NCBI GenBank assembly: GCA_028716385.1
Contig: JAQUPX010000003.1
Span: forward strand, 62,001 to 126,000
Direction: 5' to 3'
Length of the DNA: 64,000 bases
Source of the DNA: a bacterium
Lineage (GTDB): Bacteria > Hydrothermota > UBA3073 > JACQXS01 > JAQTXJ01
Shown here in pieces: positions 1-64,000 of this stretch. The translations under genes were made by a program, and so were the position numbers. Below the pieces are notes generated by a model, which worked only from the letters and a program-made list of their open reading frames with translations, ran no database searches and was not told the origin of the DNA. Every line of letters starts with the position of its first letter. The stretch's first letter is position 1.

Positions 1-294
1 CTTTTTTAAATCTTCTGCCGGCATTGCTCCAATCATCTGTTCTACAAGTTTTCCATCCTTAAAAATAATCAATGTTGGTATGCTTCTTATCCCATAAGTC
101 TCCGATACATTAGGGCTATCATCTACATTAGCTTTACATACTTTAATTTTCCCTTCGTATTCCTGGGCAATTTTTTCTACTATCGGCCCAATCATCCTGC
201 ACGCGCCACACCAGGGCGCCCAAAAATCTACCAATACTGCAAGTTTTGGATCCTTTATACCTTCATTGAAATTGGAATCCGTAAGTTCACACAT
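1..294 (-). CDS. trxA: Thioredoxin (C-terminus cut by window edge)
   Basis: Not in the ORF track; I translated it from the minus strand. The ATG at 294 follows a strong AGGAGG ribosome site. The 98 visible residues give a thioredoxin fold: the redox motif WCGAC at residues 28-32, the helix beginning RMIGPIVEKIA, and the cis-proline loop SIPTL near residue 74. Thioredoxins run to about 105-110 residues, so only the end of the last helix is missing. The family reduces protein disulfides in the cytoplasm using thioredoxin reductase, which is not in the window. The active site reads CGAC instead of the usual CGPC. The proline-to-alanine change would be expected to alter redox potential, though the two cysteines (C29, C32) are intact. 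Confidence 0.9.
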   Translation of the reverse strand, partial: MCELTDSNFNEGIKDPKLAVLVDFWAPWCGACRMIGPIVEKIAQEYEGKIKVCKANVDDSPNVSETYGIRSIPTLIIFKDGKLVEQMIGAMPAEDLKK

Positions 295-601
295 CGTTCC
301 TCCTCGTGTTATTGTTTTAGTCAATTATAGAATACTCTATTTATATTTTCTTTAATACCTTATACTGTCAAAAAGTCAACCTGTTTTTCAATAATGTTTA
401 TATAATTAGGAAACACCTGCCTTCGTTAGGCTGGGATTTTCGCAGATAAACAGAATTAAGGACAGAGCATAAAAAAACAACAAAAACATTATCTTCCTGC
501 GGTAGGCAGGAATTCCCACTGTCACTCCGCCTGAGGCGAACGGGATCTTCGACTTACGCCATGCCTATCGGCAGGCAAGCGGGAATGACAAAATCGGGAG
601 C
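295..601. repeat. Intergenic region with palindromic repeats
   Basis: No gene is seen here. The stretch 415-475 (cgcagataaacag...) resembles the degenerate 'cagaga/cgcagat' repeat family found elsewhere in the window. From 491 to 600 lies a composite of small palindromes: cctgcggtaggcagg, ccgcctgaggcg and gcctatcggcaggc. The same words recur in other intergenic regions and inside genes of this window. Confidence 0.6.
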
Positions 602-631
602 AAAAAGAAAGGGCACGGTAACACCGTGCCC
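602..631 (-). terminator. Hairpin terminator of the GyrI-like lipoprotein gene
   Basis: A perfect 9-bp stem GGGCACGGT/ACCGTGCCC with a 3-base loop lies just past the stop at 660. On the minus strand it is followed by a T-rich run (TTTCTTTTTG), as expected for an intrinsic terminator. It could instead be another palindromic repeat, given its surroundings. Confidence 0.6.
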
Positions 632-659
632 CTACGAACAGAAATTATAACCGTTTGTC

Positions 660-1193
660 TTATTTTTTTACCGGTATTTGTATCTCTGTTAAAAGTGAAT
701 CTTCCGGAACTTCCTGGGGAGAATTCAAATAAAATTCTCTTCCCGGACCGTCGGGTTTATATCCATTCTTAAATATCCATTTGAATAGTCCTCCCCATGA
801 AGGACCAACTTTACTATACGCACCTTTATGCACAAGAAAAGCCACTTCTACCGCCGGTATTTCTTTTATCTTTACATCCCCTGTAATTTTTTCTGCAATA
901 CTATCTGCTACTAGAGTTATTGGAACACACACGTCATATCGACATTTTTCCGGCGCTACCTTTTTGGGGTCATCATAATAAACTCCAAAAGGCGCTCCTG
1001 CAGTTTGAATACCATTTGTTCCTGCATACTGGAAGAGCATTCCCATCGCATTTCCTATATCGGAAAAATTTCCCTGTTTCTCAACAAATAATACCTGCAT
1101 TTTATCCACAGTTTTAACCTGGACATCAGGCAGGTTAGAAGCACATCCCGCCACAAACAAAACGGCTGAAACCGCACAAAAGAACTTCAACAT
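660..1193 (-). CDS. GyrI-like/SOUL-type effector-binding lipoprotein
   Basis: A 177-residue secreted lipoprotein. Residues 1-16 form a signal peptide ending in the lipobox VAGC (C17), so it should be lipid-anchored in the envelope. The rest matches the GyrI-like small-molecule-binding fold (AraC effector-binding family) with its two half-repeats: 'MQVLFVEKQGNFSDIG' then, later, 'VEVAFLVHKGAYSKVG', and a 'PFGVYYDDP' strand. No DNA-binding domain is present, so it is not a transcription factor; it may bind a small hydrophobic ligand. The start is supported by a GGGGGGAAGG ribosome site directly upstream. A TTGACA at 1261-1266 on the minus strand may be its -35 box. It is a single gene, apparently ended by the hairpin at 602-631. 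Confidence 0.75.
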   Translation of the reverse strand: MLKFFCAVSAVLFVAGCASNLPDVQVKTVDKMQVLFVEKQGNFSDIGNAMGMLFQYAGTNGIQTAGAPFGVYYDDPKKVAPEKCRYDVCVPITLVADSIAEKITGDVKIKEIPAVEVAFLVHKGAYSKVGPSWGGLFKWIFKNGYKPDGPGREFYLNSPQEVPEDSLLTEIQIPVKK

Positions 1194-1295
1194 CCTTCCC
1201 CCCTTTATTAATTTATAATGTGTTATAAAACTCCATTTTAAGTAACTCTTTTTTTACACTTGTCAATTAATTTTCAAGGATATCATTTCAATTTG

Positions 1296-1889
1296 TCACT
1301 GCCCTATTGCTAACAATAATGATCCCCATACTTTTTTTACCTTAGCTCTCAAAGCACTTAAACTTGAGTCATTATCAATAATTATATCTACGAGTTTATC
1401 ACACTTATCCTGACCATAATTAACTATCTGCGACTTCATAATATTATCTATAATTTCTTTGTTATACTTTAATCTTTTTGTCCTCTTTTGCCTGCTCTCA
1501 TAACTTGACGTTACAACAATAAGCCTATCAAACCACTCCTCTATTTCCCATTGATATACCAATGCGCAATCTACTATTTTAAGGATATCATCAGGTATTT
1601 TCAGGATACGATTTTTCAATTCTTTTATAAGTAAAGGATGAATAACAGAATTTAATAATTGTAATTTGTTTTTATCGTTAAAAACTATTTTTCCCAATTT
1701 TTTCCTGTCTATCTTCCCTCTTGTTATTATTTTTTCACCAAACGTATCTATAAGTTTTGCTTTCTTTTTTTCAAGGATTTCCCAGCCAAGTTTATCTACA
1801 TTTATGATTTCACCTTTGCTGAATTCTTTTAAAAACTTAGCAACTGTGGACTTTCCTGTCCCTATATCACCTGTCACGCCAATAATCAT
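1296..1889 (-). CDS. coaE: Dephospho-CoA kinase
   Basis: A 197-residue cytoplasmic kinase for the last step of coenzyme A synthesis (3'-OH phosphorylation of dephospho-CoA). The N-terminus has the P-loop GDIGTGKST (residues 7-15), followed by the family signatures 'IINVDKLGWEIL' (substrate-side Asp) and 'LNSVIHPLL'. The lid region 'SSYESRQKRTKRLK' carries the expected arginines. Length is normal for the family (about 200). The ATG at 1889 follows GAGGTAAT. The first P-loop glycine seen in most CoaE proteins (GGIGSGKS) is Asp here, a mild deviation. No other CoA genes are adjacent. Confidence 0.88.
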   Translation of the reverse strand: MIIGVTGDIGTGKSTVAKFLKEFSKGEIINVDKLGWEILEKKKAKLIDTFGEKIITRGKIDRKKLGKIVFNDKNKLQLLNSVIHPLLIKELKNRILKIPDDILKIVDCALVYQWEIEEWFDRLIVVTSSYESRQKRTKRLKYNKEIIDNIMKSQIVNYGQDKCDKLVDIIIDNDSSLSALRAKVKKVWGSLLLAIGQ

Positions 1890-1979
1890 ATTACCTCAAA
1901 TCAAATATTAAAAATATTAACGGTTTTCTCATCATTCCCACAATATTTTTTTCTTTTTGTATACTACTCATAATCCTTT

Positions 1980-2651
1980 TCACTTTTTTTGTATTTTCCA
2001 ATCATACTGGTATGTTACTACAATAGATGGAATATAATAAATCCCTCTAATATTTTTATCAAGAGGAATTTCCCTTAGATATTCATACCCGACAGATGTT
2101 TCAGAGCCTATATCTTGAATAGAGTAGTTAACTAAAGCTACAGTATTTTCTAATCCAATAAAAAAATATTTATTTAAAGGAAAATCAAATCCTAGCCCAA
2201 AGTGTCCTATACTATAAGTACTATGAATTCCATACGTTATTGTAGTATCACCCAAAAATTGATTCTTTAAAGAATAATTATCAATTCCTACCAAACAATA
2301 TGGCTGAAATGCTTTTTTAATAGGAAAGTAGTATTTAAAACTCAATCCTCCTCTAGAAAAAAGAACTGATTTAGATCTAAAAATTGAATCGGGAATTTGT
2401 TCCCAGTAATGTCTTATTATATCTATATCGCATTGTATTATTATCTTATTATATTTAGCACCTATTAAAAAACCACCTCCCCAGTTACTTATAGGAAGCT
2501 CAATATCGCTTGCTAAAGGAATATTATATGATGCTGGTTTTATCCCGATAAAAAAACTGACAGTGTTATATCCTTTAACTAAAACTGAATCATCCGACTG
2601 TTGAGCCAACATTGATGAGGGTAACAACAAAATTATGGAATAAAGAAACAT
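1980..2651 (-). CDS. Small outer-membrane beta-barrel protein, unknown function
   Basis: I do not recognise the family. The ORF track starts at 2750, inside polA, but the signal peptide 'MFLYSIILLLPSSMLAQQ' begins at the Met at 2651, which I prefer. After cleavage about 205 residues remain with alternating hydrophobic/aromatic strands ('KYYFPIKKAFQPYCLVGIDNY', 'GLGFDFPLNKYFFIGLEN') and a C-terminal 'YQYDWKIQKK'. This is typical of small porin-like barrels (OMP_b-brl). If translation began further upstream (M at 2708), the N-terminus would contain the palindrome CCGCCTGAGGCGG, translated as NPPEAEQ. It follows polA closely on the same strand and may be co-transcribed with it. Confidence 0.55.
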   Translation of the reverse strand: MFLYSIILLLPSSMLAQQSDDSVLVKGYNTVSFFIGIKPASYNIPLASDIELPISNWGGGFLIGAKYNKIIIQCDIDIIRHYWEQIPDSIFRSKSVLFSRGGLSFKYYFPIKKAFQPYCLVGIDNYSLKNQFLGDTTITYGIHSTYSIGHFGLGFDFPLNKYFFIGLENTVALVNYSIQDIGSETSVGYEYLREIPLDKNIRGIYYIPSIVVTYQYDWKIQKK

Positions 2652-2712
2652 TCTTCTTAAGCTATTTGATTTTTGCTCCGCCTCAGGCGGATTGATTTTT
2701 AATCTCATTTGA

Positions 2713-5307
2713 TTACGGGTGCGCAGAATGCCAGTCTTTACCAACACCAATTCCTACCACCACAGGCACACCTATGTCCAAAGCATTTTCCATTTCATAT
2801 TTTACCAATGATTTCACTTCTTCTATTTTATTTTCAGGCACTTCCAATACCAGTTCGTCGTGAACCTGCATTATTATATTTGCACTAAAATCTTTTAATT
2901 GTGGTTGAATTTTTATCATTGCTATCTTTATCATATCTGCCGCTGTTCCCTGTAACGGGGCATTTATGGCTACCCGCTCTTCAAATTCTTTGCTTCTCCC
3001 TTTTTCCGAACCTATATTCGGCAGCCACCTTTTTCGCCCAAGAATAGTTTCCACATAACCGTTTTTCTTTGCATTTTCTATCTGTTTATCTATCCAGTTT
3101 TTTACACCGGGATAGGTAAGAAAATAAGATGTTATAAAAATTAAAGCCTCTTCAGGAAGAATGTTCAACCTCTGCGCCAATCCAAAAGGTCCCATTCCAT
3201 AAACAATTCCAAAATTAACTACTTTCGCTATATTCCTCTGTATCTGACTAACCTGCTCTTCCGGGACATTAAATATCAAACCTGCCGTTTTTTTATGGAT
3301 GTCTTCATTATTATTAAATGCCTCTAAAAGAGTATCGTCTCTTGAAACACCTGCAAGTATTCTCAACTCTATTTGAGAATAATCCGCATCCATTATAACA
3401 TACCCTTCCGGAGCAATGAATCCCTGTTTTATCTCCATATCCGGTATGTTTTGTAAGTTAGGGTCCTTTGACGACAATCTTCCCGTTATAGTACCCGTTT
3501 GCTGCCATATCGTATGTACTCTGTTGTTTTCATCCGCCAATACAGGCAAAGTATCAATGTATGTAGATTTTAATTTGAACAACTCGCGGTAATCTAAGAT
3601 TTTTTTCGGCAAAGGATGTATTTTTGCCAGTTCATCCAGAACATCCTGTTCGGTAGAATAATGCGTCTTTTTATGTTTTGATTTAGGCAGATTTAACTTT
3701 TCAAAGAGAATTTTACTCAACTGCGAAGGTGACCTTAAATTAAACCTCTCCCCTACATCATCATATATTGATTCTTCTATTTTATTGATTCTTATACCCA
3801 GCTTTTCGGATTCATCGGTAAAATATTTTTTATTTATAAGAACTCCTTTTTCCTCCATCCCGGCAAGAATTTTTGCTAACGGGAGTTCTATATCATTGTA
3901 TATAGTGTTTAACCCTTCTTCTTCGAGTTTAGCCTTCAAAACCGGATACGCTTTAGTACAGACATCCACACTTTTACCGAGATAATCTACCGCGTCCGAA
4001 CTTACAAGCGTTTTCCCGAGCCATTTAATACTCATAGCTTCAAGCGAAGGCTCTTTTACCCCGGGTTCCAGCAAATACCCCGCTAATCCTATGTCAAAAA
4101 CTTTTCCTTTTACACGAAAATTATGAAACAGATACTTACTGTCAACCGTAATCTTTTCAATATCCTCATTATTGATAATAGAATTAAGCTTCTCGAGATT
4201 CTCTTTCTTGTCGGAACCATCCGAAAAAACAATTTTCCCTTTATCCGTTCCTAACGCAAAACCCTTGTCCTTAAAAGCTACACTGACTTTATCTCCGATA
4301 CCTTTTAAGAAACTATCCCAGTCCGTTTCCAAAGCAGACTCCGGAACTTCCTGTTTCTGCGGAATCTGTGAAAAAATAGACAATGTTGACTGTTCTCCCT
4401 TACTTGTTGCAACTTTTGTTTTACCTTTGACGGTATTATCTTTGTTTGCAACTTCAAAACTATCGGGAATCAGTTTCTTAACGAGCGAATAAAACTCCAA
4501 TTCTCTCAAAATATTGAACAATTTTTCTTTATTTGTTTCTTTTACCGTCATCTCGGAGATATCAATCCCGATATCCACATCCGTCTTGATAGTAGCAAGC
4601 ATTTTTGACATATACGCATTGTCTTTATTTTTGACCAGCGACTCTTTTATTTTTTCACCTTTTACAGCAGATATATTGTCATATATTTTATCCAGCCCGC
4701 CTATTTCTGTTATAAGTTTTTGTGCATTTTTCGGACCTATTCCATACACACCGGGAATATTATCTATTGAATCTCCTGTAAGAGCAAGGTAATCAGCCAC
4801 CAAAGCAGGAGGAATACCTAATTTTTCTTCGCAGTGTACAAACTCAAAAGTCCTCGCGCTTAAAATTTTTATCCCCTGCGACTCCAATTGCAAAAAATCT
4901 TTATCATCCGCAAATATCGTAACCTCAAAACCTTTATCTCTTGCCTCTATTGCAACAGTTCCGATAATGTCATCTGCTTCCACACCGGGTTTTTCAATAA
5001 GTGTAACACCCATTATTTCCACGACATTTTTTATTATCGGAAACTGGGAAGATAAGTCCGACGGCGTTGGAGGTCTCTGGATTTTGTAATCCTTAAACTG
5101 CTCGTGACGGAAAGTAGGATGCGGCGCATCAAACGCAACAAACATATATTCGGGCTTTTTCTCGGTTAGCAATTTAACTAACGAATTAATAAACCCGAAT
5201 ACTGCAGAAGTATTTTCGCCTTTAGAATTCCTGAGAGGATTGTGCATAAAAGCGAAATAAGAACGATAAGCAATAGAATGCCCATCCACAAGCCAGAATG
5301 TTTTCAT
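2713..5307 (-). CDS. polA: DNA polymerase I
   Basis: Replication and repair polymerase of about 864 residues. The N-terminal 5'-3' exonuclease/flap domain is complete: 'DGHSIAYRSYF', 'VEADDIIGTVA', 'FADDKDFLQL' and the helix-hairpin-helix 'DNIPGVYGIGPKNA'. The C-terminal polymerase domain has motif A 'DADYSQIELRILAG', motif B 'RNIAKVVNFGIVYG' and motif C 'MQVHDELVLEV'. The middle 3'-5' exonuclease domain is degenerate: the DxE of Exo I is replaced by 'VAFKDKG', so proofreading is probably lost, as in Taq and Bst enzymes. I prefer the ATG at 5307 over 5334, because a TTGACA-16-TAAAAT promoter (5345-5318) places 5334 between the -35 and -10 boxes. No Shine-Dalgarno is visible, so the mRNA may be leaderless. 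Confidence 0.96.
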   Translation of the reverse strand: MKTFWLVDGHSIAYRSYFAFMHNPLRNSKGENTSAVFGFINSLVKLLTEKKPEYMFVAFDAPHPTFRHEQFKDYKIQRPPTPSDLSSQFPIIKNVVEIMGVTLIEKPGVEADDIIGTVAIEARDKGFEVTIFADDKDFLQLESQGIKILSARTFEFVHCEEKLGIPPALVADYLALTGDSIDNIPGVYGIGPKNAQKLITEIGGLDKIYDNISAVKGEKIKESLVKNKDNAYMSKMLATIKTDVDIGIDISEMTVKETNKEKLFNILRELEFYSLVKKLIPDSFEVANKDNTVKGKTKVATSKGEQSTLSIFSQIPQKQEVPESALETDWDSFLKGIGDKVSVAFKDKGFALGTDKGKIVFSDGSDKKENLEKLNSIINNEDIEKITVDSKYLFHNFRVKGKVFDIGLAGYLLEPGVKEPSLEAMSIKWLGKTLVSSDAVDYLGKSVDVCTKAYPVLKAKLEEEGLNTIYNDIELPLAKILAGMEEKGVLINKKYFTDESEKLGIRINKIEESIYDDVGERFNLRSPSQLSKILFEKLNLPKSKHKKTHYSTEQDVLDELAKIHPLPKKILDYRELFKLKSTYIDTLPVLADENNRVHTIWQQTGTITGRLSSKDPNLQNIPDMEIKQGFIAPEGYVIMDADYSQIELRILAGVSRDDTLLEAFNNNEDIHKKTAGLIFNVPEEQVSQIQRNIAKVVNFGIVYGMGPFGLAQRLNILPEEALIFITSYFLTYPGVKNWIDKQIENAKKNGYVETILGRKRWLPNIGSEKGRSKEFEERVAINAPLQGTAADMIKIAMIKIQPQLKDFSANIIMQVHDELVLEVPENKIEEVKSLVKYEMENALDIGVPVVVGIGVGKDWHSAHP

Positions 5308-5317
5308 ATAGGTTACG

Positions 5318-5345
5318 ATTTTATTGTAAAACAAAGCTATGTCAA
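5318..5345 (-). promoter_or_regulatory. polA promoter, TTGACA-16-TAAAAT
   Basis: On the minus strand TTGACA (5345-5340) and TAAAAT (5323-5318) are 16 bases apart. The -10 box ends 10 bases before the ATG at 5307. There is no ribosome site between, which suggests a leaderless or nearly leaderless message. Confidence 0.55.
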
Positions 5346-5373
5346 GAGTAAAACATTTTTTAACATTTCTGAC

Positions 5374-5401
5374 TTGACATTTATGCGAATTGTATTAATT
5401 T
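5374..5401 (+). promoter_or_regulatory. tdh promoter, TTGACA-16-TAATTT
   Basis: TTGACA (5374-5379) and a weak -10 TAATTT (5396-5401) lie 16 bases apart, with only 7 bases to the ATG at 5409. No Shine-Dalgarno is present. It is back-to-back with the polA promoter. Confidence 0.45.
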
Positions 5402-5408
5402 CCACCTT

Positions 5409-6443
5409 ATGAAAATGAAAGCAATCCGTAAAATAAATCCCCAATTAGGGGCAACACTTGTAGATATTGAAGCACCTAAACCCTCTTCGTACGAGGTATT
5501 AGTTAAAGTAAAAGCTACTTCCATATGCGGGACAGACGTTCATATTTATAGCTGGAACGAATGGGCCCAAAACAGAATAAAACATATCCCCCAAACTATG
5601 GGACATGAATTTGCAGGCGAAGTAGTAGAAGTTGGTTCTTGCGTAAAAAATATAAAAGTAGGAGATTATGTATCCGCAGAAACCCATATTCCTTGCGGAG
5701 GATGTATCCAATGTATGACGGGACAGATGCACATATGTCATAACGTCAAAATACTTGGAGTAGATTGTGACGGTTGTTTTGCGGAATACATTGCAGTCCC
5801 GGAAAGTGTAATATGGAAAAACGACAAATCCATACCACCGGAATTCGCGTCAGTGCAGGAACCGATTGGCAATGCCGTATACTGCACACTCGTTGAGCCT
5901 GTTACCGCAAAAACCGTTGTTATTCTTGGCGCAGGACCAACGGGCTTATTTTCAACGGGAGTAGCAAAAGTAGCCGGAGCAGCACAAGTCATCGTCGTAG
6001 AAGTTGAACAATTCAGGCTTGACATTGCAAAAAAAATGGGAGCGGATATTTGCATTAATCCAAAGAATGAAGACCCTTTAAAAAGAATATTAGACGAAAC
6101 AAAAGGTATAGGAGCAGACGTCGTCCTTGATATGGCAGGTTCACCAAAAACAATTGAGCTCGCAATCAAAGCAGTCCGTAGAGGCGGGAGATTCTCTGCA
6201 TTCGGAATTACACCGGGAGCCATTAATATAGATTATAACAGTATCATATTCAAAGGAGTTACCATTTACGGAATAAGCGGAAGATTAATGTTTGACACAT
6301 GGTTCAAAGTAAGAAACCTGCTTGCATACAAAAAACTTGATATTTCACCTGTAATTACACATAAACTCAAACTTGAAGAATTTGACAAGGGTTTTTCCGA
6401 AATGATAAACAAAACTGCTGCGAAAGTAATTCTATTCCCGTAA
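5409..6443 (+). CDS. tdh: L-threonine 3-dehydrogenase (zinc MDR family)
   Basis: A 344-residue medium-chain dehydrogenase expected to oxidise L-threonine to 2-amino-3-ketobutyrate with NAD+. Visible motifs are the catalytic zinc region 'SICGTDVHIYSWNEWA', 'GHEFAGEVVEVG' and the structural-zinc cysteines in 'PCGGCIQCMTGQMHIC'. The Rossmann motif 'ILGAGPTGL' follows. The 'HIYSWNEWA' segment and length match bacterial Tdh (341 residues in E. coli) better than sorbitol or alcohol dehydrogenases. An adjacent 2-amino-3-ketobutyrate CoA ligase (kbl) is absent, so the glycine-forming partner must be elsewhere. A second ATG two codons in (5415) is possible, and no ribosome site supports either one. 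Confidence 0.86.
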   Translation: MKMKAIRKINPQLGATLVDIEAPKPSSYEVLVKVKATSICGTDVHIYSWNEWAQNRIKHIPQTMGHEFAGEVVEVGSCVKNIKVGDYVSAETHIPCGGCIQCMTGQMHICHNVKILGVDCDGCFAEYIAVPESVIWKNDKSIPPEFASVQEPIGNAVYCTLVEPVTAKTVVILGAGPTGLFSTGVAKVAGAAQVIVVEVEQFRLDIAKKMGADICINPKNEDPLKRILDETKGIGADVVLDMAGSPKTIELAIKAVRRGGRFSAFGITPGAINIDYNSIIFKGVTIYGISGRLMFDTWFKVRNLLAYKKLDISPVITHKLKLEEFDKGFSEMINKTAAKVILFP

Positions 6444-6469
6444 CTGCTAAAGCTCTTTAAGATAAAACC

Positions 6470-7153
6470 TCAATGCAATTGTATCCATAATCTAATCGCA
6501 TCTTTTATGCCTTTAGATACCGTAATTAAGTTAACACATTTAGTTTTACCACTTAGTCTTGGATAGTGCGTAGTAGTTATTTCAGAGAATCTAAATCCTT
6601 TTTTCTTTGCTTTAATAAGTATTTCTGCATCAATAAACGCTGATGTGGACTGAATACAAATTTTCTGAATTACTTCTTTTTTAAAAAGTTTTGTCCAATT
6701 CATATCTTTTATTTTTAGTCCGAAAAGCAGTCTTACAAAAAAATTCCATGTTTTTGATAAAATTGCACGGTATAAATAATCCTTTCTCTTACTACGACAA
6801 CCTATAACAATATCTGCTTTATCAATTGCTCTAAGAAATAGCTTTATTTCGGAGGTATCTTGCTGCCCATCTGCAGGCATAAAAAAAATAAAATCGCCTT
6901 TCGCCCCATTTAAACAGCTTTTTATGGCATTCCCTACTCCTAGCCTTTGTTTATGATGTATCACCCTTATATGAGTATTTTGGGCTGAAAGTCTACGGGC
7001 AATAACTCCTGTTTTGTCTGTACTGCCATCGTCTACAATTAATACTTCATATTTATTCGTCAGAGTAGAAAGAATTTTTATTGCTGATTCTGTAACGGTT
7101 TCAATATTTTCTTCTTCATTAAATGCCGGCATAACTATTGAAAGACTTTTCAT
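6470..7153 (-). CDS. GT2 glycosyltransferase, polyprenyl-phosphate sugar synthase type
   Basis: A 227-residue GT-A fold enzyme of the DPM1-like group. It has 'SIVMPAFNEEENIE', the nucleotide-binding 'LIVDDGSTDKT', and the metal-binding 'PADGQQD' in place of a DxD. The acceptor helices 'NWTKLFKKEVI' follow. No membrane anchor is obvious. Such enzymes usually move a sugar from a nucleotide donor to polyprenyl phosphate at the inner face of the membrane. It is the last gene of the 21124-6470 operon, 7 bases after the DUF2079 gene. A role in supplying lipid-linked donors to the five GT-C transferases upstream is inferred from that position. The sugar cannot be read from the sequence. Confidence 0.8.
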   Translation of the reverse strand: MKSLSIVMPAFNEEENIETVTESAIKILSTLTNKYEVLIVDDGSTDKTGVIARRLSAQNTHIRVIHHKQRLGVGNAIKSCLNGAKGDFIFFMPADGQQDTSEIKLFLRAIDKADIVIGCRSKRKDYLYRAILSKTWNFFVRLLFGLKIKDMNWTKLFKKEVIQKICIQSTSAFIDAEILIKAKKKGFRFSEITTTHYPRLSGKTKCVNLITVSKGIKDAIRLWIQLH

Positions 7154-7160
7154 AATTATA

Positions 7161-8801
7161 TCAAAAATTATCCCCCGGTAATTTAATTAATTCATTTGAA
7201 CCCGTTTTCTTTTTAAATAATATAAGTTTTTCTCCGGATGTTGCAATAATTTCATATTTCTTACTCTCCATTATTTGAGGAAGAAATTTACTAAAATCAA
7301 TTGGTATCTTTTCCTTTTTGCCATAATCTAACAAAATATAGTCTACTCCCCAGTTTATTTGTTTATTACTATCCTGGTCAATAAGAAATAAATGGATATT
7401 ATCTCTCTGCTTTAAATATTCACTTAAATGAGGAATAAGACACCAATTTGGAGTAGACACTGAACTATTTTTAGGAATCTTCTCCATAATTTTTTTGATT
7501 TCTACTCTGTAAGTGGTATTCGTTTTATACCCAAGAAAAAAATACTTAAATTCGCGTAATGGACCAAAAATTATACAACTTAAGAACATGTTAAGCATCA
7601 CGTAAGTCATCAGTTTTGATTTATTTATTCCTTTGTCTAATATTATTTTGCTTCCATAAGCTGCAGAAATCACTAAAAAAGGTATTAAAAGAAAATTTGT
7701 TTGACGCCATATAAAAGCCAGATTATCACCCAGAAGAAGCATTATAAGATACGGGACGATTATTAGAAAAGTTTTCCATGATATTAAAGAGAGAAACCCA
7801 ACCGGCACCAACAATTCTAAAAGCCATTCAATCTTTGAAATACTAAATATCTTTATTCCCTTAGCAATAATATTCGGGAAAACATATTTCAGAGAATTAA
7901 TATGATTACTTGCCCCCTCTATGGAATTATGAAAAAGACGAAAATGAGGATAAACATGAAAAAGATTGAAAGCCGGCACTAAAAATCCTACTGTTAGGAT
8001 AAACCAGCTTATGCCCAAAATAAACTGTAAAATTCCTATAGTCTTGTTTTTCTCCGCCAACCAGTTATAAAGACCTATACTTGCTATAACTATTGATACG
8101 TCTTCCCTGCACATTAACGCAAGTATCGTAAATATAAAGGCAAGTAGCTTATTCCTTTTTTGCGAATAATAAAAAGTAGCTAAAAGAAAAAGAGGTGCCA
8201 AAGCAAGGGAATGGAAATCAAAAAGATTGGGATATTGCAACGAGGGATATAGTAAGTAAACAAGAGGGAAAATCATAGCTAATAAGGAATTCCCTATATT
8301 CTCTTTTATTATAAAATATACGAAAATTGCTCCCAATCCAATTGCCACGGATTGAATTAGTAGAAGAATTACCGGGGAAGAATGTATCCAATAAAAAGGA
8401 ACCAGTAAAAATAGTATTGGGCTAAAATGGTCGCCAAACGGATATTTGCCAACTATAGAAACTAATGTATATACAAGTCGGAATTTACTGTATCCCCATA
8501 TCTCCTGATCATAAACACCTAAATCAAAACCATAGGCATAAAATGGCGAATATAATGAACGATATATAAAAATAGACAAGCTTCCCATAATTACAATGTA
8601 AATTCCAACTATTAGATAAATCCATTTTAATGAATCTTTAATGTCTTTTTGAAAAACTTTTGGCGCCCAAAACAATGATATTATTCCACTAACTGCTAAA
8701 ATTACAGAATATCTGATAGGGAAATTTAAAACCTTCAACAAAGCCCCCCCTATCAATACTGTAAGAAAAAATAAAAAAACAAATAATGTCTTCGTTTTCA
8801 T
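7161..8801 (-). CDS. DUF2079 multi-pass membrane protein
   Basis: About 546 residues, with a dozen or so hydrophobic segments. The DUF2079 signature is clear: 'YGFDLGVYDQEIW', 'KYPFGDHFSPILFLLVPFYW' and 'LYPSLQYPNLFDFHSLALAPL'. DUF2079 proteins are of unknown function, but the fold is related to GT-C transferases, and the acidic FDLGVYDQ loop is in the position of their catalytic Asp. The track start (8861) lies inside the preceding gene. I prefer the ATG at 8801, one base after that gene's stop (TAATATG), which suggests translational coupling. The C-terminal soluble part (about 130 residues) faces the same side as in the GT-C neighbours. It probably acts in the same glycan pathway. Confidence 0.78.
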   Translation of the reverse strand: MKTKTLFVFLFFLTVLIGGALLKVLNFPIRYSVILAVSGIISLFWAPKVFQKDIKDSLKWIYLIVGIYIVIMGSLSIFIYRSLYSPFYAYGFDLGVYDQEIWGYSKFRLVYTLVSIVGKYPFGDHFSPILFLLVPFYWIHSSPVILLLIQSVAIGLGAIFVYFIIKENIGNSLLAMIFPLVYLLYPSLQYPNLFDFHSLALAPLFLLATFYYSQKRNKLLAFIFTILALMCREDVSIVIASIGLYNWLAEKNKTIGILQFILGISWFILTVGFLVPAFNLFHVYPHFRLFHNSIEGASNHINSLKYVFPNIIAKGIKIFSISKIEWLLELLVPVGFLSLISWKTFLIIVPYLIMLLLGDNLAFIWRQTNFLLIPFLVISAAYGSKIILDKGINKSKLMTYVMLNMFLSCIIFGPLREFKYFFLGYKTNTTYRVEIKKIMEKIPKNSSVSTPNWCLIPHLSEYLKQRDNIHLFLIDQDSNKQINWGVDYILLDYGKKEKIPIDFSKFLPQIMESKKYEIIATSGEKLILFKKKTGSNELIKLPGDNF

Positions 8802-8802
8802 A

Positions 8803-10539
8803 TTACAATTCTTTTCTCTTGTATATTCCAATAATCGGGCCACCTGTAACATTTTTATCAAATATTGATACCTTTGAAAGAGCCTCGTAATCTACACGCC
8901 AACTATAATAATCCCACCTGGATAAAGGATACGGTTTGAATTCCTTAATAAGTTCATACCGGTCGTTTAAGGAATCAATGAAATTTTTTGGCAAGTCATT
9001 ACCAACATACTGATTTTTTGCCCAACTGGAAGTAATGAGATATTCTATTCCCTGCTCAACATACTCATCCACATTTTTATAACATTCTTTTCTGCGATAG
9101 TCTTCTTTTTCTAAAACAAGGACGTTCTTTAATGCATACGTCGGTTCACGCTGCCCCTTAATCATAGCTTCTAAATATTTATTGTATTTCCCATTTTTTT
9201 GCTCGTTTACAAGTTGCTCTTCTAATTGTTTTTTACTCTTATGTAATTGAAGCCCTAAATGCCCCGTCTGTTCAAACCCTTCATCACTATTTTCACAAAC
9301 TATTTTACTCCCGGGTAATATGTTTGACTCAACAAATTTAAGTCCGATATTCCTTGTATCCTGACGGGTTATTAGATAATTATACTTTATTGTATTTAAA
9401 AGATTTGGGAACATAAGTCCTATAAGCGTTATCCCTATAATTATATTTCTGGCAAGAAAAGATATTTTCAGTTTTGATACTATTTCATATATAAATTTAG
9501 ATGCAAACAATATAAAAAATGGAATTACGGGTATAAGATACCGTTCACAACTCAAAGGCTGGTTCAAAACAATGCCAAAATATAAAGCTAAAAATATAAT
9601 AAAAGAAATATCTTCTTTTCTATATAATGAATATAGAATGCCTATTAATCCCATTATTTCGAGAGGCAAACCTATTCCCTTTCTAAAATATTCTACTAAA
9701 TAAAATAACCATACCGGTAATGTCCCGGTATTTACATTTGGCCATTGTTCAATGGTAAATATTACTCCATAGTTCTCTATAATGAAATTACGGGAATCAA
9801 ATATCAAAGAGGGGGTACATATAAAAAATATAAGCATAGAAATACCTATTAATATAATACAATTTTTAAGTCTATCTTTGAGAGTAACCGTTTTTTCAGT
9901 TAAAATTATAAATATAGGAGAAACTATGCCTATCAATAGAGAAAACCTTGCTGCTATAGCAATCCCCATAAATATACCTGCAAATAAATATTTTTTTATT
10001 TTTAGCCCTTGATTACTGCAAAAATAAATGGACAGCAAAAGGAATAATGTTCCAAATGTATCCCCCTTCATAATTTTCGATTGGTGGATTGCTAAAAAAC
10101 ATGTACTAAATAATATGCCGGAAGCTACCGCTATAGTATTGTTATAAAGCTTCCTGCTCAGCAAGTACAATGCAACTACACACAAAACACCGATTACAAC
10201 AAAAAATATTCTGCCAATTAAGTATATAGTTGTTGGGTCCTGCATATATAAAACAAGAAAACCAAAAGGAGTTTTTATTATTCCTGAAATTTTTAAAACT
10301 ACATAATAAATACCATATAATATACCTACTAAGGAAGGGATTAGATTACCATAGAAATATCCAAAATGTATCATCCCTTTGTGAGATAATGTGTACAAAG
10401 CATTATAGGCAATTACTCGTTCATCAAAATGGAATAAACTCGGCAGCCCAAAATTTACTCCCCATATTCTTAAAACAAAAGCAATTAAAATAATAAATGA
10501 AAACAGTAGTATATTTTGTTTCCCCTTGTAAGAAATCAT
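8803..10539 (-). CDS. GT-C (PMT/ArnT-like) membrane glycosyltransferase, array copy 5
   Basis: 578 residues: about 11 transmembrane segments, then a soluble C-terminal domain of about 160 residues. The first periplasmic loop carries the acidic pair in 'FGLPSLFHFDERVI' (residues 28-41), matching the catalytic Asp-Glu region of protein mannosyltransferases and ArnT. The next conserved loop is 'HQSKIMKGDTFGTLF'. The C-terminus ends with the array signature 'VTGGPIIGIYKRK'. GT-C enzymes use polyprenyl-phosphate sugars and act outside the cytoplasmic membrane; donor and acceptor here are unknown. Its ATG directly follows the stop of the copy upstream (TAAATG). It is one of five paralogs in a row and among the more diverged. 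Confidence 0.8.
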   Translation of the reverse strand: MISYKGKQNILLFSFIILIAFVLRIWGVNFGLPSLFHFDERVIAYNALYTLSHKGMIHFGYFYGNLIPSLVGILYGIYYVVLKISGIIKTPFGFLVLYMQDPTTIYLIGRIFFVVIGVLCVVALYLLSRKLYNNTIAVASGILFSTCFLAIHQSKIMKGDTFGTLFLLLSIYFCSNQGLKIKKYLFAGIFMGIAIAARFSLLIGIVSPIFIILTEKTVTLKDRLKNCIILIGISMLIFFICTPSLIFDSRNFIIENYGVIFTIEQWPNVNTGTLPVWLFYLVEYFRKGIGLPLEIMGLIGILYSLYRKEDISFIIFLALYFGIVLNQPLSCERYLIPVIPFFILFASKFIYEIVSKLKISFLARNIIIGITLIGLMFPNLLNTIKYNYLITRQDTRNIGLKFVESNILPGSKIVCENSDEGFEQTGHLGLQLHKSKKQLEEQLVNEQKNGKYNKYLEAMIKGQREPTYALKNVLVLEKEDYRRKECYKNVDEYVEQGIEYLITSSWAKNQYVGNDLPKNFIDSLNDRYELIKEFKPYPLSRWDYYSWRVDYEALSKVSIFDKNVTGGPIIGIYKRKEL

Positions 10540-12327
10540 TTATCTATCTCCCGTCAAGACAAGGCTCTCTCTCTTTTTATATATTTTTATAATAGGACCG
10601 CCAATAACCTTTCTATCAAATATTGATACTTCAGACAAAGCATTGTAATCTATTTTTGAGAAACAGTAATAATCCCACCCAAAGACCGGATTAGGTTTAA
10701 ATTCTTTTATAAGCTCATATTCCTTTTCTAATGACTTTGAAAAACCTTCTGACATTATACGACCAGCAGAGTACCATCTTGACCAACTACTTGTAATAAA
10801 GTAATCTACATTATGTTCTAAATAAATTTTAACAGTAGTATCATACCTTTCATTTTCGTAAGGAGGTTTTTCTAAAACACAAATATTCTCTAATATATAG
10901 CCCGGTTCCTTTTGCCCTTTGATTCCAGCAAGAACAAGAGCACCTCCAAAACCTTCTTCTTTTATCTTATCAAATTGTTCCTGTAATTGTTTTTTACTTT
11001 TATGTATAGGGACCCCCAGAATAGAAGTCTGTTCAAAATATTCTAATCCTTCAGATACTATATTACTCTCCGGGGAAATTGTTTTTTCAATAAATTCTTT
11101 AGCTAAATTCCTTGTATCCGGGCAGCTTATCAAATAATTATACTTTATTGTATTTAATAAACCCGGAATTATAACTATTAGACTCATAACAACAAGAAAA
11201 ATTGGTTTTAATTTCGATTTCTTTTTACAAATTATGACACTAATTTGATAAATAAACTTAGCCGCAAAGAAAACAATAAAAGGAATAATCGGAATAGCAT
11301 GCCACGAAGGAGTAGTGTGACTTAAAATAACACTCCAGAAAAGAATTACAAATACAATCAGACTAATATTCTCTCTTTTATATAACGAATATAATATTCC
11401 TAAAATTCCTATTATTTCTAATGGTACTCCGATTCCATTGCTTATAGGCTCCATCAAACAAATTATCCAATTAAAGTTAGGACTTACACTTTTTGATGTA
11501 CTCATAAGTTGTGTGCCAAGGCCAAATATATTATGAGTAAATATGGAAAACTTGAAAATTACAGAAGGAGTTAATATCAAAAACGCCGTTACACTACACA
11601 GAATGAAAACTAAAAAATTCTTAATCCTATTAGTAAATAACATTTTTCTATCCATAAGAAAAACAATTGCAGGGGTAATTAAATAAATAACCAGAGTGAA
11701 TCTTGCAGCTATTGCAAGCCCGGCAAATATACCGGCAAGAATATACTTTTTAAGTTTTACTTTTTTATTATCCGTATTATCCTCACCCTTTTGAGAAAAG
11801 CAAAAATAAACCGACAATAACATCATTAAAGTCCCTAGTGTGTCTCCTTTCATAAACTTTGCCTGTTGAGTAGGCAAGAAACTAAAAGTAAAGAAAAAAG
11901 CAGAGAGTAGACCGGTTGTTCTATTGTAAAGCCTCTTCCCTATTAAATATAGGACAACAACACAGGCGGTTGATGAAAGAACAAATAGCATTCTTCCGAT
12001 TAAATATACACTTGATGGGTCTCTCATATAAAACACCAAAAAATCAAAAGGAGTCTGAACTATTTTTATAAGTTTTAAAATTAAATAATATATACCATAA
12101 AATACGGCAAGCATATTAGGAATTAAATCACCATAAGGGTAAGCATGATGGATAATAGGGACTTGTCCTTTATGAGCTAATCTATAAAATGCATCCACCG
12201 GAAATATTCTTTCATCTAAATGAAATAATCCGGGCAATCCGAAATTAACACCCCATACTCGCAGAAAAAAAGCAATAATGCATATCAAAAACAATAAAAC
12301 ATAATGGATTTTAATATTTTTGCTCAT
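10540..12327 (-). CDS. GT-C (PMT/ArnT-like) membrane glycosyltransferase, array copy 4
   Basis: 595 residues with the same architecture as its neighbours: 'FGLPGLFHLDERIF' in the first loop, 'QQAKFMKGDTLGTLM' in the next, and 'VIGGPIIKIYKKR' at the end. The N-terminal 30 residues are almost identical to copy 3, and the DNA agrees over more than 100 bp, pointing to recent duplication or gene conversion. The hydrophilic loop after the fourth helix is longer ('SQKGEDNTDNKKVKLKK'). It overlaps the upstream copy by four bases (ATGA), so the pair is translationally coupled. Confidence 0.8.
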   Translation of the reverse strand: MSKNIKIHYVLLFLICIIAFFLRVWGVNFGLPGLFHLDERIFPVDAFYRLAHKGQVPIIHHAYPYGDLIPNMLAVFYGIYYLILKLIKIVQTPFDFLVFYMRDPSSVYLIGRMLFVLSSTACVVVLYLIGKRLYNRTTGLLSAFFFTFSFLPTQQAKFMKGDTLGTLMMLLSVYFCFSQKGEDNTDNKKVKLKKYILAGIFAGLAIAARFTLVIYLITPAIVFLMDRKMLFTNRIKNFLVFILCSVTAFLILTPSVIFKFSIFTHNIFGLGTQLMSTSKSVSPNFNWIICLMEPISNGIGVPLEIIGILGILYSLYKRENISLIVFVILFWSVILSHTTPSWHAIPIIPFIVFFAAKFIYQISVIICKKKSKLKPIFLVVMSLIVIIPGLLNTIKYNYLISCPDTRNLAKEFIEKTISPESNIVSEGLEYFEQTSILGVPIHKSKKQLQEQFDKIKEEGFGGALVLAGIKGQKEPGYILENICVLEKPPYENERYDTTVKIYLEHNVDYFITSSWSRWYSAGRIMSEGFSKSLEKEYELIKEFKPNPVFGWDYYCFSKIDYNALSEVSIFDRKVIGGPIIKIYKKRESLVLTGDR

Positions 12328-14072
12328 CGTTTTTTATATATTTTTATAACTGGTCCCCCTACAATTTTTTTATCAAATATATGCACTTTTCCAAGCGACT
12401 CATAGTCTATCTGTTTATTATAATAATCCCATTTCAATGTGGGATTAGGCTTAAATTCTTTGACCAACTCATATTCTTTTTCAAGGGAATTCAAAAAACG
12501 TTCAGGCATTACTGTCCCTAATCCTCTCATCCAATCACTTGTTATTAAATAATCTACCCCGTGCTCTATGTAAACTTCCACAGTAGTATCATATTTAGAC
12601 ACTTTATAAGGAGGAATTTCTATATTAGGAACGTTTTCTAATATATAAGTAGGTTCTTTGTACCCGTCAATCATAGCAGAAAGTAATTTTCCAGGTATGT
12701 TTTGTTTATTTATTGATATTAATGTATCTTGTAATTGTTTTTTACTTTTACGCAAAGGAGGACCCAAGACAGAACTTTGGTCTATTAACTCCCCGCCATC
12801 ACTTACTATTTTAGTTCCTGAAGATATGGTACATTCTATAAAATTTTGTGCTAAATTCCGTGTATCCGGTTGAGATATTAAATAATTATATTTAAGGGTT
12901 TTTATCAAAGAGGGATACATAAGGATTATACAACAAAGTCCCATAATTCCCTGCCTAATAGGCAGACTAACTTTAATTCTTTTTATGCCTTCATATAAAA
13001 ATTTAGACGCAAATATTATAAAAAAAGGAATAGCGGGTATAATATAACGTTCCCAACCCGGGGAATGAATTAAAACAAGCATAAAGAATAAAAACAAAAA
13101 AATAATTATACTAAGTTCTTGTATTTTACGATATGTGAATGGACGAAATAACATGCTGATTAATGAACACATAATTCCAAGTATCGCAGTTATTTCCAGA
13201 GTACCACCTATTCCTTTATATAAATGTTCAGTAAAATAAAATAACCATATAGGTTGTGCGCCAAGATTAATTGCTGGCAAAGAAGTTGAAGTCGGCAATA
13301 TTTTATACATTTCGCTTGTAAAATCAGAAAATTGAAAAATTATTGAAGGAGTGGAAATAAAAAATATAAAAACAGTAGTAATACTGAAAATACTTATTCT
13401 TTTAAGCCTAAAACTATCTCTTGAAATAAAATATATTATTATGGGAACAATCGGAGCCAGATATAGAGTAAATCTTGATGCTACCGCAAATCCCATAAAT
13501 ACACCTGCCAATATAGTTTTCTTTATATCAAAATGATAGATTTCATCTTTAATACAGAAATAGAAAGAAAACAAAAGGAATAAAGTGCCGAGACTGTCTC
13601 CTTTCATAAACTTTGACTGATGAATAGGAAGAAAACTGAATGCAAGAAAAAAAGCAGATAATAATCCAATAGTTCTATTGTACAGTTTGCTTCCAAATAA
13701 GTATAAGGCCCAGACAGATAATGTGCTTGCGCAAACAAATAACATTCTTCCAATCAAATATACGTTTGTAGGGTCTTTCATATAAAGAACAAGAAAATCA
13801 AAAGAAGTCCTTACTATCCCTATTACTTTTAGAACTACAAAATAAATGCTATAAAGTATACTTAATAAATACGGTATTAAATTTCCATAGAAAAAAGCTT
13901 TTGGAATATGTCCTTTATGAGTTAATGCATAAAAAGCATTATACGGTAAAAAACGCTCATCAATATAAAATAATCCGGGTAATCCGAAATTAACACCCCA
14001 TACTCGCAGAACAAAAGCAATAATACATATCAAAAACAATAAAACATAATGGATTTTAATATTTTTGCTCAT
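12324..14072 (-). CDS. GT-C (PMT/ArnT-like) membrane glycosyltransferase, array copy 3
   Basis: 582 residues. The first loop is 'FGLPGLFYIDERFL', the second 'HQSKFMKGDSLGTLF', and the end 'IVGGPVIKIYKKR'. A segment reading 'YLIGRMLFVCASTLSVW' is identical to copy 1 but not to copies 2 or 4, so this gene is a mosaic. The C-terminal soluble domain keeps the array pattern: 'DTRNLAQNFIE', a 'SKKQLQ' segment, 'YIEHGVDYLITSDW' and 'SLEKEYELVKEFKP'. Four-base overlaps exist with copy 4 at its end and with copy 2 at its start. Confidence 0.8.
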   Translation of the reverse strand: MSKNIKIHYVLLFLICIIAFVLRVWGVNFGLPGLFYIDERFLPYNAFYALTHKGHIPKAFFYGNLIPYLLSILYSIYFVVLKVIGIVRTSFDFLVLYMKDPTNVYLIGRMLFVCASTLSVWALYLFGSKLYNRTIGLLSAFFLAFSFLPIHQSKFMKGDSLGTLFLLFSFYFCIKDEIYHFDIKKTILAGVFMGFAVASRFTLYLAPIVPIIIYFISRDSFRLKRISIFSITTVFIFFISTPSIIFQFSDFTSEMYKILPTSTSLPAINLGAQPIWLFYFTEHLYKGIGGTLEITAILGIMCSLISMLFRPFTYRKIQELSIIIFLFLFFMLVLIHSPGWERYIIPAIPFFIIFASKFLYEGIKRIKVSLPIRQGIMGLCCIILMYPSLIKTLKYNYLISQPDTRNLAQNFIECTISSGTKIVSDGGELIDQSSVLGPPLRKSKKQLQDTLISINKQNIPGKLLSAMIDGYKEPTYILENVPNIEIPPYKVSKYDTTVEVYIEHGVDYLITSDWMRGLGTVMPERFLNSLEKEYELVKEFKPNPTLKWDYYNKQIDYESLGKVHIFDKKIVGGPVIKIYKKR

Positions 14073-15856
14073 CGTTTTTTATATATTTTTATAGTTGGCC
14101 CACCTACAACCTTTTTATCAAATATGGACACTTTTAGCAATGCATCGTAATCTATCCTGAAACAAGAATGGTCCCATTCAAAAACCGGGTAAGGGGTAAA
14201 TTCTTTTATAAGTATATATTCTTTATTAAGCGAATTCAAAAACTCTTCCGGTGGCAATCTTACTCCTCTCCAGCTTGATGTAATTAAATATTCTATCCCG
14301 GAAGTTACATATTTATCAACAGATTTGTTCGCCTTAGTTTCAAAATTAGGCCTTTCTAAAAAAGGTACATTTTCTAATACATAAGTAGTGCCTGACTGCC
14401 CCTCCAGTATAGCCTGCAGAAATTTTCCTCCCCGTCCTTCGGATTGCACTTTTTCAAGTTGCTTCAAAATTTGTGTTTTACTCTTGTGAATCGGGGGTCC
14501 CAGAACGGATGTTTGTTCATACCCTTCTATTCCTTCGTTTACAATCCTTGTACCGGAAGGAATATTTTTTTCTACAAAAGCTTTTGCAATATTTCTTGTA
14601 TCCTCACAATTTGAAATTAAATAATCATACTTTATAGCATTTAAAATATTTGGTACTGCACACCACAACAAAACAGAACACATAAGTACCACTTTCATAT
14701 ACGTTGATACTTTTAATTTTGACACAAGTTGATATATAAATTTAGCAGAAAATAATATTATAAAAGGAACTACCGGGATAACATACCGTTCAAAGTTCTG
14801 TGAATGGCTTAATACCACGGCAAAAAATAAAACTAAAAAGATAACAATCCCTAATTCCATTTTTTCACTCAAAACAATATTTTTTTTGTTTATATATTTT
14901 TTCGCATAATTACATACTGAGCTTAATATTCCTATTATCCCGGTTATTAGGAGTGGCAATCCCATACCTTTTCCGAGATGTTCTGTAATATAAAATAACC
15001 ATACAGGTTGATTGCCGGGTTTTACCCAGGGGTCTTTTTGATTATGAACCTGCCACATAAGGTCACTTGTAAAATTAGAGAATTCAAATATTAAAGATGG
15101 AGTAGTAATCAAAAATACGACTACAGTAGTAATAATAAATATAAGACAATGCTTGAGAGGCATTGATATGTTATCTCTCGTAAGTTTTGGGGGGATAAAA
15201 AAGATAATTATAAAAATAAGCGGAACAACATACAAAGTAAATCTTGATGCTATTGCTAATCCCATGAAAATACCGGCGATTATATACTTTCTTACAGCAA
15301 CCTTTTCTATAGCTACTATGAAAAAATAAAATGCAAATAAAAGTAAAAAGGTTCCTAATGTATCTCCTTTTAAAAATTTTGATTGGTGAATAGGAAGAAA
15401 AGCAAATGCAAGAAAAAAGGCAGCTATTAATCCTATCCATTTATTATATAGTTTTTTGCCTAATAAATATATTGCAAAAATAGATACAGAGCCAATAATA
15501 ACAAAAATAAATCTGGCAATTAAATATATACTTGATGGGTCTTTTATATAAAAAACAAGAAAATCAAAAGGAGTTTTAAGAACTCCGGCTATTTTTAAAA
15601 CTATATAATATACTCCATATATACTTCCAAATATATAAGGAATGAAATTACCATACCCGTAAAGTAAAACATGCCCTTTATGAGTCATTGCATAAAATAT
15701 ATCATAAATAAACCAGCGTTCATCTGCATGGAATAACTCGGGTAATCCAAAATTTATACCCCATAGTCTCAAAACAAAACCACCTATAAATATAAAAAAC
15801 AAAGGTAAAATAGCCTGTCTGTATATCAAATTTTTACCCCTATTAAATTTACCCAT
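14069..15856 (-). CDS. GT-C (PMT/ArnT-like) membrane glycosyltransferase, array copy 2
   Basis: 595 residues. The catalytic loop 'FGLPELFHADERWF' and 'HQSKFLKGDTLGTFL' are present, and the end is 'VVGGPTIKIYKKR'. The soluble domain contains 'EDTRNIAKAFVEKNIPSGTR' and 'SGIEYLITSSWRG'. It overlaps copy 1 by eight bases and copy 3 by four. Distance to the next coding region is nil on both sides, which leaves no room for independent promoters, so expression must come from the long operon. Substrates are unknown. Confidence 0.8.
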   Translation of the reverse strand: MGKFNRGKNLIYRQAILPLFFIFIGGFVLRLWGINFGLPELFHADERWFIYDIFYAMTHKGHVLLYGYGNFIPYIFGSIYGVYYIVLKIAGVLKTPFDFLVFYIKDPSSIYLIARFIFVIIGSVSIFAIYLLGKKLYNKWIGLIAAFFLAFAFLPIHQSKFLKGDTLGTFLLLFAFYFFIVAIEKVAVRKYIIAGIFMGLAIASRFTLYVVPLIFIIIFFIPPKLTRDNISMPLKHCLIFIITTVVVFLITTPSLIFEFSNFTSDLMWQVHNQKDPWVKPGNQPVWLFYITEHLGKGMGLPLLITGIIGILSSVCNYAKKYINKKNIVLSEKMELGIVIFLVLFFAVVLSHSQNFERYVIPVVPFIILFSAKFIYQLVSKLKVSTYMKVVLMCSVLLWCAVPNILNAIKYDYLISNCEDTRNIAKAFVEKNIPSGTRIVNEGIEGYEQTSVLGPPIHKSKTQILKQLEKVQSEGRGGKFLQAILEGQSGTTYVLENVPFLERPNFETKANKSVDKYVTSGIEYLITSSWRGVRLPPEEFLNSLNKEYILIKEFTPYPVFEWDHSCFRIDYDALLKVSIFDKKVVGGPTIKIYKKR

Positions 15857-17606
15857 TTCTTTTATATATTCTAATAAAAGGCCCGCCTATAATATTTTTA
15901 TCAAATAGAGATACTTTTGAAAGACTCTTATAATCCACTGTGTAATAATACTCATATTGAAAAATTGGATAAGGAGAAAATTCTTTTACAAGAGTATATT
16001 CTTTTTTAAGTGAATTTAAAAAACTTTCCGACAATCCGGGAAGTTCAGTTGCCCATACAGATACAATTAAATACTCTACCCCTGTCTTCAAATAAATATC
16101 CACCATATTAGTATCCGGTTTTTCTAAAAACCAAATATTTTTTAATTTATACGTCGGCTCCGGTTGTCCTTCAATCATAGCAAGTAAATACTTGCCCGAT
16201 ATATTTTGTGCCCTTGCGACTTCTAATAGTTCCTTTAATTGTTCTTTGTCCTTATGAAGTTGTACTCCGTATGCTGAAATTTGTTCATAAAGTTCGCCTC
16301 CTAAATTTACAATATTTGTCCCGGCAGGAATATTTTTTTCTATAAACGCTTTGGCAGTCTTTCTCGTATCATCACACGATATTAAATAATTATACTTTAT
16401 GGCGTTATCAATGTTCGGAAATATACACCAAGCGCTTACAAAACAAACAAGTGCCTTTTTAAAAAAATTAGATATTGTTAACTTTAAGACAATTTCATAT
16501 ATAAACTTAGATGCAAATAATATAAAAAATGGGATTACAGAAACAGCATATCTTCCGGTATTAGCTGAATTATTTAATATAAAAGCAAAAAACAAAATTA
16601 AAAAGGCAATAATTCCTATAATTAAACGTTCATTGTAATTAATACTATTTTTTAAGTATAATTTGATATATCTATAAAGTGAATACAAAATCCCCATTAT
16701 AGCAAGTATCTCAAGCTGTAAACCCATTCCTTTGTGTATATGCTCTGTCAAATAAAATAACCATATAGGTTGATTGCCGGAATTAACCCATGGAGTAATA
16801 TGAAATAATTGATTTTTCATTTCTGAACTTAAACTATGTGTAAAATCAGAAAACTCGAAGATTATTGAAGGGGTACTCATCAAAAACACAACAACCGTAA
16901 TAACAATAAATATATAGCTTTTTTTAATCCTTATTAATAAATTATGCCTGTCCGGTAAAATAAGATATAAGCATATTATAGAAAGAAAAGCTATCGACAA
17001 ATAAAATCTTGTTGCTATTGCAAATCCCATAAAAATACCGGAAAAGATATATTTCTTTGATATTGGATACTGCTCAATATAAGTAAGAAAATATAACGAT
17101 ATTAAAAGAAATAAAGAAGCAAGACTATCATTTTTTATAAATTTTGCATGGTGTATAGAAAGAAAGTTAAATGCAAGAAAAGTTGCAGATATCAAACCAA
17201 TCTTTCTATTATAAAGTCTACTCCCTAATAAGTATAAAACCCAAACAGATAATGTGCTTGCGCAAACAAATAACATTCTTCCAATTAAATATACATTTGT
17301 GGGGTTTTTCATAAAAAGAACAAGAAAATCATACGGAGTTTGAACTATATTACCTATTTTTAAGATTATATAATATATTCCATAAATACCACTTAATAAA
17401 TAAAAGATTAAGTTTCCGCAAAAATATGTAACAATATGCCCTTTGTGAGTTAATGAATAAAACACGTTATAAACATAGGTAGATTCATCGCCATAAAACA
17501 AACTTGGGAAACCACAATTTACACTCCATACTCTCAAAATAAAAGCGCTAACAAGAATCAATATTAAGAAAAAAAACTCCCAATGTTGTTTTCTATAATT
17601 TATCAT
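15849..17606 (-). CDS. GT-C (PMT/ArnT-like) membrane glycosyltransferase, array copy 1
   Basis: 585 residues and the first-transcribed copy of the array. The first loop is 'CGFPSLFYGDESTY': the acidic pair Asp-Glu is kept, but the Arg that follows it in the other four copies (DER) is Ser (DES). The next loop 'HHAKFIKNDSLASLF' also departs from 'KGDxLGT'. These changes at conserved positions suggest a different donor or acceptor, or reduced activity. The C-terminus 'IIGGPFIRIYKRN' and soluble domain ('KTGVEYLIVSVW') are otherwise typical. It lies 37 bases after the acyltransferase gene. Confidence 0.78.
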   Translation of the reverse strand: MINYRKQHWEFFFLILILVSAFILRVWSVNCGFPSLFYGDESTYVYNVFYSLTHKGHIVTYFCGNLIFYLLSGIYGIYYIILKIGNIVQTPYDFLVLFMKNPTNVYLIGRMLFVCASTLSVWVLYLLGSRLYNRKIGLISATFLAFNFLSIHHAKFIKNDSLASLFLLISLYFLTYIEQYPISKKYIFSGIFMGFAIATRFYLSIAFLSIICLYLILPDRHNLLIRIKKSYIFIVITVVVFLMSTPSIIFEFSDFTHSLSSEMKNQLFHITPWVNSGNQPIWLFYLTEHIHKGMGLQLEILAIMGILYSLYRYIKLYLKNSINYNERLIIGIIAFLILFFAFILNNSANTGRYAVSVIPFFILFASKFIYEIVLKLTISNFFKKALVCFVSAWCIFPNIDNAIKYNYLISCDDTRKTAKAFIEKNIPAGTNIVNLGGELYEQISAYGVQLHKDKEQLKELLEVARAQNISGKYLLAMIEGQPEPTYKLKNIWFLEKPDTNMVDIYLKTGVEYLIVSVWATELPGLSESFLNSLKKEYTLVKEFSPYPIFQYEYYYTVDYKSLSKVSLFDKNIIGGPFIRIYKRNG

Positions 17607-17643
17607 ATATAGAATACATTGCTAACTAATAACTATATTTTTA

Positions 17644-18186
17644 TTAATTGGAAAGATGCCGGATTGTTTTTGCCGGTACCCCGGCAACCATAGTATAAGA
17701 TTCAACTTTTTTATTTACCAGACTACAAGCCCCTATGAAAGAACACTCTCCAATTTCTACACCGGAAAGAATCGTTGAATTAATACCAATAAATGAACCC
17801 GGTTTTATTACAACAGGATTAGAAAAACTTGGAAAAAATTTCTGTAAAGGATGATCTTTATATCCTACATTAGTATGAGTCAGTATTGTTACTCTCGCAG
17901 AAATAGTTACTTTGTTTCCTATATCCACTTTATCCGCCAAATCAATCATAGCCTCATCCCCAATAAAACATTCATCCCCAATAGTTAGTCCTCTAAATCC
18001 CTTTCTATAACAATTAATAAATTTAACCGAGTTAATAACACAATGTTTGCCAATCTTAACGCCTAATAACCTTAAGAAAAACACCCTGCAAGGAGAAAAA
18101 ATCATTAACTTAAAGATGCATAATGCAATAGTAGTAAAAATATACTTTATTCCCTTTCCAATGCCTATTTCTTCTAAAGCTCTCAT
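17644..18186 (-). CDS. Left-handed beta-helix O-acyltransferase (WcaF/Maa-like)
   Basis: 180 residues. From about residue 48 the hexapeptide repeat is clear: 'IGKHCVINSVKF', 'IGDECFIGDEAMIDLADKVDIGNKV', 'IKPGSFIGINSTILSGVEIGE'. The likely catalytic histidine is in 'TILTHTNVG', and the C-terminal cap is 'VAGVPAKTIRHLSN'. The first 35 residues are hydrophobic and may dock on the membrane. The family moves acetyl or similar groups from CoA onto sugars, so it probably decorates the operon's glycan. The start at 18186 follows a strong CTAAGGAGG ribosome site, 11 bases upstream. Confidence 0.82.
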   Translation of the reverse strand: MRALEEIGIGKGIKYIFTTIALCIFKLMIFSPCRVFFLRLLGVKIGKHCVINSVKFINCYRKGFRGLTIGDECFIGDEAMIDLADKVDIGNKVTISARVTILTHTNVGYKDHPLQKFFPSFSNPVVIKPGSFIGINSTILSGVEIGECSFIGACSLVNKKVESYTMVAGVPAKTIRHLSN

Positions 18187-18221
18187 AATTTGCCTATCCT
18201 CCTTAGGTAGAACAGTCAGGC

Positions 18222-18917
18222 TTATTTAAATTGAAGTAACCTTATGAAATAATTAAATGAATCAGGAAAAGTTTTAACCGTTGAGCGCCTTTCATATCTT
18301 CTGATGAATATACAAAGAATTTCTTTTACTTTATAGTTATGTAAATACGCTCTTGCCATAAATTCCGTATCCCAAAACCACCGCATATCTTCTATTTCGT
18401 CAATCATAGATAATACTTTATTAGTATCAAAAAACTTATACCCGGCTTCAGTATCCTCGTATGGAAGTCCTAAAATAATTTCTACTAATAAATGATATCC
18501 TTTCGTTAATATCCACCTATCTATTGATTTGATTTGCAATTTGTAAGTTCTATGGGCTACAGCTATATCATACCCACTTTTTATTGCATCCACAAACTCG
18601 GGAATATATTCCGCCCCTACTTCTAAGTCAATATCTATATAGCCTGTTACTTTCCCCTTAGCTATTTTAATTCCATCCTTAACTGAACCGCCTCGTCCTA
18701 TATTTTCCTTATGAAATATTTTTTGTAAGTTTTTATCCTTATACATTAACATTATTTCTTCTATTTTTTCTCTTGTCCTATCTTTACTACAATCATCAAC
18801 AAATATAATTTCATAACTCAAATTTGTTTTATCCAAAACTTCCATAACCTTAGATATATTTTTTATAAGTATCGGCTCTTCATTATAACACGCAATTATT
18901 AAGCTTAAATCGTACAT
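18222..18917 (-). CDS. GT2 glycosyltransferase, polyprenyl-phosphate type
   Basis: 231 residues of the DPM1/DPG-synthase group: 'SLIIACYNEEPILIKNI', 'IIFVDDCSKDRT', 'GYIDIDLEVGAEYIPEFVDAI' (metal site DID/DLE) and 'EDTEAGYKFF'. No membrane segments are obvious, so it is a soluble or peripheral enzyme. Like the gene at 6470 it is expected to charge a polyprenyl phosphate with a sugar, but the two are only distantly similar, so two different lipid-linked donors are plausible. It lies five bases after the GT4 gene in the same operon. Confidence 0.78.
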   Translation of the reverse strand: MYDLSLIIACYNEEPILIKNISKVMEVLDKTNLSYEIIFVDDCSKDRTREKIEEIMLMYKDKNLQKIFHKENIGRGGSVKDGIKIAKGKVTGYIDIDLEVGAEYIPEFVDAIKSGYDIAVAHRTYKLQIKSIDRWILTKGYHLLVEIILGLPYEDTEAGYKFFDTNKVLSMIDEIEDMRWFWDTEFMARAYLHNYKVKEILCIFIRRYERRSTVKTFPDSFNYFIRLLQFK

Positions 18918-18922
18918 TGTAT

Positions 18923-20089
18923 TTAATTAAAACTGTTATATAAATTTTTTGTATCGCCAATAACCTTATCCCAGTTAAAAATTTCTTCTACTTTTCTTTT
19001 CCCGGTCATTCCCATCTTAATCCTTAATGCTTTATCTTTTAATAATTTCAATACGGCTCCTGCCAAAACCTTCGAATCTTGTTTTACAAGTAACCCATCA
19101 TTTTCATCGGATATTATTTCCCTTAATGCCGGGATATCGCCACCAATTACCGGTTTGCTAAACTTCCATGCTTCAGCATATACAATTCCAAAAGCTTCTT
19201 CATAAGAAGGCATACAAAATATGTCGCAAGCCGCATAAGCACTCGATTTTTCAAAACCATCACACCACGGCAACTCAATAACTTTTCTGTCTTTTACAGG
19301 ATATGCAGATTCCCCGTTACCAATAAATACAAAGAAGGTTTCCGGTTCATCTTGCCATATTAGTTTCATAGAATCAATCACTGTATTATACCCCTTCCCC
19401 TTTGTTTTCCTGCCAATAAACAAGACCATATTTCCTTTAATATTATATTTCTCCCTGAACCACTCTGCATCACATTCATTCGTGATAATCGGCGCGCTGT
19501 AAATAACCTTTATTTTTCCCTCATTTACACCTTTTGACATCATAAATTGTTTCTCATACTCGCTTTTAACTATCACCCTGTCTGCAGACTTATACAGCTC
19601 AATATCAATGTCCCCATCACCCCAGTTCCCGGGATGACAATGTGGCAAAACTAGAAACGGTTTGTTAAGCATTTTGCAAGTTTTTAACACGCTAAAACTT
19701 AAAAGTTCAAGTCCTGTTCCATGATATTCAACAATATCTGCCAATTTTATAAATGGCGTTATTTTTTTTACCCACACTTTGTTATACATCCATTGTGCAA
19801 GCTTTTGAGTATTTAAGTTAAAATGTAATTTATATACAGGCAAAAGCCATATTTTTTCAAAAAAACTTATTCCTATAACATTAACTTTAATTTTATCGTT
19901 GAAATAAGTTTTGTTTTTTGAACTCGCCAAAAACCTATTGCTTGAAGCAAAATAATCAACAGGGCTATCAAATCTCGTTACTACTTCCACATCATACTCT
20001 TTGGACAATTCTTCGGAAATCTTATACAAATACCTTTCTCTACCCCCAATTTTATCTGTATATACCGGGATAACAAATAAAATTTGCAT
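18923..20089 (-). CDS. GT4 family glycosyltransferase
   Basis: 388 residues with a two-domain GT-B fold. The N-terminal glycine loop is atypical ('PVYTDKIGGRERYLYKIS'). The donor domain begins 'VLFIGRKTKGKGYNTVIDSM' and carries the retaining-enzyme E-x7-E motif in 'YEEAFGIVYAEAWKFSKPV'. It is cytoplasmic and uses an NDP-sugar, probably building the core of the glycan on its carrier. It lies three bases after the epimerase gene and five before the GT2 gene, inside the operon. The acceptor cannot be predicted. Confidence 0.82.
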   Translation of the reverse strand: MQILFVIPVYTDKIGGRERYLYKISEELSKEYDVEVVTRFDSPVDYFASSNRFLASSKNKTYFNDKIKVNVIGISFFEKIWLLPVYKLHFNLNTQKLAQWMYNKVWVKKITPFIKLADIVEYHGTGLELLSFSVLKTCKMLNKPFLVLPHCHPGNWGDGDIDIELYKSADRVIVKSEYEKQFMMSKGVNEGKIKVIYSAPIITNECDAEWFREKYNIKGNMVLFIGRKTKGKGYNTVIDSMKLIWQDEPETFFVFIGNGESAYPVKDRKVIELPWCDGFEKSSAYAACDIFCMPSYEEAFGIVYAEAWKFSKPVIGGDIPALREIISDENDGLLVKQDSKVLAGAVLKLLKDKALRIKMGMTGKRKVEEIFNWDKVIGDTKNLYNSFN

Positions 20090-20092
20090 TTC

Positions 20093-21124
20093 TTAAGGTA
20101 AAACACTTTCTATTTCCTTTTTATGTTCTATTAGCCATTGGTAAAGTCGTTGAACTCCTCTAGTAACATTAACATTCGGCTTCCACTTCATATCTTGTTT
20201 TGCTTTAGTAGTATCAGAGACATAAAACAACTGGTCGCCCGGTCTGGATTCACTAAATTTGCATTTTATCTTCCTGCCTAACTTGTCTTCTATCATATCT
20301 ATTAACTCTAAAAGGGATATTGTATTCTCCCTACCGCCACCGATATTATAGACTTTCCCCTTTATTTTATCCTTGTTTTTCACTGCAGACATACATAAAT
20401 TAACATAATCCTCAATAAAAAGGATATCTCTTATTTGCTTGCCATTGCCATAAATTGTTAATTGTCTATTTCTTATCGCTGTTATGATAAACCATGCAAC
20501 CCAACCCTGGTCTTCCACCCCAAATTGCCTCTCCCCATATATACAGGACATTCTGAATACTATCGTTGGCAAGTCATACATTCTTGAATAATCCCGGACG
20601 TATTGGTCTGCACATCCCTTGGAACATCCATAAGGTGAATAGAAATCCAATCCCATAGATTCATTTATACCATCTTTCAAGTTTTTAGCTTCATATCGTT
20701 TTGATTTTTCTACCAACTGAGTATTTTCTAATTTACCATATACTTTGTTCGTAGATGAAAAAATAACCAATGGTTTATTTTCCTCTTTTCTACAAGCTTC
20801 AAGCAAATTAAATGTTCCCATTGCATTTATCTCAAAATCTTCTGCAGGATTAATTACGGATGTTGTTACTGCTGTTTGTGCCGCAAAGTGGAATACGACA
20901 TCTATATGGGAATACTTTTGGAATACATTATTTACTGCTTTTTTATCTCTGGTATCACCCTTAATAAAGGTAAATTTTCCATTTTCTTTTAACCATTTCA
21001 AATTTAGTTCCGAGCCACGCCTTGACAAGTTATCAAATACAATTACCTCATTGCCATTGCTGATTAACCTATTGGCAACATTACTTCCAATAAATCCGGC
21101 TCCGCCTGTAACCAAAACTCGCAT
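20093..21124 (-). CDS. NAD-dependent epimerase, CDP-paratose 2-epimerase (tyvelose) type
   Basis: 343 residues, a short-chain dehydrogenase of the extended type. The NAD motif is 'GGAGFIGSN' (residues 7-15) and the catalytic triad lies in 'FSSTNKVYG' and 'YSPYGCSKG' (YxxxK). The stretch 'RMSCIYGERQFGVEDQGWVAWF' and the 'SPYGCSKGCADQY' context are characteristic of CDP-paratose 2-epimerase (RfbE), not GalE or RmlB. Other CDP-dideoxyhexose genes are not in the window, so the exact substrate may differ. It is the first gene of the glycan operon. Its ATG has no Shine-Dalgarno and lies 35 bases from a TTGACA box. Confidence 0.75.
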   Translation of the reverse strand: MRVLVTGGAGFIGSNVANRLISNGNEVIVFDNLSRRGSELNLKWLKENGKFTFIKGDTRDKKAVNNVFQKYSHIDVVFHFAAQTAVTTSVINPAEDFEINAMGTFNLLEACRKEENKPLVIFSSTNKVYGKLENTQLVEKSKRYEAKNLKDGINESMGLDFYSPYGCSKGCADQYVRDYSRMYDLPTIVFRMSCIYGERQFGVEDQGWVAWFIITAIRNRQLTIYGNGKQIRDILFIEDYVNLCMSAVKNKDKIKGKVYNIGGGRENTISLLELIDMIEDKLGRKIKCKFSESRPGDQLFYVSDTTKAKQDMKWKPNVNVTRGVQRLYQWLIEHKKEIESVLP

Positions 21125-21130
21125 TTTAGT

Positions 21131-21159
21131 AAAATATTAACTTATTGTATAATTGTCAA
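21131..21159 (-). promoter_or_regulatory. Promoter of the 14.7-kb glycan operon, TTGACA-17-TATTTT
   Basis: TTGACA on the minus strand (21159-21154) is 17 bases from TATTTT (21136-21131). The -10 box ends six bases before the epimerase ATG at 21124, and there is no ribosome site. A leaderless transcript is therefore likely. Confidence 0.5.
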
Positions 21160-21275
21160 GTATTTCTACAATTTGTAATTACTATTTAAAAATCTCGTAA
21201 AATAAAAAATATAATAAAATTATTAACTCTATTCTAACAACAACAAACTATACTCTATTATTGAAGTAATTTATG

Positions 21276-21303
21276 TTGACAAAATGACAAATAAATCTAC
21301 TAT
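21276..21303 (+). promoter_or_regulatory. ino1 operon promoter, TTGACA-16-TACTAT
   Basis: TTGACA (21276-21281) and TACTAT (21298-21303) are separated by 16 bases. The leader of about 20-25 bases then contains a GGGAGG ribosome site, so this message has a normal leader. Confidence 0.55.
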
Positions 21304-21333
21304 GGTAAATAATTTTAATATTGGGAGGAATTT

Positions 21334-22425
21334 ATGGGAAAAATAAGAGTGGGGATAATAGGCGTTGGTAATTGCGCATCAAGTTTAGTCCAGGGTGTTC
21401 ATTTTTATAAAAATAAAAAAACAGGTCGTATTCCAGGCATTATGCACCTGAAATTTGGACCTTACTCAATAGAAGATATAGAATTTTCCTGCGCAATAGA
21501 TATAGATAGAAATAAAGTAGGCAAAGACTTAGGGGAAGCAATTTATGCGACTCCAAATAATACTTTCAGATTCTGTGACGTTCCGAAACTTGGAGTTCCC
21601 GTTTTAAGAGGAATGGCGCATGACGGTATTGGAAGGTATCTTGCACCTATAGTAAAAAAAGCGCCCGGCGCAACAGCAGACATTATAAGAGCATTCAAAG
21701 AAACTAAAACGGATATAGTAATAAACTACCTGCCCGTAGGTTCGGAAGAAGCTACAAAGTGGTATGTAGAACAGGTTTTACAATCAGGAAAAATAGGTTT
21801 CATAAACTGTATCCCGGTATTCATTGCAAGTTCAAAATACTGGCAGGAAAGATTCAGAAAAGCCGGTTGTCCCATAGTAGGAGACGATATAAAATCTCAA
21901 GTCGGCTCAACTATAGTTCATAGAGTTCTCACTAATTTATTCAACGACCGAGCCGTAGAACTATTAAGAACATACCAATTGAATGTAGGCGGGAATACGG
22001 ATTTCTTAAATATGCTTGAAAGAGACAGGTTAGAATCAAAAAAGATTAGTAAAACACAGGCAGTTACTTCACAAATACCTTATAAAATAGACGAAGAAAA
22101 TGTCCACGTAGGGCCATCAGATTATGTGCCCTGGCTTAAAGACAGAAAATTTGCCTTTATAAGATTAGAGGGCAGAACCTTTGGCGATGTACCATTAAAT
22201 ATAGAATTAAAAATGGAAGTGTGGGATTCGCCTAATTCGGCAGGTGTGGTAATAGATGCATTAAGAGCATGTAAAATTGCTTTAGATGCAGGGCTTGCAG
22301 GTGAAATCGTAGAACCGTCAAGTTACTTTATGAAATCACCGCCGGTTCAATTCCCTGATGATATGGCAAAACAAAAAGTGGAAGAATTCATAAAAAAGAA
22401 CAGCAAAAAAGAAAAAAGTAAGTGA
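21334..22425 (+). CDS. ino1: myo-Inositol-1(3)-phosphate synthase
   Basis: 363 residues, the short prokaryotic form of the enzyme that converts glucose 6-phosphate to myo-inositol 3-phosphate using bound NAD+. The NAD motif '[15 protein letters not shown]' is at residues 7-21. The family signatures '[16 protein letters not shown]', '[14 protein letters not shown]', '[16 protein letters not shown]' and '[11 protein letters not shown]' follow in order, and length matches mycobacterial Ino1 (367). A good GGGAGG site precedes the ATG. The product could feed inositol phospholipids or a soluble inositol solute; no downstream enzyme is present here to decide. It is the first gene of ino1-tmk-ctpA-pyrB. 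Confidence 0.92.
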
Positions 22426-23051
22426 AAAAAGGCTTATTCATATCTTTTGAAGGTATAGAAGGTTGCGGAAAAACCACTCAGGCGAAAAGACTTTTTAAAT
22501 ATCTAGTAAACCAAGGTTATAAATGCATCCTCACACAGGAACCTGGCGGGACCGGAATTTCAAAAAAAATACGAGAAATCTTACTTGATACGAGTAATAA
22601 AAAGTTGACACCTGTTGCGGAACTTTTTCTTTATCTCGCAGATAGGTCGCAACATACGGAAGAAGTTATATTACCGGCACTTAAAAGTAATAAAATAGTA
22701 ATTACGGATAGGTCTGTAGATTCTACTATTGCATACCAGGGTGGCGGGCGGGAAATTTCAATGGAGACGATCAAAACTCTTAATCAGTTTGTAACTAAAG
22801 GAATTACGCCAAATATAACCATACTTCTTGACATAGCGCCCGAAAAAGGACTTGCACGAATAAAAAACAAAGACAGGATGGAACTTGAAAAAATAAAATT
22901 TTATAAAAAAGTCAGGGGAGTTTATATTAATATTGCCAAAAAGGAACCGGGAAGAGTAAAAATTATAAACGGAGACTTAAAAATAGAAGAAATAGAATTG
23001 GAAATAAGAAAATTCATACAATCTAAAACCTGTCTACCGGCAGGCAGGTAG
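22422..23051 (+). CDS. tmk: Thymidylate kinase
   Basis: 209 residues. It phosphorylates dTMP to dTDP for DNA synthesis. The P-loop is '[12 protein letters not shown]', the DR motif is '[18 protein letters not shown]', and the LID region follows '[14 protein letters not shown]'. It begins with GTG overlapping the ino1 stop (GTGA). The last residues 'TCLPAGR' come from a palindromic repeat (acctgtctaccggcaggcaggt) that has replaced or extended the natural C-terminus and supplies the stop codon. Confidence 0.92.
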
Positions 23052-23052
23052 G
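23028..23052. repeat. Palindromic repeat forming the tmk 3' end
   Basis: The sequence acctgtctaccggcaggcaggt belongs to the same family as copies at 491, 557, 46929, 49246 and 62818. It encodes the terminal CLPAGR of Tmk. Confidence 0.7.
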
Positions 23053-23060
23053 AGAAAAAA

Positions 23061-24584
23061 ATGAAGAAAAAACTATTCATTGCATTAATAATCAGCGGAA
23101 CGTTAGGAGCTTTTTCCTTATGGGCATTGCCACAAACCGGAAATCTGTTGCAAATGTTAAGAACTTTTACTCAAGTCTTAAAATTAATAGAAGAAAACTA
23201 CGTTCAGCAAGTAAAAACTGATGACCTATTTCAAAATGCAATTAAAGGGATGTTATCAAAATTAGACCCGCATTCTAATTACTTAGATCCAAAACTTTAT
23301 AAGGAATTGAAAATTCATTCTGAAGGTAAATACGGAGGATTGGGATTTCAGTTCGGCATAATAAAAAACCATCCGACGATTATTTCCCCAATGGAGGGGA
23401 CACCGGCATATAGAGCAGGATTACAAGCAGGGGATGTAATAACAAAAATAGATGGTATTTCCACTAAGGGTATGGGAGACGAGGAGTCAATGAGCAAAAT
23501 GCGCGGGAAACCGGGAACAAAAGTAACTCTCACGATAGCAAGAGAAAATGCAGGCGCTCCTTTTGACCTAACAATTACAAGAGATTTTATAAAGATAAAA
23601 AATATTCCTTATGCCGGACTTATTGGAACTGATATAGGATACATACGTCTATTAAGTTTTTCTGAAAATGTAGGAGAAGATGTAAGAAAAGCTATTGATT
23701 CCTTAGTCTCAGTTGGAGCTAAGAAATTTATCATGGATTTAAGACTTAATCCGGGCGGACTTCTTGATGAAGCAGTAAAAGTATCTGAGAATTTCTTACC
23801 TCAAGGAAAACTTATTGTATCCACTAAAGGAAGAAATCCTCAAATGAACCGTGATTATTATAGTACGAAGCCATCCAAAATCACGGGACGCCCGTTGGTT
23901 ATTCTTGTAGATAAAGGTTCTGCTTCTGCATCAGAAATTGTAGCAGGTGCCATACAGGACCAGGACGCAGGACTTATCGCCGGGGATACGACTTTTGGGA
24001 AAGGTTCGGTTCAGACAGTTGTTCCCGTAGATTCCGGTGCCATAAAATTAACTACTGCAAGATATTATACCCCTTGTGGAAAATGTATTGATATGGCAGA
24101 TACTTCGGAATTTATTATACGAAATCCTACCCTTGGTAAAAAATATACTACCTTAGGTTCACTTGCAAGAGAATTAACATCATCGGGAGCAATAATCCCT
24201 GATTTAGTGTTAAAAAAACAACCTACTATTGCGTCACTTACTATAAAAATATATAAAGAAAACTTAATTTTCCAGCAATTTGCCTTAAAATATACTAAAT
24301 CACATCCAAAACTTACAGAAGACTTTAGAATTGATGATGCCGCTTTAACAGAATTTCAAACATATATAAAAGCTAAAGACATAAAGTTTACTGATGCTGA
24401 ATTTGATTCCGCGAAACCTGATTTACAAAAGCTACTAAGGCAGATGATTGCGACTGAAAAATGGGGAACAAGAGGCGGATATTATGTATCTTTACAACAA
24501 GATATTTGGATTAAAGATATTTGTGAACTCTTAAATAAATCAGATTCACAAACAGAATTATTTAAAGTTGGAGGGGTAAAATGA
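23061..24584 (+). CDS. ctpA: C-terminal processing (S41) serine protease
   Basis: 507 residues. An N-terminal signal/anchor helix ('LFIALIISGTLGAFSLWALP') sends it to the periplasm. A helical region with 'LDPHSNYLDPKLYKEL' leads into a PDZ domain (about residues 95-175, 'GLGFQFGII...GDVITKIDG'). The peptidase domain follows with the catalytic Ser in 'VDKGSASASEIVAGA' and Lys in 'TTFGKGSVQTV'. The family trims C-termini of envelope proteins. The C-terminal 130 residues are an extension with no clear match. It lies 9 bases after tmk, and its stop overlaps the pyrB start by four bases. Confidence 0.9.
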   Translation: MKKKLFIALIISGTLGAFSLWALPQTGNLLQMLRTFTQVLKLIEENYVQQVKTDDLFQNAIKGMLSKLDPHSNYLDPKLYKELKIHSEGKYGGLGFQFGIIKNHPTIISPMEGTPAYRAGLQAGDVITKIDGISTKGMGDEESMSKMRGKPGTKVTLTIARENAGAPFDLTITRDFIKIKNIPYAGLIGTDIGYIRLLSFSENVGEDVRKAIDSLVSVGAKKFIMDLRLNPGGLLDEAVKVSENFLPQGKLIVSTKGRNPQMNRDYYSTKPSKITGRPLVILVDKGSASASEIVAGAIQDQDAGLIAGDTTFGKGSVQTVVPVDSGAIKLTTARYYTPCGKCIDMADTSEFIIRNPTLGKKYTTLGSLARELTSSGAIIPDLVLKKQPTIASLTIKIYKENLIFQQFALKYTKSHPKLTEDFRIDDAALTEFQTYIKAKDIKFTDAEFDSAKPDLQKLLRQMIATEKWGTRGGYYVSLQQDIWIKDICELLNKSDSQTELFKVGGVK

Positions 24585-25507
24585 AATTACAAAATGTAGT
24601 TCACTCGCAGCAATTTGATATTAAAACACTGGATGAATTGTTTGCTATGGCAAGGGAAATGGAAATAATAGCCAAGAATGGCAGCAATCTATTGACAGGT
24701 AAAATAATGGGAACGTTATTTTATGAACCAAGCACCAGAACAAGAATGTCTTTTGAATCGGCAATGTTAAAACTTGGCGGGAATGTAATATCAACGGAAA
24801 ATGCTAAGGAGTTTTCATCCGCAACTAAAGGCGAAACGGTTGAAGATACAATCAGAGTAATGGAAGGATATGTAGACGTAATCGTAATGAGGCATTATCG
24901 TGAAGGCTCTGCAGAAAGAGCAGCGCAAACAACTACTATCCCTTTTATAAATGCCGGTGATGGCACGGGACAACATCCGACTCAGGCCTTACTTGACTTA
25001 TACACAATACAAAAAGAACTTGGCAAAATAAATGGGATATCTATCGCTATGGTAGGCGACCTTGCGCACGGAAGAACCGTTCGTTCACTCGCATATCTTT
25101 TAGCAAAATACAAGGGAATTAAAATTTATTTTGTTGCTCCTAAAAGTGTAAAAATGAATCAGGACATAAAACTTTATCTTAAGAAACATAAAATAGAATT
25201 TATAGAAGAAGATTCATTGAAAGTAGTAGCACCGAAAGTTGATGTAATATACCAGACAAGAATACAAAGAGAAAGGTTTGTAGAAAAAGAAAATCTTGAA
25301 GAATACGAGGAAGCTCATGGAAAATACATAATTGATAACTCCATTCTGGATATTATGAAATCAAATTCTATAATTATGCATCCGCTTCCAAGAGCAGGCG
25401 AAATAAGAAAAGAAGTAGATTCCGACCCACGCGCCGCATATTTTAGACAGGCACAAAACGGGCTATATCTTAGAATGGCACTGCTGAAAGCATTACTCGT
25501 AGGATAA
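24581..25507 (+). CDS. pyrB: Aspartate carbamoyltransferase, catalytic chain
   Basis: 308 residues. It makes N-carbamoyl-L-aspartate from carbamoyl phosphate and aspartate in pyrimidine synthesis. The carbamoyl-phosphate site is 'YEPSTRTRMSFESAM', with 'KGETVEDTIRVM', 'GDGTGQHPTQALLDL' and 'MHPLPRAGEI' in the expected order. These separate it from ornithine carbamoyltransferase. No regulatory chain pyrI is adjacent. The ATG overlaps the ctpA stop (ATGA), showing coupling within the operon that also carries tmk. Confidence 0.94.
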   Translation: MKLQNVVHSQQFDIKTLDELFAMAREMEIIAKNGSNLLTGKIMGTLFYEPSTRTRMSFESAMLKLGGNVISTENAKEFSSATKGETVEDTIRVMEGYVDVIVMRHYREGSAERAAQTTTIPFINAGDGTGQHPTQALLDLYTIQKELGKINGISIAMVGDLAHGRTVRSLAYLLAKYKGIKIYFVAPKSVKMNQDIKLYLKKHKIEFIEEDSLKVVAPKVDVIYQTRIQRERFVEKENLEEYEEAHGKYIIDNSILDIMKSNSIIMHPLPRAGEIRKEVDSDPRAAYFRQAQNGLYLRMALLKALLVG

Positions 25508-25561
25508 ACTAATACATTATACTTGTTTTTAACTTATCTATAAAAACTCTTACCGAAAACA

Positions 25562-26596
25562 ATGCCTATAAATTATATCCAAGAAACAATCAAACTTGCA
25601 AAACTTGGAGGAAAAACTTCCCCTAACCCTATGGTAGGCGCTGTGATAGTAAAAAATGGTAAAATAATCGGAAAGGGGTATCATAAAGGGAAGGGAACTC
25701 CCCACGCGGAAGTAGTTGCTATTCAGAATGTAAAATCAAGCGTTAAGGGAGCTATATTATATGTAAATTTAGAACCCTGCTGTCACTGGGGAACCACCCC
25801 GCCTTGTACAAAAGCTATAATAGAAGCAGGAATTAAAGAGGTTCATACCTCCATAATTGACCCCGCTAAATGGGTAAACGGAAAAGGAGTTCGTGAACTG
25901 AAACAGGCAGGAATAAAAGTACTTATCGGTGAATGTGCAAAAGAAGCAGAAAAATTAAACGAAACTTACTTGAAATATATGCGAACGGGATTGCCCTTCG
26001 TTATAATGAAAGCCGCAATAACTCTGGATGGTAAAATCGCAGGGGATACAAAAACCAAAGAGTGGATAAGTAATCCTAAAACAAGAGCATTTGTCCATCA
26101 ATTAAGAGCCCGTGTAGATGCTATTTTAGTAGGCAGTACTACTGTAAATTATGATAACCCGGAACTCACCGTAAGATTGGTCAAAGGGAAGAACCCCAAA
26201 AAAATTATTCTCTCTTCTAACTTGTCTATACCACGAAATGCAAAAATATTAGGAGATAACTGTATAATAGCTACCACAAATAAAAACAAATCTATCCCGG
26301 GTACAGAAATATGGAGATTTTCAGGGAATAAAGTAGATTTGCTCACTTTATTGCAAAAATCAGCCGAAAATAATATCCAGAGTATACTTATAGAAGGCGG
26401 GCAAGAAGTATTTACCCAGGCATTATCCGGTAAAATAGTAGATAAAGTATATTTTATAATTGCGCCAAAACTTATTGGGAATGGATTACAGGTTATAGGA
26501 AATCTCGGAATAAAACAGATTAAAGACAGTATACACTTGAACTATATCAGATTCCGAACATTTGATGATAATATGGTCCTTGAAGGCTATATATAA
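25562..26596 (+). CDS. ribD: Bifunctional riboflavin deaminase/reductase
   Basis: 344 residues. The N-terminal deaminase domain has the zinc motifs 'HAEVVAI' and 'PCCHWGTTPPCTKAI'. The C-terminal reductase domain has 'MKAAITLDGKIAG', 'ILVGSTTVNYDNPELTVR' and 'LIEGGQEVFTQAL'. The two domains catalyse consecutive steps of riboflavin synthesis on the pyrimidine intermediate. Length is close to the family norm (about 360). No ribosome site precedes the ATG at 25562, and no other rib gene is near, so it is either expressed from a promoter in the 54-base gap or reads through from pyrB. Confidence 0.92.
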   Translation: MPINYIQETIKLAKLGGKTSPNPMVGAVIVKNGKIIGKGYHKGKGTPHAEVVAIQNVKSSVKGAILYVNLEPCCHWGTTPPCTKAIIEAGIKEVHTSIIDPAKWVNGKGVRELKQAGIKVLIGECAKEAEKLNETYLKYMRTGLPFVIMKAAITLDGKIAGDTKTKEWISNPKTRAFVHQLRARVDAILVGSTTVNYDNPELTVRLVKGKNPKKIILSSNLSIPRNAKILGDNCIIATTNKNKSIPGTEIWRFSGNKVDLLTLLQKSAENNIQSILIEGGQEVFTQALSGKIVDKVYFIIAPKLIGNGLQVIGNLGIKQIKDSIHLNYIRFRTFDDNMVLEGYI

Positions 26597-26618
26597 GGGA
26601 CAATATCATCTTTTCCCC

Positions 26619-26649
26619 TTGACAAACTCATAATTTTAAAACATATAAT
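26619..26649 (+). promoter_or_regulatory. Possible promoter, TTGACA-19-TATAAT
   Basis: TTGACA (26619-26624) and a perfect TATAAT (26644-26649) precede the secreted FG-GAP gene. The 19-base spacer is longer than ideal. A good ribosome site (AGGAGG) is found downstream before the GTG at 26703. Confidence 0.4.
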
Positions 26650-26702
26650 ATATGTTAAGTAGTATGTATAAAGATAAGATATTGAAGTTTTAGGAGGTAA
26701 AA

Positions 26703-28217
26703 GTGAAATTATACAAGTATACATTATTTTTATTAGTCTTTTTCTCGTCAGCATCCACAATAACCAATGCAAGAGTAGTAACATTCACAAGGGTAACGGT
26801 AGGCAGTGGATTGAATACTCCTCATGGTGACTGGACCGGCAACATAGATGGCACAAGCCCTAAATATGAACTTGATATTTTCGCAACAGTTGCCGGGAGT
26901 AAGACGGCAGTTTGGTATGCAAATACTAATAAGGGGAAAACTTGGTCGGCAAGTAACCTTATATGGAATAATCCTTATTATAATTATGAAATAGCAGGCA
27001 CTGACCTTAATAAAAATGGAATTATAGATGCCGTGTCAACAGATGACGATGTGAGCGCTACAGGTTTATCATATCTTTTACTTCACACAAATAGCGGGGG
27101 AGGGACTTTTACAACAACGGATATTAACAGCAGCGGTATTAGTGGGTTATTCAGGCAAATGAGATTTGGAGACATGGAAGGAGACGGAGACATAGATATA
27201 ATCGTGACAGTCAACACTAACAGATTTTATACTACTCAGACAGGTGTTGGCGTATACTGGTATGAAAATACAGGAAATTTGAATTTCACGCCTCATTTTG
27301 TAGGATTCTGTAATGCATGGAAAATAGATTGTTTTGACAATGATATGCCAAAAGATGGGCATCTTGATATAGTAGTTACTGAATGCTATCATGGGAACCT
27401 TGATATAACGGCAAACTGCAAATTGATTTTATATAAAAACAATGGAAGTGAAAGTTTTAGTCCGTATGTAATAGACAATACTCTCGGGCCACCCAGCGGG
27501 GCATCGAGTAGCGGTGGAGCAGGAATAAGGTGCGCAGATTTCGACAAGGATGGACTAATAGATATAGCTTCAGGAAATTCATCAACAGGAGTTTTTTACT
27601 GGTATAAAAACAATGGCGGAAATACTTTCACAAAATATACAATAGATACAAATTGCCCTGCTATTGATGGAATTGATGTGGGAGATTTTGAACCGGATGG
27701 TGATATGGATATAGTAGTAGCAGGACGAAGTTATTGGTTTAGATGGTATGAAAATGATGGGAGCGGTAACTTTACAAAACATGATATTGATACGCAATAC
27801 CAATTATTTGACCTTCCTTATGTATCTTATTTAGACGGGGACAGCTGTCCTGATATAGTACTTACAGAATCATCTTCCAGTGGATATGTTTTTGCCTATC
27901 TTAACCCTTGCTCCGATTCCGGACACAGTATAGAAGAAAGTAATTTTGAAAATGAAAATTATCTAAAATCCCCATCCATTGTTAAAGGAAACTTTGCAAA
28001 ACTAACATTACATATAAAAAATGAAACAAATATTAGATTGGAAATAAGGGATGTTACAGGCAGTATTAAAGATGTGCTTCTCGAGAAAAACAATTGTCAA
28101 CCCGGAATTTACGAAACCTTATGGAATACCAATAAAAAATCTGCCGGGATATATTTCGTAACACTAAAGACAGGGGATAACCATACACAAACAAAGAAAA
28201 TTACATATATCAAATAA
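26703..28217 (+). CDS. Secreted FG-GAP/VCBS repeat protein with C-terminal sorting domain
   Basis: 504 residues starting at GTG after TTTTAGGAGGTAAAA. Residues 1-23 are a signal peptide ('YKYTLFLLVFFSSASTITNA'). Repeated calcium-loop units follow: 'DLNKNGIIDAV', 'DMEGDGDIDIIV', 'DFDKDGLIDIAS', 'DFEPDGDMDIVV', 'YLDGDSCPDIVL'. Each is paired with 'WYENTGN/WYKNNGG' strands, consistent with a seven-bladed integrin-like propeller. The last 75 residues ('RLEIRDVTGSIKDVLL...SAGIYFVTLKTGD') resemble the FlgD-Ig/type IX sorting domain seen on two other proteins here. It is probably a surface or extracellular binding protein. The ligand is unknown. Confidence 0.8.
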   Translation: MKLYKYTLFLLVFFSSASTITNARVVTFTRVTVGSGLNTPHGDWTGNIDGTSPKYELDIFATVAGSKTAVWYANTNKGKTWSASNLIWNNPYYNYEIAGTDLNKNGIIDAVSTDDDVSATGLSYLLLHTNSGGGTFTTTDINSSGISGLFRQMRFGDMEGDGDIDIIVTVNTNRFYTTQTGVGVYWYENTGNLNFTPHFVGFCNAWKIDCFDNDMPKDGHLDIVVTECYHGNLDITANCKLILYKNNGSESFSPYVIDNTLGPPSGASSSGGAGIRCADFDKDGLIDIASGNSSTGVFYWYKNNGGNTFTKYTIDTNCPAIDGIDVGDFEPDGDMDIVVAGRSYWFRWYENDGSGNFTKHDIDTQYQLFDLPYVSYLDGDSCPDIVLTESSSSGYVFAYLNPCSDSGHSIEESNFENENYLKSPSIVKGNFAKLTLHIKNETNIRLEIRDVTGSIKDVLLEKNNCQPGIYETLWNTNKKSAGIYFVTLKTGDNHTQTKKITYIK

Positions 28218-28270
28218 ATCCTTACTCCCGTAATTTTCTATATATTACTTTAAAAACCGGTAATATGTTT

Positions 28271-29332
28271 TTAGAGATATGTTTTTGCTAATTCCTCTCC
28301 GTTTAGAACCCTTAGCGCACCTTGAGCAAGCGCAAGCATTTCATTCTCACCCGGAAGAACAAGCGCAGGAGCTATAAATTCTGTTCGTTCTTTTATCAAA
28401 TCAACGAGTAACTTATAATTTGCAGCAGAACCCGTAAGAACTATACCATCAACTTTTCCCTTCAACACTGTCGCCATTGCACCTATTTCCTTTGCTATTT
28501 GATAAGCCATTGCCTCAATATAAAATTTCGCCTTTTCATCGCCATTAGCTATTCTATCTCTCACCTCTTCTATACTATTTGTCCCCAGATGAGCAGTAAT
28601 CCCGCCATTTCCTACAAGTCTTTTTTTAAGCCACTTCTCGTCATATTTCCCCGAAAAACAAAGTTTAACTAGCTGTGTTACGGGTAAACTGCCACTACGT
28701 TCCGGCGAAAATGGCCCTCCCTCATTTGCATTGTTAGCATCTATTATTTTTCCCGATTTTAATGGACATATAGATATTCCTCCGCCCAAATGCGCTACTA
28801 TAAGATTAATATCATTCAGGGATTTCCCCAATTGTGAAGCAGCTTTTCTTGCCATTGCTTTTATGTTTAATGTGTGTTGTAAAGCAACCCTTGTAATTTC
28901 AGGAATGCCCGCAACTCTTGCAAGAGGTTCAAATTCGTCTACTGAAACAGGGTCAACGGTAAATGCAGGAACATTAAATTTATTAGCTACTTCCGAAGCT
29001 AATAACGGTCCTATATTTGATATATGTTCGGCTAGAACTCTGCCTTCTTTGACATCATTTAACATAGTCTCATTTACGGTATATGTTCCGCTTACAATTG
29101 GTTTAAACGGACCTCCTCTTCCGACAGCTGCATCTATTTTCTTTACATCCCATTTATTAAGAAGGTCTTCTATTATTTTAAATCTAAACCCCAGTTGTTC
29201 TAAAGAATTTTTGTATTGTTTAAGTTCTTCCTGGGAATGAGATAATTTTTCTCTCTTCACTTCCTTTTCATCTTCGAACAAAGAACATACCGTAGACGTA
29301 GATCCGGGATTTATCACAAAAAGTGTCTTCAT
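28271..29332 (-). CDS. buk: Butyrate kinase
   Basis: 353 residues of the acetokinase superfamily. Features are the N-terminal phosphate loop 'INPGSTSTVCSLFED', 'AAVGRGGPFKPIVSGTYTVN', 'LIVAHLGGGISICPL' and 'VDGIVLTGSAANYKLL'. The 'GRGGPFKP' and 'EGGPFSPERSGSLP' segments are typical of butyrate/branched-chain fatty acid kinases, not acetate kinase. It reversibly forms acyl phosphate and ADP and could make ATP at the end of fermentation. The usual partner phosphotransbutyrylase is not adjacent. A GGGGGAA site precedes the ATG at 29332, 14 bases after the barrel-protein gene. Confidence 0.88.
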   Translation of the reverse strand: MKTLFVINPGSTSTVCSLFEDEKEVKREKLSHSQEELKQYKNSLEQLGFRFKIIEDLLNKWDVKKIDAAVGRGGPFKPIVSGTYTVNETMLNDVKEGRVLAEHISNIGPLLASEVANKFNVPAFTVDPVSVDEFEPLARVAGIPEITRVALQHTLNIKAMARKAASQLGKSLNDINLIVAHLGGGISICPLKSGKIIDANNANEGGPFSPERSGSLPVTQLVKLCFSGKYDEKWLKKRLVGNGGITAHLGTNSIEEVRDRIANGDEKAKFYIEAMAYQIAKEIGAMATVLKGKVDGIVLTGSAANYKLLVDLIKERTEFIAPALVLPGENEMLALAQGALRVLNGEELAKTYL

Positions 29333-29346
29333 TATTCCCCCTTTAA

Positions 29347-31122
29347 TTAAAATTGTTTTTTCAATCTCAAAGTTATAATATTCTCATTATAGCTATATGT
29401 ACTATCATACTCATTAGCATTATTCATAATCTTATATTCCAGTATAATAAACTTATACAATTCTATTCTCATATCCGCTGTCCAATTAAATGAAGTTGAA
29501 GAGTTGTTGTTCCCATAGCCTGTTTTGAGAGAAAACTTGTTTTTAATAAGTTCATATTCTGCATCAGCCCTGAATGAATTACCACTGCTTGTTATTCCAT
29601 AACTACTTGAGACATAGCCTTTTGCAACTCCAAATCTTATCCCGCCACTGGTAGCCGACATTCCAAAAGTATTTGAATAAATAATATACGGAGTGAATTT
29701 CCCAAGAGTATAATTTAGATAATTATAAAGCATATATTCCGTCGAATCGCTTATTTTGTATATTTCATAATTACCATTCAAGTAAAGGTTTTTATACTGG
29801 ATAGAAAATTCGTCAAGAACACCATTTTTACCGGCATCAAGATAAGGATTTCCAATTATAAAATAAGATGTATCTATGTTATTGTAAGTTAATTTATTAT
29901 CAATATACCCTGTCGTTAATTCTATTCCGGCGTTATAAGCATATCCCTCTTTTAATGCTGAATCCGGATATTGAGAACTACTTTTGCTAAATTCAATTAT
30001 CCCGATTAATTGTTCTAAAAATGGATATTTAACTTCTCCGGTAAAAAAGTCGTTTTTTAAGGGTGGTTCATACATTAGCCTATTTAAAGAAGTGTCCGAT
30101 AGAGTTGTCAAAACAGTTGAGTCATCCAACCCATAGTAATAACTCAGCCCAAAATCGGCGTTTAAGATTTTCCTGCTTATTTTCCCGCCCAATATATATC
30201 TTGCATAAGTAAGATAATTTGTATCCGATTTTTCCACCTGTGCACAAAGTAAATCAATATTCATAAATTTAGAGGTTGTGGTTAAATTAAGCCCGCGTGG
30301 CAATATTCCATATAACGTAAGCATTGACGAAGTAGTATAAATATCCCCTACTGATAATTTGCCAATGGGGTATTCCATCTCAAAATTAAAATTATAACTT
30401 TCGTCCATATTAAACCAGAAAGAAAAAGGGAAATAAAGTGAGCCATTTATATAAGTATCAAATAAAGGATGTGTTCCGGGTTCATAAGGTAAAGAGGAGG
30501 TTACGGAATCTTTACTTGTTGTATATCTTGCCCCTGCTGATGCATATCCATGAGCAGATATTTTAGAAATTATGTTAAAAGAAAAAGTAGTTTCGGTTAT
30601 ATCTTTTATTTTTACTTTCAATTGATGTTCTCCCATACCTAAGTTAGCCCTGGGGGTGTAATATATAGAGAAAGAAGTATTTTCGCAATGTGAAGTAATG
30701 TCAATGCTGTCAAGGAACACTGTTATATTTTTAGGATTAACCTCGTTGCTAAATACAATAACAATATCCGGTTTTTTGGTAGTAACCGAGCCATATGGTT
30801 CAGGGCTTACAAGCTCAATCAAATTATCTCTTGTTATGACAGAAACTTTGTATTCCGGGGATTTGATAATTTTATTATCTTTAGTTTTAACGACTATGCA
30901 ATATTTTATTGACGGTGATTCAATCAATTCATCAGGAATAGTAGCAGATAGACGAGTTTGTTCTTTTTGCATATATACCGTCTTCTCATCTATTAAAATA
31001 TATGCCATTGCGACTTCTTCAGAAACATCTGCATAAATTTGCAAGGGAGCATCAATAAAAATATTATTTGGCGGGGTATGCGTAATTTGGACTCCTACTA
31101 ATTGAAACAATAGTATATACAT
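29347..31122 (-). CDS. Outer-membrane protein with N-terminal Ig-like part and beta-barrel
   Basis: 591 residues. I do not recognise a named family. The N-terminus has only a short hydrophobic stretch ('MYILLFQLVGVQI'); a longer in-frame export signal has no start codon before a TAA, so the start is uncertain. Residues 15-190 look like two or three Ig-like beta-sandwiches ('SPEPYGSVTTKKPDIVIVFSNEV' resembles Big_5 domains). The remaining 400 residues alternate aromatic and polar strands and end in 'NIITLRLKKQF', the terminal Phe expected for BAM-assembled barrels. It has its own TTGACG-16-TAAATT promoter and no ribosome site. A terminator separates it from the Ig-repeat gene upstream. Confidence 0.6.
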   Translation of the reverse strand: MYILLFQLVGVQITHTPPNNIFIDAPLQIYADVSEEVAMAYILIDEKTVYMQKEQTRLSATIPDELIESPSIKYCIVVKTKDNKIIKSPEYKVSVITRDNLIELVSPEPYGSVTTKKPDIVIVFSNEVNPKNITVFLDSIDITSHCENTSFSIYYTPRANLGMGEHQLKVKIKDITETTFSFNIISKISAHGYASAGARYTTSKDSVTSSLPYEPGTHPLFDTYINGSLYFPFSFWFNMDESYNFNFEMEYPIGKLSVGDIYTTSSMLTLYGILPRGLNLTTTSKFMNIDLLCAQVEKSDTNYLTYARYILGGKISRKILNADFGLSYYYGLDDSTVLTTLSDTSLNRLMYEPPLKNDFFTGEVKYPFLEQLIGIIEFSKSSSQYPDSALKEGYAYNAGIELTTGYIDNKLTYNNIDTSYFIIGNPYLDAGKNGVLDEFSIQYKNLYLNGNYEIYKISDSTEYMLYNYLNYTLGKFTPYIIYSNTFGMSATSGGIRFGVAKGYVSSSYGITSSGNSFRADAEYELIKNKFSLKTGYGNNNSSTSFNWTADMRIELYKFIILEYKIMNNANEYDSTYSYNENIITLRLKKQF

Positions 31123-31132
31123 AAGAAAGAGA

Positions 31133-31160
31133 AATTTATCTTAAATATCTCTTCCGTCAA
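31133..31160 (-). promoter_or_regulatory. Promoter of the Ig/barrel gene, TTGACG-16-TAAATT
   Basis: On the minus strand TTGACG (31160-31155) and TAAATT (31138-31133) are 16 bases apart. The -10 box ends 10 bases before the ATG at 31122. The geometry is identical to the polA promoter, again without a ribosome site. Confidence 0.45.
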
Positions 31161-31177
31161 GTCTAAAATACTCCACA

Positions 31178-31217
31178 AATAAAAAGGGCACTGTCCACAC
31201 TAAACGGACAATGCCCT
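31178..31217 (-). terminator. Terminator of the Ig-repeat gene
   Basis: On the minus strand AGGGCATTGTCC pairs with GGACAGTGCCCT (one G-U pair) around a 9-base loop and is followed by TTTTTATTTG. It lies 18 bases after the stop at 31235. Confidence 0.85.
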
Positions 31218-31234
31218 AAAATTAAAATCTTACT

Positions 31235-32893
31235 CTATTGAATAATATCTACATCTGCCCCGGTACGTCCAAAACCATAGCCTGGTTTTATATCAACCAG
31301 TACTGCACATTTACATGGGACATTGCCTGCAGTAAATAAACCATTCTGTGTTACAGTCCCCGCTTTTTCCGGGAATACTTTCCACATTAAAGGAATATTC
31401 GGCACTGCGTTATTATTGGCATCAACCACTTTTGCATCAAACTGTTGAGTAGCACCGACCTTAACTTTTACAAGTTTAGGGTCTATTTTAACAATATATG
31501 AAGCAACCGTAATTTCAGCAACATCTTTACCTTTTCCAAAATTAGGAGGAATAATCGCCGCTACTATTCCTCTACCGGGCAACTTACCTGCCGTAAATAA
31601 TCCGTCTTTCGTAATCGTTCCAAGAGTATTCGGTCCGACTTCCCATATTAAAGGAATATTTTGAATATTCCCTTTCAGATCTGTCACTACAGCTTTGAAT
31701 TGAATTTGTTCTCCCGGTTTTACATTAACATTACGAGGTTCTATTTTTACATTGAATTGCATATCTTTTGCAATAAGAACACCTGCACGGTCTAATCCCA
31801 TACCAAATTCAGGCGGAACTATAGCCAAAACTTCACATTTTCCAATTTCAGGCCCTGCCGTAAATAATCCGTCCGAATTTATAGTCCCTGCTTTTTCCGG
31901 TCTAACTTCCCATTTTATAGGGACTTGTACTAAATTACCATTTATATCATAAACTTCGGCATTGAATTGAATAGTTCCCATTGGTTCTATTGAGCTGAAT
32001 TTAGGATATATTTTAACTTTTACTTTTTCCGGCTTACCGATAATAATTCCTGCGCGGTCACCACCTGTCATATCCCCTGCTTTCACCACAACGGCAATAA
32101 ATCCTTTGCCTTTCTTTTCTCCTGCAGTAAACACTCCATCCGATGTAATAGTGCCGAGATTTTCCGGTATAACTTTCCATAATGCTTTCGCAGTAATTGA
32201 ATCATTATGCGGCCCCATTATTTCATATTCAAATTTCATTGTTTCCTGCGGTTTAAGTATCGCATGAGGTGGTTTTATTTTAACCGGCAAATATTTACCG
32301 GGTTCGCCCACCATTACAGTGGCTTCTCCAATACCTTCAAGATCGCCTGCTTTTACAAGAGCTATAATTTTAGCTTTTCCATTCTCATCCCCTGTAAATA
32401 TTCCATCTTGTGAGAGTTTCCCCATATGCGGCGGGGCTAATTTCCATAGAGTCTTAAATACTTCCACCGTTTTTCCATCATTATCCAATACTTCTACTTT
32501 AAATTGCACAGGATCGCCTATTTTCGCAAAAGTACGGGTAGGAATTACTCTAACTTTCAACTCCCGTCTTTCATTTTCTCGACTAATTTTTATAAGTGAA
32601 TGCCCTATGCCTTTTCCGGCTGCTGTTTCTACTAATGCGCGAACTATACCCTTCCCTTCTTTACCACCTGCAAAAAATAAACCATTTGGACCAATTTTTC
32701 CTAACTGATTTGGTTTTACATCCCATTTTATTTTTGCTTCCACCGGATTCCCCATAGAATCAGTTACTTCTGCCTTGAACTGAACTACATCTTTTGGATG
32801 TATTATAGCAGGATTGGGAAGCACTTTAACCGTTATTGCCGCTTGTAATGCCATTGGCAAAACAAGAGCAACTATTCCGAAAAAGCGTTTCAT
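31235..32893 (-). CDS. Exported protein with six Ig-like repeats
   Basis: 552 residues from the preferred start at 32893, where a GGGGG site precedes 'MKRFFGIVALVLPMALQA', a clear signal peptide. The mature part is six tandem Ig-like repeats of about 85-95 residues. Each opens with 'VKVxPxxxxxKxGxxxQFxAxVxD', continues with 'xxxWxVxPxxxGxIxxDGLFTAG' and closes with 'GxGxVxAxV'. This is a bacterial-Ig (BIG2-like) layout common in surface and envelope proteins. No anchor is visible. The ORF extends in frame to 32971, where a second ATG follows AAAGGAGG, so a longer form is possible. An ECF-type promoter at 32996-33024 directly links it to the sigma factor encoded upstream. Confidence 0.78.
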   Translation of the reverse strand: MKRFFGIVALVLPMALQAAITVKVLPNPAIIHPKDVVQFKAEVTDSMGNPVEAKIKWDVKPNQLGKIGPNGLFFAGGKEGKGIVRALVETAAGKGIGHSLIKISRENERRELKVRVIPTRTFAKIGDPVQFKVEVLDNDGKTVEVFKTLWKLAPPHMGKLSQDGIFTGDENGKAKIIALVKAGDLEGIGEATVMVGEPGKYLPVKIKPPHAILKPQETMKFEYEIMGPHNDSITAKALWKVIPENLGTITSDGVFTAGEKKGKGFIAVVVKAGDMTGGDRAGIIIGKPEKVKVKIYPKFSSIEPMGTIQFNAEVYDINGNLVQVPIKWEVRPEKAGTINSDGLFTAGPEIGKCEVLAIVPPEFGMGLDRAGVLIAKDMQFNVKIEPRNVNVKPGEQIQFKAVVTDLKGNIQNIPLIWEVGPNTLGTITKDGLFTAGKLPGRGIVAAIIPPNFGKGKDVAEITVASYIVKIDPKLVKVKVGATQQFDAKVVDANNNAVPNIPLMWKVFPEKAGTVTQNGLFTAGNVPCKCAVLVDIKPGYGFGRTGADVDIIQ

Positions 32894-32995
32894 ATTATAC
32901 CCCCTTCCTTCTAAAACATTTGTTCTCTTACTAAATTCAGAGAAGTTTTTATTTCTTTGTATTTCTTCCATTAGTTTTTTACCTCCTTTGCTAAA

Positions 32996-33024
32996 TTAGA
33001 TATAAATTCTATCAAAAAAGTTCC
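32996..33024 (-). promoter_or_regulatory. ECF-sigma-type promoter of the Ig-repeat gene
   Basis: On the minus strand GGAACTT (33024-33018) and TCTAA (33000-32996) are separated by 16-17 bases, the classic group-IV (sigma-E-like) layout. It closely matches the element before the sigma gene at 34162-34190. It lies between the anti-sigma stop and the Ig-repeat gene. Confidence 0.65.
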
Positions 33025-33032
33025 CAGAAAAT

Positions 33033-33656
33033 TTACAATTCACTACTTTTCCCATCAGGAACAACATAAAACATCTGTTCTTTTTGTTTTACTACTTTAT
33101 TATTTTTATCTATTATCTGAATTTTCATTTTATAATATCCTTCTTTCATATTCTTGTCCGATGTGTATATTATCTGGTCGGATTCTTTTTCGCGGGCAAC
33201 GACTTCATCATTGATTAGTATTTGCGCTTCCTGTGATTTAGGTTTATTATAAAACGCAGCGCTTATTGTCACATCATTGTCGGGAACTATGGAATTGACT
33301 TCCGGAGACACAATATAGATATCAGGTTTACCCGTTTTTAAATGCTGGAAAGAGAATACGGCAACAAATATTACACACATTGCACCTACCGTTATGGGAA
33401 TTAATTTAGCAAATGAGAATCTTTTAGATTTTTCCCGTTCAATCCTCGCCCATAATTTAGCTTCAAAATATGGCGGCAGGTCTACCTTCGTAACATTCTC
33501 CTTGAGAAGTTTATTGAATTTTTTCGCATTCTCAAGTTCAGCCCGACAATCTTTACACTCATTTATATGAGTTTCAAGAATGTTTTGCTCTTCCGCAGAC
33601 AACTCGTTGTCCACAAAAGCCTGAATAAGTAATTTAATATTATCACAATTTTTCAT
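33033..33656 (-). CDS. Zinc-finger anti-sigma factor
   Basis: 207 residues from the ATG at 33656, preceded by AAGGGGGAATTT; the track's 33695 start lies inside the sigma gene. The cytoplasmic N-terminus has the ZAS motif 'HINECKDC' (H-x3-C-x2-C). One transmembrane helix follows ('LIPITVGAMCVIFVAVFSF', about residues 88-106). The periplasmic C-terminus (about 100 residues) has an Ig-like sequence ('PDIYIVSPEVNSIVPDNDVTISAAF'). It should hold the neighbouring ECF sigma factor inactive until an envelope signal releases it. Its start is 11 bases past the sigma stop. Confidence 0.88.
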   Translation of the reverse strand: MKNCDNIKLLIQAFVDNELSAEEQNILETHINECKDCRAELENAKKFNKLLKENVTKVDLPPYFEAKLWARIEREKSKRFSFAKLIPITVGAMCVIFVAVFSFQHLKTGKPDIYIVSPEVNSIVPDNDVTISAAFYNKPKSQEAQILINDEVVAREKESDQIIYTSDKNMKEGYYKMKIQIIDKNNKVVKQKEQMFYVVPDGKSSEL

Positions 33657-33666
33657 AAATTCCCCC

Positions 33667-34152
33667 TTAATCCGATAAAGATGGCTGACCGCCACGCAAA
33701 TTTAATTTCTTTTCTAACATTTCCTTGCCTCTTGCAAGTCTCGACCTGACAGTCCCAATCGGGACACCTATTGTGTTCGCTATTTCTTCGTAAGGCATAT
33801 CATTATAATATTTCAAAACTATTGGTTCACGATATTCTACAGGTAAAGTTGAAATTAGTTTTTGTATCCTAAGTTTATTTTCAACATCCGGGACTGCTTC
33901 TTTTATCATTTCCGCGTTTAACGGCAGTAAAGACGTTTTATTTTTATTGAAATGCTTGTAACACTCATTTTTGGCAATCCTGTATAACCACGTGTATACA
34001 TTTGAGTCCCCTCTGAACTTACTAAAACTTTTGTAAGCAAGGAACAACGCTTCCTGTGTTATATCAGACGCATCATCATAATTGCCGGTAAATCCGAATG
34101 CCATATTAAATAACTTGTCCGAATACATAGTTACTACCTCTTCGAATTGCAT
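33667..34152 (-). CDS. ECF RNA polymerase sigma factor
   Basis: 161 residues. Region 2 is 'DASDITQEALFLAYKSFSKFRGDSNVYTWLYRIAKN' in type, with the core-binding and -10 recognition helices. Region 4 is the helix-turn-helix 'MPYEEIANTIGVPIGTVRSRLARGKEML'. There is no region 1 or 3, as usual for group IV. The gene sits just before its anti-sigma factor and behind an ECF-type promoter that it probably recognises itself, giving positive autoregulation. The leader between the -10 element and ATG is only about 8 bases. Confidence 0.93.
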   Translation of the reverse strand: MQFEEVVTMYSDKLFNMAFGFTGNYDDASDITQEALFLAYKSFSKFRGDSNVYTWLYRIAKNECYKHFNKNKTSLLPLNAEMIKEAVPDVENKLRIQKLISTLPVEYREPIVLKYYNDMPYEEIANTIGVPIGTVRSRLARGKEMLEKKLNLRGGQPSLSD

Positions 34153-34161
34153 TTCAATCCT

Positions 34162-34190
34162 TTAGATACGTTATATTGCTAAAAAGTTCC
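34162..34190 (-). promoter_or_regulatory. Autoregulatory ECF promoter of the sigma/anti-sigma pair
   Basis: On the minus strand GGAACTT (34190-34184) is followed after 17 bases by TCTAA (34166-34162). This is the sigma-E-type consensus, and the same two words recur before the Ig-repeat gene. Confidence 0.65.
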
Positions 34191-34309
34191 AACAAAATTT
34201 ATATTTATTAATTAATTTATTATTTATGCGATAATTTGTCAATTTTATTCTAATACACTATCTACTTGACAGATTATAACTTATATACTAACATTCCACC
34301 ATTAAAGCT

Positions 34310-35509
34310 ATGGCAGGCAAAACCGTTATTGAGAAAATATTGTCTAAGAAGTTAGGGAAAGACACACACATAGGCGACCGCGTATGGTTACCTACTGACC
34401 TCGTTGCTATGCGGGATTTTGGCGGTCCAAACGTGATTTTGGAATACAAAGAAAACTTCAAAGACTCTCCCCTATTCGACAAAGATAAAGTAGCCATAAC
34501 TTTTGACTTACACATTCCTCCAAGAGACGAAAAAGTAGCAAACAATCATAAAATCTGTCGGGATTTCGTTAAAAAAACAGGATGTAAATTATTTGACGTA
34601 AATGAAGGTATCGGACAACATATTCTCTTTGAACATAATCTTGTCCACCCGGGTGACGTCATAATCGGAACTGATTCTCATATGAACTTGCTTGGAGCAT
34701 TTGAAGCCCTTGCAATGGGCGTAGGAACAACCGATATAACCGGTGCAATGCGGTATGGAAAACTCTGGTATCGTATTCCACCTACAATAAGAATCGAAAT
34801 AAACGGAAAAATTAAAAAACCTGTTTGCGCAAAAGATGTTATATTATACGTTCTTAAAAACCTAAAAACGGACGGCGCCATAAATAAATCCGTCGAGTTC
34901 ACCGGGAATACCGTCAAATCTATGAATACGGCAGAACGAATCACGCTGACAAGTATGGTAACCGAAATGTCCGGGGAAATCGGGTTTGTAGAATCTAAAG
35001 ACTCTATTTTTACGGCAGATAAAGATGCAATTTATGAAAGCAAATATGAGTTTGACGTTTCAAAACTTGAACCGCAAATTGCCTGTCCACATTCGCCGGA
35101 CCTGGTAAAATCCGTCAAAGAAGTCGCAGGCACACCGATTGACCAGGTTTTCATAGGCAGCTGCACGAATGGTAAATATGAAGACTTAAAAGCCGCCGCA
35201 GACATATTAAAAGGTAAAACGGCAAAGATAAAATTGATAATAGTTCCGGCAACAATGAACGTGGCAAAAGAAGCATTAAAAAAAGGTCTTTATGAAATAT
35301 TCCTTTCTGCGGGAGCGGTAGTCGTAAACCCGGGCTGCGCATTATGCACGACAGGACATCCCGGTATTCTCGCAAACGGCGAAACAATGGTTTCAACTTC
35401 AAATCGTAATTTTATAGGTAAATTAGGTAAAGGCGGGGAAGTATATTTAGCTTCACCTGCTACGGCTGCAGCTACGGCTGTAACGGGAAAAATTGCAGTA
35501 CCTGAATAA
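34310..35509 (+). CDS. leuC: Aconitase-family hydro-lyase, large subunit (LeuC-like, copy 1)
   Basis: 399 residues of the 3-isopropylmalate dehydratase/homoaconitase family. The [4Fe-4S] cysteines are in 'IGSCTNGKYEDL' and 'NPGCALCTTGHPG'. Substrate-loop signatures are 'DVNEGIGQHILFEH' and 'IIGTDSHMNLLGAFEALAMGVGTTD'. It is shorter than the second copy at 45483 and differs at 'SHMNLLG' (copy 2 'SHTCTSG') and 'GCALC' (copy 2 'GCGPC'), so the two probably have different substrates. Leucine, citramalate-derived or homocitrate-type acids are all possible. The small subunit follows after two bases. There is no ribosome site; a TTGACA lies 44 bases upstream (34266). Confidence 0.8.
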   Translation: MAGKTVIEKILSKKLGKDTHIGDRVWLPTDLVAMRDFGGPNVILEYKENFKDSPLFDKDKVAITFDLHIPPRDEKVANNHKICRDFVKKTGCKLFDVNEGIGQHILFEHNLVHPGDVIIGTDSHMNLLGAFEALAMGVGTTDITGAMRYGKLWYRIPPTIRIEINGKIKKPVCAKDVILYVLKNLKTDGAINKSVEFTGNTVKSMNTAERITLTSMVTEMSGEIGFVESKDSIFTADKDAIYESKYEFDVSKLEPQIACPHSPDLVKSVKEVAGTPIDQVFIGSCTNGKYEDLKAAADILKGKTAKIKLIIVPATMNVAKEALKKGLYEIFLSAGAVVVNPGCALCTTGHPGILANGETMVSTSNRNFIGKLGKGGEVYLASPATAAATAVTGKIAVPE

Positions 35510-35511
35510 CT

Positions 35512-36003
35512 ATGCTAAAAGGAAGAATTTGGAAATTTGGTGATGATATCGATACTGACCAGATATATCCCGGAAAATACCTACCGTTAACAGATAAACA
35601 GGAAATGGCAAGACACGCGATGGAAGGCGTCCCGGGCGCAGAAAAATTCATAAAAGAAGTAAAACCGGGTGATATAATGGTCGTAGGTAAAAACTTTGGC
35701 TGCGGGTCATCAAGAGAACATGCCGGCGTTGCAATAAAAGGGCTCGGAGTATCTCTTGTTATCGCAGAATCATTTGCAGGAATATACTACAGGAACTCGA
35801 TAAATATTGGGTTACCATTATTAGAATGCAAAAATATATCCTCAATTAAAGAAGGAACTATTATATCCGTTTATCCCGAAACAGGAAAAATCATAGATTC
35901 CGATACGGGAAAAGAAATTTACCGGGCAAATCCTCTTGCAAATCTTGAACTTGAAATCATTAACGCAGGCGGATTGCTTAAATTTTTGATAAAAAACGAA
36001 TGA
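35512..36003 (+). CDS. leuD: Aconitase-family hydro-lyase, small subunit (LeuD-like)
   Basis: 163 residues, the swivelling small subunit that completes the active site of the large chain encoded just before it. It starts 'GRIWKFGDDIDTDQIYPGKYL' in type, and carries 'NFGCGSSREHAG' (active-site serine region) and 'SFAGIYYRNSINIGLPLLE'. The loop after the first helix, which sets substrate choice in this family, reads YLPL; as I recall it is YLRT in homoaconitases and YLV(M/Y) in isopropylmalate isomerases. The product is therefore left open. It is the only small subunit in the window for two large subunits. Confidence 0.82.
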   Translation: MLKGRIWKFGDDIDTDQIYPGKYLPLTDKQEMARHAMEGVPGAEKFIKEVKPGDIMVVGKNFGCGSSREHAGVAIKGLGVSLVIAESFAGIYYRNSINIGLPLLECKNISSIKEGTIISVYPETGKIIDSDTGKEIYRANPLANLELEIINAGGLLKFLIKNE

Positions 36004-36180
36004 AACCACAGAGAACACAGAGAAATTAAATATCAAAAATACATTGCCACGAAAGCACGAAAACACAAAAAGAAAACACGAAAAAATACAGGCATAGAAA
36101 ACAAAAATCTTGAGGGTTAGAAAAAGGACAGACAACAAAACAGAGAGGACACAGAGGGCAGAAAAAAAATTAAAAAAGGT
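36004..36180. repeat. Degenerate A-rich 'cacagagaacacagag' repeat
   Basis: This stretch reads ccacagagaacacagag, acgaaagcacgaaaacac, acagagaggacacagagg, with no coding signal. It is the reverse-complement type of the T-rich region at 60345-60900 and belongs to the same family. Confidence 0.6.
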
Positions 36181-36188
36181 GGTATAAA

Positions 36189-36722
36189 ATGATAAACGTA
36201 GAATATATAAAAAAAACTTTTCCAAAGTTGGAACTTATAAAAAATCCTGCATTGAAACAGGGAGTTGTAGATGGATGGCTTTTAGGCGTTAAAAGAGGGA
36301 ACTGGGAAAAAATAGACGACATACCTTTTACTTTGCTAATCCCTGCAAAAACTTCACTGATTGAACACACCAATAAAGTTACGGAACTTGCAGTAAATAT
36401 TGCTAATACCGTATTAAAAGACAATCCTGCAATTAAAATAGATATGGATATTCTTATAGCAGGTGGATTAACTCACGATGTAGGAAAACTTATCGAATAC
36501 GAACGTAAAGATGGCAAAATCGTCAAATCTTTTCTTGGCAATAAAGCAAGACATCCCGCATCAGGATACGCTCTTGCGCTTGAAGTTAAACTGCCAAATG
36601 AAGTCGCTCACATAATACTTGCGCATTCCCACGAAGGAGATACTCTTGAACGCTCAAGAGAAGCAATTATTATTAACCACTCCGATTTTATTGATTTCGA
36701 CCTCGCAAAAACGCTTCGGTAG
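36189..36722 (+). CDS. HD-domain metal-dependent phosphohydrolase
   Basis: 177 residues with a complete HD signature: 'HTNKVTELAVNIANTV', then 'GGLTHDVGKLIEYE' (the HD pair), 'RHPASGYALALEV', 'ILAHSHEG' and a final Asp in 'NHSDFIDFD'. The family hydrolyses phosphate esters of nucleotides or sugars. The true substrate is unknown. It starts at an ATG behind AAAAAAGGTGG. It stands alone between two repeat regions. Confidence 0.82.
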   Translation: MINVEYIKKTFPKLELIKNPALKQGVVDGWLLGVKRGNWEKIDDIPFTLLIPAKTSLIEHTNKVTELAVNIANTVLKDNPAIKIDMDILIAGGLTHDVGKLIEYERKDGKIVKSFLGNKARHPASGYALALEVKLPNEVAHIILAHSHEGDTLERSREAIIINHSDFIDFDLAKTLR

Positions 36723-36823
36723 ACGAAAAATCGTTATTAGGGGAATCGTTACTAGGATATTATATTCTACTTGATAATTAACAAATACGGGTAGGTCGGG
36801 GCAACTGCCCCGATATGTGTTGT
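36723..36823. other. Intergenic, no gene
   Basis: The region contains a small hairpin ggggcaactgcccc at about 36798-36811 directly in front of the 61-bp tandem repeat. No coding or promoter signal was recognised. Confidence 0.5.
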
Positions 36824-36985
36824 GTTGGTAGCCGCAACCTTTAGGTTGCGCAAACTATCCCGATATATGAAAAGTGTAATTTGTGTTGGTAGCCGCAACC
36901 TTTAGGTTGCGCAAACTATCCCGATATATGAAAAGTGTAATTTGTGTTGGTAGTCGCAACCTTTAGGTTGCGCAAACTATCCCGA
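36824..36985. repeat. 61-bp tandem repeat, 2.7 copies
   Basis: Units begin at 36824, 36885 and 36946 and are nearly identical over the full 61 bp, with one base change (tagcc to tagtc) in the third. Each contains the hairpin GCAACCTTTAGGTTGC. There are no variable spacers, so it is not a CRISPR array. Confidence 0.9.
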
Positions 36986-37283
36986 ACGAAAATTGGTGAT
37001 TAGTCTGGGTAGGTAAGGTGACGTTTAGTTAAACTTTCCGACACAGGAGGATTAGTCTAACTTATCCAGCTCTGCTAGGCACCCCACCGAATCTTATTTG
37101 TAAGCGGCAGAGTCTTTTACCCTGAAATGCAATAAGTCCCGCCTTGGCGGGATTATCCAGCTCAGCTGGGTTAACGATTCCCCCTATCTGATATTCTGGT
37201 ATCCTGATATCCTGCCAACTGGTGTTCTGATTCTCTGATATACTATTTGTTCCCTTCCCCTATTAACTATTCTCTTTTTTGAC
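36986..37283. other. Intergenic, scattered palindromes
   Basis: No gene. It contains two copies of a ccagctcwgctgg-type palindrome (near 37066 and 37149), also found at 42695 and at the hypF stop, and the hairpin gtcccgccttggcgggat (37136-37153). Confidence 0.5.
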
Positions 37284-37315
37284 TTGACAAGACCTAATAT
37301 TTGAAGCATTACAAT
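37284..37315 (+). promoter_or_regulatory. Possible promoter, TTGACA-20-TACAAT
   Basis: TTGACA (37284) and TACAAT (37310) precede the secreted CUB protein gene. The spacer is long (20 bases), so confidence is low. Confidence 0.3.
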
Positions 37316-37390
37316 ACCATTAAGGATTAAGGAGTGTTGTATTTAAAACTTAGTTGAATCGATTAGAGATTTGTATTTGTAAGGGGGAGA

Positions 37391-38713
37391 ATGAGAAATA
37401 AGATAAGATTTCTTATGGGGGTTTTATTTTTATTTTTTTGTCGGGAGGTAACATATTGTGAACTATTGGGTGCAAAGGGATTTGACAATCATAGAATATT
37501 GTTATCCAAAAATAGTGGGACTAATTATCCGATTTTAACATCGCCTAATGGAGGGGAAATATGGGCGGCAGGATCAAGTCATTGTGTTACATGGACTACG
37601 GTTGGCACAGGACATAAGTCCTTCAGGCTTCTTTTCGGAAACTGGAATAATGTTCCATACGCTTTTTCTTCCCAGCATCCTTACTCTGCCAATTTTGATT
37701 CTACATGGGAAATTTCACAGCCCGGCACTCCTAAAATAAAAGTTCATTTTGATACCATTAATACGGAATCGGGATGTGATTATATATATGTATACGATAA
37801 AAACAACAACCCAATTACGCAATATACTGGGGCTCACGGCAACATATGGACACCTGAAATTCCGGGAGACAGAGCAAAGATAAGATTAAAAACTGACGGT
37901 ACTGTTCAAAAATATGGTTTTTATATAGATTCCATAAGCTGCATACTCGCTGATATTGATACTATAGATAATAATATACCCGGCACATCCGTGTCTTGCG
38001 ATTGGAAAGTTCCTCCCATTAACTCTCCTGTCAATTGGTTAAGATTGGAAATGTTGGACAGCTTGGACAGTGTGATAGACTGGGATATGAACGACAGCAG
38101 TTTTGCAATTATGCTTTCTGCTAAACTTGTTTACCCGAACGGTGGCGAGAGTTGGGTAGGGAATACTGTTTATACGATAAAATGGCGTATGGTCGGCGGG
38201 GAAGCAGTAAGCACTTATAAACTAATTTACTCTACGGATGGTGGAGCTACATATCCTTACCTTATTGCAGAAAATATTGCGGCAACGGATTCTACTTATG
38301 ATTTGACAACTCCAAATATAGCTTCTGATTCCCTAAGGGTAAAAGTAATAGCGTATACAAGCGTTGATTCTGTCTGGGACACTTCGGATAACAATTTCTA
38401 TATTGCTGTAGGCGCGGAAGAGAAAATAACCATACCAACGATATTTTTTGCACAGAACTATCCCAATCCGTTTAAGTTATCAACCGATATAAAATATGGA
38501 TTACCGGGAGACGCTAACGTAGATATTAGTATTTATAATTTGTCAGGACAAAAAGTAATAAACCTTGAGAACGGTTTCATAAAAGCAGGCTGCTACGTTA
38601 AGAAATGGGACGGGAAAGACCAAAGTGGCAAATATTTGGCAAGCGGAATTTATTTCTGTAAATTTGATACACCGTATTATAAAAAGATAAATAAAATTTA
38701 CCTGATAAGATAA
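37391..38713 (+). CDS. Secreted protein: Ig-like domain interrupted by CUB domain, second Ig-like, sorting domain
   Basis: 440 residues after a GTAAGGGGGAGA ribosome site. The signal peptide is residues 1-24. A first Ig-like unit starts 'SPNGGEIWAAGSSHCVTW', breaks off at about residue 78, and resumes near residue 197 with 'IPGTSVSCDWKVP'. The insert between has CUB features ('GCDYIYVYDKNNNPITQYTG', 'RAKIRLKTDGTVQKYGF'). A complete second copy of the Ig-like unit ('YPNGGESWVGNTVYTIKW') follows. The end 'FAQNYPNPF...GIYFCKF' is a FlgD-type/type IX sorting domain. It is probably displayed on or released from the surface and binds sugars or proteins. Confidence 0.75.
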   Translation: MRNKIRFLMGVLFLFFCREVTYCELLGAKGFDNHRILLSKNSGTNYPILTSPNGGEIWAAGSSHCVTWTTVGTGHKSFRLLFGNWNNVPYAFSSQHPYSANFDSTWEISQPGTPKIKVHFDTINTESGCDYIYVYDKNNNPITQYTGAHGNIWTPEIPGDRAKIRLKTDGTVQKYGFYIDSISCILADIDTIDNNIPGTSVSCDWKVPPINSPVNWLRLEMLDSLDSVIDWDMNDSSFAIMLSAKLVYPNGGESWVGNTVYTIKWRMVGGEAVSTYKLIYSTDGGATYPYLIAENIAATDSTYDLTTPNIASDSLRVKVIAYTSVDSVWDTSDNNFYIAVGAEEKITIPTIFFAQNYPNPFKLSTDIKYGLPGDANVDISIYNLSGQKVINLENGFIKAGCYVKKWDGKDQSGKYLASGIYFCKFDTPYYKKINKIYLIR

Positions 38714-38916
38714 AAAGAGAAGTTTTGGAAAAGTTAAGTTTTTAGAAAATAGAAAATCGTTATTAGTGTCCTACGCTTCACCTCTGCCACCGCCAAGGGT
38801 CGCTTCGCTCCAGATAGAAAATCGTATATTAGGGTATTAGTATATTAGTTAATAGGAGAAGAGGAAGGACATAGAAAGAATAGCCTTGCTTTCCTTTTTA
38901 CTTAATTTTTGATTCT

Positions 38917-39237
38917 TTATTTCGGCAGAAGTATCTGTTTTTTCCCACCCTTTTTCTTATATTCTATAACTTTAGTTAAATTGTTCCTGAATTGCTCTGC
39001 TTCTTTCAAAGTCATCTTGCTTATAAAAGGCCAAAAAGCGTCTTCTTCTAATACTATTGTAAGCCTATCATCCTCGAAAAGTTTGCTGCCGTCTGCTCTC
39101 TTTTCCCCGGCATATTTCATTTGTCCTGTTTTCTTATTGCTGAGATATTTGCTTAGTATTTTTACTTTTGAATTTGGTAATTTTATTACACCGGTTTTAG
39201 GGATTTTATATTTACCGACATAAATTGTGTTTTCCAT
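38917..39237 (-). CDS. Conserved-looking small protein of unknown function
   Basis: 106 residues from the ATG at 39237, chosen because a strong AAAGGAGG lies just upstream (the track start 39297 does not have one). I do not recognise the family. The N-terminus is beta-rich ('NTIYVGKYKIPKTGVIKLPNS'), the middle is charged, and the end is very basic ('EYKKKGGKKQILLPK'). There are no membrane segments or signal peptide, so it is probably cytoplasmic. It stands alone between repeat-rich spacers. Confidence 0.6.
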   Translation of the reverse strand: MENTIYVGKYKIPKTGVIKLPNSKVKILSKYLSNKKTGQMKYAGEKRADGSKLFEDDRLTIVLEEDAFWPFISKMTLKEAEQFRNNLTKVIEYKKKGGKKQILLPK

Positions 39238-39593
39238 TTTTCCTCCTTTATATGTCATTCTAAATACTAATGTTTTGTAGCCTCGGACAAGGGTCATTCA
39301 CCTCTAACACCCCAGCCATTATCTTTTTTTACTCCCCATTGATTTTTTCCCATATCGCGCATCCTTTTTTCCTCAAATGGGAATTTCCCCCTTTATTAAT
39401 TATTTAGATGTACGAAATCTTAAAAAGATTCAGAATATTGTGGTTGTTTTTGGGGACACTACAAAATTCGTTATTCGGATATTAGGGTATTCGTTAATAG
39501 GTAATTAACAAAGAGATTCTTCGCCTTCGTCTCAGAATGACAAATAAACAAACTTATTGACAATATAAGTTTTTGGATGTCTTTTATGCGGAT
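39238..39593. other. Intergenic, nothing clear
   Basis: No gene is seen. A TTGACA at 39557 lies 37 bases before the nadB ATG and may be its -35 box, but no good -10 is visible. Confidence 0.4.
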
Positions 39594-41159
39594 ATGGAAA
39601 CGGATTTTTTAGTTATCGGAAGTGGAATTGCGGGACTTGCTTTTGCCGTTGAATCCGCAGCTTACGGCAAAGTAACAATAATTACCAAGAAAGGTCGCAG
39701 CGAAGCAAATACTAACTACGCACAGGGTGGCATAGCCGCCGCTATTGACTCAAATGACTCTATAGAATATCATATAAAAGACACTCTGAATACCGGAGCA
39801 GGGCTTTGTAACGAAAAAGCAGTCAGGATAATGGTAACTGAGGCGCCTTCCATAATTAAAAGACTTTGTGAATTAGGCGTGGATTTTACTAAAGCAAAAA
39901 ACGGCAAATTAGATTTGGGTATGGAAGGCGGACACTCTATGCGCCGCATCGTCCACACAAAAGATGCAACAGGCGCACAAATCGAAAACTCACTGCTTCA
40001 TAATACAAGTTCCGAAGGCATAACTTTGCTTGAAGATTGGATTGCAATTGACCTTATATTAAAAGATGGAAAATGTATAGGCGTTTGGGCATTAGACGAA
40101 AAAAACAACAAAATATTTTCCATATTCTCGAAAATAATTTTAATAGCGACCGGCGGCGCAGGAAGCGTATACTTGCACACGACTAATCCTTCAATCGCCA
40201 CGGGAGACGGAATTTCAATGGGATATAGAGCAGGCGCAACAATCGCAAATATGGAATTCGTGCAGTTTCATCCTACAACTTTTTACGGAAAGAAAATAGG
40301 AGAAAGAGCCTTACTGTTATCCGAAGCTATACGAGGCGAAGGCGGAATACTAAAAACTTCTAAAGGTAATACTTTTATGGAAAAATATGATGCCAGAAAA
40401 GAATTGGCTTGCCGGGATATAGTAGCTCGCGCCATACATTTTGAACTTAAAAATACCGATACCGATTATGTGTTACTTGATGTAACCCATCTCGGCGAAA
40501 AATTCGTTAACAAATTTCCGAATATATATAATTCGTGTCTCTCTCTCGGGTTAGACCCGTTAAAAGAACCTATCCCCGTTGTTCCGGCGGCACATTACCT
40601 ATGCGGAGGCATTCTTACCGACCTTGATGGGAAAACAAATATTCCAAATCTGTATGTAGCAGGAGAATCCGCTTGCACAGGTGTTCACGGGGCAAACAGA
40701 CTAGCGTCAAACTCTCTTCTTGAGTCTATTGTTTTTGGTTTTCGCGCAGCAAAATCTGCAATAGGAGAAATCAAGAAAATTCACCTGGAAAATTCTACGT
40801 CAACATCTATAAAGAATAACCTTAATTCCTCAATTTGTGACAATAATATAATTAGCGAATACCTGTCCGATATTCGTTTCATAATGTGGGAAAAAGTTGG
40901 TATAGTCAGGAATACAAAAGATTTAGAAGATGCATTATCTAAAATATCTCAATATAAAATAGAAATAGACGCTTTATACGAGAAACACGCAATCTCATAT
41001 GCGCTTGTAGAACTTCGTAATGTCGTAAATACGGCTCTGCTTATTACAAAGTGCGCTATTATGCGAAAAGAGTCCAGAGGGCTTCATTATGTTCTTGACT
41101 ACTTAGCGAAAGATGATATTTTGTATAATCGTGACACAGTAATTAGTAATAATTCATAG
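39594..41159 (+). CDS. nadB: L-aspartate oxidase
   Basis: 521 residues from the ATG at 39594 ('METDFLVIGSG'); the track's 39573 start is a TTG seven codons earlier. It is a flavoprotein that oxidises aspartate to iminoaspartate for quinolinate and NAD synthesis. The FAD motif is 'VIGSGIAGLAFAVE'. Other signatures are 'YAQGGIAAA', 'EGGHSMRRIVHTKDATG', 'VQFHPTTF', 'IRGEGGIL' and 'VHGANRLASNSLLE'. These fit NadB better than succinate dehydrogenase, which shares the fold. nadA and nadC are not nearby. No ribosome site is present. Confidence 0.92.
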   Translation: METDFLVIGSGIAGLAFAVESAAYGKVTIITKKGRSEANTNYAQGGIAAAIDSNDSIEYHIKDTLNTGAGLCNEKAVRIMVTEAPSIIKRLCELGVDFTKAKNGKLDLGMEGGHSMRRIVHTKDATGAQIENSLLHNTSSEGITLLEDWIAIDLILKDGKCIGVWALDEKNNKIFSIFSKIILIATGGAGSVYLHTTNPSIATGDGISMGYRAGATIANMEFVQFHPTTFYGKKIGERALLLSEAIRGEGGILKTSKGNTFMEKYDARKELACRDIVARAIHFELKNTDTDYVLLDVTHLGEKFVNKFPNIYNSCLSLGLDPLKEPIPVVPAAHYLCGGILTDLDGKTNIPNLYVAGESACTGVHGANRLASNSLLESIVFGFRAAKSAIGEIKKIHLENSTSTSIKNNLNSSICDNNIISEYLSDIRFIMWEKVGIVRNTKDLEDALSKISQYKIEIDALYEKHAISYALVELRNVVNTALLITKCAIMRKESRGLHYVLDYLAKDDILYNRDTVISNNS

Positions 41160-41186
41160 TAACTATTAGTAACTAATGGAGAGAAG

Positions 41187-42200
41187 ATGAAAAAAGAAGA
41201 AATCATTCAAAAAGGAAACATTAAAAGAGAAGAAATCACTAAAAAAGAAGAAATTATTAAAAAGTTCCAGGGAAAACGTATTCTTGTAATCGGAGATATA
41301 ATGCTGGACAAATACGTGTGGGGCAGTGTAGAACGTATTTCACCCGAAGCTCCCGTTCCCGTACTAACCGTATCACGCGAAGTATATGTTCCGGGAGGAG
41401 CTGCTAACGTAGCCTGCAATATTAAATCTTTAAAAGGAACTTCCGTTATGGTTGGAATAATAGGAAATGATGAAGCAGGGGAAAAATTAAAATCTTCTCT
41501 GAAAGACAAAGGCGTAGATACTTCCGGTATTTTTGTCGATGATACCCGCCCGACTATAACCAAAATTCGTTTTGTTGCCGAAAAAAGAACCCAACAACTT
41601 ATAAGAATAGATTACGAATCACGCCATCTTATAAATGACAAATTACAAAAGAAAATAATTGAATTCGTGTCTTCCTGTGCTACAAAGTTTGATGCTATAC
41701 TATTTGAAGACTATGATAAAGGAATGCTTCAAACTAACTTAATCAAGAAGCTTCTCAACATTTTTAAGAATAAAATCATAACCGTTGACCCTAAGTTTGA
41801 TAACTTCTTTGCCTATGAAGGCGTAACTCTATTCAAACCCAACAAGTATGAACTTGAGCGTGCCATAGGCGAGAAAATCAATCCAAATAATATAGAATCC
41901 ATATGTAAAAAAGTCCGGAAACAATTGAACTGCAAGGCGGTATTACTTACGATGGGGAAAGAAGGGATGTTATTGGTAGATTCTGCCGGAGCATATAAAA
42001 TTCCTGCAAAAGTCCGTGAAGTTTATGATGAGACAGCCGCAGGAGATGCAGCTATCGCAGGAACGACTATTGCATTGGCAACGAATGCAAGCCTGATAGA
42101 ATCCGCCGGAATCGGTAATATCGTCGCAGGAATAGAAGTAAGTAAATTCGGAACGGTTCCTGTAACTTACGAAGAGCTACTGAAGGATATCAGAAATTAA
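41187..42200 (+). CDS. hldE1: PfkB-family kinase, heptose-7-phosphate kinase (RfaE1) type
   Basis: 337 residues. The core matches the kinase half of HldE: 'ILVIGDIMLDKYVWGSVERISPEAPVPVL', 'VPGGAANVACNI', 'DPKFDNFFAYEGVTLFKPNK', 'LLTMGKEGM'. It phosphorylates heptose 7-phosphate at C1 for lipopolysaccharide core. The PfkB signature reads 'DETAAGDAAIAG' where the family usually has GAGD; the catalytic Asp is kept. The first 28 residues are a charged extension with repeated 'EEI-KK' words. The cytidylyltransferase half is absent, so it is the separate RfaE1 form. A GGAGAGAAG site precedes the ATG. Confidence 0.8.
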   Translation: MKKEEIIQKGNIKREEITKKEEIIKKFQGKRILVIGDIMLDKYVWGSVERISPEAPVPVLTVSREVYVPGGAANVACNIKSLKGTSVMVGIIGNDEAGEKLKSSLKDKGVDTSGIFVDDTRPTITKIRFVAEKRTQQLIRIDYESRHLINDKLQKKIIEFVSSCATKFDAILFEDYDKGMLQTNLIKKLLNIFKNKIITVDPKFDNFFAYEGVTLFKPNKYELERAIGEKINPNNIESICKKVRKQLNCKAVLLTMGKEGMLLVDSAGAYKIPAKVREVYDETAAGDAAIAGTTIALATNASLIESAGIGNIVAGIEVSKFGTVPVTYEELLKDIRN

Positions 42201-42232
42201 ATTTTTCTTCTTCGGTTAACTAACTTTTTTAT

Positions 42233-42261
42233 TTGACTTTATTATAAAGTTAGGTTATTCA
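42233..42261 (+). promoter_or_regulatory. cutA promoter, TTGACT-17-TATTCA
   Basis: TTGACT (42233-42238) and a weak -10 TATTCA (42256-42261) precede the cutA ATG at 42271 by nine bases. There is no ribosome site, so a leaderless message is likely. Confidence 0.4.
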
Positions 42262-42270
42262 ACCCTTTAA

Positions 42271-42594
42271 ATGATAGAAAAATATATTCAGGTAGTTACC
42301 ACTATTGACAATAAAAAAAAGGCAATGGAAATTACTAAAACCGTTGTATCAAAAAGACTATGCGCCTGCGCCCAGATTGTAGGTCCAATAATTAGTAACT
42401 ACCGGTGGAAAAATAAACTTACTACATCTAAAGAATGGTTATGTATTATGAAGACAAAAAAATCCCTTTATACGCAACTTGAAGCGGAAATTAAAAAACT
42501 TCATACTTATACCGTTCCTGAAATAATCGCGACTCCTATAATTGCAGGAAATAAAACTTATCTTGAGTGGATAGGGAAAGAAACAAAGAAATAA
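42271..42594 (+). CDS. cutA: Divalent-cation tolerance protein CutA
   Basis: 107 residues, the full length of this small trimeric, PII-like protein. Signatures are 'VVTTIDNKKKAMEIT', 'RLCACAQIVGPIISNYRW', 'EWLCIMKTKKSLY', 'HTYTVPEIIATPI' and the terminal 'YLEWIGKET'. CutA has been linked to copper and other metal tolerance, but its direct activity is unsettled. It is not obviously in an operon. Confidence 0.92.
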   Translation: MIEKYIQVVTTIDNKKKAMEITKTVVSKRLCACAQIVGPIISNYRWKNKLTTSKEWLCIMKTKKSLYTQLEAEIKKLHTYTVPEIIATPIIAGNKTYLEWIGKETKK

Positions 42595-42600
42595 ACAAAT

Positions 42601-42835
42601 AAGAGAAATTGGACGCAGATGAACGCAGATGGGCAGGATAAAAAAAGAAAAATTGAGAGTTTAAAAAAACGGATAACAAAATACGGAAAGATTAACCCAG
42701 CAGAGCTGGATAGGTATCTCTAAGGATTTCGTCCAAGAGCTTCCTAAAAAGGATAAAACAAAAATGATAATTGCAGAAAAAAGGATTTTAAAAATCATGA
42801 TAATCTGCGTTTATCTGCGTCCTAAAAAGAAATTT
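42601..42835. repeat. Repeat-rich spacer ('gacgcagatgaacgcagat' and 'cccagcagagctggat')
   Basis: Two opposed copies of the cgcagatgaacgcagat-type word occur (42611-42630 and 42803-42823, the latter reading atctgcgtttatctgcgt), with a ccagcagagctgg palindrome at 42699. No coding signal is visible. Confidence 0.6.
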
Positions 42836-42847
42836 AATGGATAAAAT

Positions 42848-44017
42848 ATGAAATATTGTATAGCTTTTATAACAATATTGATATTGGGACTTTCCGGCTG
42901 TATGCCTAAAGACCAAATCAAACCGGCAGAAAAACCGATATCCCCGGATGCCGTAATGAAAACAATAGATTCTCTTTCCCAAATAGGATTTGAGTTCAAA
43001 ATAGAATTCAAAAATCCGAATGTCGCCGGAACTTCAAAAGGAATTAGCTTAAACAATAAAACTCAGGTTAATATAACACGTAAACTCGGTGCAGAAAAAG
43101 AAAAAAACAAACTTATCGGCATAGATGAAACGGAATACAGTCAGGTAAAAGGAAAATGGCAAACAGACACAAGAACCTTTGATACACAGCCAATTGAATT
43201 ACTTAAAACTATATGCGGACAGAAAGATTTTAAACTAACAGAACAAAAAAATGGATTCTTTGTGTATAGTTTTACACCAAATTTATTGTTTATGGACCCT
43301 GCCTCTATGGATAAACCTGAAACGACACAGGGATTTATTTATATAGATAATAAAACTCTAATGCCTGTTAAAGTAATTGCAAAAACAGAAACCGCATCGT
43401 GGAGTATGACAGTAAAAAATATGGGAAAAAAGTTTTATATTCGCAGTCCGAAAACTAAGTTGTGGAGTTTAATAATAAATACAAATAAACCAAAAGAGGT
43501 AATTAATATTTTGAAAAAAAGACTAAACTTATATGGAGTTGAAACACTAAACAGCCAGACAACCGACAAAAGCATAATCTTCCAACTTTATTCCGAAAAC
43601 GAATTAACGGGAAAGTTATTTCAATCGGGAAAAACAGAGCTTTATATTGCAGAATACCCGAAGCAATCCATTTATGAATTGTCCTCTTCCGAGGAAAAAG
43701 ATATTTGTTTTGTAAATAATGACCCCACTAAACCTATTTTATTAAAAAATAAGATAGAAACTAAACTAACAGGTACTGAACTGGATTCCGAAGGTAAAAG
43801 TGATGGGCAGACAGGCATTAAACTTAAATTCAATACTAATTTGCCTGAAACGACTAAGATAGCAATATTATGTGATAAAGAGGTCGTTGGATTCGTTCCA
43901 CAGACGTGGGGCAAGGAGTTAGAAATAAAATGCAGTAAAGAAACATCATTAAATATAAAATTTCCCTTGCCAGATAGTTGTTTAATTGCTAAGGTAACAC
44001 AAAAGTCTTTAAAATAA
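42848..44017 (+). CDS. Lipoprotein with SecD-P1-like segment
   Basis: 389 residues with a lipobox 'LGLSGC' (C18), so it is an envelope lipoprotein. The first half (residues 30-200) is beta-rich and recalls LolA/LppX-like carriers ('ETTQGFIYIDNKTLMPVKVIAK'). Residues about 215-262 ('VINILKKRLNLYGVETLNSQ...SIIFQLYSENELTGKLFQSGKTELYIAE') match the pattern of the SecD/SecF periplasmic P1 region ('LxxRlxxlGvxxxxvxxxxxxxIxVxlpg'). The final 90 residues contain another beta-sheet. This combination is not one I recognise. No operon partner is evident, except the RCC1 gene 10 bases downstream. Confidence 0.6.
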   Translation: MKYCIAFITILILGLSGCMPKDQIKPAEKPISPDAVMKTIDSLSQIGFEFKIEFKNPNVAGTSKGISLNNKTQVNITRKLGAEKEKNKLIGIDETEYSQVKGKWQTDTRTFDTQPIELLKTICGQKDFKLTEQKNGFFVYSFTPNLLFMDPASMDKPETTQGFIYIDNKTLMPVKVIAKTETASWSMTVKNMGKKFYIRSPKTKLWSLIINTNKPKEVINILKKRLNLYGVETLNSQTTDKSIIFQLYSENELTGKLFQSGKTELYIAEYPKQSIYELSSSEEKDICFVNNDPTKPILLKNKIETKLTGTELDSEGKSDGQTGIKLKFNTNLPETTKIAILCDKEVVGFVPQTWGKELEIKCSKETSLNIKFPLPDSCLIAKVTQKSLK

Positions 44018-44027
44018 AAAAAGAAAG

Positions 44028-45470
44028 ATGAAATTTATTGCAATTTTTATAACATCGTTTTTATTTATAACCGATATAAAAGCTGATACTAAAGTATGGG
44101 CATGGGGAGCTAACGCGGATGGGCAGCTTGGAATGGGAGATACTACTGCCCGCTGGCAGCCTACCCAGATAAACCTCCTGACTAATATTACCGCAATTTC
44201 AGCAGGAGATGGACATTCCCTTGCCTTAAAGTCTGACAGCACTGTATGGGCTTGGGGAACAAACAGTGAAGGAGAACTTGGCATTGGAAGTAGTGATTTT
44301 ACCCCCCACTCCACACCTGTCCAAACTCTTAACCTAACTAATATTATTGCAATTTCCGCAGGAACTATGCATTCTCTTGCCTTAAAATCTGATAGCACTG
44401 TATGGGCTTGGGGAGATAACAGCTACGGAGAGATTGGAGACAATACTAATGGTAACAAACGCGACCAGCCTGTCCGGACAAACCTCCTGACTAATGTTAT
44501 TGCAATCGCAGCAGGAATGCAGTATTCACTTGCTTTAAAGTCCGATGACACTGTCTGGGCTTGGGGAAATAATGGTTGTGGAGAACTTGGAGATAATTCT
44601 ACTACTGACCGCGATCAGCCCGTCCAAACAAACATCCTAACCAATGTTATTGCAATCGCAGCAGGAGGAGCAACAACAGGGTATGGACATTCGCTTGCCT
44701 TAAAGTCTGACGGAACTGTCTGGGCTTGGGGATATAACGGCTACGGACAACTTGGAATTGGAGATACTACTGACCGCTGGCAGCCTGTTCAGATAACCAT
44801 CCTGACTAATGTTTCTGCAATCGCAGCAGGAATGTTACATTCACTTGCCTTAAAATCTGATAGCACCGTGTGGGCTTGGGGATGGAACGCCTTCGGAGAA
44901 CTTGGAGATAGTACCACTACTGACCGCTGGCAACCGGTCAGGACAAACATCCTGAATAATATTATTGCAATCTCAACAGGGTATGCCCATTCGCTTGCCT
45001 TAAAATCTGATAGTACTGTATGGGCTTGGGGATATAACTATGCAGGCGAACTTGGAGATAGCACTACTACTACGCGCATTCAGCCTGTCCGGACAAATAT
45101 CCTGACTAATGTTTCTGCAATTTCCACAGGAGCTATGCATTCACTTGCCTTAGCAAACGGGCCAACGGCAGTTGAGCTTGAGCCATCGAATACTATGAGC
45201 TATCTCAATATAATGCCTACAATTGCATCACATCAATTTAATATTGAATATAATATTCCAAAAGAGATTAAATTACCGGTAAGTTTGAGAATTTATGACC
45301 AACTTGGTAGAGTTATACGAACACTTTTTGATGGAACATTAACTTGCGGACAACATACTACAACCTGGGATGCTTGCGACGAATATGGCAAACCTGTCCC
45401 GCACGGTTCTTATTTTTGTATACTTAAAACAAATTATATAGAAAGAAAAAAGGTAATTGTAATAAAATAA
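44028..45470 (+). CDS. Secreted RCC1-type seven-bladed propeller with sorting domain
   Basis: 480 residues. A signal peptide ('FIAIFITSFLFITDIKA') precedes seven RCC1 repeats of about 50-53 residues. Each has 'VWAWGxNxxGxLG' and 'IxAIxxGxxHSLALKSD', and they together suffice for a closed propeller. The DNA of the repeats is highly similar ('cttgccttaaartctgayagcactgt'), suggesting recent expansion. After residue 375 comes a linker and a FlgD-like sorting domain ('SLRIYDQLGRVIRTLF...PHGSYFCILKTN'). It is probably a secreted or surface adhesin/binding protein. The start follows AAAAAGAAAG, 10 bases after the lipoprotein gene. Confidence 0.82.
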   Translation: MKFIAIFITSFLFITDIKADTKVWAWGANADGQLGMGDTTARWQPTQINLLTNITAISAGDGHSLALKSDSTVWAWGTNSEGELGIGSSDFTPHSTPVQTLNLTNIIAISAGTMHSLALKSDSTVWAWGDNSYGEIGDNTNGNKRDQPVRTNLLTNVIAIAAGMQYSLALKSDDTVWAWGNNGCGELGDNSTTDRDQPVQTNILTNVIAIAAGGATTGYGHSLALKSDGTVWAWGYNGYGQLGIGDTTDRWQPVQITILTNVSAIAAGMLHSLALKSDSTVWAWGWNAFGELGDSTTTDRWQPVRTNILNNIIAISTGYAHSLALKSDSTVWAWGYNYAGELGDSTTTTRIQPVRTNILTNVSAISTGAMHSLALANGPTAVELEPSNTMSYLNIMPTIASHQFNIEYNIPKEIKLPVSLRIYDQLGRVIRTLFDGTLTCGQHTTTWDACDEYGKPVPHGSYFCILKTNYIERKKVIVIK

Positions 45471-45482
45471 TAAGGAGGAGAG

Positions 45483-46733
45483 ATGGGTAAAACATTAGCA
45501 GAAAAATTATTATCCGAAAAAAGCGGTACCGACGCAAAAGCAGGTAACCTCGTCATATCCAAAGTTGACGTTGCCGCTTTCCAGGATGGCACAGGTCCAC
45601 TTGCCATTAAAAAAATTCAAAGTATGGGATTGAAAAAGTTATTAGCTGACCGCGCAATCCTTTTTATAGACCACGCCGCACCGTCACCAAGAAAAGAGCT
45701 CTCAAATGACCATATCGTGATTAGAGAGTTCTGCAAAAATATGGGCGCAACACTCTCAGACGTAGGCGATGGCGTAATTCATCAAAGACTCATAGAATCA
45801 TTCGTTAACCCGGGAGACGTAGTAATCGGTTCGGATTCACATACCTGCACATCGGGCGCTCTCTGCGCTTTTGCAACGGGGATGGGTTCAACGGACGTAG
45901 GTTTGGGAATGGCGCTTGGAAGAACATGGTTTAAAGTCCCGGAAACCTTTAAAATAGAAGTAACCGGTAAATTCCAGAAAGGCGTTTATTCAAAAGACGT
46001 TATACTTTATCTTATAGGATTGATTGGGGCAGACGGCGCAACTTACAAAGCGCTTGAGTTCTGCGGTTCTGCGATAGAAGATATGAGTATGGATTCAAGG
46101 TTTGTTTTGTCAAATATGGCAGTAGAAGCAGGCGCAAAAGTAGGATTATGCGAATCGGATGAAAAAACAAAAGCGTGGCTTAAATTATACGGTAGGGAAG
46201 ACAAATACCGCGAAATCAAAGCCGACAAAGACGCAAAATACGAAAGAGTAATTAAAATAGATGCGAAAACCCTCGTTCCACAAATAGCATTCCCGCACAC
46301 AGTTGATAACACAAAAACAATCGATGAAGCCAAAGGGACAAAAATAGACCAGTTCGTCATCGGAACCTGCACCAACGGCAGGATGGAAGATTTGCATATA
46401 GCAGCAAAAATCTTAAAAGGCAAACATATCGCACCGTACAAAAGACTTATCATAGTTCCGGCATCGAGAGAAGGGTATTTATCCGCCATAAGAGAAGGAC
46501 TATTGGAGACTTTCGTCGAAGCGGGCGGAATAGTAATGGGACCGGGCTGTGGACCATGTGTAGGCGTTCACGAAGGAATTCTCGGGGATAATGAAAGTTG
46601 TCTCTCAACTGCAAATCGTAATTTCAAGGGCAGAATGGGCAACCCGGACGCTTTCGTTTATCTGGCTTCACCGGCGACAGTAGCTTATTCGGCATTACGA
46701 GGCGAAATCAGTGACCCAAGAGAAGTTGTGTAA
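45483..46733 (+). CDS. leuC: 3-Isopropylmalate dehydratase/homoaconitase-type large subunit (copy 2)
   Basis: 416 residues, closer to the classical LeuC/HacA length than copy 1. The iron-sulfur cysteines lie in 'IGTCTNGRMEDL' and 'GPGCGPCVGVHEG'. Other signatures are 'IFIDHAAPSP'-like metal loop 'FIDHAAPSPRKELSNDH', 'GSDSHTCTSGALCAFATGMGSTD' and the C-terminal 'SPATVAYSALRGEISDP'. A strong AAGGAGGAG site precedes the ATG. No small subunit follows; it might share the LeuD at 35512 or have one elsewhere. Confidence 0.82.
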   Translation: MGKTLAEKLLSEKSGTDAKAGNLVISKVDVAAFQDGTGPLAIKKIQSMGLKKLLADRAILFIDHAAPSPRKELSNDHIVIREFCKNMGATLSDVGDGVIHQRLIESFVNPGDVVIGSDSHTCTSGALCAFATGMGSTDVGLGMALGRTWFKVPETFKIEVTGKFQKGVYSKDVILYLIGLIGADGATYKALEFCGSAIEDMSMDSRFVLSNMAVEAGAKVGLCESDEKTKAWLKLYGREDKYREIKADKDAKYERVIKIDAKTLVPQIAFPHTVDNTKTIDEAKGTKIDQFVIGTCTNGRMEDLHIAAKILKGKHIAPYKRLIIVPASREGYLSAIREGLLETFVEAGGIVMGPGCGPCVGVHEGILGDNESCLSTANRNFKGRMGNPDAFVYLASPATVAYSALRGEISDPREVV

Positions 46734-46820
46734 ATAAAATTTTGCACTAAAAATAAAATATTTATACTTAAGTAATTTCCTTACTTTGGGTATTGATTTT
46801 TACATCTATAGATCAAACAA

Positions 46821-49694
46821 ATGAAAATCGCTTTTATTGGCATAGGCAATCCTCTTAAAGGCGATGATGGCGCAGGGCCGGAAATCATATCAAAAATTAA
46901 AAAATCCCCAAATCCACAATCCACAATCCCTGCCTACCGGTCAGGCAGGCAAAATCCAAAATTACTATTGTGGGACTGCGGGACTGTTCCTGAAAATTAT
47001 CTCGGGAAAATAATAAAAGAATCTCCCGATGTACTTATATTCGTTGATGCGGGGATTTTTAATGCTCCCCCCGGAACTATCAAACTTCTCAATCTAAATA
47101 ATATAGATACCAATTCCATTTCCACACACAGTCTTTCACTGGATTACATTATAAACTGGATTAAAACCGAGATTAAAACACAGGTGTTCGTAATAGGAAT
47201 TCAAGCAAAAAGCACCAACTTCGGAGACCCCATAAGCCGTGAAGTTAAAGAATCCATAAAGTTACTGTCTTCCAACAAAATAGGCGCAGAAATAACATTA
47301 AAAGGATTAGTTCAGGGAGTCGGAATGAGACCCTACTTGCACAAGTTATCAAATAAATTCTCACTAAAAGGCAGGGCAAAAAACTTTCCCGGCGGAGTGA
47401 AATTATGGGTAGAAGGGAACTTAATTGATGTATTACTATTCTTTGATACCTTAGACGGGAAAGATTCCCCGGCCCTTGCTAATATACTCGAAAAAGAACT
47501 ATTCTTCAAAACACCAAAATCCTTCAAGGAATTCAAAATAGAAACTAGCGATGAAATCGGAACCGATTTTGTTCTCATTCCACCGGACATAGCTATTTGC
47601 GACGAATGCCTTAAAGAGTTACAAAGCACTAAAGACAGAAGACATAATTATCCTTTTATAAATTGCATAAATTGCGGGCCCCGCTTTACTATCATCAAAA
47701 ATATCCCGTATGACCGCAAAAATACTACTATGCAGAAATTCACTATGTGCCCCAACTGCGCAAACGAATATAATAACATAAAAAATCGCAGATACCACGC
47801 TCAACCCAATGCCTGTTACGTATGCGGTCCTGACGTAGAAATATCCAAAAAATCAGGGAATAAAGCGCTGACGGAAACAATCAACTTATTAACAAAAGGC
47901 GAAATCATAGCGCTTAAAGGGATTGGCGGATTTCATCTTGTATGCGATGCTACTAATGAATCTGCCGTTAACAAACTGCGGAAACTAAAATCCAGACCTT
48001 TCAAGCCTTTTGCAGTAATGTGCTCAAGTATAGATAAAATAAAACAATTCGCAGAAGTCTCAAAATCGGAAGAAGAGTTATTAACTTCAAATAAAGCACC
48101 CATAGTGCTGTTAAAGAAAAAAAGTAGCAGTAAAATAGCCAAATCAATAGCTCCCGATAATAATTATATCGGCGTTATGTTAGCTTATACTCCCCTGCAT
48201 TACTTGATTGCCGATAAATTTCTATGTATCGTAGCCACAAGCGGAAACACAACGGATGAGCCTTTAATCAAAGATAACGCCGAAGCTAAAAATAAATTAT
48301 CCAAATTCACCAAAAACTTTTTGCTTCATAATCGCCCGATTGAAGTAAGATGCGATGATTCCGTGGTGAAATTTATATCAAACAAACCTGTTTTATTCCG
48401 GAGGGCAAGAGGTTATGCGCCTTTACCTGTAAAACTTCTTTCTACTTCTCCATCCATACTTGCCGTTGGAGCAGAATTGAAAAACGCTTTTTGCATTACA
48501 AGAGAAAACTTTGCGTTTTTATCCCAGCATATAGGAGACTTGAAAAACTACGAAAATTATGAAGTTTTCAAATCCACAATTGAACATTTCAAAAAACTTT
48601 TCAAGATAACCCCGGATATAATCGCTTATGATTTGCATCCCGAATATCTATCAACAAAATATGCATTGGAGTTATCGGGGAAAGACCTCACTAAAATAGG
48701 CATTCAACATCATTGGGCGCATATTGCAAGTTGTATGGCAGAAAACAATATTGATTCGCAGGTGATTGGCGTAGCATTTGACGGGACAGGATATGGAACG
48801 GACGGAAATATATGGGGCGGGGAATTTTTACTATGCACATACACGAATTTTGAACGAATAATGCATTTTAAGTATACGGGACTCCCCGGAGGAGATATTG
48901 CTTCCGTTGAAACCGGACGAATGGCAATGAGCTACTTGTTTGATATGTATGGAACATCCCGACGAGAAAAATCCCAAAAACTAATCTCTAAATGGAAAAA
49001 TTCCGACTTAATTTACAAAATGCTTGAAAATAACTTTAACTGCCCGCTAAGTTCAAGCGTAGGCAGAATATTTGATGCGGTAGCGGCTATAACGGACGTA
49101 TGTCAATTAAATACTTGTGAAGGTGAATCCGCGATGAAACTTGAAAAATTGGCAGAGGAATATATGAACCGTAGGGACATAGCGTGCTATGTCCCCGAAC
49201 CGTATACTTATAAAATAGTAACTCAATCCGCCTCAGGCGGATCCAGCTTGCCTGCCGATAGGCATGGCTTGAGGAATAAAAGTAACTCAAGCTTCCAGCT
49301 TGAAACTTCTAACCACAAGCAAGTCAACGCCACAGCGGACTCCGCAAAAGGCGGAGATGCTTGTGATACAATAGACATTTCCCCTACCATTACTGAAATA
49401 ATGTCTGAAGTCAACAAATCAACTCCTGCAGAAATATCTGCAAAGTTCCACTCCACAATCGCTCACATAGTAAAAGACGGGTGTATAAACATACGAAATA
49501 AATATGCTATAAGTAGAGTAGCATTATCCGGCGGCGTATTTCAAAATAAAGTTTTGACTGAGAGTGCCGTTAAATTATTAAAAGAAGAAGGCTTTGAAGT
49601 TTACACACATTCAATTGTCCCTCCGAATGATGGCGGAATATCGCTCGGACAAGCAGCAATCGCTCAAGCGCTTTATCTCAGCAAAGCTGGGTAA
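46821..49694 (+). CDS. hypF: Fused hydrogenase maturation protease (HycI type) and HypF carbamoyltransferase
   Basis: 957 residues. Residues 1-153 match HycI-type endopeptidases: 'GIGNPLKGDDGAGP', 'IFVDAGIFNAPPGTI', 'STHSLSLDYI', 'VIGIQAKSTNFG'. These proteases clip the C-terminal tail of NiFe-hydrogenase large subunits of the Hyc/Ech type. From 155 the order is HypF: acylphosphatase ('LKGLVQGVGMRPYL'), two zinc fingers (CDEC, CINC, CPNC, CYVC), YrdC-like domain ('ALKGIGGFHLVCDATN') and Kae1-like domain ('IQHHWAHIASCMAE', 'GVAFDGTGYGTDG'). HypF makes the cyanide ligands from carbamoyl phosphate. Residues about 784-852 are an insertion composed of palindromic repeats. No hydrogenase or other hyp gene is present. 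Confidence 0.88.
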   Translation: MKIAFIGIGNPLKGDDGAGPEIISKIKKSPNPQSTIPAYRSGRQNPKLLLWDCGTVPENYLGKIIKESPDVLIFVDAGIFNAPPGTIKLLNLNNIDTNSISTHSLSLDYIINWIKTEIKTQVFVIGIQAKSTNFGDPISREVKESIKLLSSNKIGAEITLKGLVQGVGMRPYLHKLSNKFSLKGRAKNFPGGVKLWVEGNLIDVLLFFDTLDGKDSPALANILEKELFFKTPKSFKEFKIETSDEIGTDFVLIPPDIAICDECLKELQSTKDRRHNYPFINCINCGPRFTIIKNIPYDRKNTTMQKFTMCPNCANEYNNIKNRRYHAQPNACYVCGPDVEISKKSGNKALTETINLLTKGEIIALKGIGGFHLVCDATNESAVNKLRKLKSRPFKPFAVMCSSIDKIKQFAEVSKSEEELLTSNKAPIVLLKKKSSSKIAKSIAPDNNYIGVMLAYTPLHYLIADKFLCIVATSGNTTDEPLIKDNAEAKNKLSKFTKNFLLHNRPIEVRCDDSVVKFISNKPVLFRRARGYAPLPVKLLSTSPSILAVGAELKNAFCITRENFAFLSQHIGDLKNYENYEVFKSTIEHFKKLFKITPDIIAYDLHPEYLSTKYALELSGKDLTKIGIQHHWAHIASCMAENNIDSQVIGVAFDGTGYGTDGNIWGGEFLLCTYTNFERIMHFKYTGLPGGDIASVETGRMAMSYLFDMYGTSRREKSQKLISKWKNSDLIYKMLENNFNCPLSSSVGRIFDAVAAITDVCQLNTCEGESAMKLEKLAEEYMNRRDIACYVPEPYTYKIVTQSASGGSSLPADRHGLRNKSNSSFQLETSNHKQVNATADSAKGGDACDTIDISPTITEIMSEVNKSTPAEISAKFHSTIAHIVKDGCINIRNKYAISRVALSGGVFQNKVLTESAVKLLKEEGFEVYTHSIVPPNDGGISLGQAAIAQALYLSKAG
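46928..46950. repeat. Intragenic palindrome in the protease part of hypF
   Basis: cctgcctaccggtcaggcagg is read in frame (IPAYRSGRQ) within a loop between the first two strands of the HycI domain. It belongs to the same family as the tmk tail repeat. Confidence 0.75.
49171..49356. repeat. Composite of five palindromes inserted in frame in hypF
   Basis: In order: GGGACATAGC-gt-GCTATGTCCC (49174-49195), ATCCGCC-tca-GGCGGAT (49226-49242), gcttgcctgccgataggcatggcttg (49246-49270), CAAGCTTCCAGCTTG (49288-49302) and ctccgcaaaaggcggag (49340-49355). None breaks the reading frame. Confidence 0.8.
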
Positions 49695-49930
49695 CTCTCT
49701 TCTAGGTTGAAATGTCATAAATGGGTAGATTGAAGCCCTCGCTTCAATCTACTGAAAGTGGAGGCTCTTACCTAGCCCGTACTCTGTCATTCTGAACGAA
49801 GTGATTACAAACCCTTAATTTATTTAGGGTTTTGTTATCCAGAAGCGTAGCGTAGGGAGAATCTATTTTTTGGGATTTGTGTCTTCTTCCGCCTCAGGCG
49901 GATTAAAATGATATAAAAACTTGCAATAAA
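49695..49930. other. Intergenic with palindromes
   Basis: No gene. It holds a palindrome gtagattgaagc-cctc-gcttcaatctac (49724-49751) and another ccgcctcaggcgg (49891-49903), both of the kinds seen inside hypF. Confidence 0.6.
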
Positions 49931-49963
49931 AAAAACGAGTCCGCCTAAGGCGGACTCGTTTTT
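49931..49963. terminator. Bidirectional terminator between hypF and gltA
   Basis: A perfect 15-bp stem, AAAAACGAGTCCGCC/GGCGGACTCGTTTTT with a 3-base loop, has A-runs on one side and T-runs on the other. It sits between two convergent genes. Its centre is a ccgcc-taa-ggcgg word, so it may have arisen from the repeat family. Confidence 0.88.
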
Positions 49964-49976
49964 ATTTTTAAACAAC

Positions 49977-51248
49977 TTATTTTGCTATATTATCTTTCAT
50001 CCACTTCGTGGTAACTGATTTCGGTCTCTCTATTGATTCGCCCCATGCTCTGCTCATAACAAGCTGTGCACACATTCCGAGCGCTCTCGATACTCCGAAC
50101 AATACCGTATAATACTCAAATTCCTTGACTCCGAAGAAATATAACAAGCTTCCGGATGCTGCATCGACGTTTGGCCATGGATCTTTTGCTTTGCCGTGTT
50201 CCGTCAATACCTTCGGAACGATTTCATATACTTTTTCTACTATCTGGAATATCGGGTCATTCGGGCAGGCTTTCTTACCAAAAGCTTTGAAAGCTGCATA
50301 TCTCGGGTCTGTAATTCTTAATACTGCATGTCCATAACCCGGGACAACTTTACCTGAATTAAGAGTATCCCATGCAAATTGACGTAATTGTTCATCGCTT
50401 GGTACTCCACCGAATTTATCTTTTACCATAAGAATCCATCCAAGACATTCCTGATTTGCTAATCCGTGTAAAGGTCCTGCTAATCCATTTAATCCTGCGG
50501 ATATTGCATAATAAGGATCTGACAATGCGGAACTTACGCAATGACAGGTGTGCGCGCTTACGTTTCCACCTTCATGGTCAGAATGCAAAACCATATAAAG
50601 ACGCATTAAATCTGCAAAATCCGGGCTATCTATTCCCATCATATGAGCATAATTTGCAGCCCAGTCTAATTTAGGATCCGATGGAATCTTTTTGCCTTTT
50701 CCAAATTTCATTCTGTATATTCCCGCTGCAATTTCGGGTAATTTAGCTAATAAATCCAAACAATCTTCAAGTGTTGCATCCCAATATTCTTCTTTTCTCA
50801 TTCCTTTGGTATATTTGTCTCTGAATATTGATTCTTTTTCCATCGCCAGAACTGCAGTATTGAACATTGCCATAGGATGTGCATCTTTAGGTAATGCTTC
50901 TAAAACGGCCCATACATAAGCCGGAACTTTTGCGCGTTTTTGGAATTCTGCTTTCATATCTTCTATAGCAGCTTTATCGGGTAATTCACCCGTGCATAAT
51001 AAATAAAAAGCCTCTTCTGACAATTTGCTTCCTAATTCTGCTACCGGATGCCCTCTTATTATTAATCCTTTTTCTGGTGGCACATCCGAAGTATCACATA
51101 TTAAACCTTTTACTCCTCTCATCCCTCCGTAAACCTGGGCAAGAGTCACCTGTGATACAACTTTATCCCCGTGAGCCTTAACCATTGCCTTGATGTCCTC
51201 TTTCATTGCAGGGATTTGTTCCTTCAATCTTTCCTTTAACGTAGCCAT
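49977..51248 (-). CDS. gltA: Citrate synthase, mitochondrial-like type
   Basis: 423 residues. It condenses acetyl-CoA and oxaloacetate. Catalytic residues are visible in 'HSDHEGGNVSAHT' (His), 'VPGYGHAVLR' (His) and 'NVDAASGSLLYFFG' (Asp). The sequence 'SDHEGGNVSAHTCHCVSSALSDPYYA' with 'NGLAGPLHGLANQE' is the pattern of the eukaryotic mitochondrial enzyme and of the few bacteria that share it, unlike the usual E. coli or Bacillus type. A strong AAGGAGGGGAGG site precedes the ATG. Its promoter is TTGACA-16-TATTAT (51384-51357). The nearest aconitase-family genes are the two LeuC-like ones upstream. Confidence 0.93.
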   Translation of the reverse strand: MATLKERLKEQIPAMKEDIKAMVKAHGDKVVSQVTLAQVYGGMRGVKGLICDTSDVPPEKGLIIRGHPVAELGSKLSEEAFYLLCTGELPDKAAIEDMKAEFQKRAKVPAYVWAVLEALPKDAHPMAMFNTAVLAMEKESIFRDKYTKGMRKEEYWDATLEDCLDLLAKLPEIAAGIYRMKFGKGKKIPSDPKLDWAANYAHMMGIDSPDFADLMRLYMVLHSDHEGGNVSAHTCHCVSSALSDPYYAISAGLNGLAGPLHGLANQECLGWILMVKDKFGGVPSDEQLRQFAWDTLNSGKVVPGYGHAVLRITDPRYAAFKAFGKKACPNDPIFQIVEKVYEIVPKVLTEHGKAKDPWPNVDAASGSLLYFFGVKEFEYYTVLFGVSRALGMCAQLVMSRAWGESIERPKSVTTKWMKDNIAK

Positions 51249-51356
51249 TTAGCCTCCCCTCCTTCTAAGTCGTACATTTATTTATAATATTTTTACTATT
51301 TTCAATTTTAGGTTTTATAAAGCAAAAAATTTCCATATTTACACAAATAGGCTACC

Positions 51357-51384
51357 ATAATAATCAAGATTTTTTTCCTGTCAA
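51357..51384 (-). promoter_or_regulatory. gltA promoter, TTGACA-16-TATTAT
   Basis: TTGACA (51384-51379) and TATTAT (51362-51357) on the minus strand are 16 bases apart, followed by a leader of about 100 bases and a strong ribosome site. It is the best promoter match in the window. Confidence 0.6.
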
Positions 51385-51433
51385 CTAATGTTTTTTAACA
51401 TCTGCGCAAGTTAATGAATTTCATTGAAATGTA

Positions 51434-51461
51434 TTGACAAAATAAAGAATCTCCATAGTTT
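51434..51461 (+). promoter_or_regulatory. Promoter of the MEMO-AMMECR1 gene, TTGACA-16-TAGTTT
   Basis: TTGACA (51434-51439) and TAGTTT (51456-51461). The ATGs at 51424 and 51463 would lie upstream of or at the transcription start, so the real start is probably 51514. Confidence 0.45.
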
Positions 51462-51513
51462 TATGAGTGCTTTATTAAAGATAAAATTGAATTTTAACAA
51501 AAAATTGACACGG

Positions 51514-52989
51514 ATGATATCAAGTTTCATATTACTAGGTGTTTTAATAGTATCCGGATGCACTACAAATACCCCAAAAAAACTAATCAGAACGCCTGCA
51601 GTCGCAGGAATGTGGTACCCGGCAGATAAAACGGAATTACAAAATACAATCCAAACATTCCTTAATAATGTACCGGCTGAACAAACCAATAAAGATAACA
51701 TATGCGCGATTATTGCACCCCACGCAGGATATGCTTTTTCCGGTCAAACTGCAGCTTATGCATTCAAACAACTTATCGGAAAAACTTATGAAACAGTAAT
51801 AATTATAGGCCCAAAACATCCGCCGAAAAGTAACACCATCCCTGATTTAACGGAAAAAGGAATTTACGTTGATTGCGCAAACGCATACAAAACACCTGTT
51901 GAAACTACAGATATAAATACTTCTATGGCAAAAGAACTTATTGCCTGCAATGAAATTTTTCACCCCATTCCCGAAACAGGCACGGATGAACATTCGGTAG
52001 AAGCTGAAATACCTTTTCTACAAGTAGTGTTTGGCAATAACCTTAAAATCGTGCCTATAATTATGACCGACCATTCTTACGAAACTTGCAAAATCCTCGC
52101 AGATGCTATTATTAAGACAACTAAAGGGAAAAATATTCTTATCGTAGCCTCCTCTGACCTTTATCATGGCTATGACTATGAAGAATGCAAAACAAGCGTA
52201 AACGAAGCTTGCAGTTTGATTTCCAAATACGATATTAATAACTTTTATTCCGCTTTCATAAACAAAAATATAGCCTGCGGAGGCGCACCGATAACTACAT
52301 TAATGCTTGTATGCAAAGAATTGAACGCAACAAATGTTATTCCTTTATGTAAAACAAATTCGGGAGATGTAACAGGTCAAAAAGGGGGGTGGATTGTGGG
52401 ATACAGCAGTTTTGCTTTTACAAAAAACACTAAAACGGAATTTAAACCGCTTGATGCGCAAGCACAAACAGAATTACTCAAAATGGCAAGAAACACGATA
52501 GAAAGTTATGCAAAAAAGAAAGAAATATTAAAATTCAAACCCGCTTTTCCTATTTTAAGTGAAAAACGAGGCGTATTTGTTACCTTGCTCACTAAAGATG
52601 ACGACCTCCGCGGATGTATCGGTCATCACGAATCAGATACCCCGCTCTATGAATTAGTCCCGGAAATGGCACTCGCATCCGCATTCCAGGATTTTAGGTT
52701 CCAACCGCTAACGGAAAAAGAACTTAATAACATAAAAATCAAAATATCCGTCTACCTTACTAATGTTTATGAAATAAAAGATACGAGCGAATACGAACTC
52801 GGAGTTCACGGTATTATTATGGAAAAAAACGGCAGGGCATCTACGTTCTTGCCTGAAGTCCCGACAGAACAAAAATGGACAAAAGAAGAAACTTTTTATT
52901 ATCTTTCGCAAAAAGCCGGGTTACCGGTAGATGCATGGAAACAAGGCGCTAAATTCCTTGTCTATAAAACACAAGTATTTGGAGAATAA
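51514..52989 (+). CDS. MEMO1-AMMECR1 fusion lipoprotein (AmmeMemoRadiSam B-A)
   Basis: 491 residues from the ATG at 51514, which opens a lipoprotein signal 'MISSFILLGVLIVSGC'. A MEMO domain follows (about residues 25-310) with likely metal ligands in 'IAPHAGYAFSG', 'DEHSVEAEIPF' and 'CGGAPITT'. The C-terminal AMMECR1 domain has its signature 'DDLRGCIGHHESDTPLYELV' and 'ASAFQDFRFQPL'. In many bacteria these two proteins are encoded beside a radical-SAM enzyme as the AmmeMemoRadiSam system; that enzyme is not seen here. Export of the fusion to the envelope is unexpected. A second MEMO gene follows after one base. Confidence 0.85.
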   Translation: MISSFILLGVLIVSGCTTNTPKKLIRTPAVAGMWYPADKTELQNTIQTFLNNVPAEQTNKDNICAIIAPHAGYAFSGQTAAYAFKQLIGKTYETVIIIGPKHPPKSNTIPDLTEKGIYVDCANAYKTPVETTDINTSMAKELIACNEIFHPIPETGTDEHSVEAEIPFLQVVFGNNLKIVPIIMTDHSYETCKILADAIIKTTKGKNILIVASSDLYHGYDYEECKTSVNEACSLISKYDINNFYSAFINKNIACGGAPITTLMLVCKELNATNVIPLCKTNSGDVTGQKGGWIVGYSSFAFTKNTKTEFKPLDAQAQTELLKMARNTIESYAKKKEILKFKPAFPILSEKRGVFVTLLTKDDDLRGCIGHHESDTPLYELVPEMALASAFQDFRFQPLTEKELNNIKIKISVYLTNVYEIKDTSEYELGVHGIIMEKNGRASTFLPEVPTEQKWTKEETFYYLSQKAGLPVDAWKQGAKFLVYKTQVFGE

Positions 52990-52990
52990 T

Positions 52991-53812
52991 ATGAATATAA
53001 GAGAACCTGTAGTCGCAAACCAGTTTTACCCCGGGAATCCTTCCCTGTTGAAAGATATGATACTTTCTTTCTTTAAAGATAAAAACATTCCAGATATAAA
53101 AGAAAATGTTCACGCTCTTATCGTTCCTCACGCAGGATATACTTATTCAGGTAAAACCGCCGCTTATGCTTTTAAACAAATCCAGAACAAACAATACGAT
53201 TCCGTTATAATAATTGGCCCGTCTCACAGCGCAGTTTTTGACGGAATTTCCGTATACCCTGAAGGCAAGTTTAAAACCCCTTTAGGCAATATCGAAATAG
53301 ATAAAAACCTAACGGATAAAATTATTTCTTTCGATTCACGCATCATTGATGCCACAGAACCCCATATCGAGGAACATTCAATAGAAGTTATGCTTCCTTT
53401 CTTACAGGTAGCCCTTGATAATTTCAAAATTGTGCCGGTATGTATGGGAAGCTACGACTTCTCAACCTGCAACAAACTCGCAGACGCAATACTTAATGCT
53501 ATCGGACATACTAATAAAGTCCTGATTATCGCATCTTCCGATTTTTATCACGGACATAGCTATGAAGAATGCAAACAAAGCACAACCGAATCAGCAAACC
53601 TTATTGCTTCAAATAATATAGAAGAATTTTATAATCACTTTTATAAGAATAGCGCTGCCTGCGGAGGTGCTCCAATTGTAACTACTATGCTTGTAGAAAA
53701 GAAATTGCAAAACAACAAAATAACTCTGTTGAATTTAACGAATTCCGGGGACGTTACAGGTGTAAAAGCAGGATATGTCGTAGGATATGCAAGTTTGGCA
53801 ATAACGAAATAA
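52991..53812 (+). CDS. Stand-alone MEMO1-family protein
   Basis: 273 residues from the ATG at 52991, one base after the fusion gene's stop (TAATATG). There is no signal peptide, so it is cytoplasmic, unlike its neighbour. Signatures 'REPVVANQFYPGNP', 'IVPHAGYTYSGKTAAYAFKQI', 'EEHSIEVMLPFLQVAL' and 'CGGAPIVTTML' keep all predicted metal ligands. MEMO proteins are related to non-haem iron dioxygenases, but their chemistry is not established. It is coupled to the fusion upstream and to smpB downstream. Confidence 0.88.
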   Translation: MNIREPVVANQFYPGNPSLLKDMILSFFKDKNIPDIKENVHALIVPHAGYTYSGKTAAYAFKQIQNKQYDSVIIIGPSHSAVFDGISVYPEGKFKTPLGNIEIDKNLTDKIISFDSRIIDATEPHIEEHSIEVMLPFLQVALDNFKIVPVCMGSYDFSTCNKLADAILNAIGHTNKVLIIASSDFYHGHSYEECKQSTTESANLIASNNIEEFYNHFYKNSAACGGAPIVTTMLVEKKLQNNKITLLNLTNSGDVTGVKAGYVVGYASLAITK

Positions 53813-53813
53813 T

Positions 53814-54245
53814 ATGAAAGTAGACAATAAAAAAGCTTTTTTTGAATACACCGTTCTTGAAAAATACGAAGCAGGTATTTCGTTGGAAGGGCAGGAAGTT
53901 AAATCCATAAGGATAGGACAGGCATCTCTTGCAGATAGTTTTTGCAGGATTATAAAAGATGAAGTCTTTGTTATGGGAATGCATATCACACACTACGATA
54001 AAGCAAGAACTATGTTGGACTCAAAACGAACACGTAAATTACTTTTACATAAAAGGGAAATAAATTCCCTGACGGGTAAAGTCAGCGAAAAAGGATTTGC
54101 GCTCATACCATTAAGCTTGTACTTTAATAAACGCGGGAAAGCAAAACTCTGTATAGCTTTATGTAAAGGGAAAAGACAATACGAAAAAAGAGAAACAATT
54201 AAAAACCGTGAACTTGAAAGAGAAATGAGAAACTTTAAAAACTAA
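53814..54245 (+). CDS. smpB: tmRNA-binding protein SmpB
   Basis: 143 residues, full family length. Signatures are 'KKAFFEYTVLEKYEAGISLEGQEVKSIR', 'HITHYDKA', 'TRKLLLHKREI', 'GFALIPLSLYFNKRGKAKLCIALCKGKRQYEKRETIK'. It carries tmRNA to stalled ribosomes. It starts directly after the MEMO stop (TAATATG) and overlaps nothing. The tmRNA gene itself was not recognised in the window. Confidence 0.95.
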   Translation: MKVDNKKAFFEYTVLEKYEAGISLEGQEVKSIRIGQASLADSFCRIIKDEVFVMGMHITHYDKARTMLDSKRTRKLLLHKREINSLTGKVSEKGFALIPLSLYFNKRGKAKLCIALCKGKRQYEKRETIKNRELEREMRNFKN

Positions 54246-54247
54246 AT

Positions 54248-54580
54248 ATGATAAACCTTGCCATTCATACACAAATGTTGGAAATAACGCAATCTTTAAA
54301 CACCGCCCTTAAAAAAGCCTGTGAAAACTTTGAAAACCTTGACGAGCTACAGGAAATATTAGACAAAAGAGAAGAGTTGATAAAAAAATTATTGCAAACA
54401 AGCAAACCTTCGACAGAAATGTCCAAAAAAATATTACTAATAGAAGAAGATAACCTGAAACTATTTCAACAGCTTATAGAAAACACCTCAAATGAAATTG
54501 AAAACATAAAGCAAACAAATAAATTACTTAAAGAATATAAAAATAGTTCCCCGGATAGCGGCCTTGATATAACAAAATAA
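54248..54580 (+). CDS. Small coiled-coil protein, possibly FliT/FlgN-like
   Basis: 110 residues, almost wholly helical, two bases after smpB. The pattern 'LQEILDKREELIKKLL' followed by 'LLIEEDNLKLFQQLIENTSNEIE' and a terminal 'YKNSSPDSGLDITK' recalls FliT/FlgN-type flagellar chaperones. No flagellar genes are present here to support that. It is probably a soluble cytoplasmic protein. The function is open. Confidence 0.45.
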   Translation: MINLAIHTQMLEITQSLNTALKKACENFENLDELQEILDKREELIKKLLQTSKPSTEMSKKILLIEEDNLKLFQQLIENTSNEIENIKQTNKLLKEYKNSSPDSGLDITK

Positions 54581-54589
54581 GAACCGTTG

Positions 54590-55264
54590 TCAATCCCTGA
54601 CACAGCGTATACTAAGAGCACACCTTTTGTCGTAGCTATTACGGTGCACACTAGTGTCATGATAGCTCATAGGATGACACCACGCACTTGTAGTATCAAA
54701 CTCCGTAGTCGACCACCATCCTCCGCTGTGCCCCATACAGCCGAACGAACCATCAGGACTGCGAGCACTACCCGGAAGCGCCGAAAAACCAGTTTCGTTG
54801 GTTGCACCGACATTAGGACTTGTCCAATGGGTTGTATCGGATTCTTTCAGTTTTCCACCTGCTATGTCTTTCCCACCCAAACAGTCAGCAAGAATCGCCC
54901 ACCCGCTATCAGAAGGTATATGCCATCCTTCGGGAGCCAAACCACGTGGGTCGTTTACCGCATACCAATTATATAACTTGCCGTAAGTTTTTTCATGCTC
55001 CGCATTGTTTTTGTAATAACACCATGCACCTGTGGTTAAGTTTTTCCATTTCTCCGCGTCTTGCACTTGCGGTATAGAGTCTCCATTACGATAACAACTT
55101 ACGTTCAGGTTTTCTGCCATCCATTCCTGCTTGTCTATCTTTATCGTTTTATAGGTGTTACCACCTTTATCAGTCATCGGAACGATAACTTCTGTTTTTA
55201 TTGGTTCTCTTACACAACCCCAAAAAAATAATCCTGATACTACTATAAGGTAAACACTTTTCAT
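54590..55264 (-). CDS. Lipoprotein with Fibrobacter major paralogous (FISUMP) domain
   Basis: 224 residues with a lipobox 'FFWGC' (C17). The mature part is a FISUMP domain: 'KIDKQEWMAENLNV', 'YGKLYNWYAVNDPRGLAPEGWHIPSDSGWAIL', 'FSALPGSARSPDGSFGCMGHSGGWWSTTE', 'RCALSIRCVRD'. The domain is related to formylglycine-generating/C-type-lectin folds and is of unknown function. It is usually on surface lipoproteins. The ATG follows GGGAGGAG. It is convergent with the smpB operon, with only nine bases between. Confidence 0.85.
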   Translation of the reverse strand: MKSVYLIVVSGLFFWGCVREPIKTEVIVPMTDKGGNTYKTIKIDKQEWMAENLNVSCYRNGDSIPQVQDAEKWKNLTTGAWCYYKNNAEHEKTYGKLYNWYAVNDPRGLAPEGWHIPSDSGWAILADCLGGKDIAGGKLKESDTTHWTSPNVGATNETGFSALPGSARSPDGSFGCMGHSGGWWSTTEFDTTSAWCHPMSYHDTSVHRNSYDKRCALSIRCVRD

Positions 55265-55305
55265 TCTATCTCCTCCCTACTTTCTATTCCTATAAATAAA
55301 AAAAC

Positions 55306-55341
55306 TATAAAAAATGGGCGAGATATAAACCCCGCCCATTT
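55306..55341 (-). terminator. Terminator of serA
   Basis: On the minus strand AAATGGGCG...CGCCCATTT (9 bp) is followed by TTTTTTATAG. It lies 18 bases after the serA stop. Confidence 0.85.
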
Positions 55342-55359
55342 ATTATAATTTTCAAAAGA

Positions 55360-56250
55360 CTAAGCTTGTTTAATGATTTTCACTACTTCTTCGCCTATTC
55401 TTGTCTGCGCTTCCCCGGTCTGAGCTCCGATATGCGGGGTAAGTGTAACATTCGGGAAACTCAACAATTCGCTTGCTGCAGGAGGTTCTGTTTCGAATAC
55501 GTCTAACCCGGCGCCTGCTAATTTACCGCTTTTCAAAGCTTCTAATAATGCGGATTCATCAACCGTTCCACCACGAGCACAATTTACGACAATTGCGCCT
55601 TTTTTCATCTTATCAAATTCCGTTTTTCCGATAAAATGTTTGGTTTCTGCTGTCAATGGCGTATGTATGGATATATAATCCGAACTTTGTAACAATTCGT
55701 CAAAAGTTGCATTCTTTATACTTCCGGTACCTTTAACATTCGGGTCATATCCTAAAACTGTCATTCCGAGCGCATTTGCACGTTTTGCAAGTTCCTGGCC
55801 GATTCTTCCTATCCCTATTATTCCAAGCGTTTTCCCCGATATTTCAGTGCCTTTAAATGCTTTTTTCTCCCACTGTCCGCCCTGGATGGATTTTGTAGCC
55901 TTAGCTATTCCCCTGGATAATGCAAACATATGGGCAAGCGCTAATTCCGCAACGGAAGCAGACGATGCTCCGGGAGTATTCACAACTTTTATTCCCTTTG
56001 ATTTTGCATAATCCGCATCTATGTTATCCATTCCAACTCCGCCTCTTATTATCATTTTCATACTCTTCATATTGTCTATCATTTCCTTGCGAACTTTAGT
56101 AGCACTGCGAACAACCAAAACGTCAAAATCCGCTACCTTAGTTACCAGTTCCTCTTTAGGTAATGCAGACAAATCTTCCACCTGGTGCCCCATTGCTTGT
56201 AACCCTTTAATCCCCTGGGCATCAAGACCATCAGCTATAAGTATTCTCAT
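55360..56250 (-). CDS. serA: D-3-phosphoglycerate dehydrogenase, short form
   Basis: 296 residues, a D-isomer-specific 2-hydroxyacid dehydrogenase with no ACT domain. The NAD motif is 'GIIGIGRIGQELA'; catalytic Arg is in 'VNCARGGTVDESAL' and His in 'LTPHIGAQTGEA'. 'GVGMDNIDADYAKSKGIKVVNTPG' is typical of SerA. It oxidises 3-phosphoglycerate as the first step of serine synthesis. The class V aminotransferase gene lies 31 bases upstream in the same operon and could do the next step. A glyoxylate or hydroxypyruvate reductase role cannot be fully excluded. The start follows AGGGGGAATA. Confidence 0.86.
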   Translation of the reverse strand: MRILIADGLDAQGIKGLQAMGHQVEDLSALPKEELVTKVADFDVLVVRSATKVRKEMIDNMKSMKMIIRGGVGMDNIDADYAKSKGIKVVNTPGASSASVAELALAHMFALSRGIAKATKSIQGGQWEKKAFKGTEISGKTLGIIGIGRIGQELAKRANALGMTVLGYDPNVKGTGSIKNATFDELLQSSDYISIHTPLTAETKHFIGKTEFDKMKKGAIVVNCARGGTVDESALLEALKSGKLAGAGLDVFETEPPAASELLSFPNVTLTPHIGAQTGEAQTRIGEEVVKIIKQA

Positions 56251-56281
56251 TATTCCCCCTTTTACATCCGTTATAAATCAA

Positions 56282-57430
56282 TTATATAGAAGCTTTAGCA
56301 AATACTTCCTGAGCTGCTTTTAAGCCTTTACCAAGTTCAACGGGATGTTTCAAATCGTGAAGTGATAATTCAATTGCCGCTATTGCCGTAATAATATCAA
56401 ACTGGCAGATATAACCAAGATGCGTAAGTCTTATTACTTTCCCTTCAAATTGGTCCTGTCCGCCTGCTACCATAACACCATATTTTTTCTCAAGAGTCTT
56501 CTTAAGTTCTTTGCCATCTACTCCATCCGGCGCAAAAATTCCCGTAAGAGCTTTTGCAGGATGTTTTGAAATAAGCTTTAATCCGAGCGCTTTCATTGCT
56601 GCCTGTGTCGCATCTCCCATTACCGTAACTCTTTCAAGAATCTTATCTATTCCGCCATCTGCATTTATCATTTCCAATGCTTGTTTTAATCCCATAATCA
56701 AAGAAACAGCCGGTGTAAATGGGGTATCTGATTTTTCAAGTGCTTTGCGAGCTTTTTTGAAATCAAAATAAAATTTCGGTAAATTAGATTTATCCATAAA
56801 TGGCCATGCTTTGTCGCTTATCGATGCAAATGCCAATCCGGGTGGTAACATAAGTGATTTCTGTGAACCTGATACGCAAACGTCTACGCCCCAGTTGTCA
56901 ACCTGAAGATCACAAGCTGCAAGCCCTGATATTGCATCAACTACAAGTAAAGTATTTGGCCTTGATTTTATAACTTCACCATATTCTCTTATAGGATATT
57001 CGGTAGCAGTACTTGTTTCACAAAGTGTAGCAAATACAACTTTAATATCCGGATTATCGTCTAAATGTTTTTTAACAACTGCAGGATCTGCTACGTCGCC
57101 CCATTCAACTTCTACGCTTATTGCTTCTACTCCATAAGCTTTGCAAAGGTTTGCCCATCTTTCTCCAAATTTACCACCTTTAATTACCAATGCTTTGTCG
57201 CCTTTTGATAATAAATTACAAACTGCTCCTTCCATTGCCCCGGTTCCTGAAGCTGCAAAAGTAAATACGGAGTTTTTTGTCTTAAAAATAGGTTTAAGAC
57301 CTTCCGAAACTATTTTTATAGTATCTGAAAACTCTTTTGTGCGATGATGAATAATTTCTCGTGCTTCTGCTAACCTCACTTCACTTGGCACAGGAGTTGG
57401 CCCTGGCGTCATTAGGTATACTTTTTTCAT
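56282..57430 (-). CDS. Class V aminotransferase (serine/phosphoserine or alanine-glyoxylate type)
   Basis: 382 residues, a PLP enzyme. The lysine that binds PLP is in 'VSGSQKSLMLPPG', the phosphate site in 'FAASGTGAMEGAV', and 'LVVDAISGLAACDL' holds the Asp for the pyridine nitrogen. It begins 'YLMTPGPTPVPSEVRLA', typical of the serine-pyruvate/alanine-glyoxylate group. Its pairing with serA suggests it serves as the aminotransferase of the serine pathway, as in other lineages without SerC. An AAGGAGG site precedes the ATG. Confidence 0.85.
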   Translation of the reverse strand: MKKVYLMTPGPTPVPSEVRLAEAREIIHHRTKEFSDTIKIVSEGLKPIFKTKNSVFTFAASGTGAMEGAVCNLLSKGDKALVIKGGKFGERWANLCKAYGVEAISVEVEWGDVADPAVVKKHLDDNPDIKVVFATLCETSTATEYPIREYGEVIKSRPNTLLVVDAISGLAACDLQVDNWGVDVCVSGSQKSLMLPPGLAFASISDKAWPFMDKSNLPKFYFDFKKARKALEKSDTPFTPAVSLIMGLKQALEMINADGGIDKILERVTVMGDATQAAMKALGLKLISKHPAKALTGIFAPDGVDGKELKKTLEKKYGVMVAGGQDQFEGKVIRLTHLGYICQFDIITAIAAIELSLHDLKHPVELGKGLKAAQEVFAKASI

Positions 57431-57648
57431 TTTACCTCCTTGTAAAATTAAAAATATTTCTTAAAATAAAATACCCTATAACTTAAAAACTTAAACTCAA
57501 AAGTCAAGAAAAAAAAGATTTTATCTCATATCCTTTTGAATAATAAATAATCTAAATTAATAATATAACTAGTATATAACTCAAAAAAACTTGACAAACA
57601 TAATCTTTTTAATAATCTGACAAATAGAATTTGCGCAAGGGGGCGAAA

Positions 57649-58188
57649 ATGAAAGGATTTATTTGGGGAGTTGTAATTTTAGTAATTGTTATAGTGGGAT
57701 TTAAAGTATTTAATTCTGTTACAAAAAATGCTAGGGAAACGGCTCAACAGGCAGAAATCGTTTCAAAAATGAGGGCAGAAAAATATGACGAAGCCAAGGA
57801 ATTAATCGTTAAATACTACAAAGATACGGACAAAGCAAAAGAATTGTTAGCACCTATAAAAGTGAAAGAAGACGAAATAGCATTAGAAGCATATACGGAT
57901 AAAATTAAGATTCCTGATGACTGGGAATGGAAAGCCGATGAAAAGAACAGCAAGTATACTTCTATTCATGGAAAAATCGTTAATACTGGCGATAAAACAA
58001 TAACATCTTTCACAATTTTAGCAAAATACCAGGACGGAAAAAAGAAAACTCTAAGCACGGATTCTGCGAATTGTTCGGAAAGCGTTCCGGCTGGCCAAAC
58101 TAAAAACTTTGAAATCAAACACGGATATTCTTCTGATTACAAATCAGTCGTTCTATCTGTCAAGAACTTCACGTTAGACCAGCAGTAA
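57649..58188 (+). CDS. Membrane-anchored protein with FxLYD-like domain
   Basis: 179 residues from the ATG at 57649, which follows CAAGGGGGCG; the track's 57631 start is less likely. A single N-terminal helix ('FIWGVVILVIVIVGFKVF') anchors it. A helical stretch (residues 30-75) then leads to a beta-sandwich, 'YTSIHGKIVNTGDKTITSFTILAKYQDG', resembling FxLYD domains. The function is unknown. A TTGACA at 57590 and TAATCT at 57612 (16 bases apart) may be its promoter. Confidence 0.65.
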   Translation: MKGFIWGVVILVIVIVGFKVFNSVTKNARETAQQAEIVSKMRAEKYDEAKELIVKYYKDTDKAKELLAPIKVKEDEIALEAYTDKIKIPDDWEWKADEKNSKYTSIHGKIVNTGDKTITSFTILAKYQDGKKKTLSTDSANCSESVPAGQTKNFEIKHGYSSDYKSVVLSVKNFTLDQQ

Positions 58189-58542
58189 GAAACTCCCCTT
58201 TCAAGGGAAGTGAAACATAAAGTCGTCGTTGTTTGTAAATAAAAAACTTTACCGAGAATTAGGCAGAATGCCTTCTTTTTGTTTCTCCATTTGTCATTCC
58301 CGCGAAAGCGGGAATCCAGTGTTTTTGTTGTCTTTATAATGCTTCACCCTTCAGGACGGGATCATTTACTAATTTACAGTTGCGATTAATTTTTTTACCC
58401 TCGTTAATTAATATTCAATCATAGTAAGCAACTACAAAATAAATCATTCAATACATTAAAAAACAATTGACTTATAAAAAATATACTCTAACTTACTTAC
58501 AGTAAAAACTATTATCATTAACTTATAAAATAAGGGGGCAAA
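58189..58542. other. Intergenic, hairpins and repeats
   Basis: No gene. AGGCA-gaa-TGCCT followed by TCTTTTT (58261-58280) may terminate the upstream gene. The palindrome attcccgcgaaagcgggaat (58296-58315) is a widespread intergenic type. TTGACT (58467) with TAACTT (58489) may be the cupin promoter. Confidence 0.45.
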
Positions 58543-58881
58543 ATGAAATTACTAAACTGCGCGGATGTCCAACTGGCAGAAGTAAAAATGGAAGGCGCCA
58601 AAGATGCATATATGAAATGGCTCATCGCTAAAACCGACGGCGCGCCAAATTTTGCAATGAGGTTATTTGAAATAAAAGCAGGCGGCAATACACCTCTCCA
58701 CACTCACGCATTTGAACACGAAGTATACATCCTGGAAGGAACCGGCATTTTTGTATGTGAAGGGAAAGAACATAGTTTCAGAAAAGATTATTGCATATTC
58801 GTTCCCGGAGACAAAATGCACCAGTTCAGAAATACCGGCAATACTTCTCTTAGGTTCCTTTGCTGTGTACCGAACGATTAA
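58543..58881 (+). CDS. Small cupin-domain protein
   Basis: 112 residues. The cupin metal motif is clear: 'GGNTPLHTHAFEHEVYILEGTGIF' (His, His, Glu) and the second motif 'FVPGDKMHQFRNTG' (His). The ATG follows AAGGGGGCAAA. The function (binding or simple enzymatic step) cannot be assigned. It lies just before dacB, whose start (58908) is 26 bases on. Confidence 0.85.
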   Translation: MKLLNCADVQLAEVKMEGAKDAYMKWLIAKTDGAPNFAMRLFEIKAGGNTPLHTHAFEHEVYILEGTGIFVCEGKEHSFRKDYCIFVPGDKMHQFRNTGNTSLRFLCCVPND

Positions 58882-58907
58882 TCTCTTCCTTGCTTAATCA
58901 GGTAAAT

Positions 58908-60302
58908 ATGTTAAAAAAAAGAAAACTATTTATATACTTTTTAATTATAGGAATTTTTGCTTCTCCCCTATTCTTATCTTGCCTTCCGACAAATGTTTAT
59001 GCCGACTTTGAGTCTGATTTCAACGATATCATCGTAAAAAACGGGCTGCAAAAAGTAAATTTCGGACTTGAAGTAATGAACATAGACAGCCAGACAATAA
59101 TATACTCCAGAAACTCTGAAGCTCTTTTTATGCCCGCTTCCAATGTTAAGATTCTTACTTCCTTAACCGCATTAACGGTATTAGGCGCAGATTATACGTT
59201 TAATACGGAAATTTTTTACGATGATACAAACCTTTTTATCAAAGGCTATGGAAACCCCGACCTTAAGCTTTCGGATATCATAGAACTTACGGATATTATA
59301 GCGGATTACGGGATAATTGCAATAAATGACATTGTTTACGACAACTCCTATTTCAACGAAGAAGAATGCGGAAAAGGCTGGGTAAATGAACCGAGAGCAT
59401 CTCTGGTTGCGCCTAGAGTATCTGCGATATCTTTAAATAAAAATCATATTTCAATACTGATAAAACAGGGCAAGCTCGGCAAAAAAATATCTTTATATCC
59501 TAAAACAAATTATTTTACCGTTCTTGATTCCACAAAAGCAGACGAAATGGGATTAACAATCAATCTGAAATCTACGGATGATAAAAATTATATCATAATA
59601 AAAGGTGATTCGAGCGCTTCCGGGGAATTCACAAGAAATGTAGACAATCCTGCCGCTTATATGACGACAATATTAAAAGAAATGTTAGAGAAAAAAGGAA
59701 TTACGATAACGGGAAAAGTCACCAGAGGTATAGTTAAAGACAGCTGCAAAAATATCTGCACCCACTCGTCAAATCCACTCTTATATCTTATATACTATAT
59801 GAACAAGAACAGCGATAATTTTTATGCGGAACATATTTTAAAAGCCGTAGGGGCTAAAGGCGGGACGCCACCGGGTTCATTTGAAAAAGGGACAAACGAA
59901 GTATATAAACTATTAAAAGGTATCGGATTATCAAAAGATGAAATCAGAATATTTGATGGTTCAGGATTATCAAGATATAATTTAATTTCCCCTCACGGAC
60001 TCGTAAAAGTCCTTGCTTCTGCAATATCGGAATGGGGTATAAGAAATGAGTTCATAAGTTCCCTGCCAATTGCAGGCGTAGATGGGACATTAAAACACAG
60101 ATTACGCACAAGCGAATGCAAAGGGAACGTGCGCGCAAAAACTGGAACAATGCTTTCCGTCAGTTCTCTTGCAGGCTATGCATACACACAAAACAAGAAC
60201 CTGATTATATTTTCAATTATGATGGATAATTACGTTCTTGATACCCCAAAAATAAAACAGGCTGAAGATAAAATTATAGAACTGATTATAAAGAATTTTT
60301 AG
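58908..60302 (+). CDS. dacB: D-alanyl-D-alanine carboxypeptidase/endopeptidase (PBP4 type)
   Basis: 464 residues from the ATG at 58908, which opens a signal peptide ('FIYFLIIGIFASPLFLSC'). It is a periplasmic penicillin-binding protein of class C. The active-site motifs are 'PASNVKIL' (SxxK), 'KNSDNFYAE' (SxN) and 'RAKTGTMLS' (KTG). The order and spacing fit the S13 family with its inserted domains, and 'GNPDLKLSDI' is typical. It trims peptidoglycan stem peptides or crosslinks. Confidence 0.9.
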   Translation: MLKKRKLFIYFLIIGIFASPLFLSCLPTNVYADFESDFNDIIVKNGLQKVNFGLEVMNIDSQTIIYSRNSEALFMPASNVKILTSLTALTVLGADYTFNTEIFYDDTNLFIKGYGNPDLKLSDIIELTDIIADYGIIAINDIVYDNSYFNEEECGKGWVNEPRASLVAPRVSAISLNKNHISILIKQGKLGKKISLYPKTNYFTVLDSTKADEMGLTINLKSTDDKNYIIIKGDSSASGEFTRNVDNPAAYMTTILKEMLEKKGITITGKVTRGIVKDSCKNICTHSSNPLLYLIYYMNKNSDNFYAEHILKAVGAKGGTPPGSFEKGTNEVYKLLKGIGLSKDEIRIFDGSGLSRYNLISPHGLVKVLASAISEWGIRNEFISSLPIAGVDGTLKHRLRTSECKGNVRAKTGTMLSVSSLAGYAYTQNKNLIIFSIMMDNYVLDTPKIKQAEDKIIELIIKNF

Positions 60303-60920
60303 TCCCCTTATCTAAACGTCAACCCGCTAATAACGTTTCCCTTTGTGCTTTCATGGTTAACTCTTTTCTGTTCTAGTTTGTCCCCTTCTGTTTTTCGCGT
60401 TAATTCGTGTCCATTCGTGGATGAAATTCTTTCCGTTTTCTGTTGTAGTTTGTTTTTAAACTCTAAAGTTCTTTCTGTTCTTTGCGACTTTGCGGCTTTG
60501 CGTGAGAAACTCTTTTTTCTATATTTTGTTATTTTTTAAACTCTAAATCTTTCTGTTTTCTGTGTTATTCCGTCTTAATCTGTGGGATTCCGTGTGCAAA
60601 ATCCTTTCTGTTTTGTTTTTTTTGTGGAATTTCTTTCTGTGCTATTCTGTGTTATTCTGTGGCTAAACTTCTTTTCCATTTTCTGTTGTAGTTTGTTTTA
60701 AACTCTAAATCTTTCTGTTTTCTGTGTTATTCCGTCTTAATCTGTGGAATTCCGTGTGCAAACTCCTTTCTGTTTTTTGTGTTGGCAGGTCTTTGTTTCT
60801 TCTTTCTGTGCTATTCTGTGTTAATCTGTGGCAAAAATCCTTTCCGTTTTGTGTTTTTTGTGTTTTAGTATCTGTCCGCTATAGAAGGGTTTATCTGCAT
60901 CCTAAAATACTTCGGAAGAG
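60303..60920. repeat. T-rich degenerate 'tctgtgttattctgtgg' repeat region
   Basis: No gene. Words such as ttctgtgttattccgtc and ttcgtgtccattcgtgg recur many times. A unit of about 162 bp is duplicated: the stretch 60551-60615 is nearly repeated at 60713-60778. It is the reverse-complement form of the repeat at 36004-36180. The ORFs listed here at 60345 and 60724 are translations of the repeat. Confidence 0.75.
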
Positions 60921-61817
60921 TTAGAAGCAAAGCGAACCCGAAAGTCTTTTCACGAGTCCAAGATCGGGATGGAACTTAAAAGCATAATCTACTTTAAGAT
61001 TTTGATAAATTATCCCGCAACCTAAAGTAAGATTGCCTCTGTCTTCACCAATTCTTAAAGCAAGTTGTTGTTTCCACCAGTATTCCATTCCCAAATAGGC
61101 ATCGGTATTTAAAGAAGTAAATTCTGCAATTCTATCCTTTAATGAGGTGTCAAATCCCAGACAGATATTTATTTTAGAGTTAGCATTAGCCATATTATGC
61201 TCTAAACCTAAACCATATTTTAACATAACAGGCAATTCATCATTCGTAGCAAGCGTATCTGACCAATAAAAAGGAGTGCTTACTAAATTCTCTATACTCG
61301 CGCCATAACTAATGCCATTAAATTTTGAATTCATTCCGAAATCTACGGTAACACCTTCCGTGTTAGCAACAACCCAGCTTCTGTATATATATTTTAGAGT
61401 CAACCCCAAATTTAATGAACCAAACGGAACGGCAAAAGCAGCATAAGAAATATAATCCGTTGCGTTAATTGTACCCGTATCTATAACTATATCTGTCGTA
61501 ACCGTATCAGTTAAAGGAATACCCGGCGCAGAAAGAATATAAAAACCTGCTCCAATAGTGCAATTTTTCAAAGGATATGCGAGCATACCGCTATTTATTG
61601 TTATCGCATCATCAAAATCTCCCGAATGCATTAAAAATAATTCTTTTTTCTTAGCTTTTGCCAATCCTGAAGAATTCCAATAGACTGCCGTAGCATCATC
61701 CGCAATGCCAACAAACGCATTCCCCATACCAAGTGCTCTTGCGCCAACTCCCAGCCCCATAAAATCGTTCAAATAGGTATCCCCGAGCCCAAGAAGTAAA
61801 CAAAATAATATCATCAT
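60921..61817 (-). CDS. PorV/PorQ-type outer-membrane protein
   Basis: 298 residues. After a short signal the mature N-terminus has the family signature 'GARALGMGNAFVGIADDATAVYWNSSGLAK', followed by beta-barrel strands with alternating aromatics and an end 'LGLVKRLSGSLCF' (terminal Phe). The family includes PorV and PorQ of type IX secretion, which carry or attach substrates with C-terminal sorting domains. Three such substrates are encoded in this window. The ATG has no ribosome site; TTGACA lies 39 bases upstream. Confidence 0.78.
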   Translation of the reverse strand: MMILFCLLLGLGDTYLNDFMGLGVGARALGMGNAFVGIADDATAVYWNSSGLAKAKKKELFLMHSGDFDDAITINSGMLAYPLKNCTIGAGFYILSAPGIPLTDTVTTDIVIDTGTINATDYISYAAFAVPFGSLNLGLTLKYIYRSWVVANTEGVTVDFGMNSKFNGISYGASIENLVSTPFYWSDTLATNDELPVMLKYGLGLEHNMANANSKINICLGFDTSLKDRIAEFTSLNTDAYLGMEYWWKQQLALRIGEDRGNLTLGCGIIYQNLKVDYAFKFHPDLGLVKRLSGSLCF

Positions 61818-61828
61818 TTATCTTATAT

Positions 61829-61856
61829 TAGATATATATAAATTCCCTGTTGTCAA
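61829..61856 (-). promoter_or_regulatory. Promoter of the PorV-like gene, TTGACA-16-TATCTA
   Basis: TTGACA (61856-61851) and TATCTA (61834-61829) on the minus strand are 16 bases apart. The ATG follows 11 bases after the -10 box, without a ribosome site. Confidence 0.45.
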
Positions 61857-62746
61857 CCATTTATTTTTGGGTATATTATATTAAACCTGTATTTGTAATA
61901 CATTCTCATTCCAAGGAATATAATAACCAATACCAGAGCAAACCATAAAAATTTCACAGCCGTCAAAAGGACAAGAATCGGTGCGCTTATCCTTATAGAA
62001 AGAAAACAATAAGTCAAATTACGCTTTATATACGCAAGCAAAAACAAGGGAATCGCTATAATAGAAGTAATCCCGCATAACCAGTCTTTCAGGTAAACAC
62101 AAAGTATGAATGAAACTATAACCAGTATAGTCGAAAACAAATATGCGTTATTCCCCATCAACACACCGGTAGTTATTTTCCCTGATTTTCTATCCCCTTC
62201 CATATCCGGGATGGTAGTATTTATGAACACCGCTCCAACCGCAAACAAATAAGGCAACGCATACAAAATGGTATCAAATGAAACGTGTCTCACTGCAGCC
62301 CAGCCAAGCGAAAAGGCAACCAATCCATACCCGAAAGAATTTGAGAAAAGGTCAAGAATCGGTCGTCCCTTAAACTGGAACGGCGGCACGGAATATAAAA
62401 TTCCGCCGATAAAGGATACGAACAGAAGCACTTTGAATCGTAAAGGATAAGGAATAGCGCATACAAAAGCAAGCGCAAACAAGAGAATAGCTTCTATCCA
62501 GGCTTGTTTTACGGAAATATACCCCTCCGGCAAAAGATAAAGTTTTTTGTTTATCCTGTCCGATTCGATATCCATAATCTGGTTTATGACGTAAATCCCG
62601 CCCATCATAAGAGTCGCAGAAACAAAAGCCAACACGGGTATACGTTGGGATATGCCTGTTCTATAAAAGCCAATTAGAAAGAAAGTCCAACCGGGGACAA
62701 GAAGCGTTGGACGCATCAAAAATATATAATCAAGAAAATGTATCAT
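61853..62746 (-). CDS. UbiA-family prenyltransferase
   Basis: 297 residues and about nine transmembrane helices. The two Asp-rich motifs are 'NQIMDIESDRINK' and 'DMEGDRKSGKI', which bind the polyprenyl diphosphate. The family makes quinones, haem, chlorophyll side chains or archaeal ether lipids (DGGGP synthase). The usual 'PxRPI' after the first motif is replaced by 'KKLYLLPEG'. A geranylgeranyl reductase-type gene lies upstream on the same strand, which hints at a lipid or quinone with a reduced isoprenoid chain. Its 3' end (61853) overlaps the -35 box of the next gene. Confidence 0.82.
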   Translation of the reverse strand: MIHFLDYIFLMRPTLLVPGWTFFLIGFYRTGISQRIPVLAFVSATLMMGGIYVINQIMDIESDRINKKLYLLPEGYISVKQAWIEAILLFALAFVCAIPYPLRFKVLLFVSFIGGILYSVPPFQFKGRPILDLFSNSFGYGLVAFSLGWAAVRHVSFDTILYALPYLFAVGAVFINTTIPDMEGDRKSGKITTGVLMGNNAYLFSTILVIVSFILCVYLKDWLCGITSIIAIPLFLLAYIKRNLTYCFLSIRISAPILVLLTAVKFLWFALVLVIIFLGMRMYYKYRFNIIYPKING

Positions 62747-63155
62747 ATATAATATCTTATACTAATTCAAACATATGGAACATTAATGATTTTATAATAT
62801 ATGTGTCCAAAGATTCGTATACCTACCGTCAGGCAGGTATGAATTACCCTGCCCTTTAGGACGGATAATAAAACTGCTGACTCAAATTCCTTTTTTAAAT
62901 TACCCTGCCCTTTAGGGCGGGGGTCTAAAAATACTAAAAAACTCTCTCGGGCTTTAGCCCAAAACAACCCACAACGTCCATCCACAATACTATATCGTTG
63001 ACGACGCATTATTTTCAATTATATGACATACGAAACTCTGCCTTTTGTTGCTGCAAACTTTACTCTACCTCCGTTTCGTATTCTCTTTCTGGTTTTGGAT
63101 TTTATCATTTTGAATCTTACACTTGTTGTTTAATGTCTGTTGCCGTGTTTTGTAT
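62747..63155. repeat. Intergenic, palindromes and 'ccctgccctttagg' repeats
   Basis: No gene. It contains tacctaccgtcaggcaggta (62819-62838) and two copies of taccctgccctttagg(a/g)cgg (62846 and 62899). The listed ORF 62767-63018 is a translation of these repeats. Confidence 0.65.
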
Positions 63156-64000
63156 TTAGCTTTTGAGCAAATTAAAGCCCATTTTTAAGAATCGCGGACT
63201 GAATTTAAGTATGCTTTTAATTACGTCTATTTCGTTTGGCATTTTAGTCAAATTATGACCGGCAAAGTTTTCTTTACAGAAATCAAACAGCAACTCAATG
63301 TCCGAATCCTTGAGTTTCATAGCTATTTTGCGAGCCTGAAGTTTAATCTTGAAATTCCTGCCTTCCCATTTTTCCCAATCTTTTTCGTATAGCTTAAGTC
63401 TTTTGATATCGTCTTTTTTTATGGCGTCGGCTGCGGCTTTACCTGCTAATTGTCCTGTCAGGAGAGCATTCCCGATACCGCCGCCGGAAATCGGGTCAAT
63501 CAGTCTGCCTGCATCCCCGACCAAACACACGTTATTTTTGACGAGAGTTTTTACGCCCTTGGAAGGTACCATACTCATACCTTCCGAGATTATGCTATAT
63601 TTCTTAAATCTCCACTTTAAAAAGTTATCGAGCACCGTTTTGGGAGATTCCCTTGTAATTGCAGGGCAAACTCCGGCTCCGACATTAGCAAGATATTTTG
63701 ATTTCGGGAATATCCAGATATATCCGCCGGGCACAGTTTCTCTTCCGGCGATAAGTTCGACTATATTTTCGGTTACTTCAGCCGCAAGCAAATACTCGCA
63801 GGTCGTCCAGAAATCTTTTTTCTCAAGTTTAGTATCAATACCCGCCCATCTGGAGACTCGTGAAAGTCCTCCATCCGCGCCGATAATTATTTTCGCATCT
63901 ATTTTACCTTTATTTGTATCTATGCCGGTTTTAGTCAAGCCGGTTGCTCTTGTTTTGACTCTTACTTCAGCCCCGGCTTCCGCTGCAAGTCCGGCAAGGT
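63156..64000 (-). CDS. Geranylgeranyl reductase-family flavoprotein (N-terminus beyond window)
   Basis: I read the frame past the track's TTG start to the window edge; 281 codons are visible ending at the stop at 63156. The upstream codons continue the protein ('LAGLAAEAGAEVRVKTRATG'). Signatures are 'IIIGADGGLSRVSRWAGI', 'GGYIWIFPKSKYLANVGAGV' and the FAD motif 'VCLVGDAGRLIDPISGGGIGNALLTG'. These match geranylgeranyl reductases (ChlP/archaeal GGR family), which hydrogenate isoprenoid chains. The N-terminal Rossmann GxGxxG is outside. It is encoded on the same strand as UbiA, which lies 409 bases further on. Confidence 0.85.
   Translation of the reverse strand, partial: LAGLAAEAGAEVRVKTRATGLTKTGIDTNKGKIDAKIIIGADGGLSRVSRWAGIDTKLEKKDFWTTCEYLLAAEVTENIVELIAGRETVPGGYIWIFPKSKYLANVGAGVCPAITRESPKTVLDNFLKWRFKKYSIISEGMSMVPSKGVKTLVKNNVCLVGDAGRLIDPISGGGIGNALLTGQLAGKAAADAIKKDDIKRLKLYEKDWEKWEGRNFKIKLQARKIAMKLKDSDIELLFDFCKENFAGHNLTKMPNEIDVIKSILKFSPRFLKMGFNLLKS

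Follow-up and report, generated by a model that had tools for sequence, protein, structure and literature searches.

The window (the whole 64,000-nucleotide stretch of DNA analysed here) encodes five consecutive GT-C glycosyltransferases of the PMT_2 family, all on the minus strand and 578-595 aa in length. We label them W1 to W5 in transcript order. These are copy 1 (W1, 15849..17606, 585 aa, PMT_2 score 45 bits), copy 2 (W2, 14069..15856, 595 aa, 55.8 bits), copy 3 (W3, 12324..14072, 582 aa), copy 4 (W4, 10540..12327, 595 aa) and copy 5 (W5, 8803..10539, 578 aa, 44.4 bits). All five exceed the gathering cut-off of Pfam PMT_2 (PF13231; 38.0-55.8 bits vs 26.1). PF02366 and the MIR domain, features of the GT39 PMT proteins proper, were absent from all five copies at E 0.01, and no other Pfam domain was over its cut-off in any of them. 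Successive genes overlap by 8, 4 and 4 bases, and the last two abut with a gap of zero bases. Thus, both the coordinates and the PMT_2 scores agree with the tandem of five PMT/ArnT-like paralogs proposed in a first-pass annotation of this DNA.

Misassembly is frequent in tandem repeats, and an assembly artefact was named in the first-pass annotation as something that would refute the array. However, pairwise identities among W1-W5 are only 47-53% (amino acid) and 59-64% (nucleotide), so the copies are not an assembler's duplicates of one gene. The longest nucleotide run common to two of them is 47 nt, all five reading frames are intact, and the array sits within a contig of 399,909 bases. A second, independently assembled genome, that of a congener, has a similar tandem with the same flanks. 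The artefact was rejected on these grounds, and we regard its probability as negligible. Judged by their sequence divergence, W1-W5 are old, true paralogs.

The genes around the array run in the same direction, with gaps of 1-37 bases. Upstream, the first gene of the operon (20093..21124, minus strand) encodes a sugar-nucleotide epimerase most similar, among proteins of solved structure, to CDP-tyvelose 2-epimerase (phmmer 9rl0, E 1.3e-102; 1orr, E 1.4e-96). A supply of CDP-sugar for this enzyme is plausible, as a glucose-1-phosphate cytidylyltransferase above cut-off is present in the genome. Next are genes for a GT4 glycosyltransferase (18923..20089, minus strand; PF00534, 99 bits), a short GT2 enzyme, GT2a (18222..18917, minus strand), and a WcaF-like hexapeptide acyltransferase (17644..18186, minus strand; PF00132, with NF007797 at 83 bits, under its cut-off of 192). 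Downstream are genes for a DUF2079 membrane protein (7161..8801, minus strand; PF09852, 190.7 bits) and a second short GT2 enzyme, GT2b (6470..7153, minus strand). The DUF2079 gene more likely starts at the ATG at 8801 than at a TTG at 8861, leaving a one-base gap to copy 5. Matches of GT2a include dolichol-P-mannose synthase (phmmer 5mlz, E 9.7e-15) and sll0501 (5ekp, E 1.7e-14), and those of GT2b include ArnC (9hwj, E 4.6e-16) and again 5mlz (E 1.7e-13). With dolichyl-phosphate mannose synthase, ArnC and sll0501 as their nearest solved relatives, both are probable polyprenyl-phosphate sugar synthases. The Pfam and phmmer results bear out the flanking functions assigned earlier (two GT2, a GT4, DUF2079, an acyltransferase and a tyvelose-type epimerase), and the shared strand with short gaps or overlaps is as expected for one operon. 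A promoter scan was at chance level (85 found vs 84.8 expected), and Rfam gave zero matches within the window.

Also present, at 21334-22425, is a divergent gene for inositol-3-phosphate synthase. A pathway resembling that of phosphatidylinositol mannosides was considered on account of this gene and was dropped because the congener has a different gene upstream of its epimerase.

In the congener, contig JAQTXJ010000064.1 (L009) carries the same epimerase, GT4, GT2 and acyltransferase genes, followed by three GT-C copies (S1-S3), all with PMT_2 over cut-off, and then by tdh and polA, as in the window. The first-pass annotation had proposed looking for the same gene order in related genomes; it is found here with three copies in place of five. 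Identities between the two genomes are 92% for the epimerase, 74% for GT4, 82% for GT2a and 78% for the acyltransferase. W3 is the orthologue of S1 (72% identity) and W4 of S2 (76%). A phylogeny of the copies recovers W3/S1, W4/S2/S3 and the clade of all eight array genes, each with support of 100/100. W1 and W2 have no orthologue in the congener, and the start of W5 resembles that of S3. No close orthologue of GT2b was found in the congener (best match 37%), and the DUF2079 neighbour was detected only in its own genome among 30 searched and was not found in the congener. Orthologues are 72-76% identical and paralogs about 50%, so the five lineages are probably older than the species split, judging by these sequences, and the congener would have lost copies. 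We suggest that tandem duplication had produced the array by the time of the split and that copies were lost or gained afterwards.

Catalytic residues expected of GT-C enzymes are retained throughout. Asp45 and Glu46, located after the first transmembrane helix (TM1), and Asp165 (W2 numbering) are invariant in all eight array genes, and Asp165 is also kept in all six distant relatives compared and in E. coli ArnT. Thus, the predicted acidic active-site pair is present in every copy. According to the available text of PMC12041299, the tip of juxtamembrane helix JM1 bears an essential Asp in all GT-CA enzymes. Asp45 would be its counterpart in the eight genes, a position assigned by sequence, with JM1 modelled at low confidence. 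W1 does read DES where the other copies read DER, a difference that the first-pass annotation placed in the catalytic loop. Because Asp and Glu are retained, DES leaves the catalytic residues in place; the change adjoins the catalytic Asp-Glu and is outside it. Loss of catalysis in copy 1 by this route was ruled out, and the meaningful change of active site is found in copy 4.

AlphaFold models of W2 and W4 were built from nine-row alignments (pTM 0.65 and 0.69, respectively). Mean pLDDT is 64-65, so structural details are uncertain, and in the JM1 stretch of the W2 model pLDDT is below 50. VIA-align matches of both are dominated by GT-C enzymes (AglB/OST, PMT and ArnT) at Z 19-22. W2 aligns with AglB (3waj, Z 21.2, rmsd 6.3, 377 residues aligned), Pmt (6p25_B, Z 19.6, rmsd 4.1, 340 aligned) and ArnT (5f15, Z 19.4, rmsd 6.5, 385 aligned). 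W4 has the same set of matches, including 3waj (Z 22.2, rmsd 6.3, 420 aligned) and 5f15 (Z 20.9, rmsd 6.3, 435 aligned). The models thus place a seven-TM GT-C core fold in W2 and W4, the two copies modelled, consistent with the fold anticipated earlier. By sequence, a profile search of the PDB found no relative of the array proteins, and hhalign of the array against E. coli ArnT gave a probability of 0.3, vs fold Z scores to ArnT of 19-21 on these mid-confidence models. Compared with GT-CA enzymes (ArnT, PMT, AglB/STT3, ALG9/ALG12, PimE, AftA/AftB), the array proteins share the fold over nearly the whole chain, the catalytic Asp after TM1 and the second Asp. Unlike them, they lack a sequence match to solved chains and have a C-terminal soluble domain of their own, and the copy 4 lineage lacks the arginine of the RY motif.

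The RY motif lies at positions 357-358 of W2. Its Arg is present in W1, W2, W3, W5, S1 and all six distant relatives (in which the following residue is Tyr in four and His in two), and is replaced by Trp only in W4, S2 and S3. W4 carries WH, and its clade has Trp-His or Trp-Tyr in the place of Arg-Tyr. In the GT-C protein ORF12 (GT136), R349A, a change within the pair R349-Y350, abolished activity and H174A did not, according to the accessible portion of PMC11127046. We take the array motif as a likely counterpart of that pair by motif order, rather than by structural superposition. In PimE, the donor phosphate is held in part by Trp319 and His322 (PMC12041525, available text), and by analogy the Trp-His of W4 could serve in the same way. 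Copy 4 and its relatives may have a rebuilt donor pocket, which probably means use of another sugar or a role as a non-catalytic partner.

A rival explanation is that the genes were duplicated in tandem to raise dosage and that some of them are now decaying (copy 4 without the Arg, copy 1 without DER). Copy 4 does lack an otherwise invariant residue, and S2 of the congener is also missing part of the TEH loop. However, the copies have diverged to about 50% identity with intact frames, both species keep the same replacement of the Arg, and W4/S2 are under purifying selection like W3/S1. By the Nei-Gojobori method, dN/dS between window and congener orthologues is 0.23 for W4/S2 and 0.21 for W3/S1. 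Orthologous copies are under purifying selection, and these values indicate that the array copies are maintained by selection. We consider the dosage explanation very unlikely. For comparison, neighbouring genes give 0.03 (Tdh), 0.06 (polA), 0.07 (epimerase) and 0.16-0.17 (GT4, GT2a and acyltransferase). The array copies therefore diverge faster than housekeeping neighbours, but only somewhat faster than the GT4 of the operon.

Several segments appear to have been exchanged among copies. In codon columns 1-45, S3 is nearer to W5 than to W4 (informative sites 29:4 inside vs 124:435 outside; permutation p 0.0074). Its middle part resembles W4/S2, and starting at about column 485 it departs from the W4 lineage (three comparisons, p 0.0002 each). 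S2 and S3 also share an identical run of 268 nt. On this sequence pattern, S3 is a mosaic gene. The congener contig has only 4.3x coverage, so misassembly could explain part of the mosaic structure and of the 268-nt identity. W3 and W4 are 91% identical over the first 50 codon columns vs 63% overall, a similarity that lies in the window's own genome and is independent of congener coverage. W1 and W3 have a common run of 41 nt. Of 17 triplet tests, ten gave p < 0.01, uncorrected, on triplets chosen after the identity profile had been seen. A pairwise clustering test gave p < 0.01 in 11 of 28 pairs. This clustering may stem from uneven constraint along the gene, and more weight is thus given to the triplet tests and identical runs. 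Unequal crossing-over or gene conversion may be the route by which copies exchange segments.

The array might be valuable chiefly as a reservoir for segment exchange and change of copy number, through which strains would come to differ in their surface glycan. Consistent with this are the mosaic S3, the several shared segments, and the copy numbers of five and three in the sole two array genomes found. The array genes also diverge between the species more than Tdh or PolA, with dS not much higher. On the other hand, there are only two genomes, dN/dS is well under 1, two other operon genes (GT4 and acyltransferase) have diverged almost as much, and passive gene conversion also yields segment sharing. 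We therefore rate this reading as unlikely. A related and bolder proposal, to which we give a similarly low probability, is that the genes form a diversification module. Tandem GT-C genes would vary in number and trade segments of the N-terminus, membrane core and C-terminus, and the change of the conserved, donor-binding Arg-Tyr pair to Trp-His in copy 4 would provide a new donor or acceptor specificity; with a single operon, closely related species would thus make different surface glycans. Were segment exchange ongoing, surface-glycan diversity could come about via recombination among extracytoplasmic transferases. It is difficult to tell from sequence which substrates a GT-C enzyme uses. 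Five paralogs with their orthologues, a mosaic and a rebuilt motif constitute a panel for mapping the segments that determine donor vs acceptor specificity.

The reading that we favour, and hold to be probable though far from certain, is that the operon serves the synthesis of an extracytoplasmic glycan. GT-C enzymes that use polyprenyl-phosphate sugars would extend or modify a single surface glycan, and the array encoding them would gain and lose copies and recombine. From their homology, GT2a and GT2b may load sugars onto polyprenyl phosphate in the cytoplasm, a flippase with its gene outside the operon may turn the lipid-sugars over, and the GT-C copies may transfer the sugars outside the membrane onto a single acceptor glycan, either still growing or already complete. 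The copies would differ from one another in the linkage made or the acceptor recognized. No flippase gene was identified in the operon. GtrA (PF04138) is absent from the organism's own genome (91.5% complete), the one genome searched for it, and the genome has six Polysacc_synt_3 matches, all outside the operon. The first-pass annotation had also proposed a locus for a glycan built from lipid-linked sugars. That proposal gains from the GT-C fold, the acidic pair, the relationship of the GT2 enzymes to polyprenyl- and dolichyl-phosphate sugar synthases, and the gene packing; its placing of DES in the catalytic loop needs correction, and the layout has parallels.

It is possible, though on balance rather unlikely, that each of the five copies takes a lipid-linked sugar of its own and that the sugars are added one by one in a set sequence. 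Fixed differences separate the copies, and some lie close to the presumed pocket. The W4/S2/S3 clade differs in this way from the other five array genes at ten positions (including N70D, H157Q, K296N and R357W, W2 numbering), and W3/S1 at eight. At 15, 18 and 18 columns, W1, W2 and W5, respectively, are the only one of the eight array genes to deviate. The extra copies in the window also accompany an extra GT2 and DUF2079, neither found in the congener. However, only two of the 34 GT2 matches in the genome are in the operon (32 are elsewhere), vs five GT-C proteins plus DUF2079. Moreover, GT-C paralogs can have a donor in common and be distinguished by their acceptor or linkage; several mycobacterial arabinosyltransferases are examples (PMC11127046, portion available).

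The favoured reading, an operon for one extracytoplasmic glycan, resembles the three-component systems, which combine a donor synthase, a flippase and an extracytoplasmic GT-C (accessible text of PMC11127046). As in GtrABC and the Citrobacter youngae O1 pentofuranose system (GT136), a lipid-sugar synthase and a GT-C are encoded in one locus, in some cases with an epimerase, and the GT-C of the latter also has an RY pair (same portion of PMC11127046). Here the synthase role beside the GT-C genes would fall, by homology, to the two GT2 enzymes. Unlike those systems, the window has five GT-C genes vs one, the operon lacks a flippase and the genome lacks GtrA. In Xanthomonas and Bacillus, some loci contain more than one candidate epimerase or GT-C (PMC11127046, as far as its text was available).

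Beyond these systems, adjacent paralogous GT-C genes that build one polysaccharide occur in mycobacterial embCAB, a characterised three-gene GT-C cluster, and W2 and W4 have fold matches to Emb chains at Z of about 11-13. The Emb proteins differ in number (three), length (about 1,030-1,090 aa) and possession of a carbohydrate-binding module; the array copies are 578-595 aa without a further Pfam domain. With embCAB, the three-copy congener and an unrelated four-copy PMT_2 array in the phylum, the layout, for which the first-pass annotation knew of no characterised example, has parallels. A literature search, with most subscription journals outside its coverage, turned up no report of tandem GT-C genes arranged as in the window. 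The five-copy array draws interest from its place in a glycan operon, its change from species to species and the active site of copy 4; the kind of enzyme is already known, and its arrangement is unusually dynamic.

Within the phylum, only the window's own genome and the congener carry the array among 147 genomes searched at E 1e-25. Eight had a match: the own genome (five copies), the congener (three) and six with one distant match each. In a search of 60 relatives at E 1e-20, two had a match. The single relatives stand in other gene contexts in the six stretches read, and thus say nothing on function. The six distant relatives used in the tree and motif comparison are those of G100, G102, G125, G126 and G132 plus a Tantalella protein (L010); G101 was excluded because its match covers only profile positions 99-418. 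PMT_2 proteins as such are common (121 of 147 genomes at E 1e-6). Full PMT_2 lists were made for eight genomes picked as GT-C rich, and one of these (G139, L033, from another family of the phylum) has a run of at least four consecutive PMT_2 genes. Like the window, it encodes same-strand GT-C paralogs, four in a row and 61-76% identical. Unlike the window copies, these belong to another GT-C subfamily (638-714 aa), and no GT2, GT4 or epimerase was seen by eye among the open reading frames of 16 kb there. PMT_2 arrays thus also occur elsewhere in the phylum, and the five-copy array of the window is the extreme of a recurring habit.

In the congener, whose version of the operon (contig JAQTXJ010000064.1) carries three array copies, S1 to S3, the DNA of S2 and S3 is 78% identical over the whole length, and the two copies are the same over a run of 268 nt (6687-6954 and 8486-8753 of the retrieved stretch, L009). 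This run reflects either recent gene conversion or, given the 4.3x coverage, an error of assembly.

Tandem PMT_2 genes also occur elsewhere in the phylum. Four paralogs that are 61-76% identical to one another lie in tandem in a genome of another family (L033, G139:C20:6000-22000, positions 3089-11667), independently of the window array. The window's own genome encodes two more pairs of adjoining PMT_2 proteins (G000:C12:1528-3603 and G000:C5:36490-38583). In two genomes with a lone distant relative of the array, this gene directly follows one for a protein of ~1,510 aa (L025, 2035-6573; L026, 3676-8220).

Outside the operon, two ORFs of the window (1980-2750, 256 aa; 29347-31122, 591 aa) gave no Pfam match at E 0.001. 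Divergent from the operon is an inositol-3-phosphate synthase-like gene (21334-22425; 518 bits, below the cut-off of 638). Also present is an FG-GAP repeat protein (26703-28217) with a weak match to a secretion-system C-terminal sorting domain (23.6 bits against a cut-off of 27). By eye, the tail of an ORF upstream of the epimerase in the congener resembles that of this protein.
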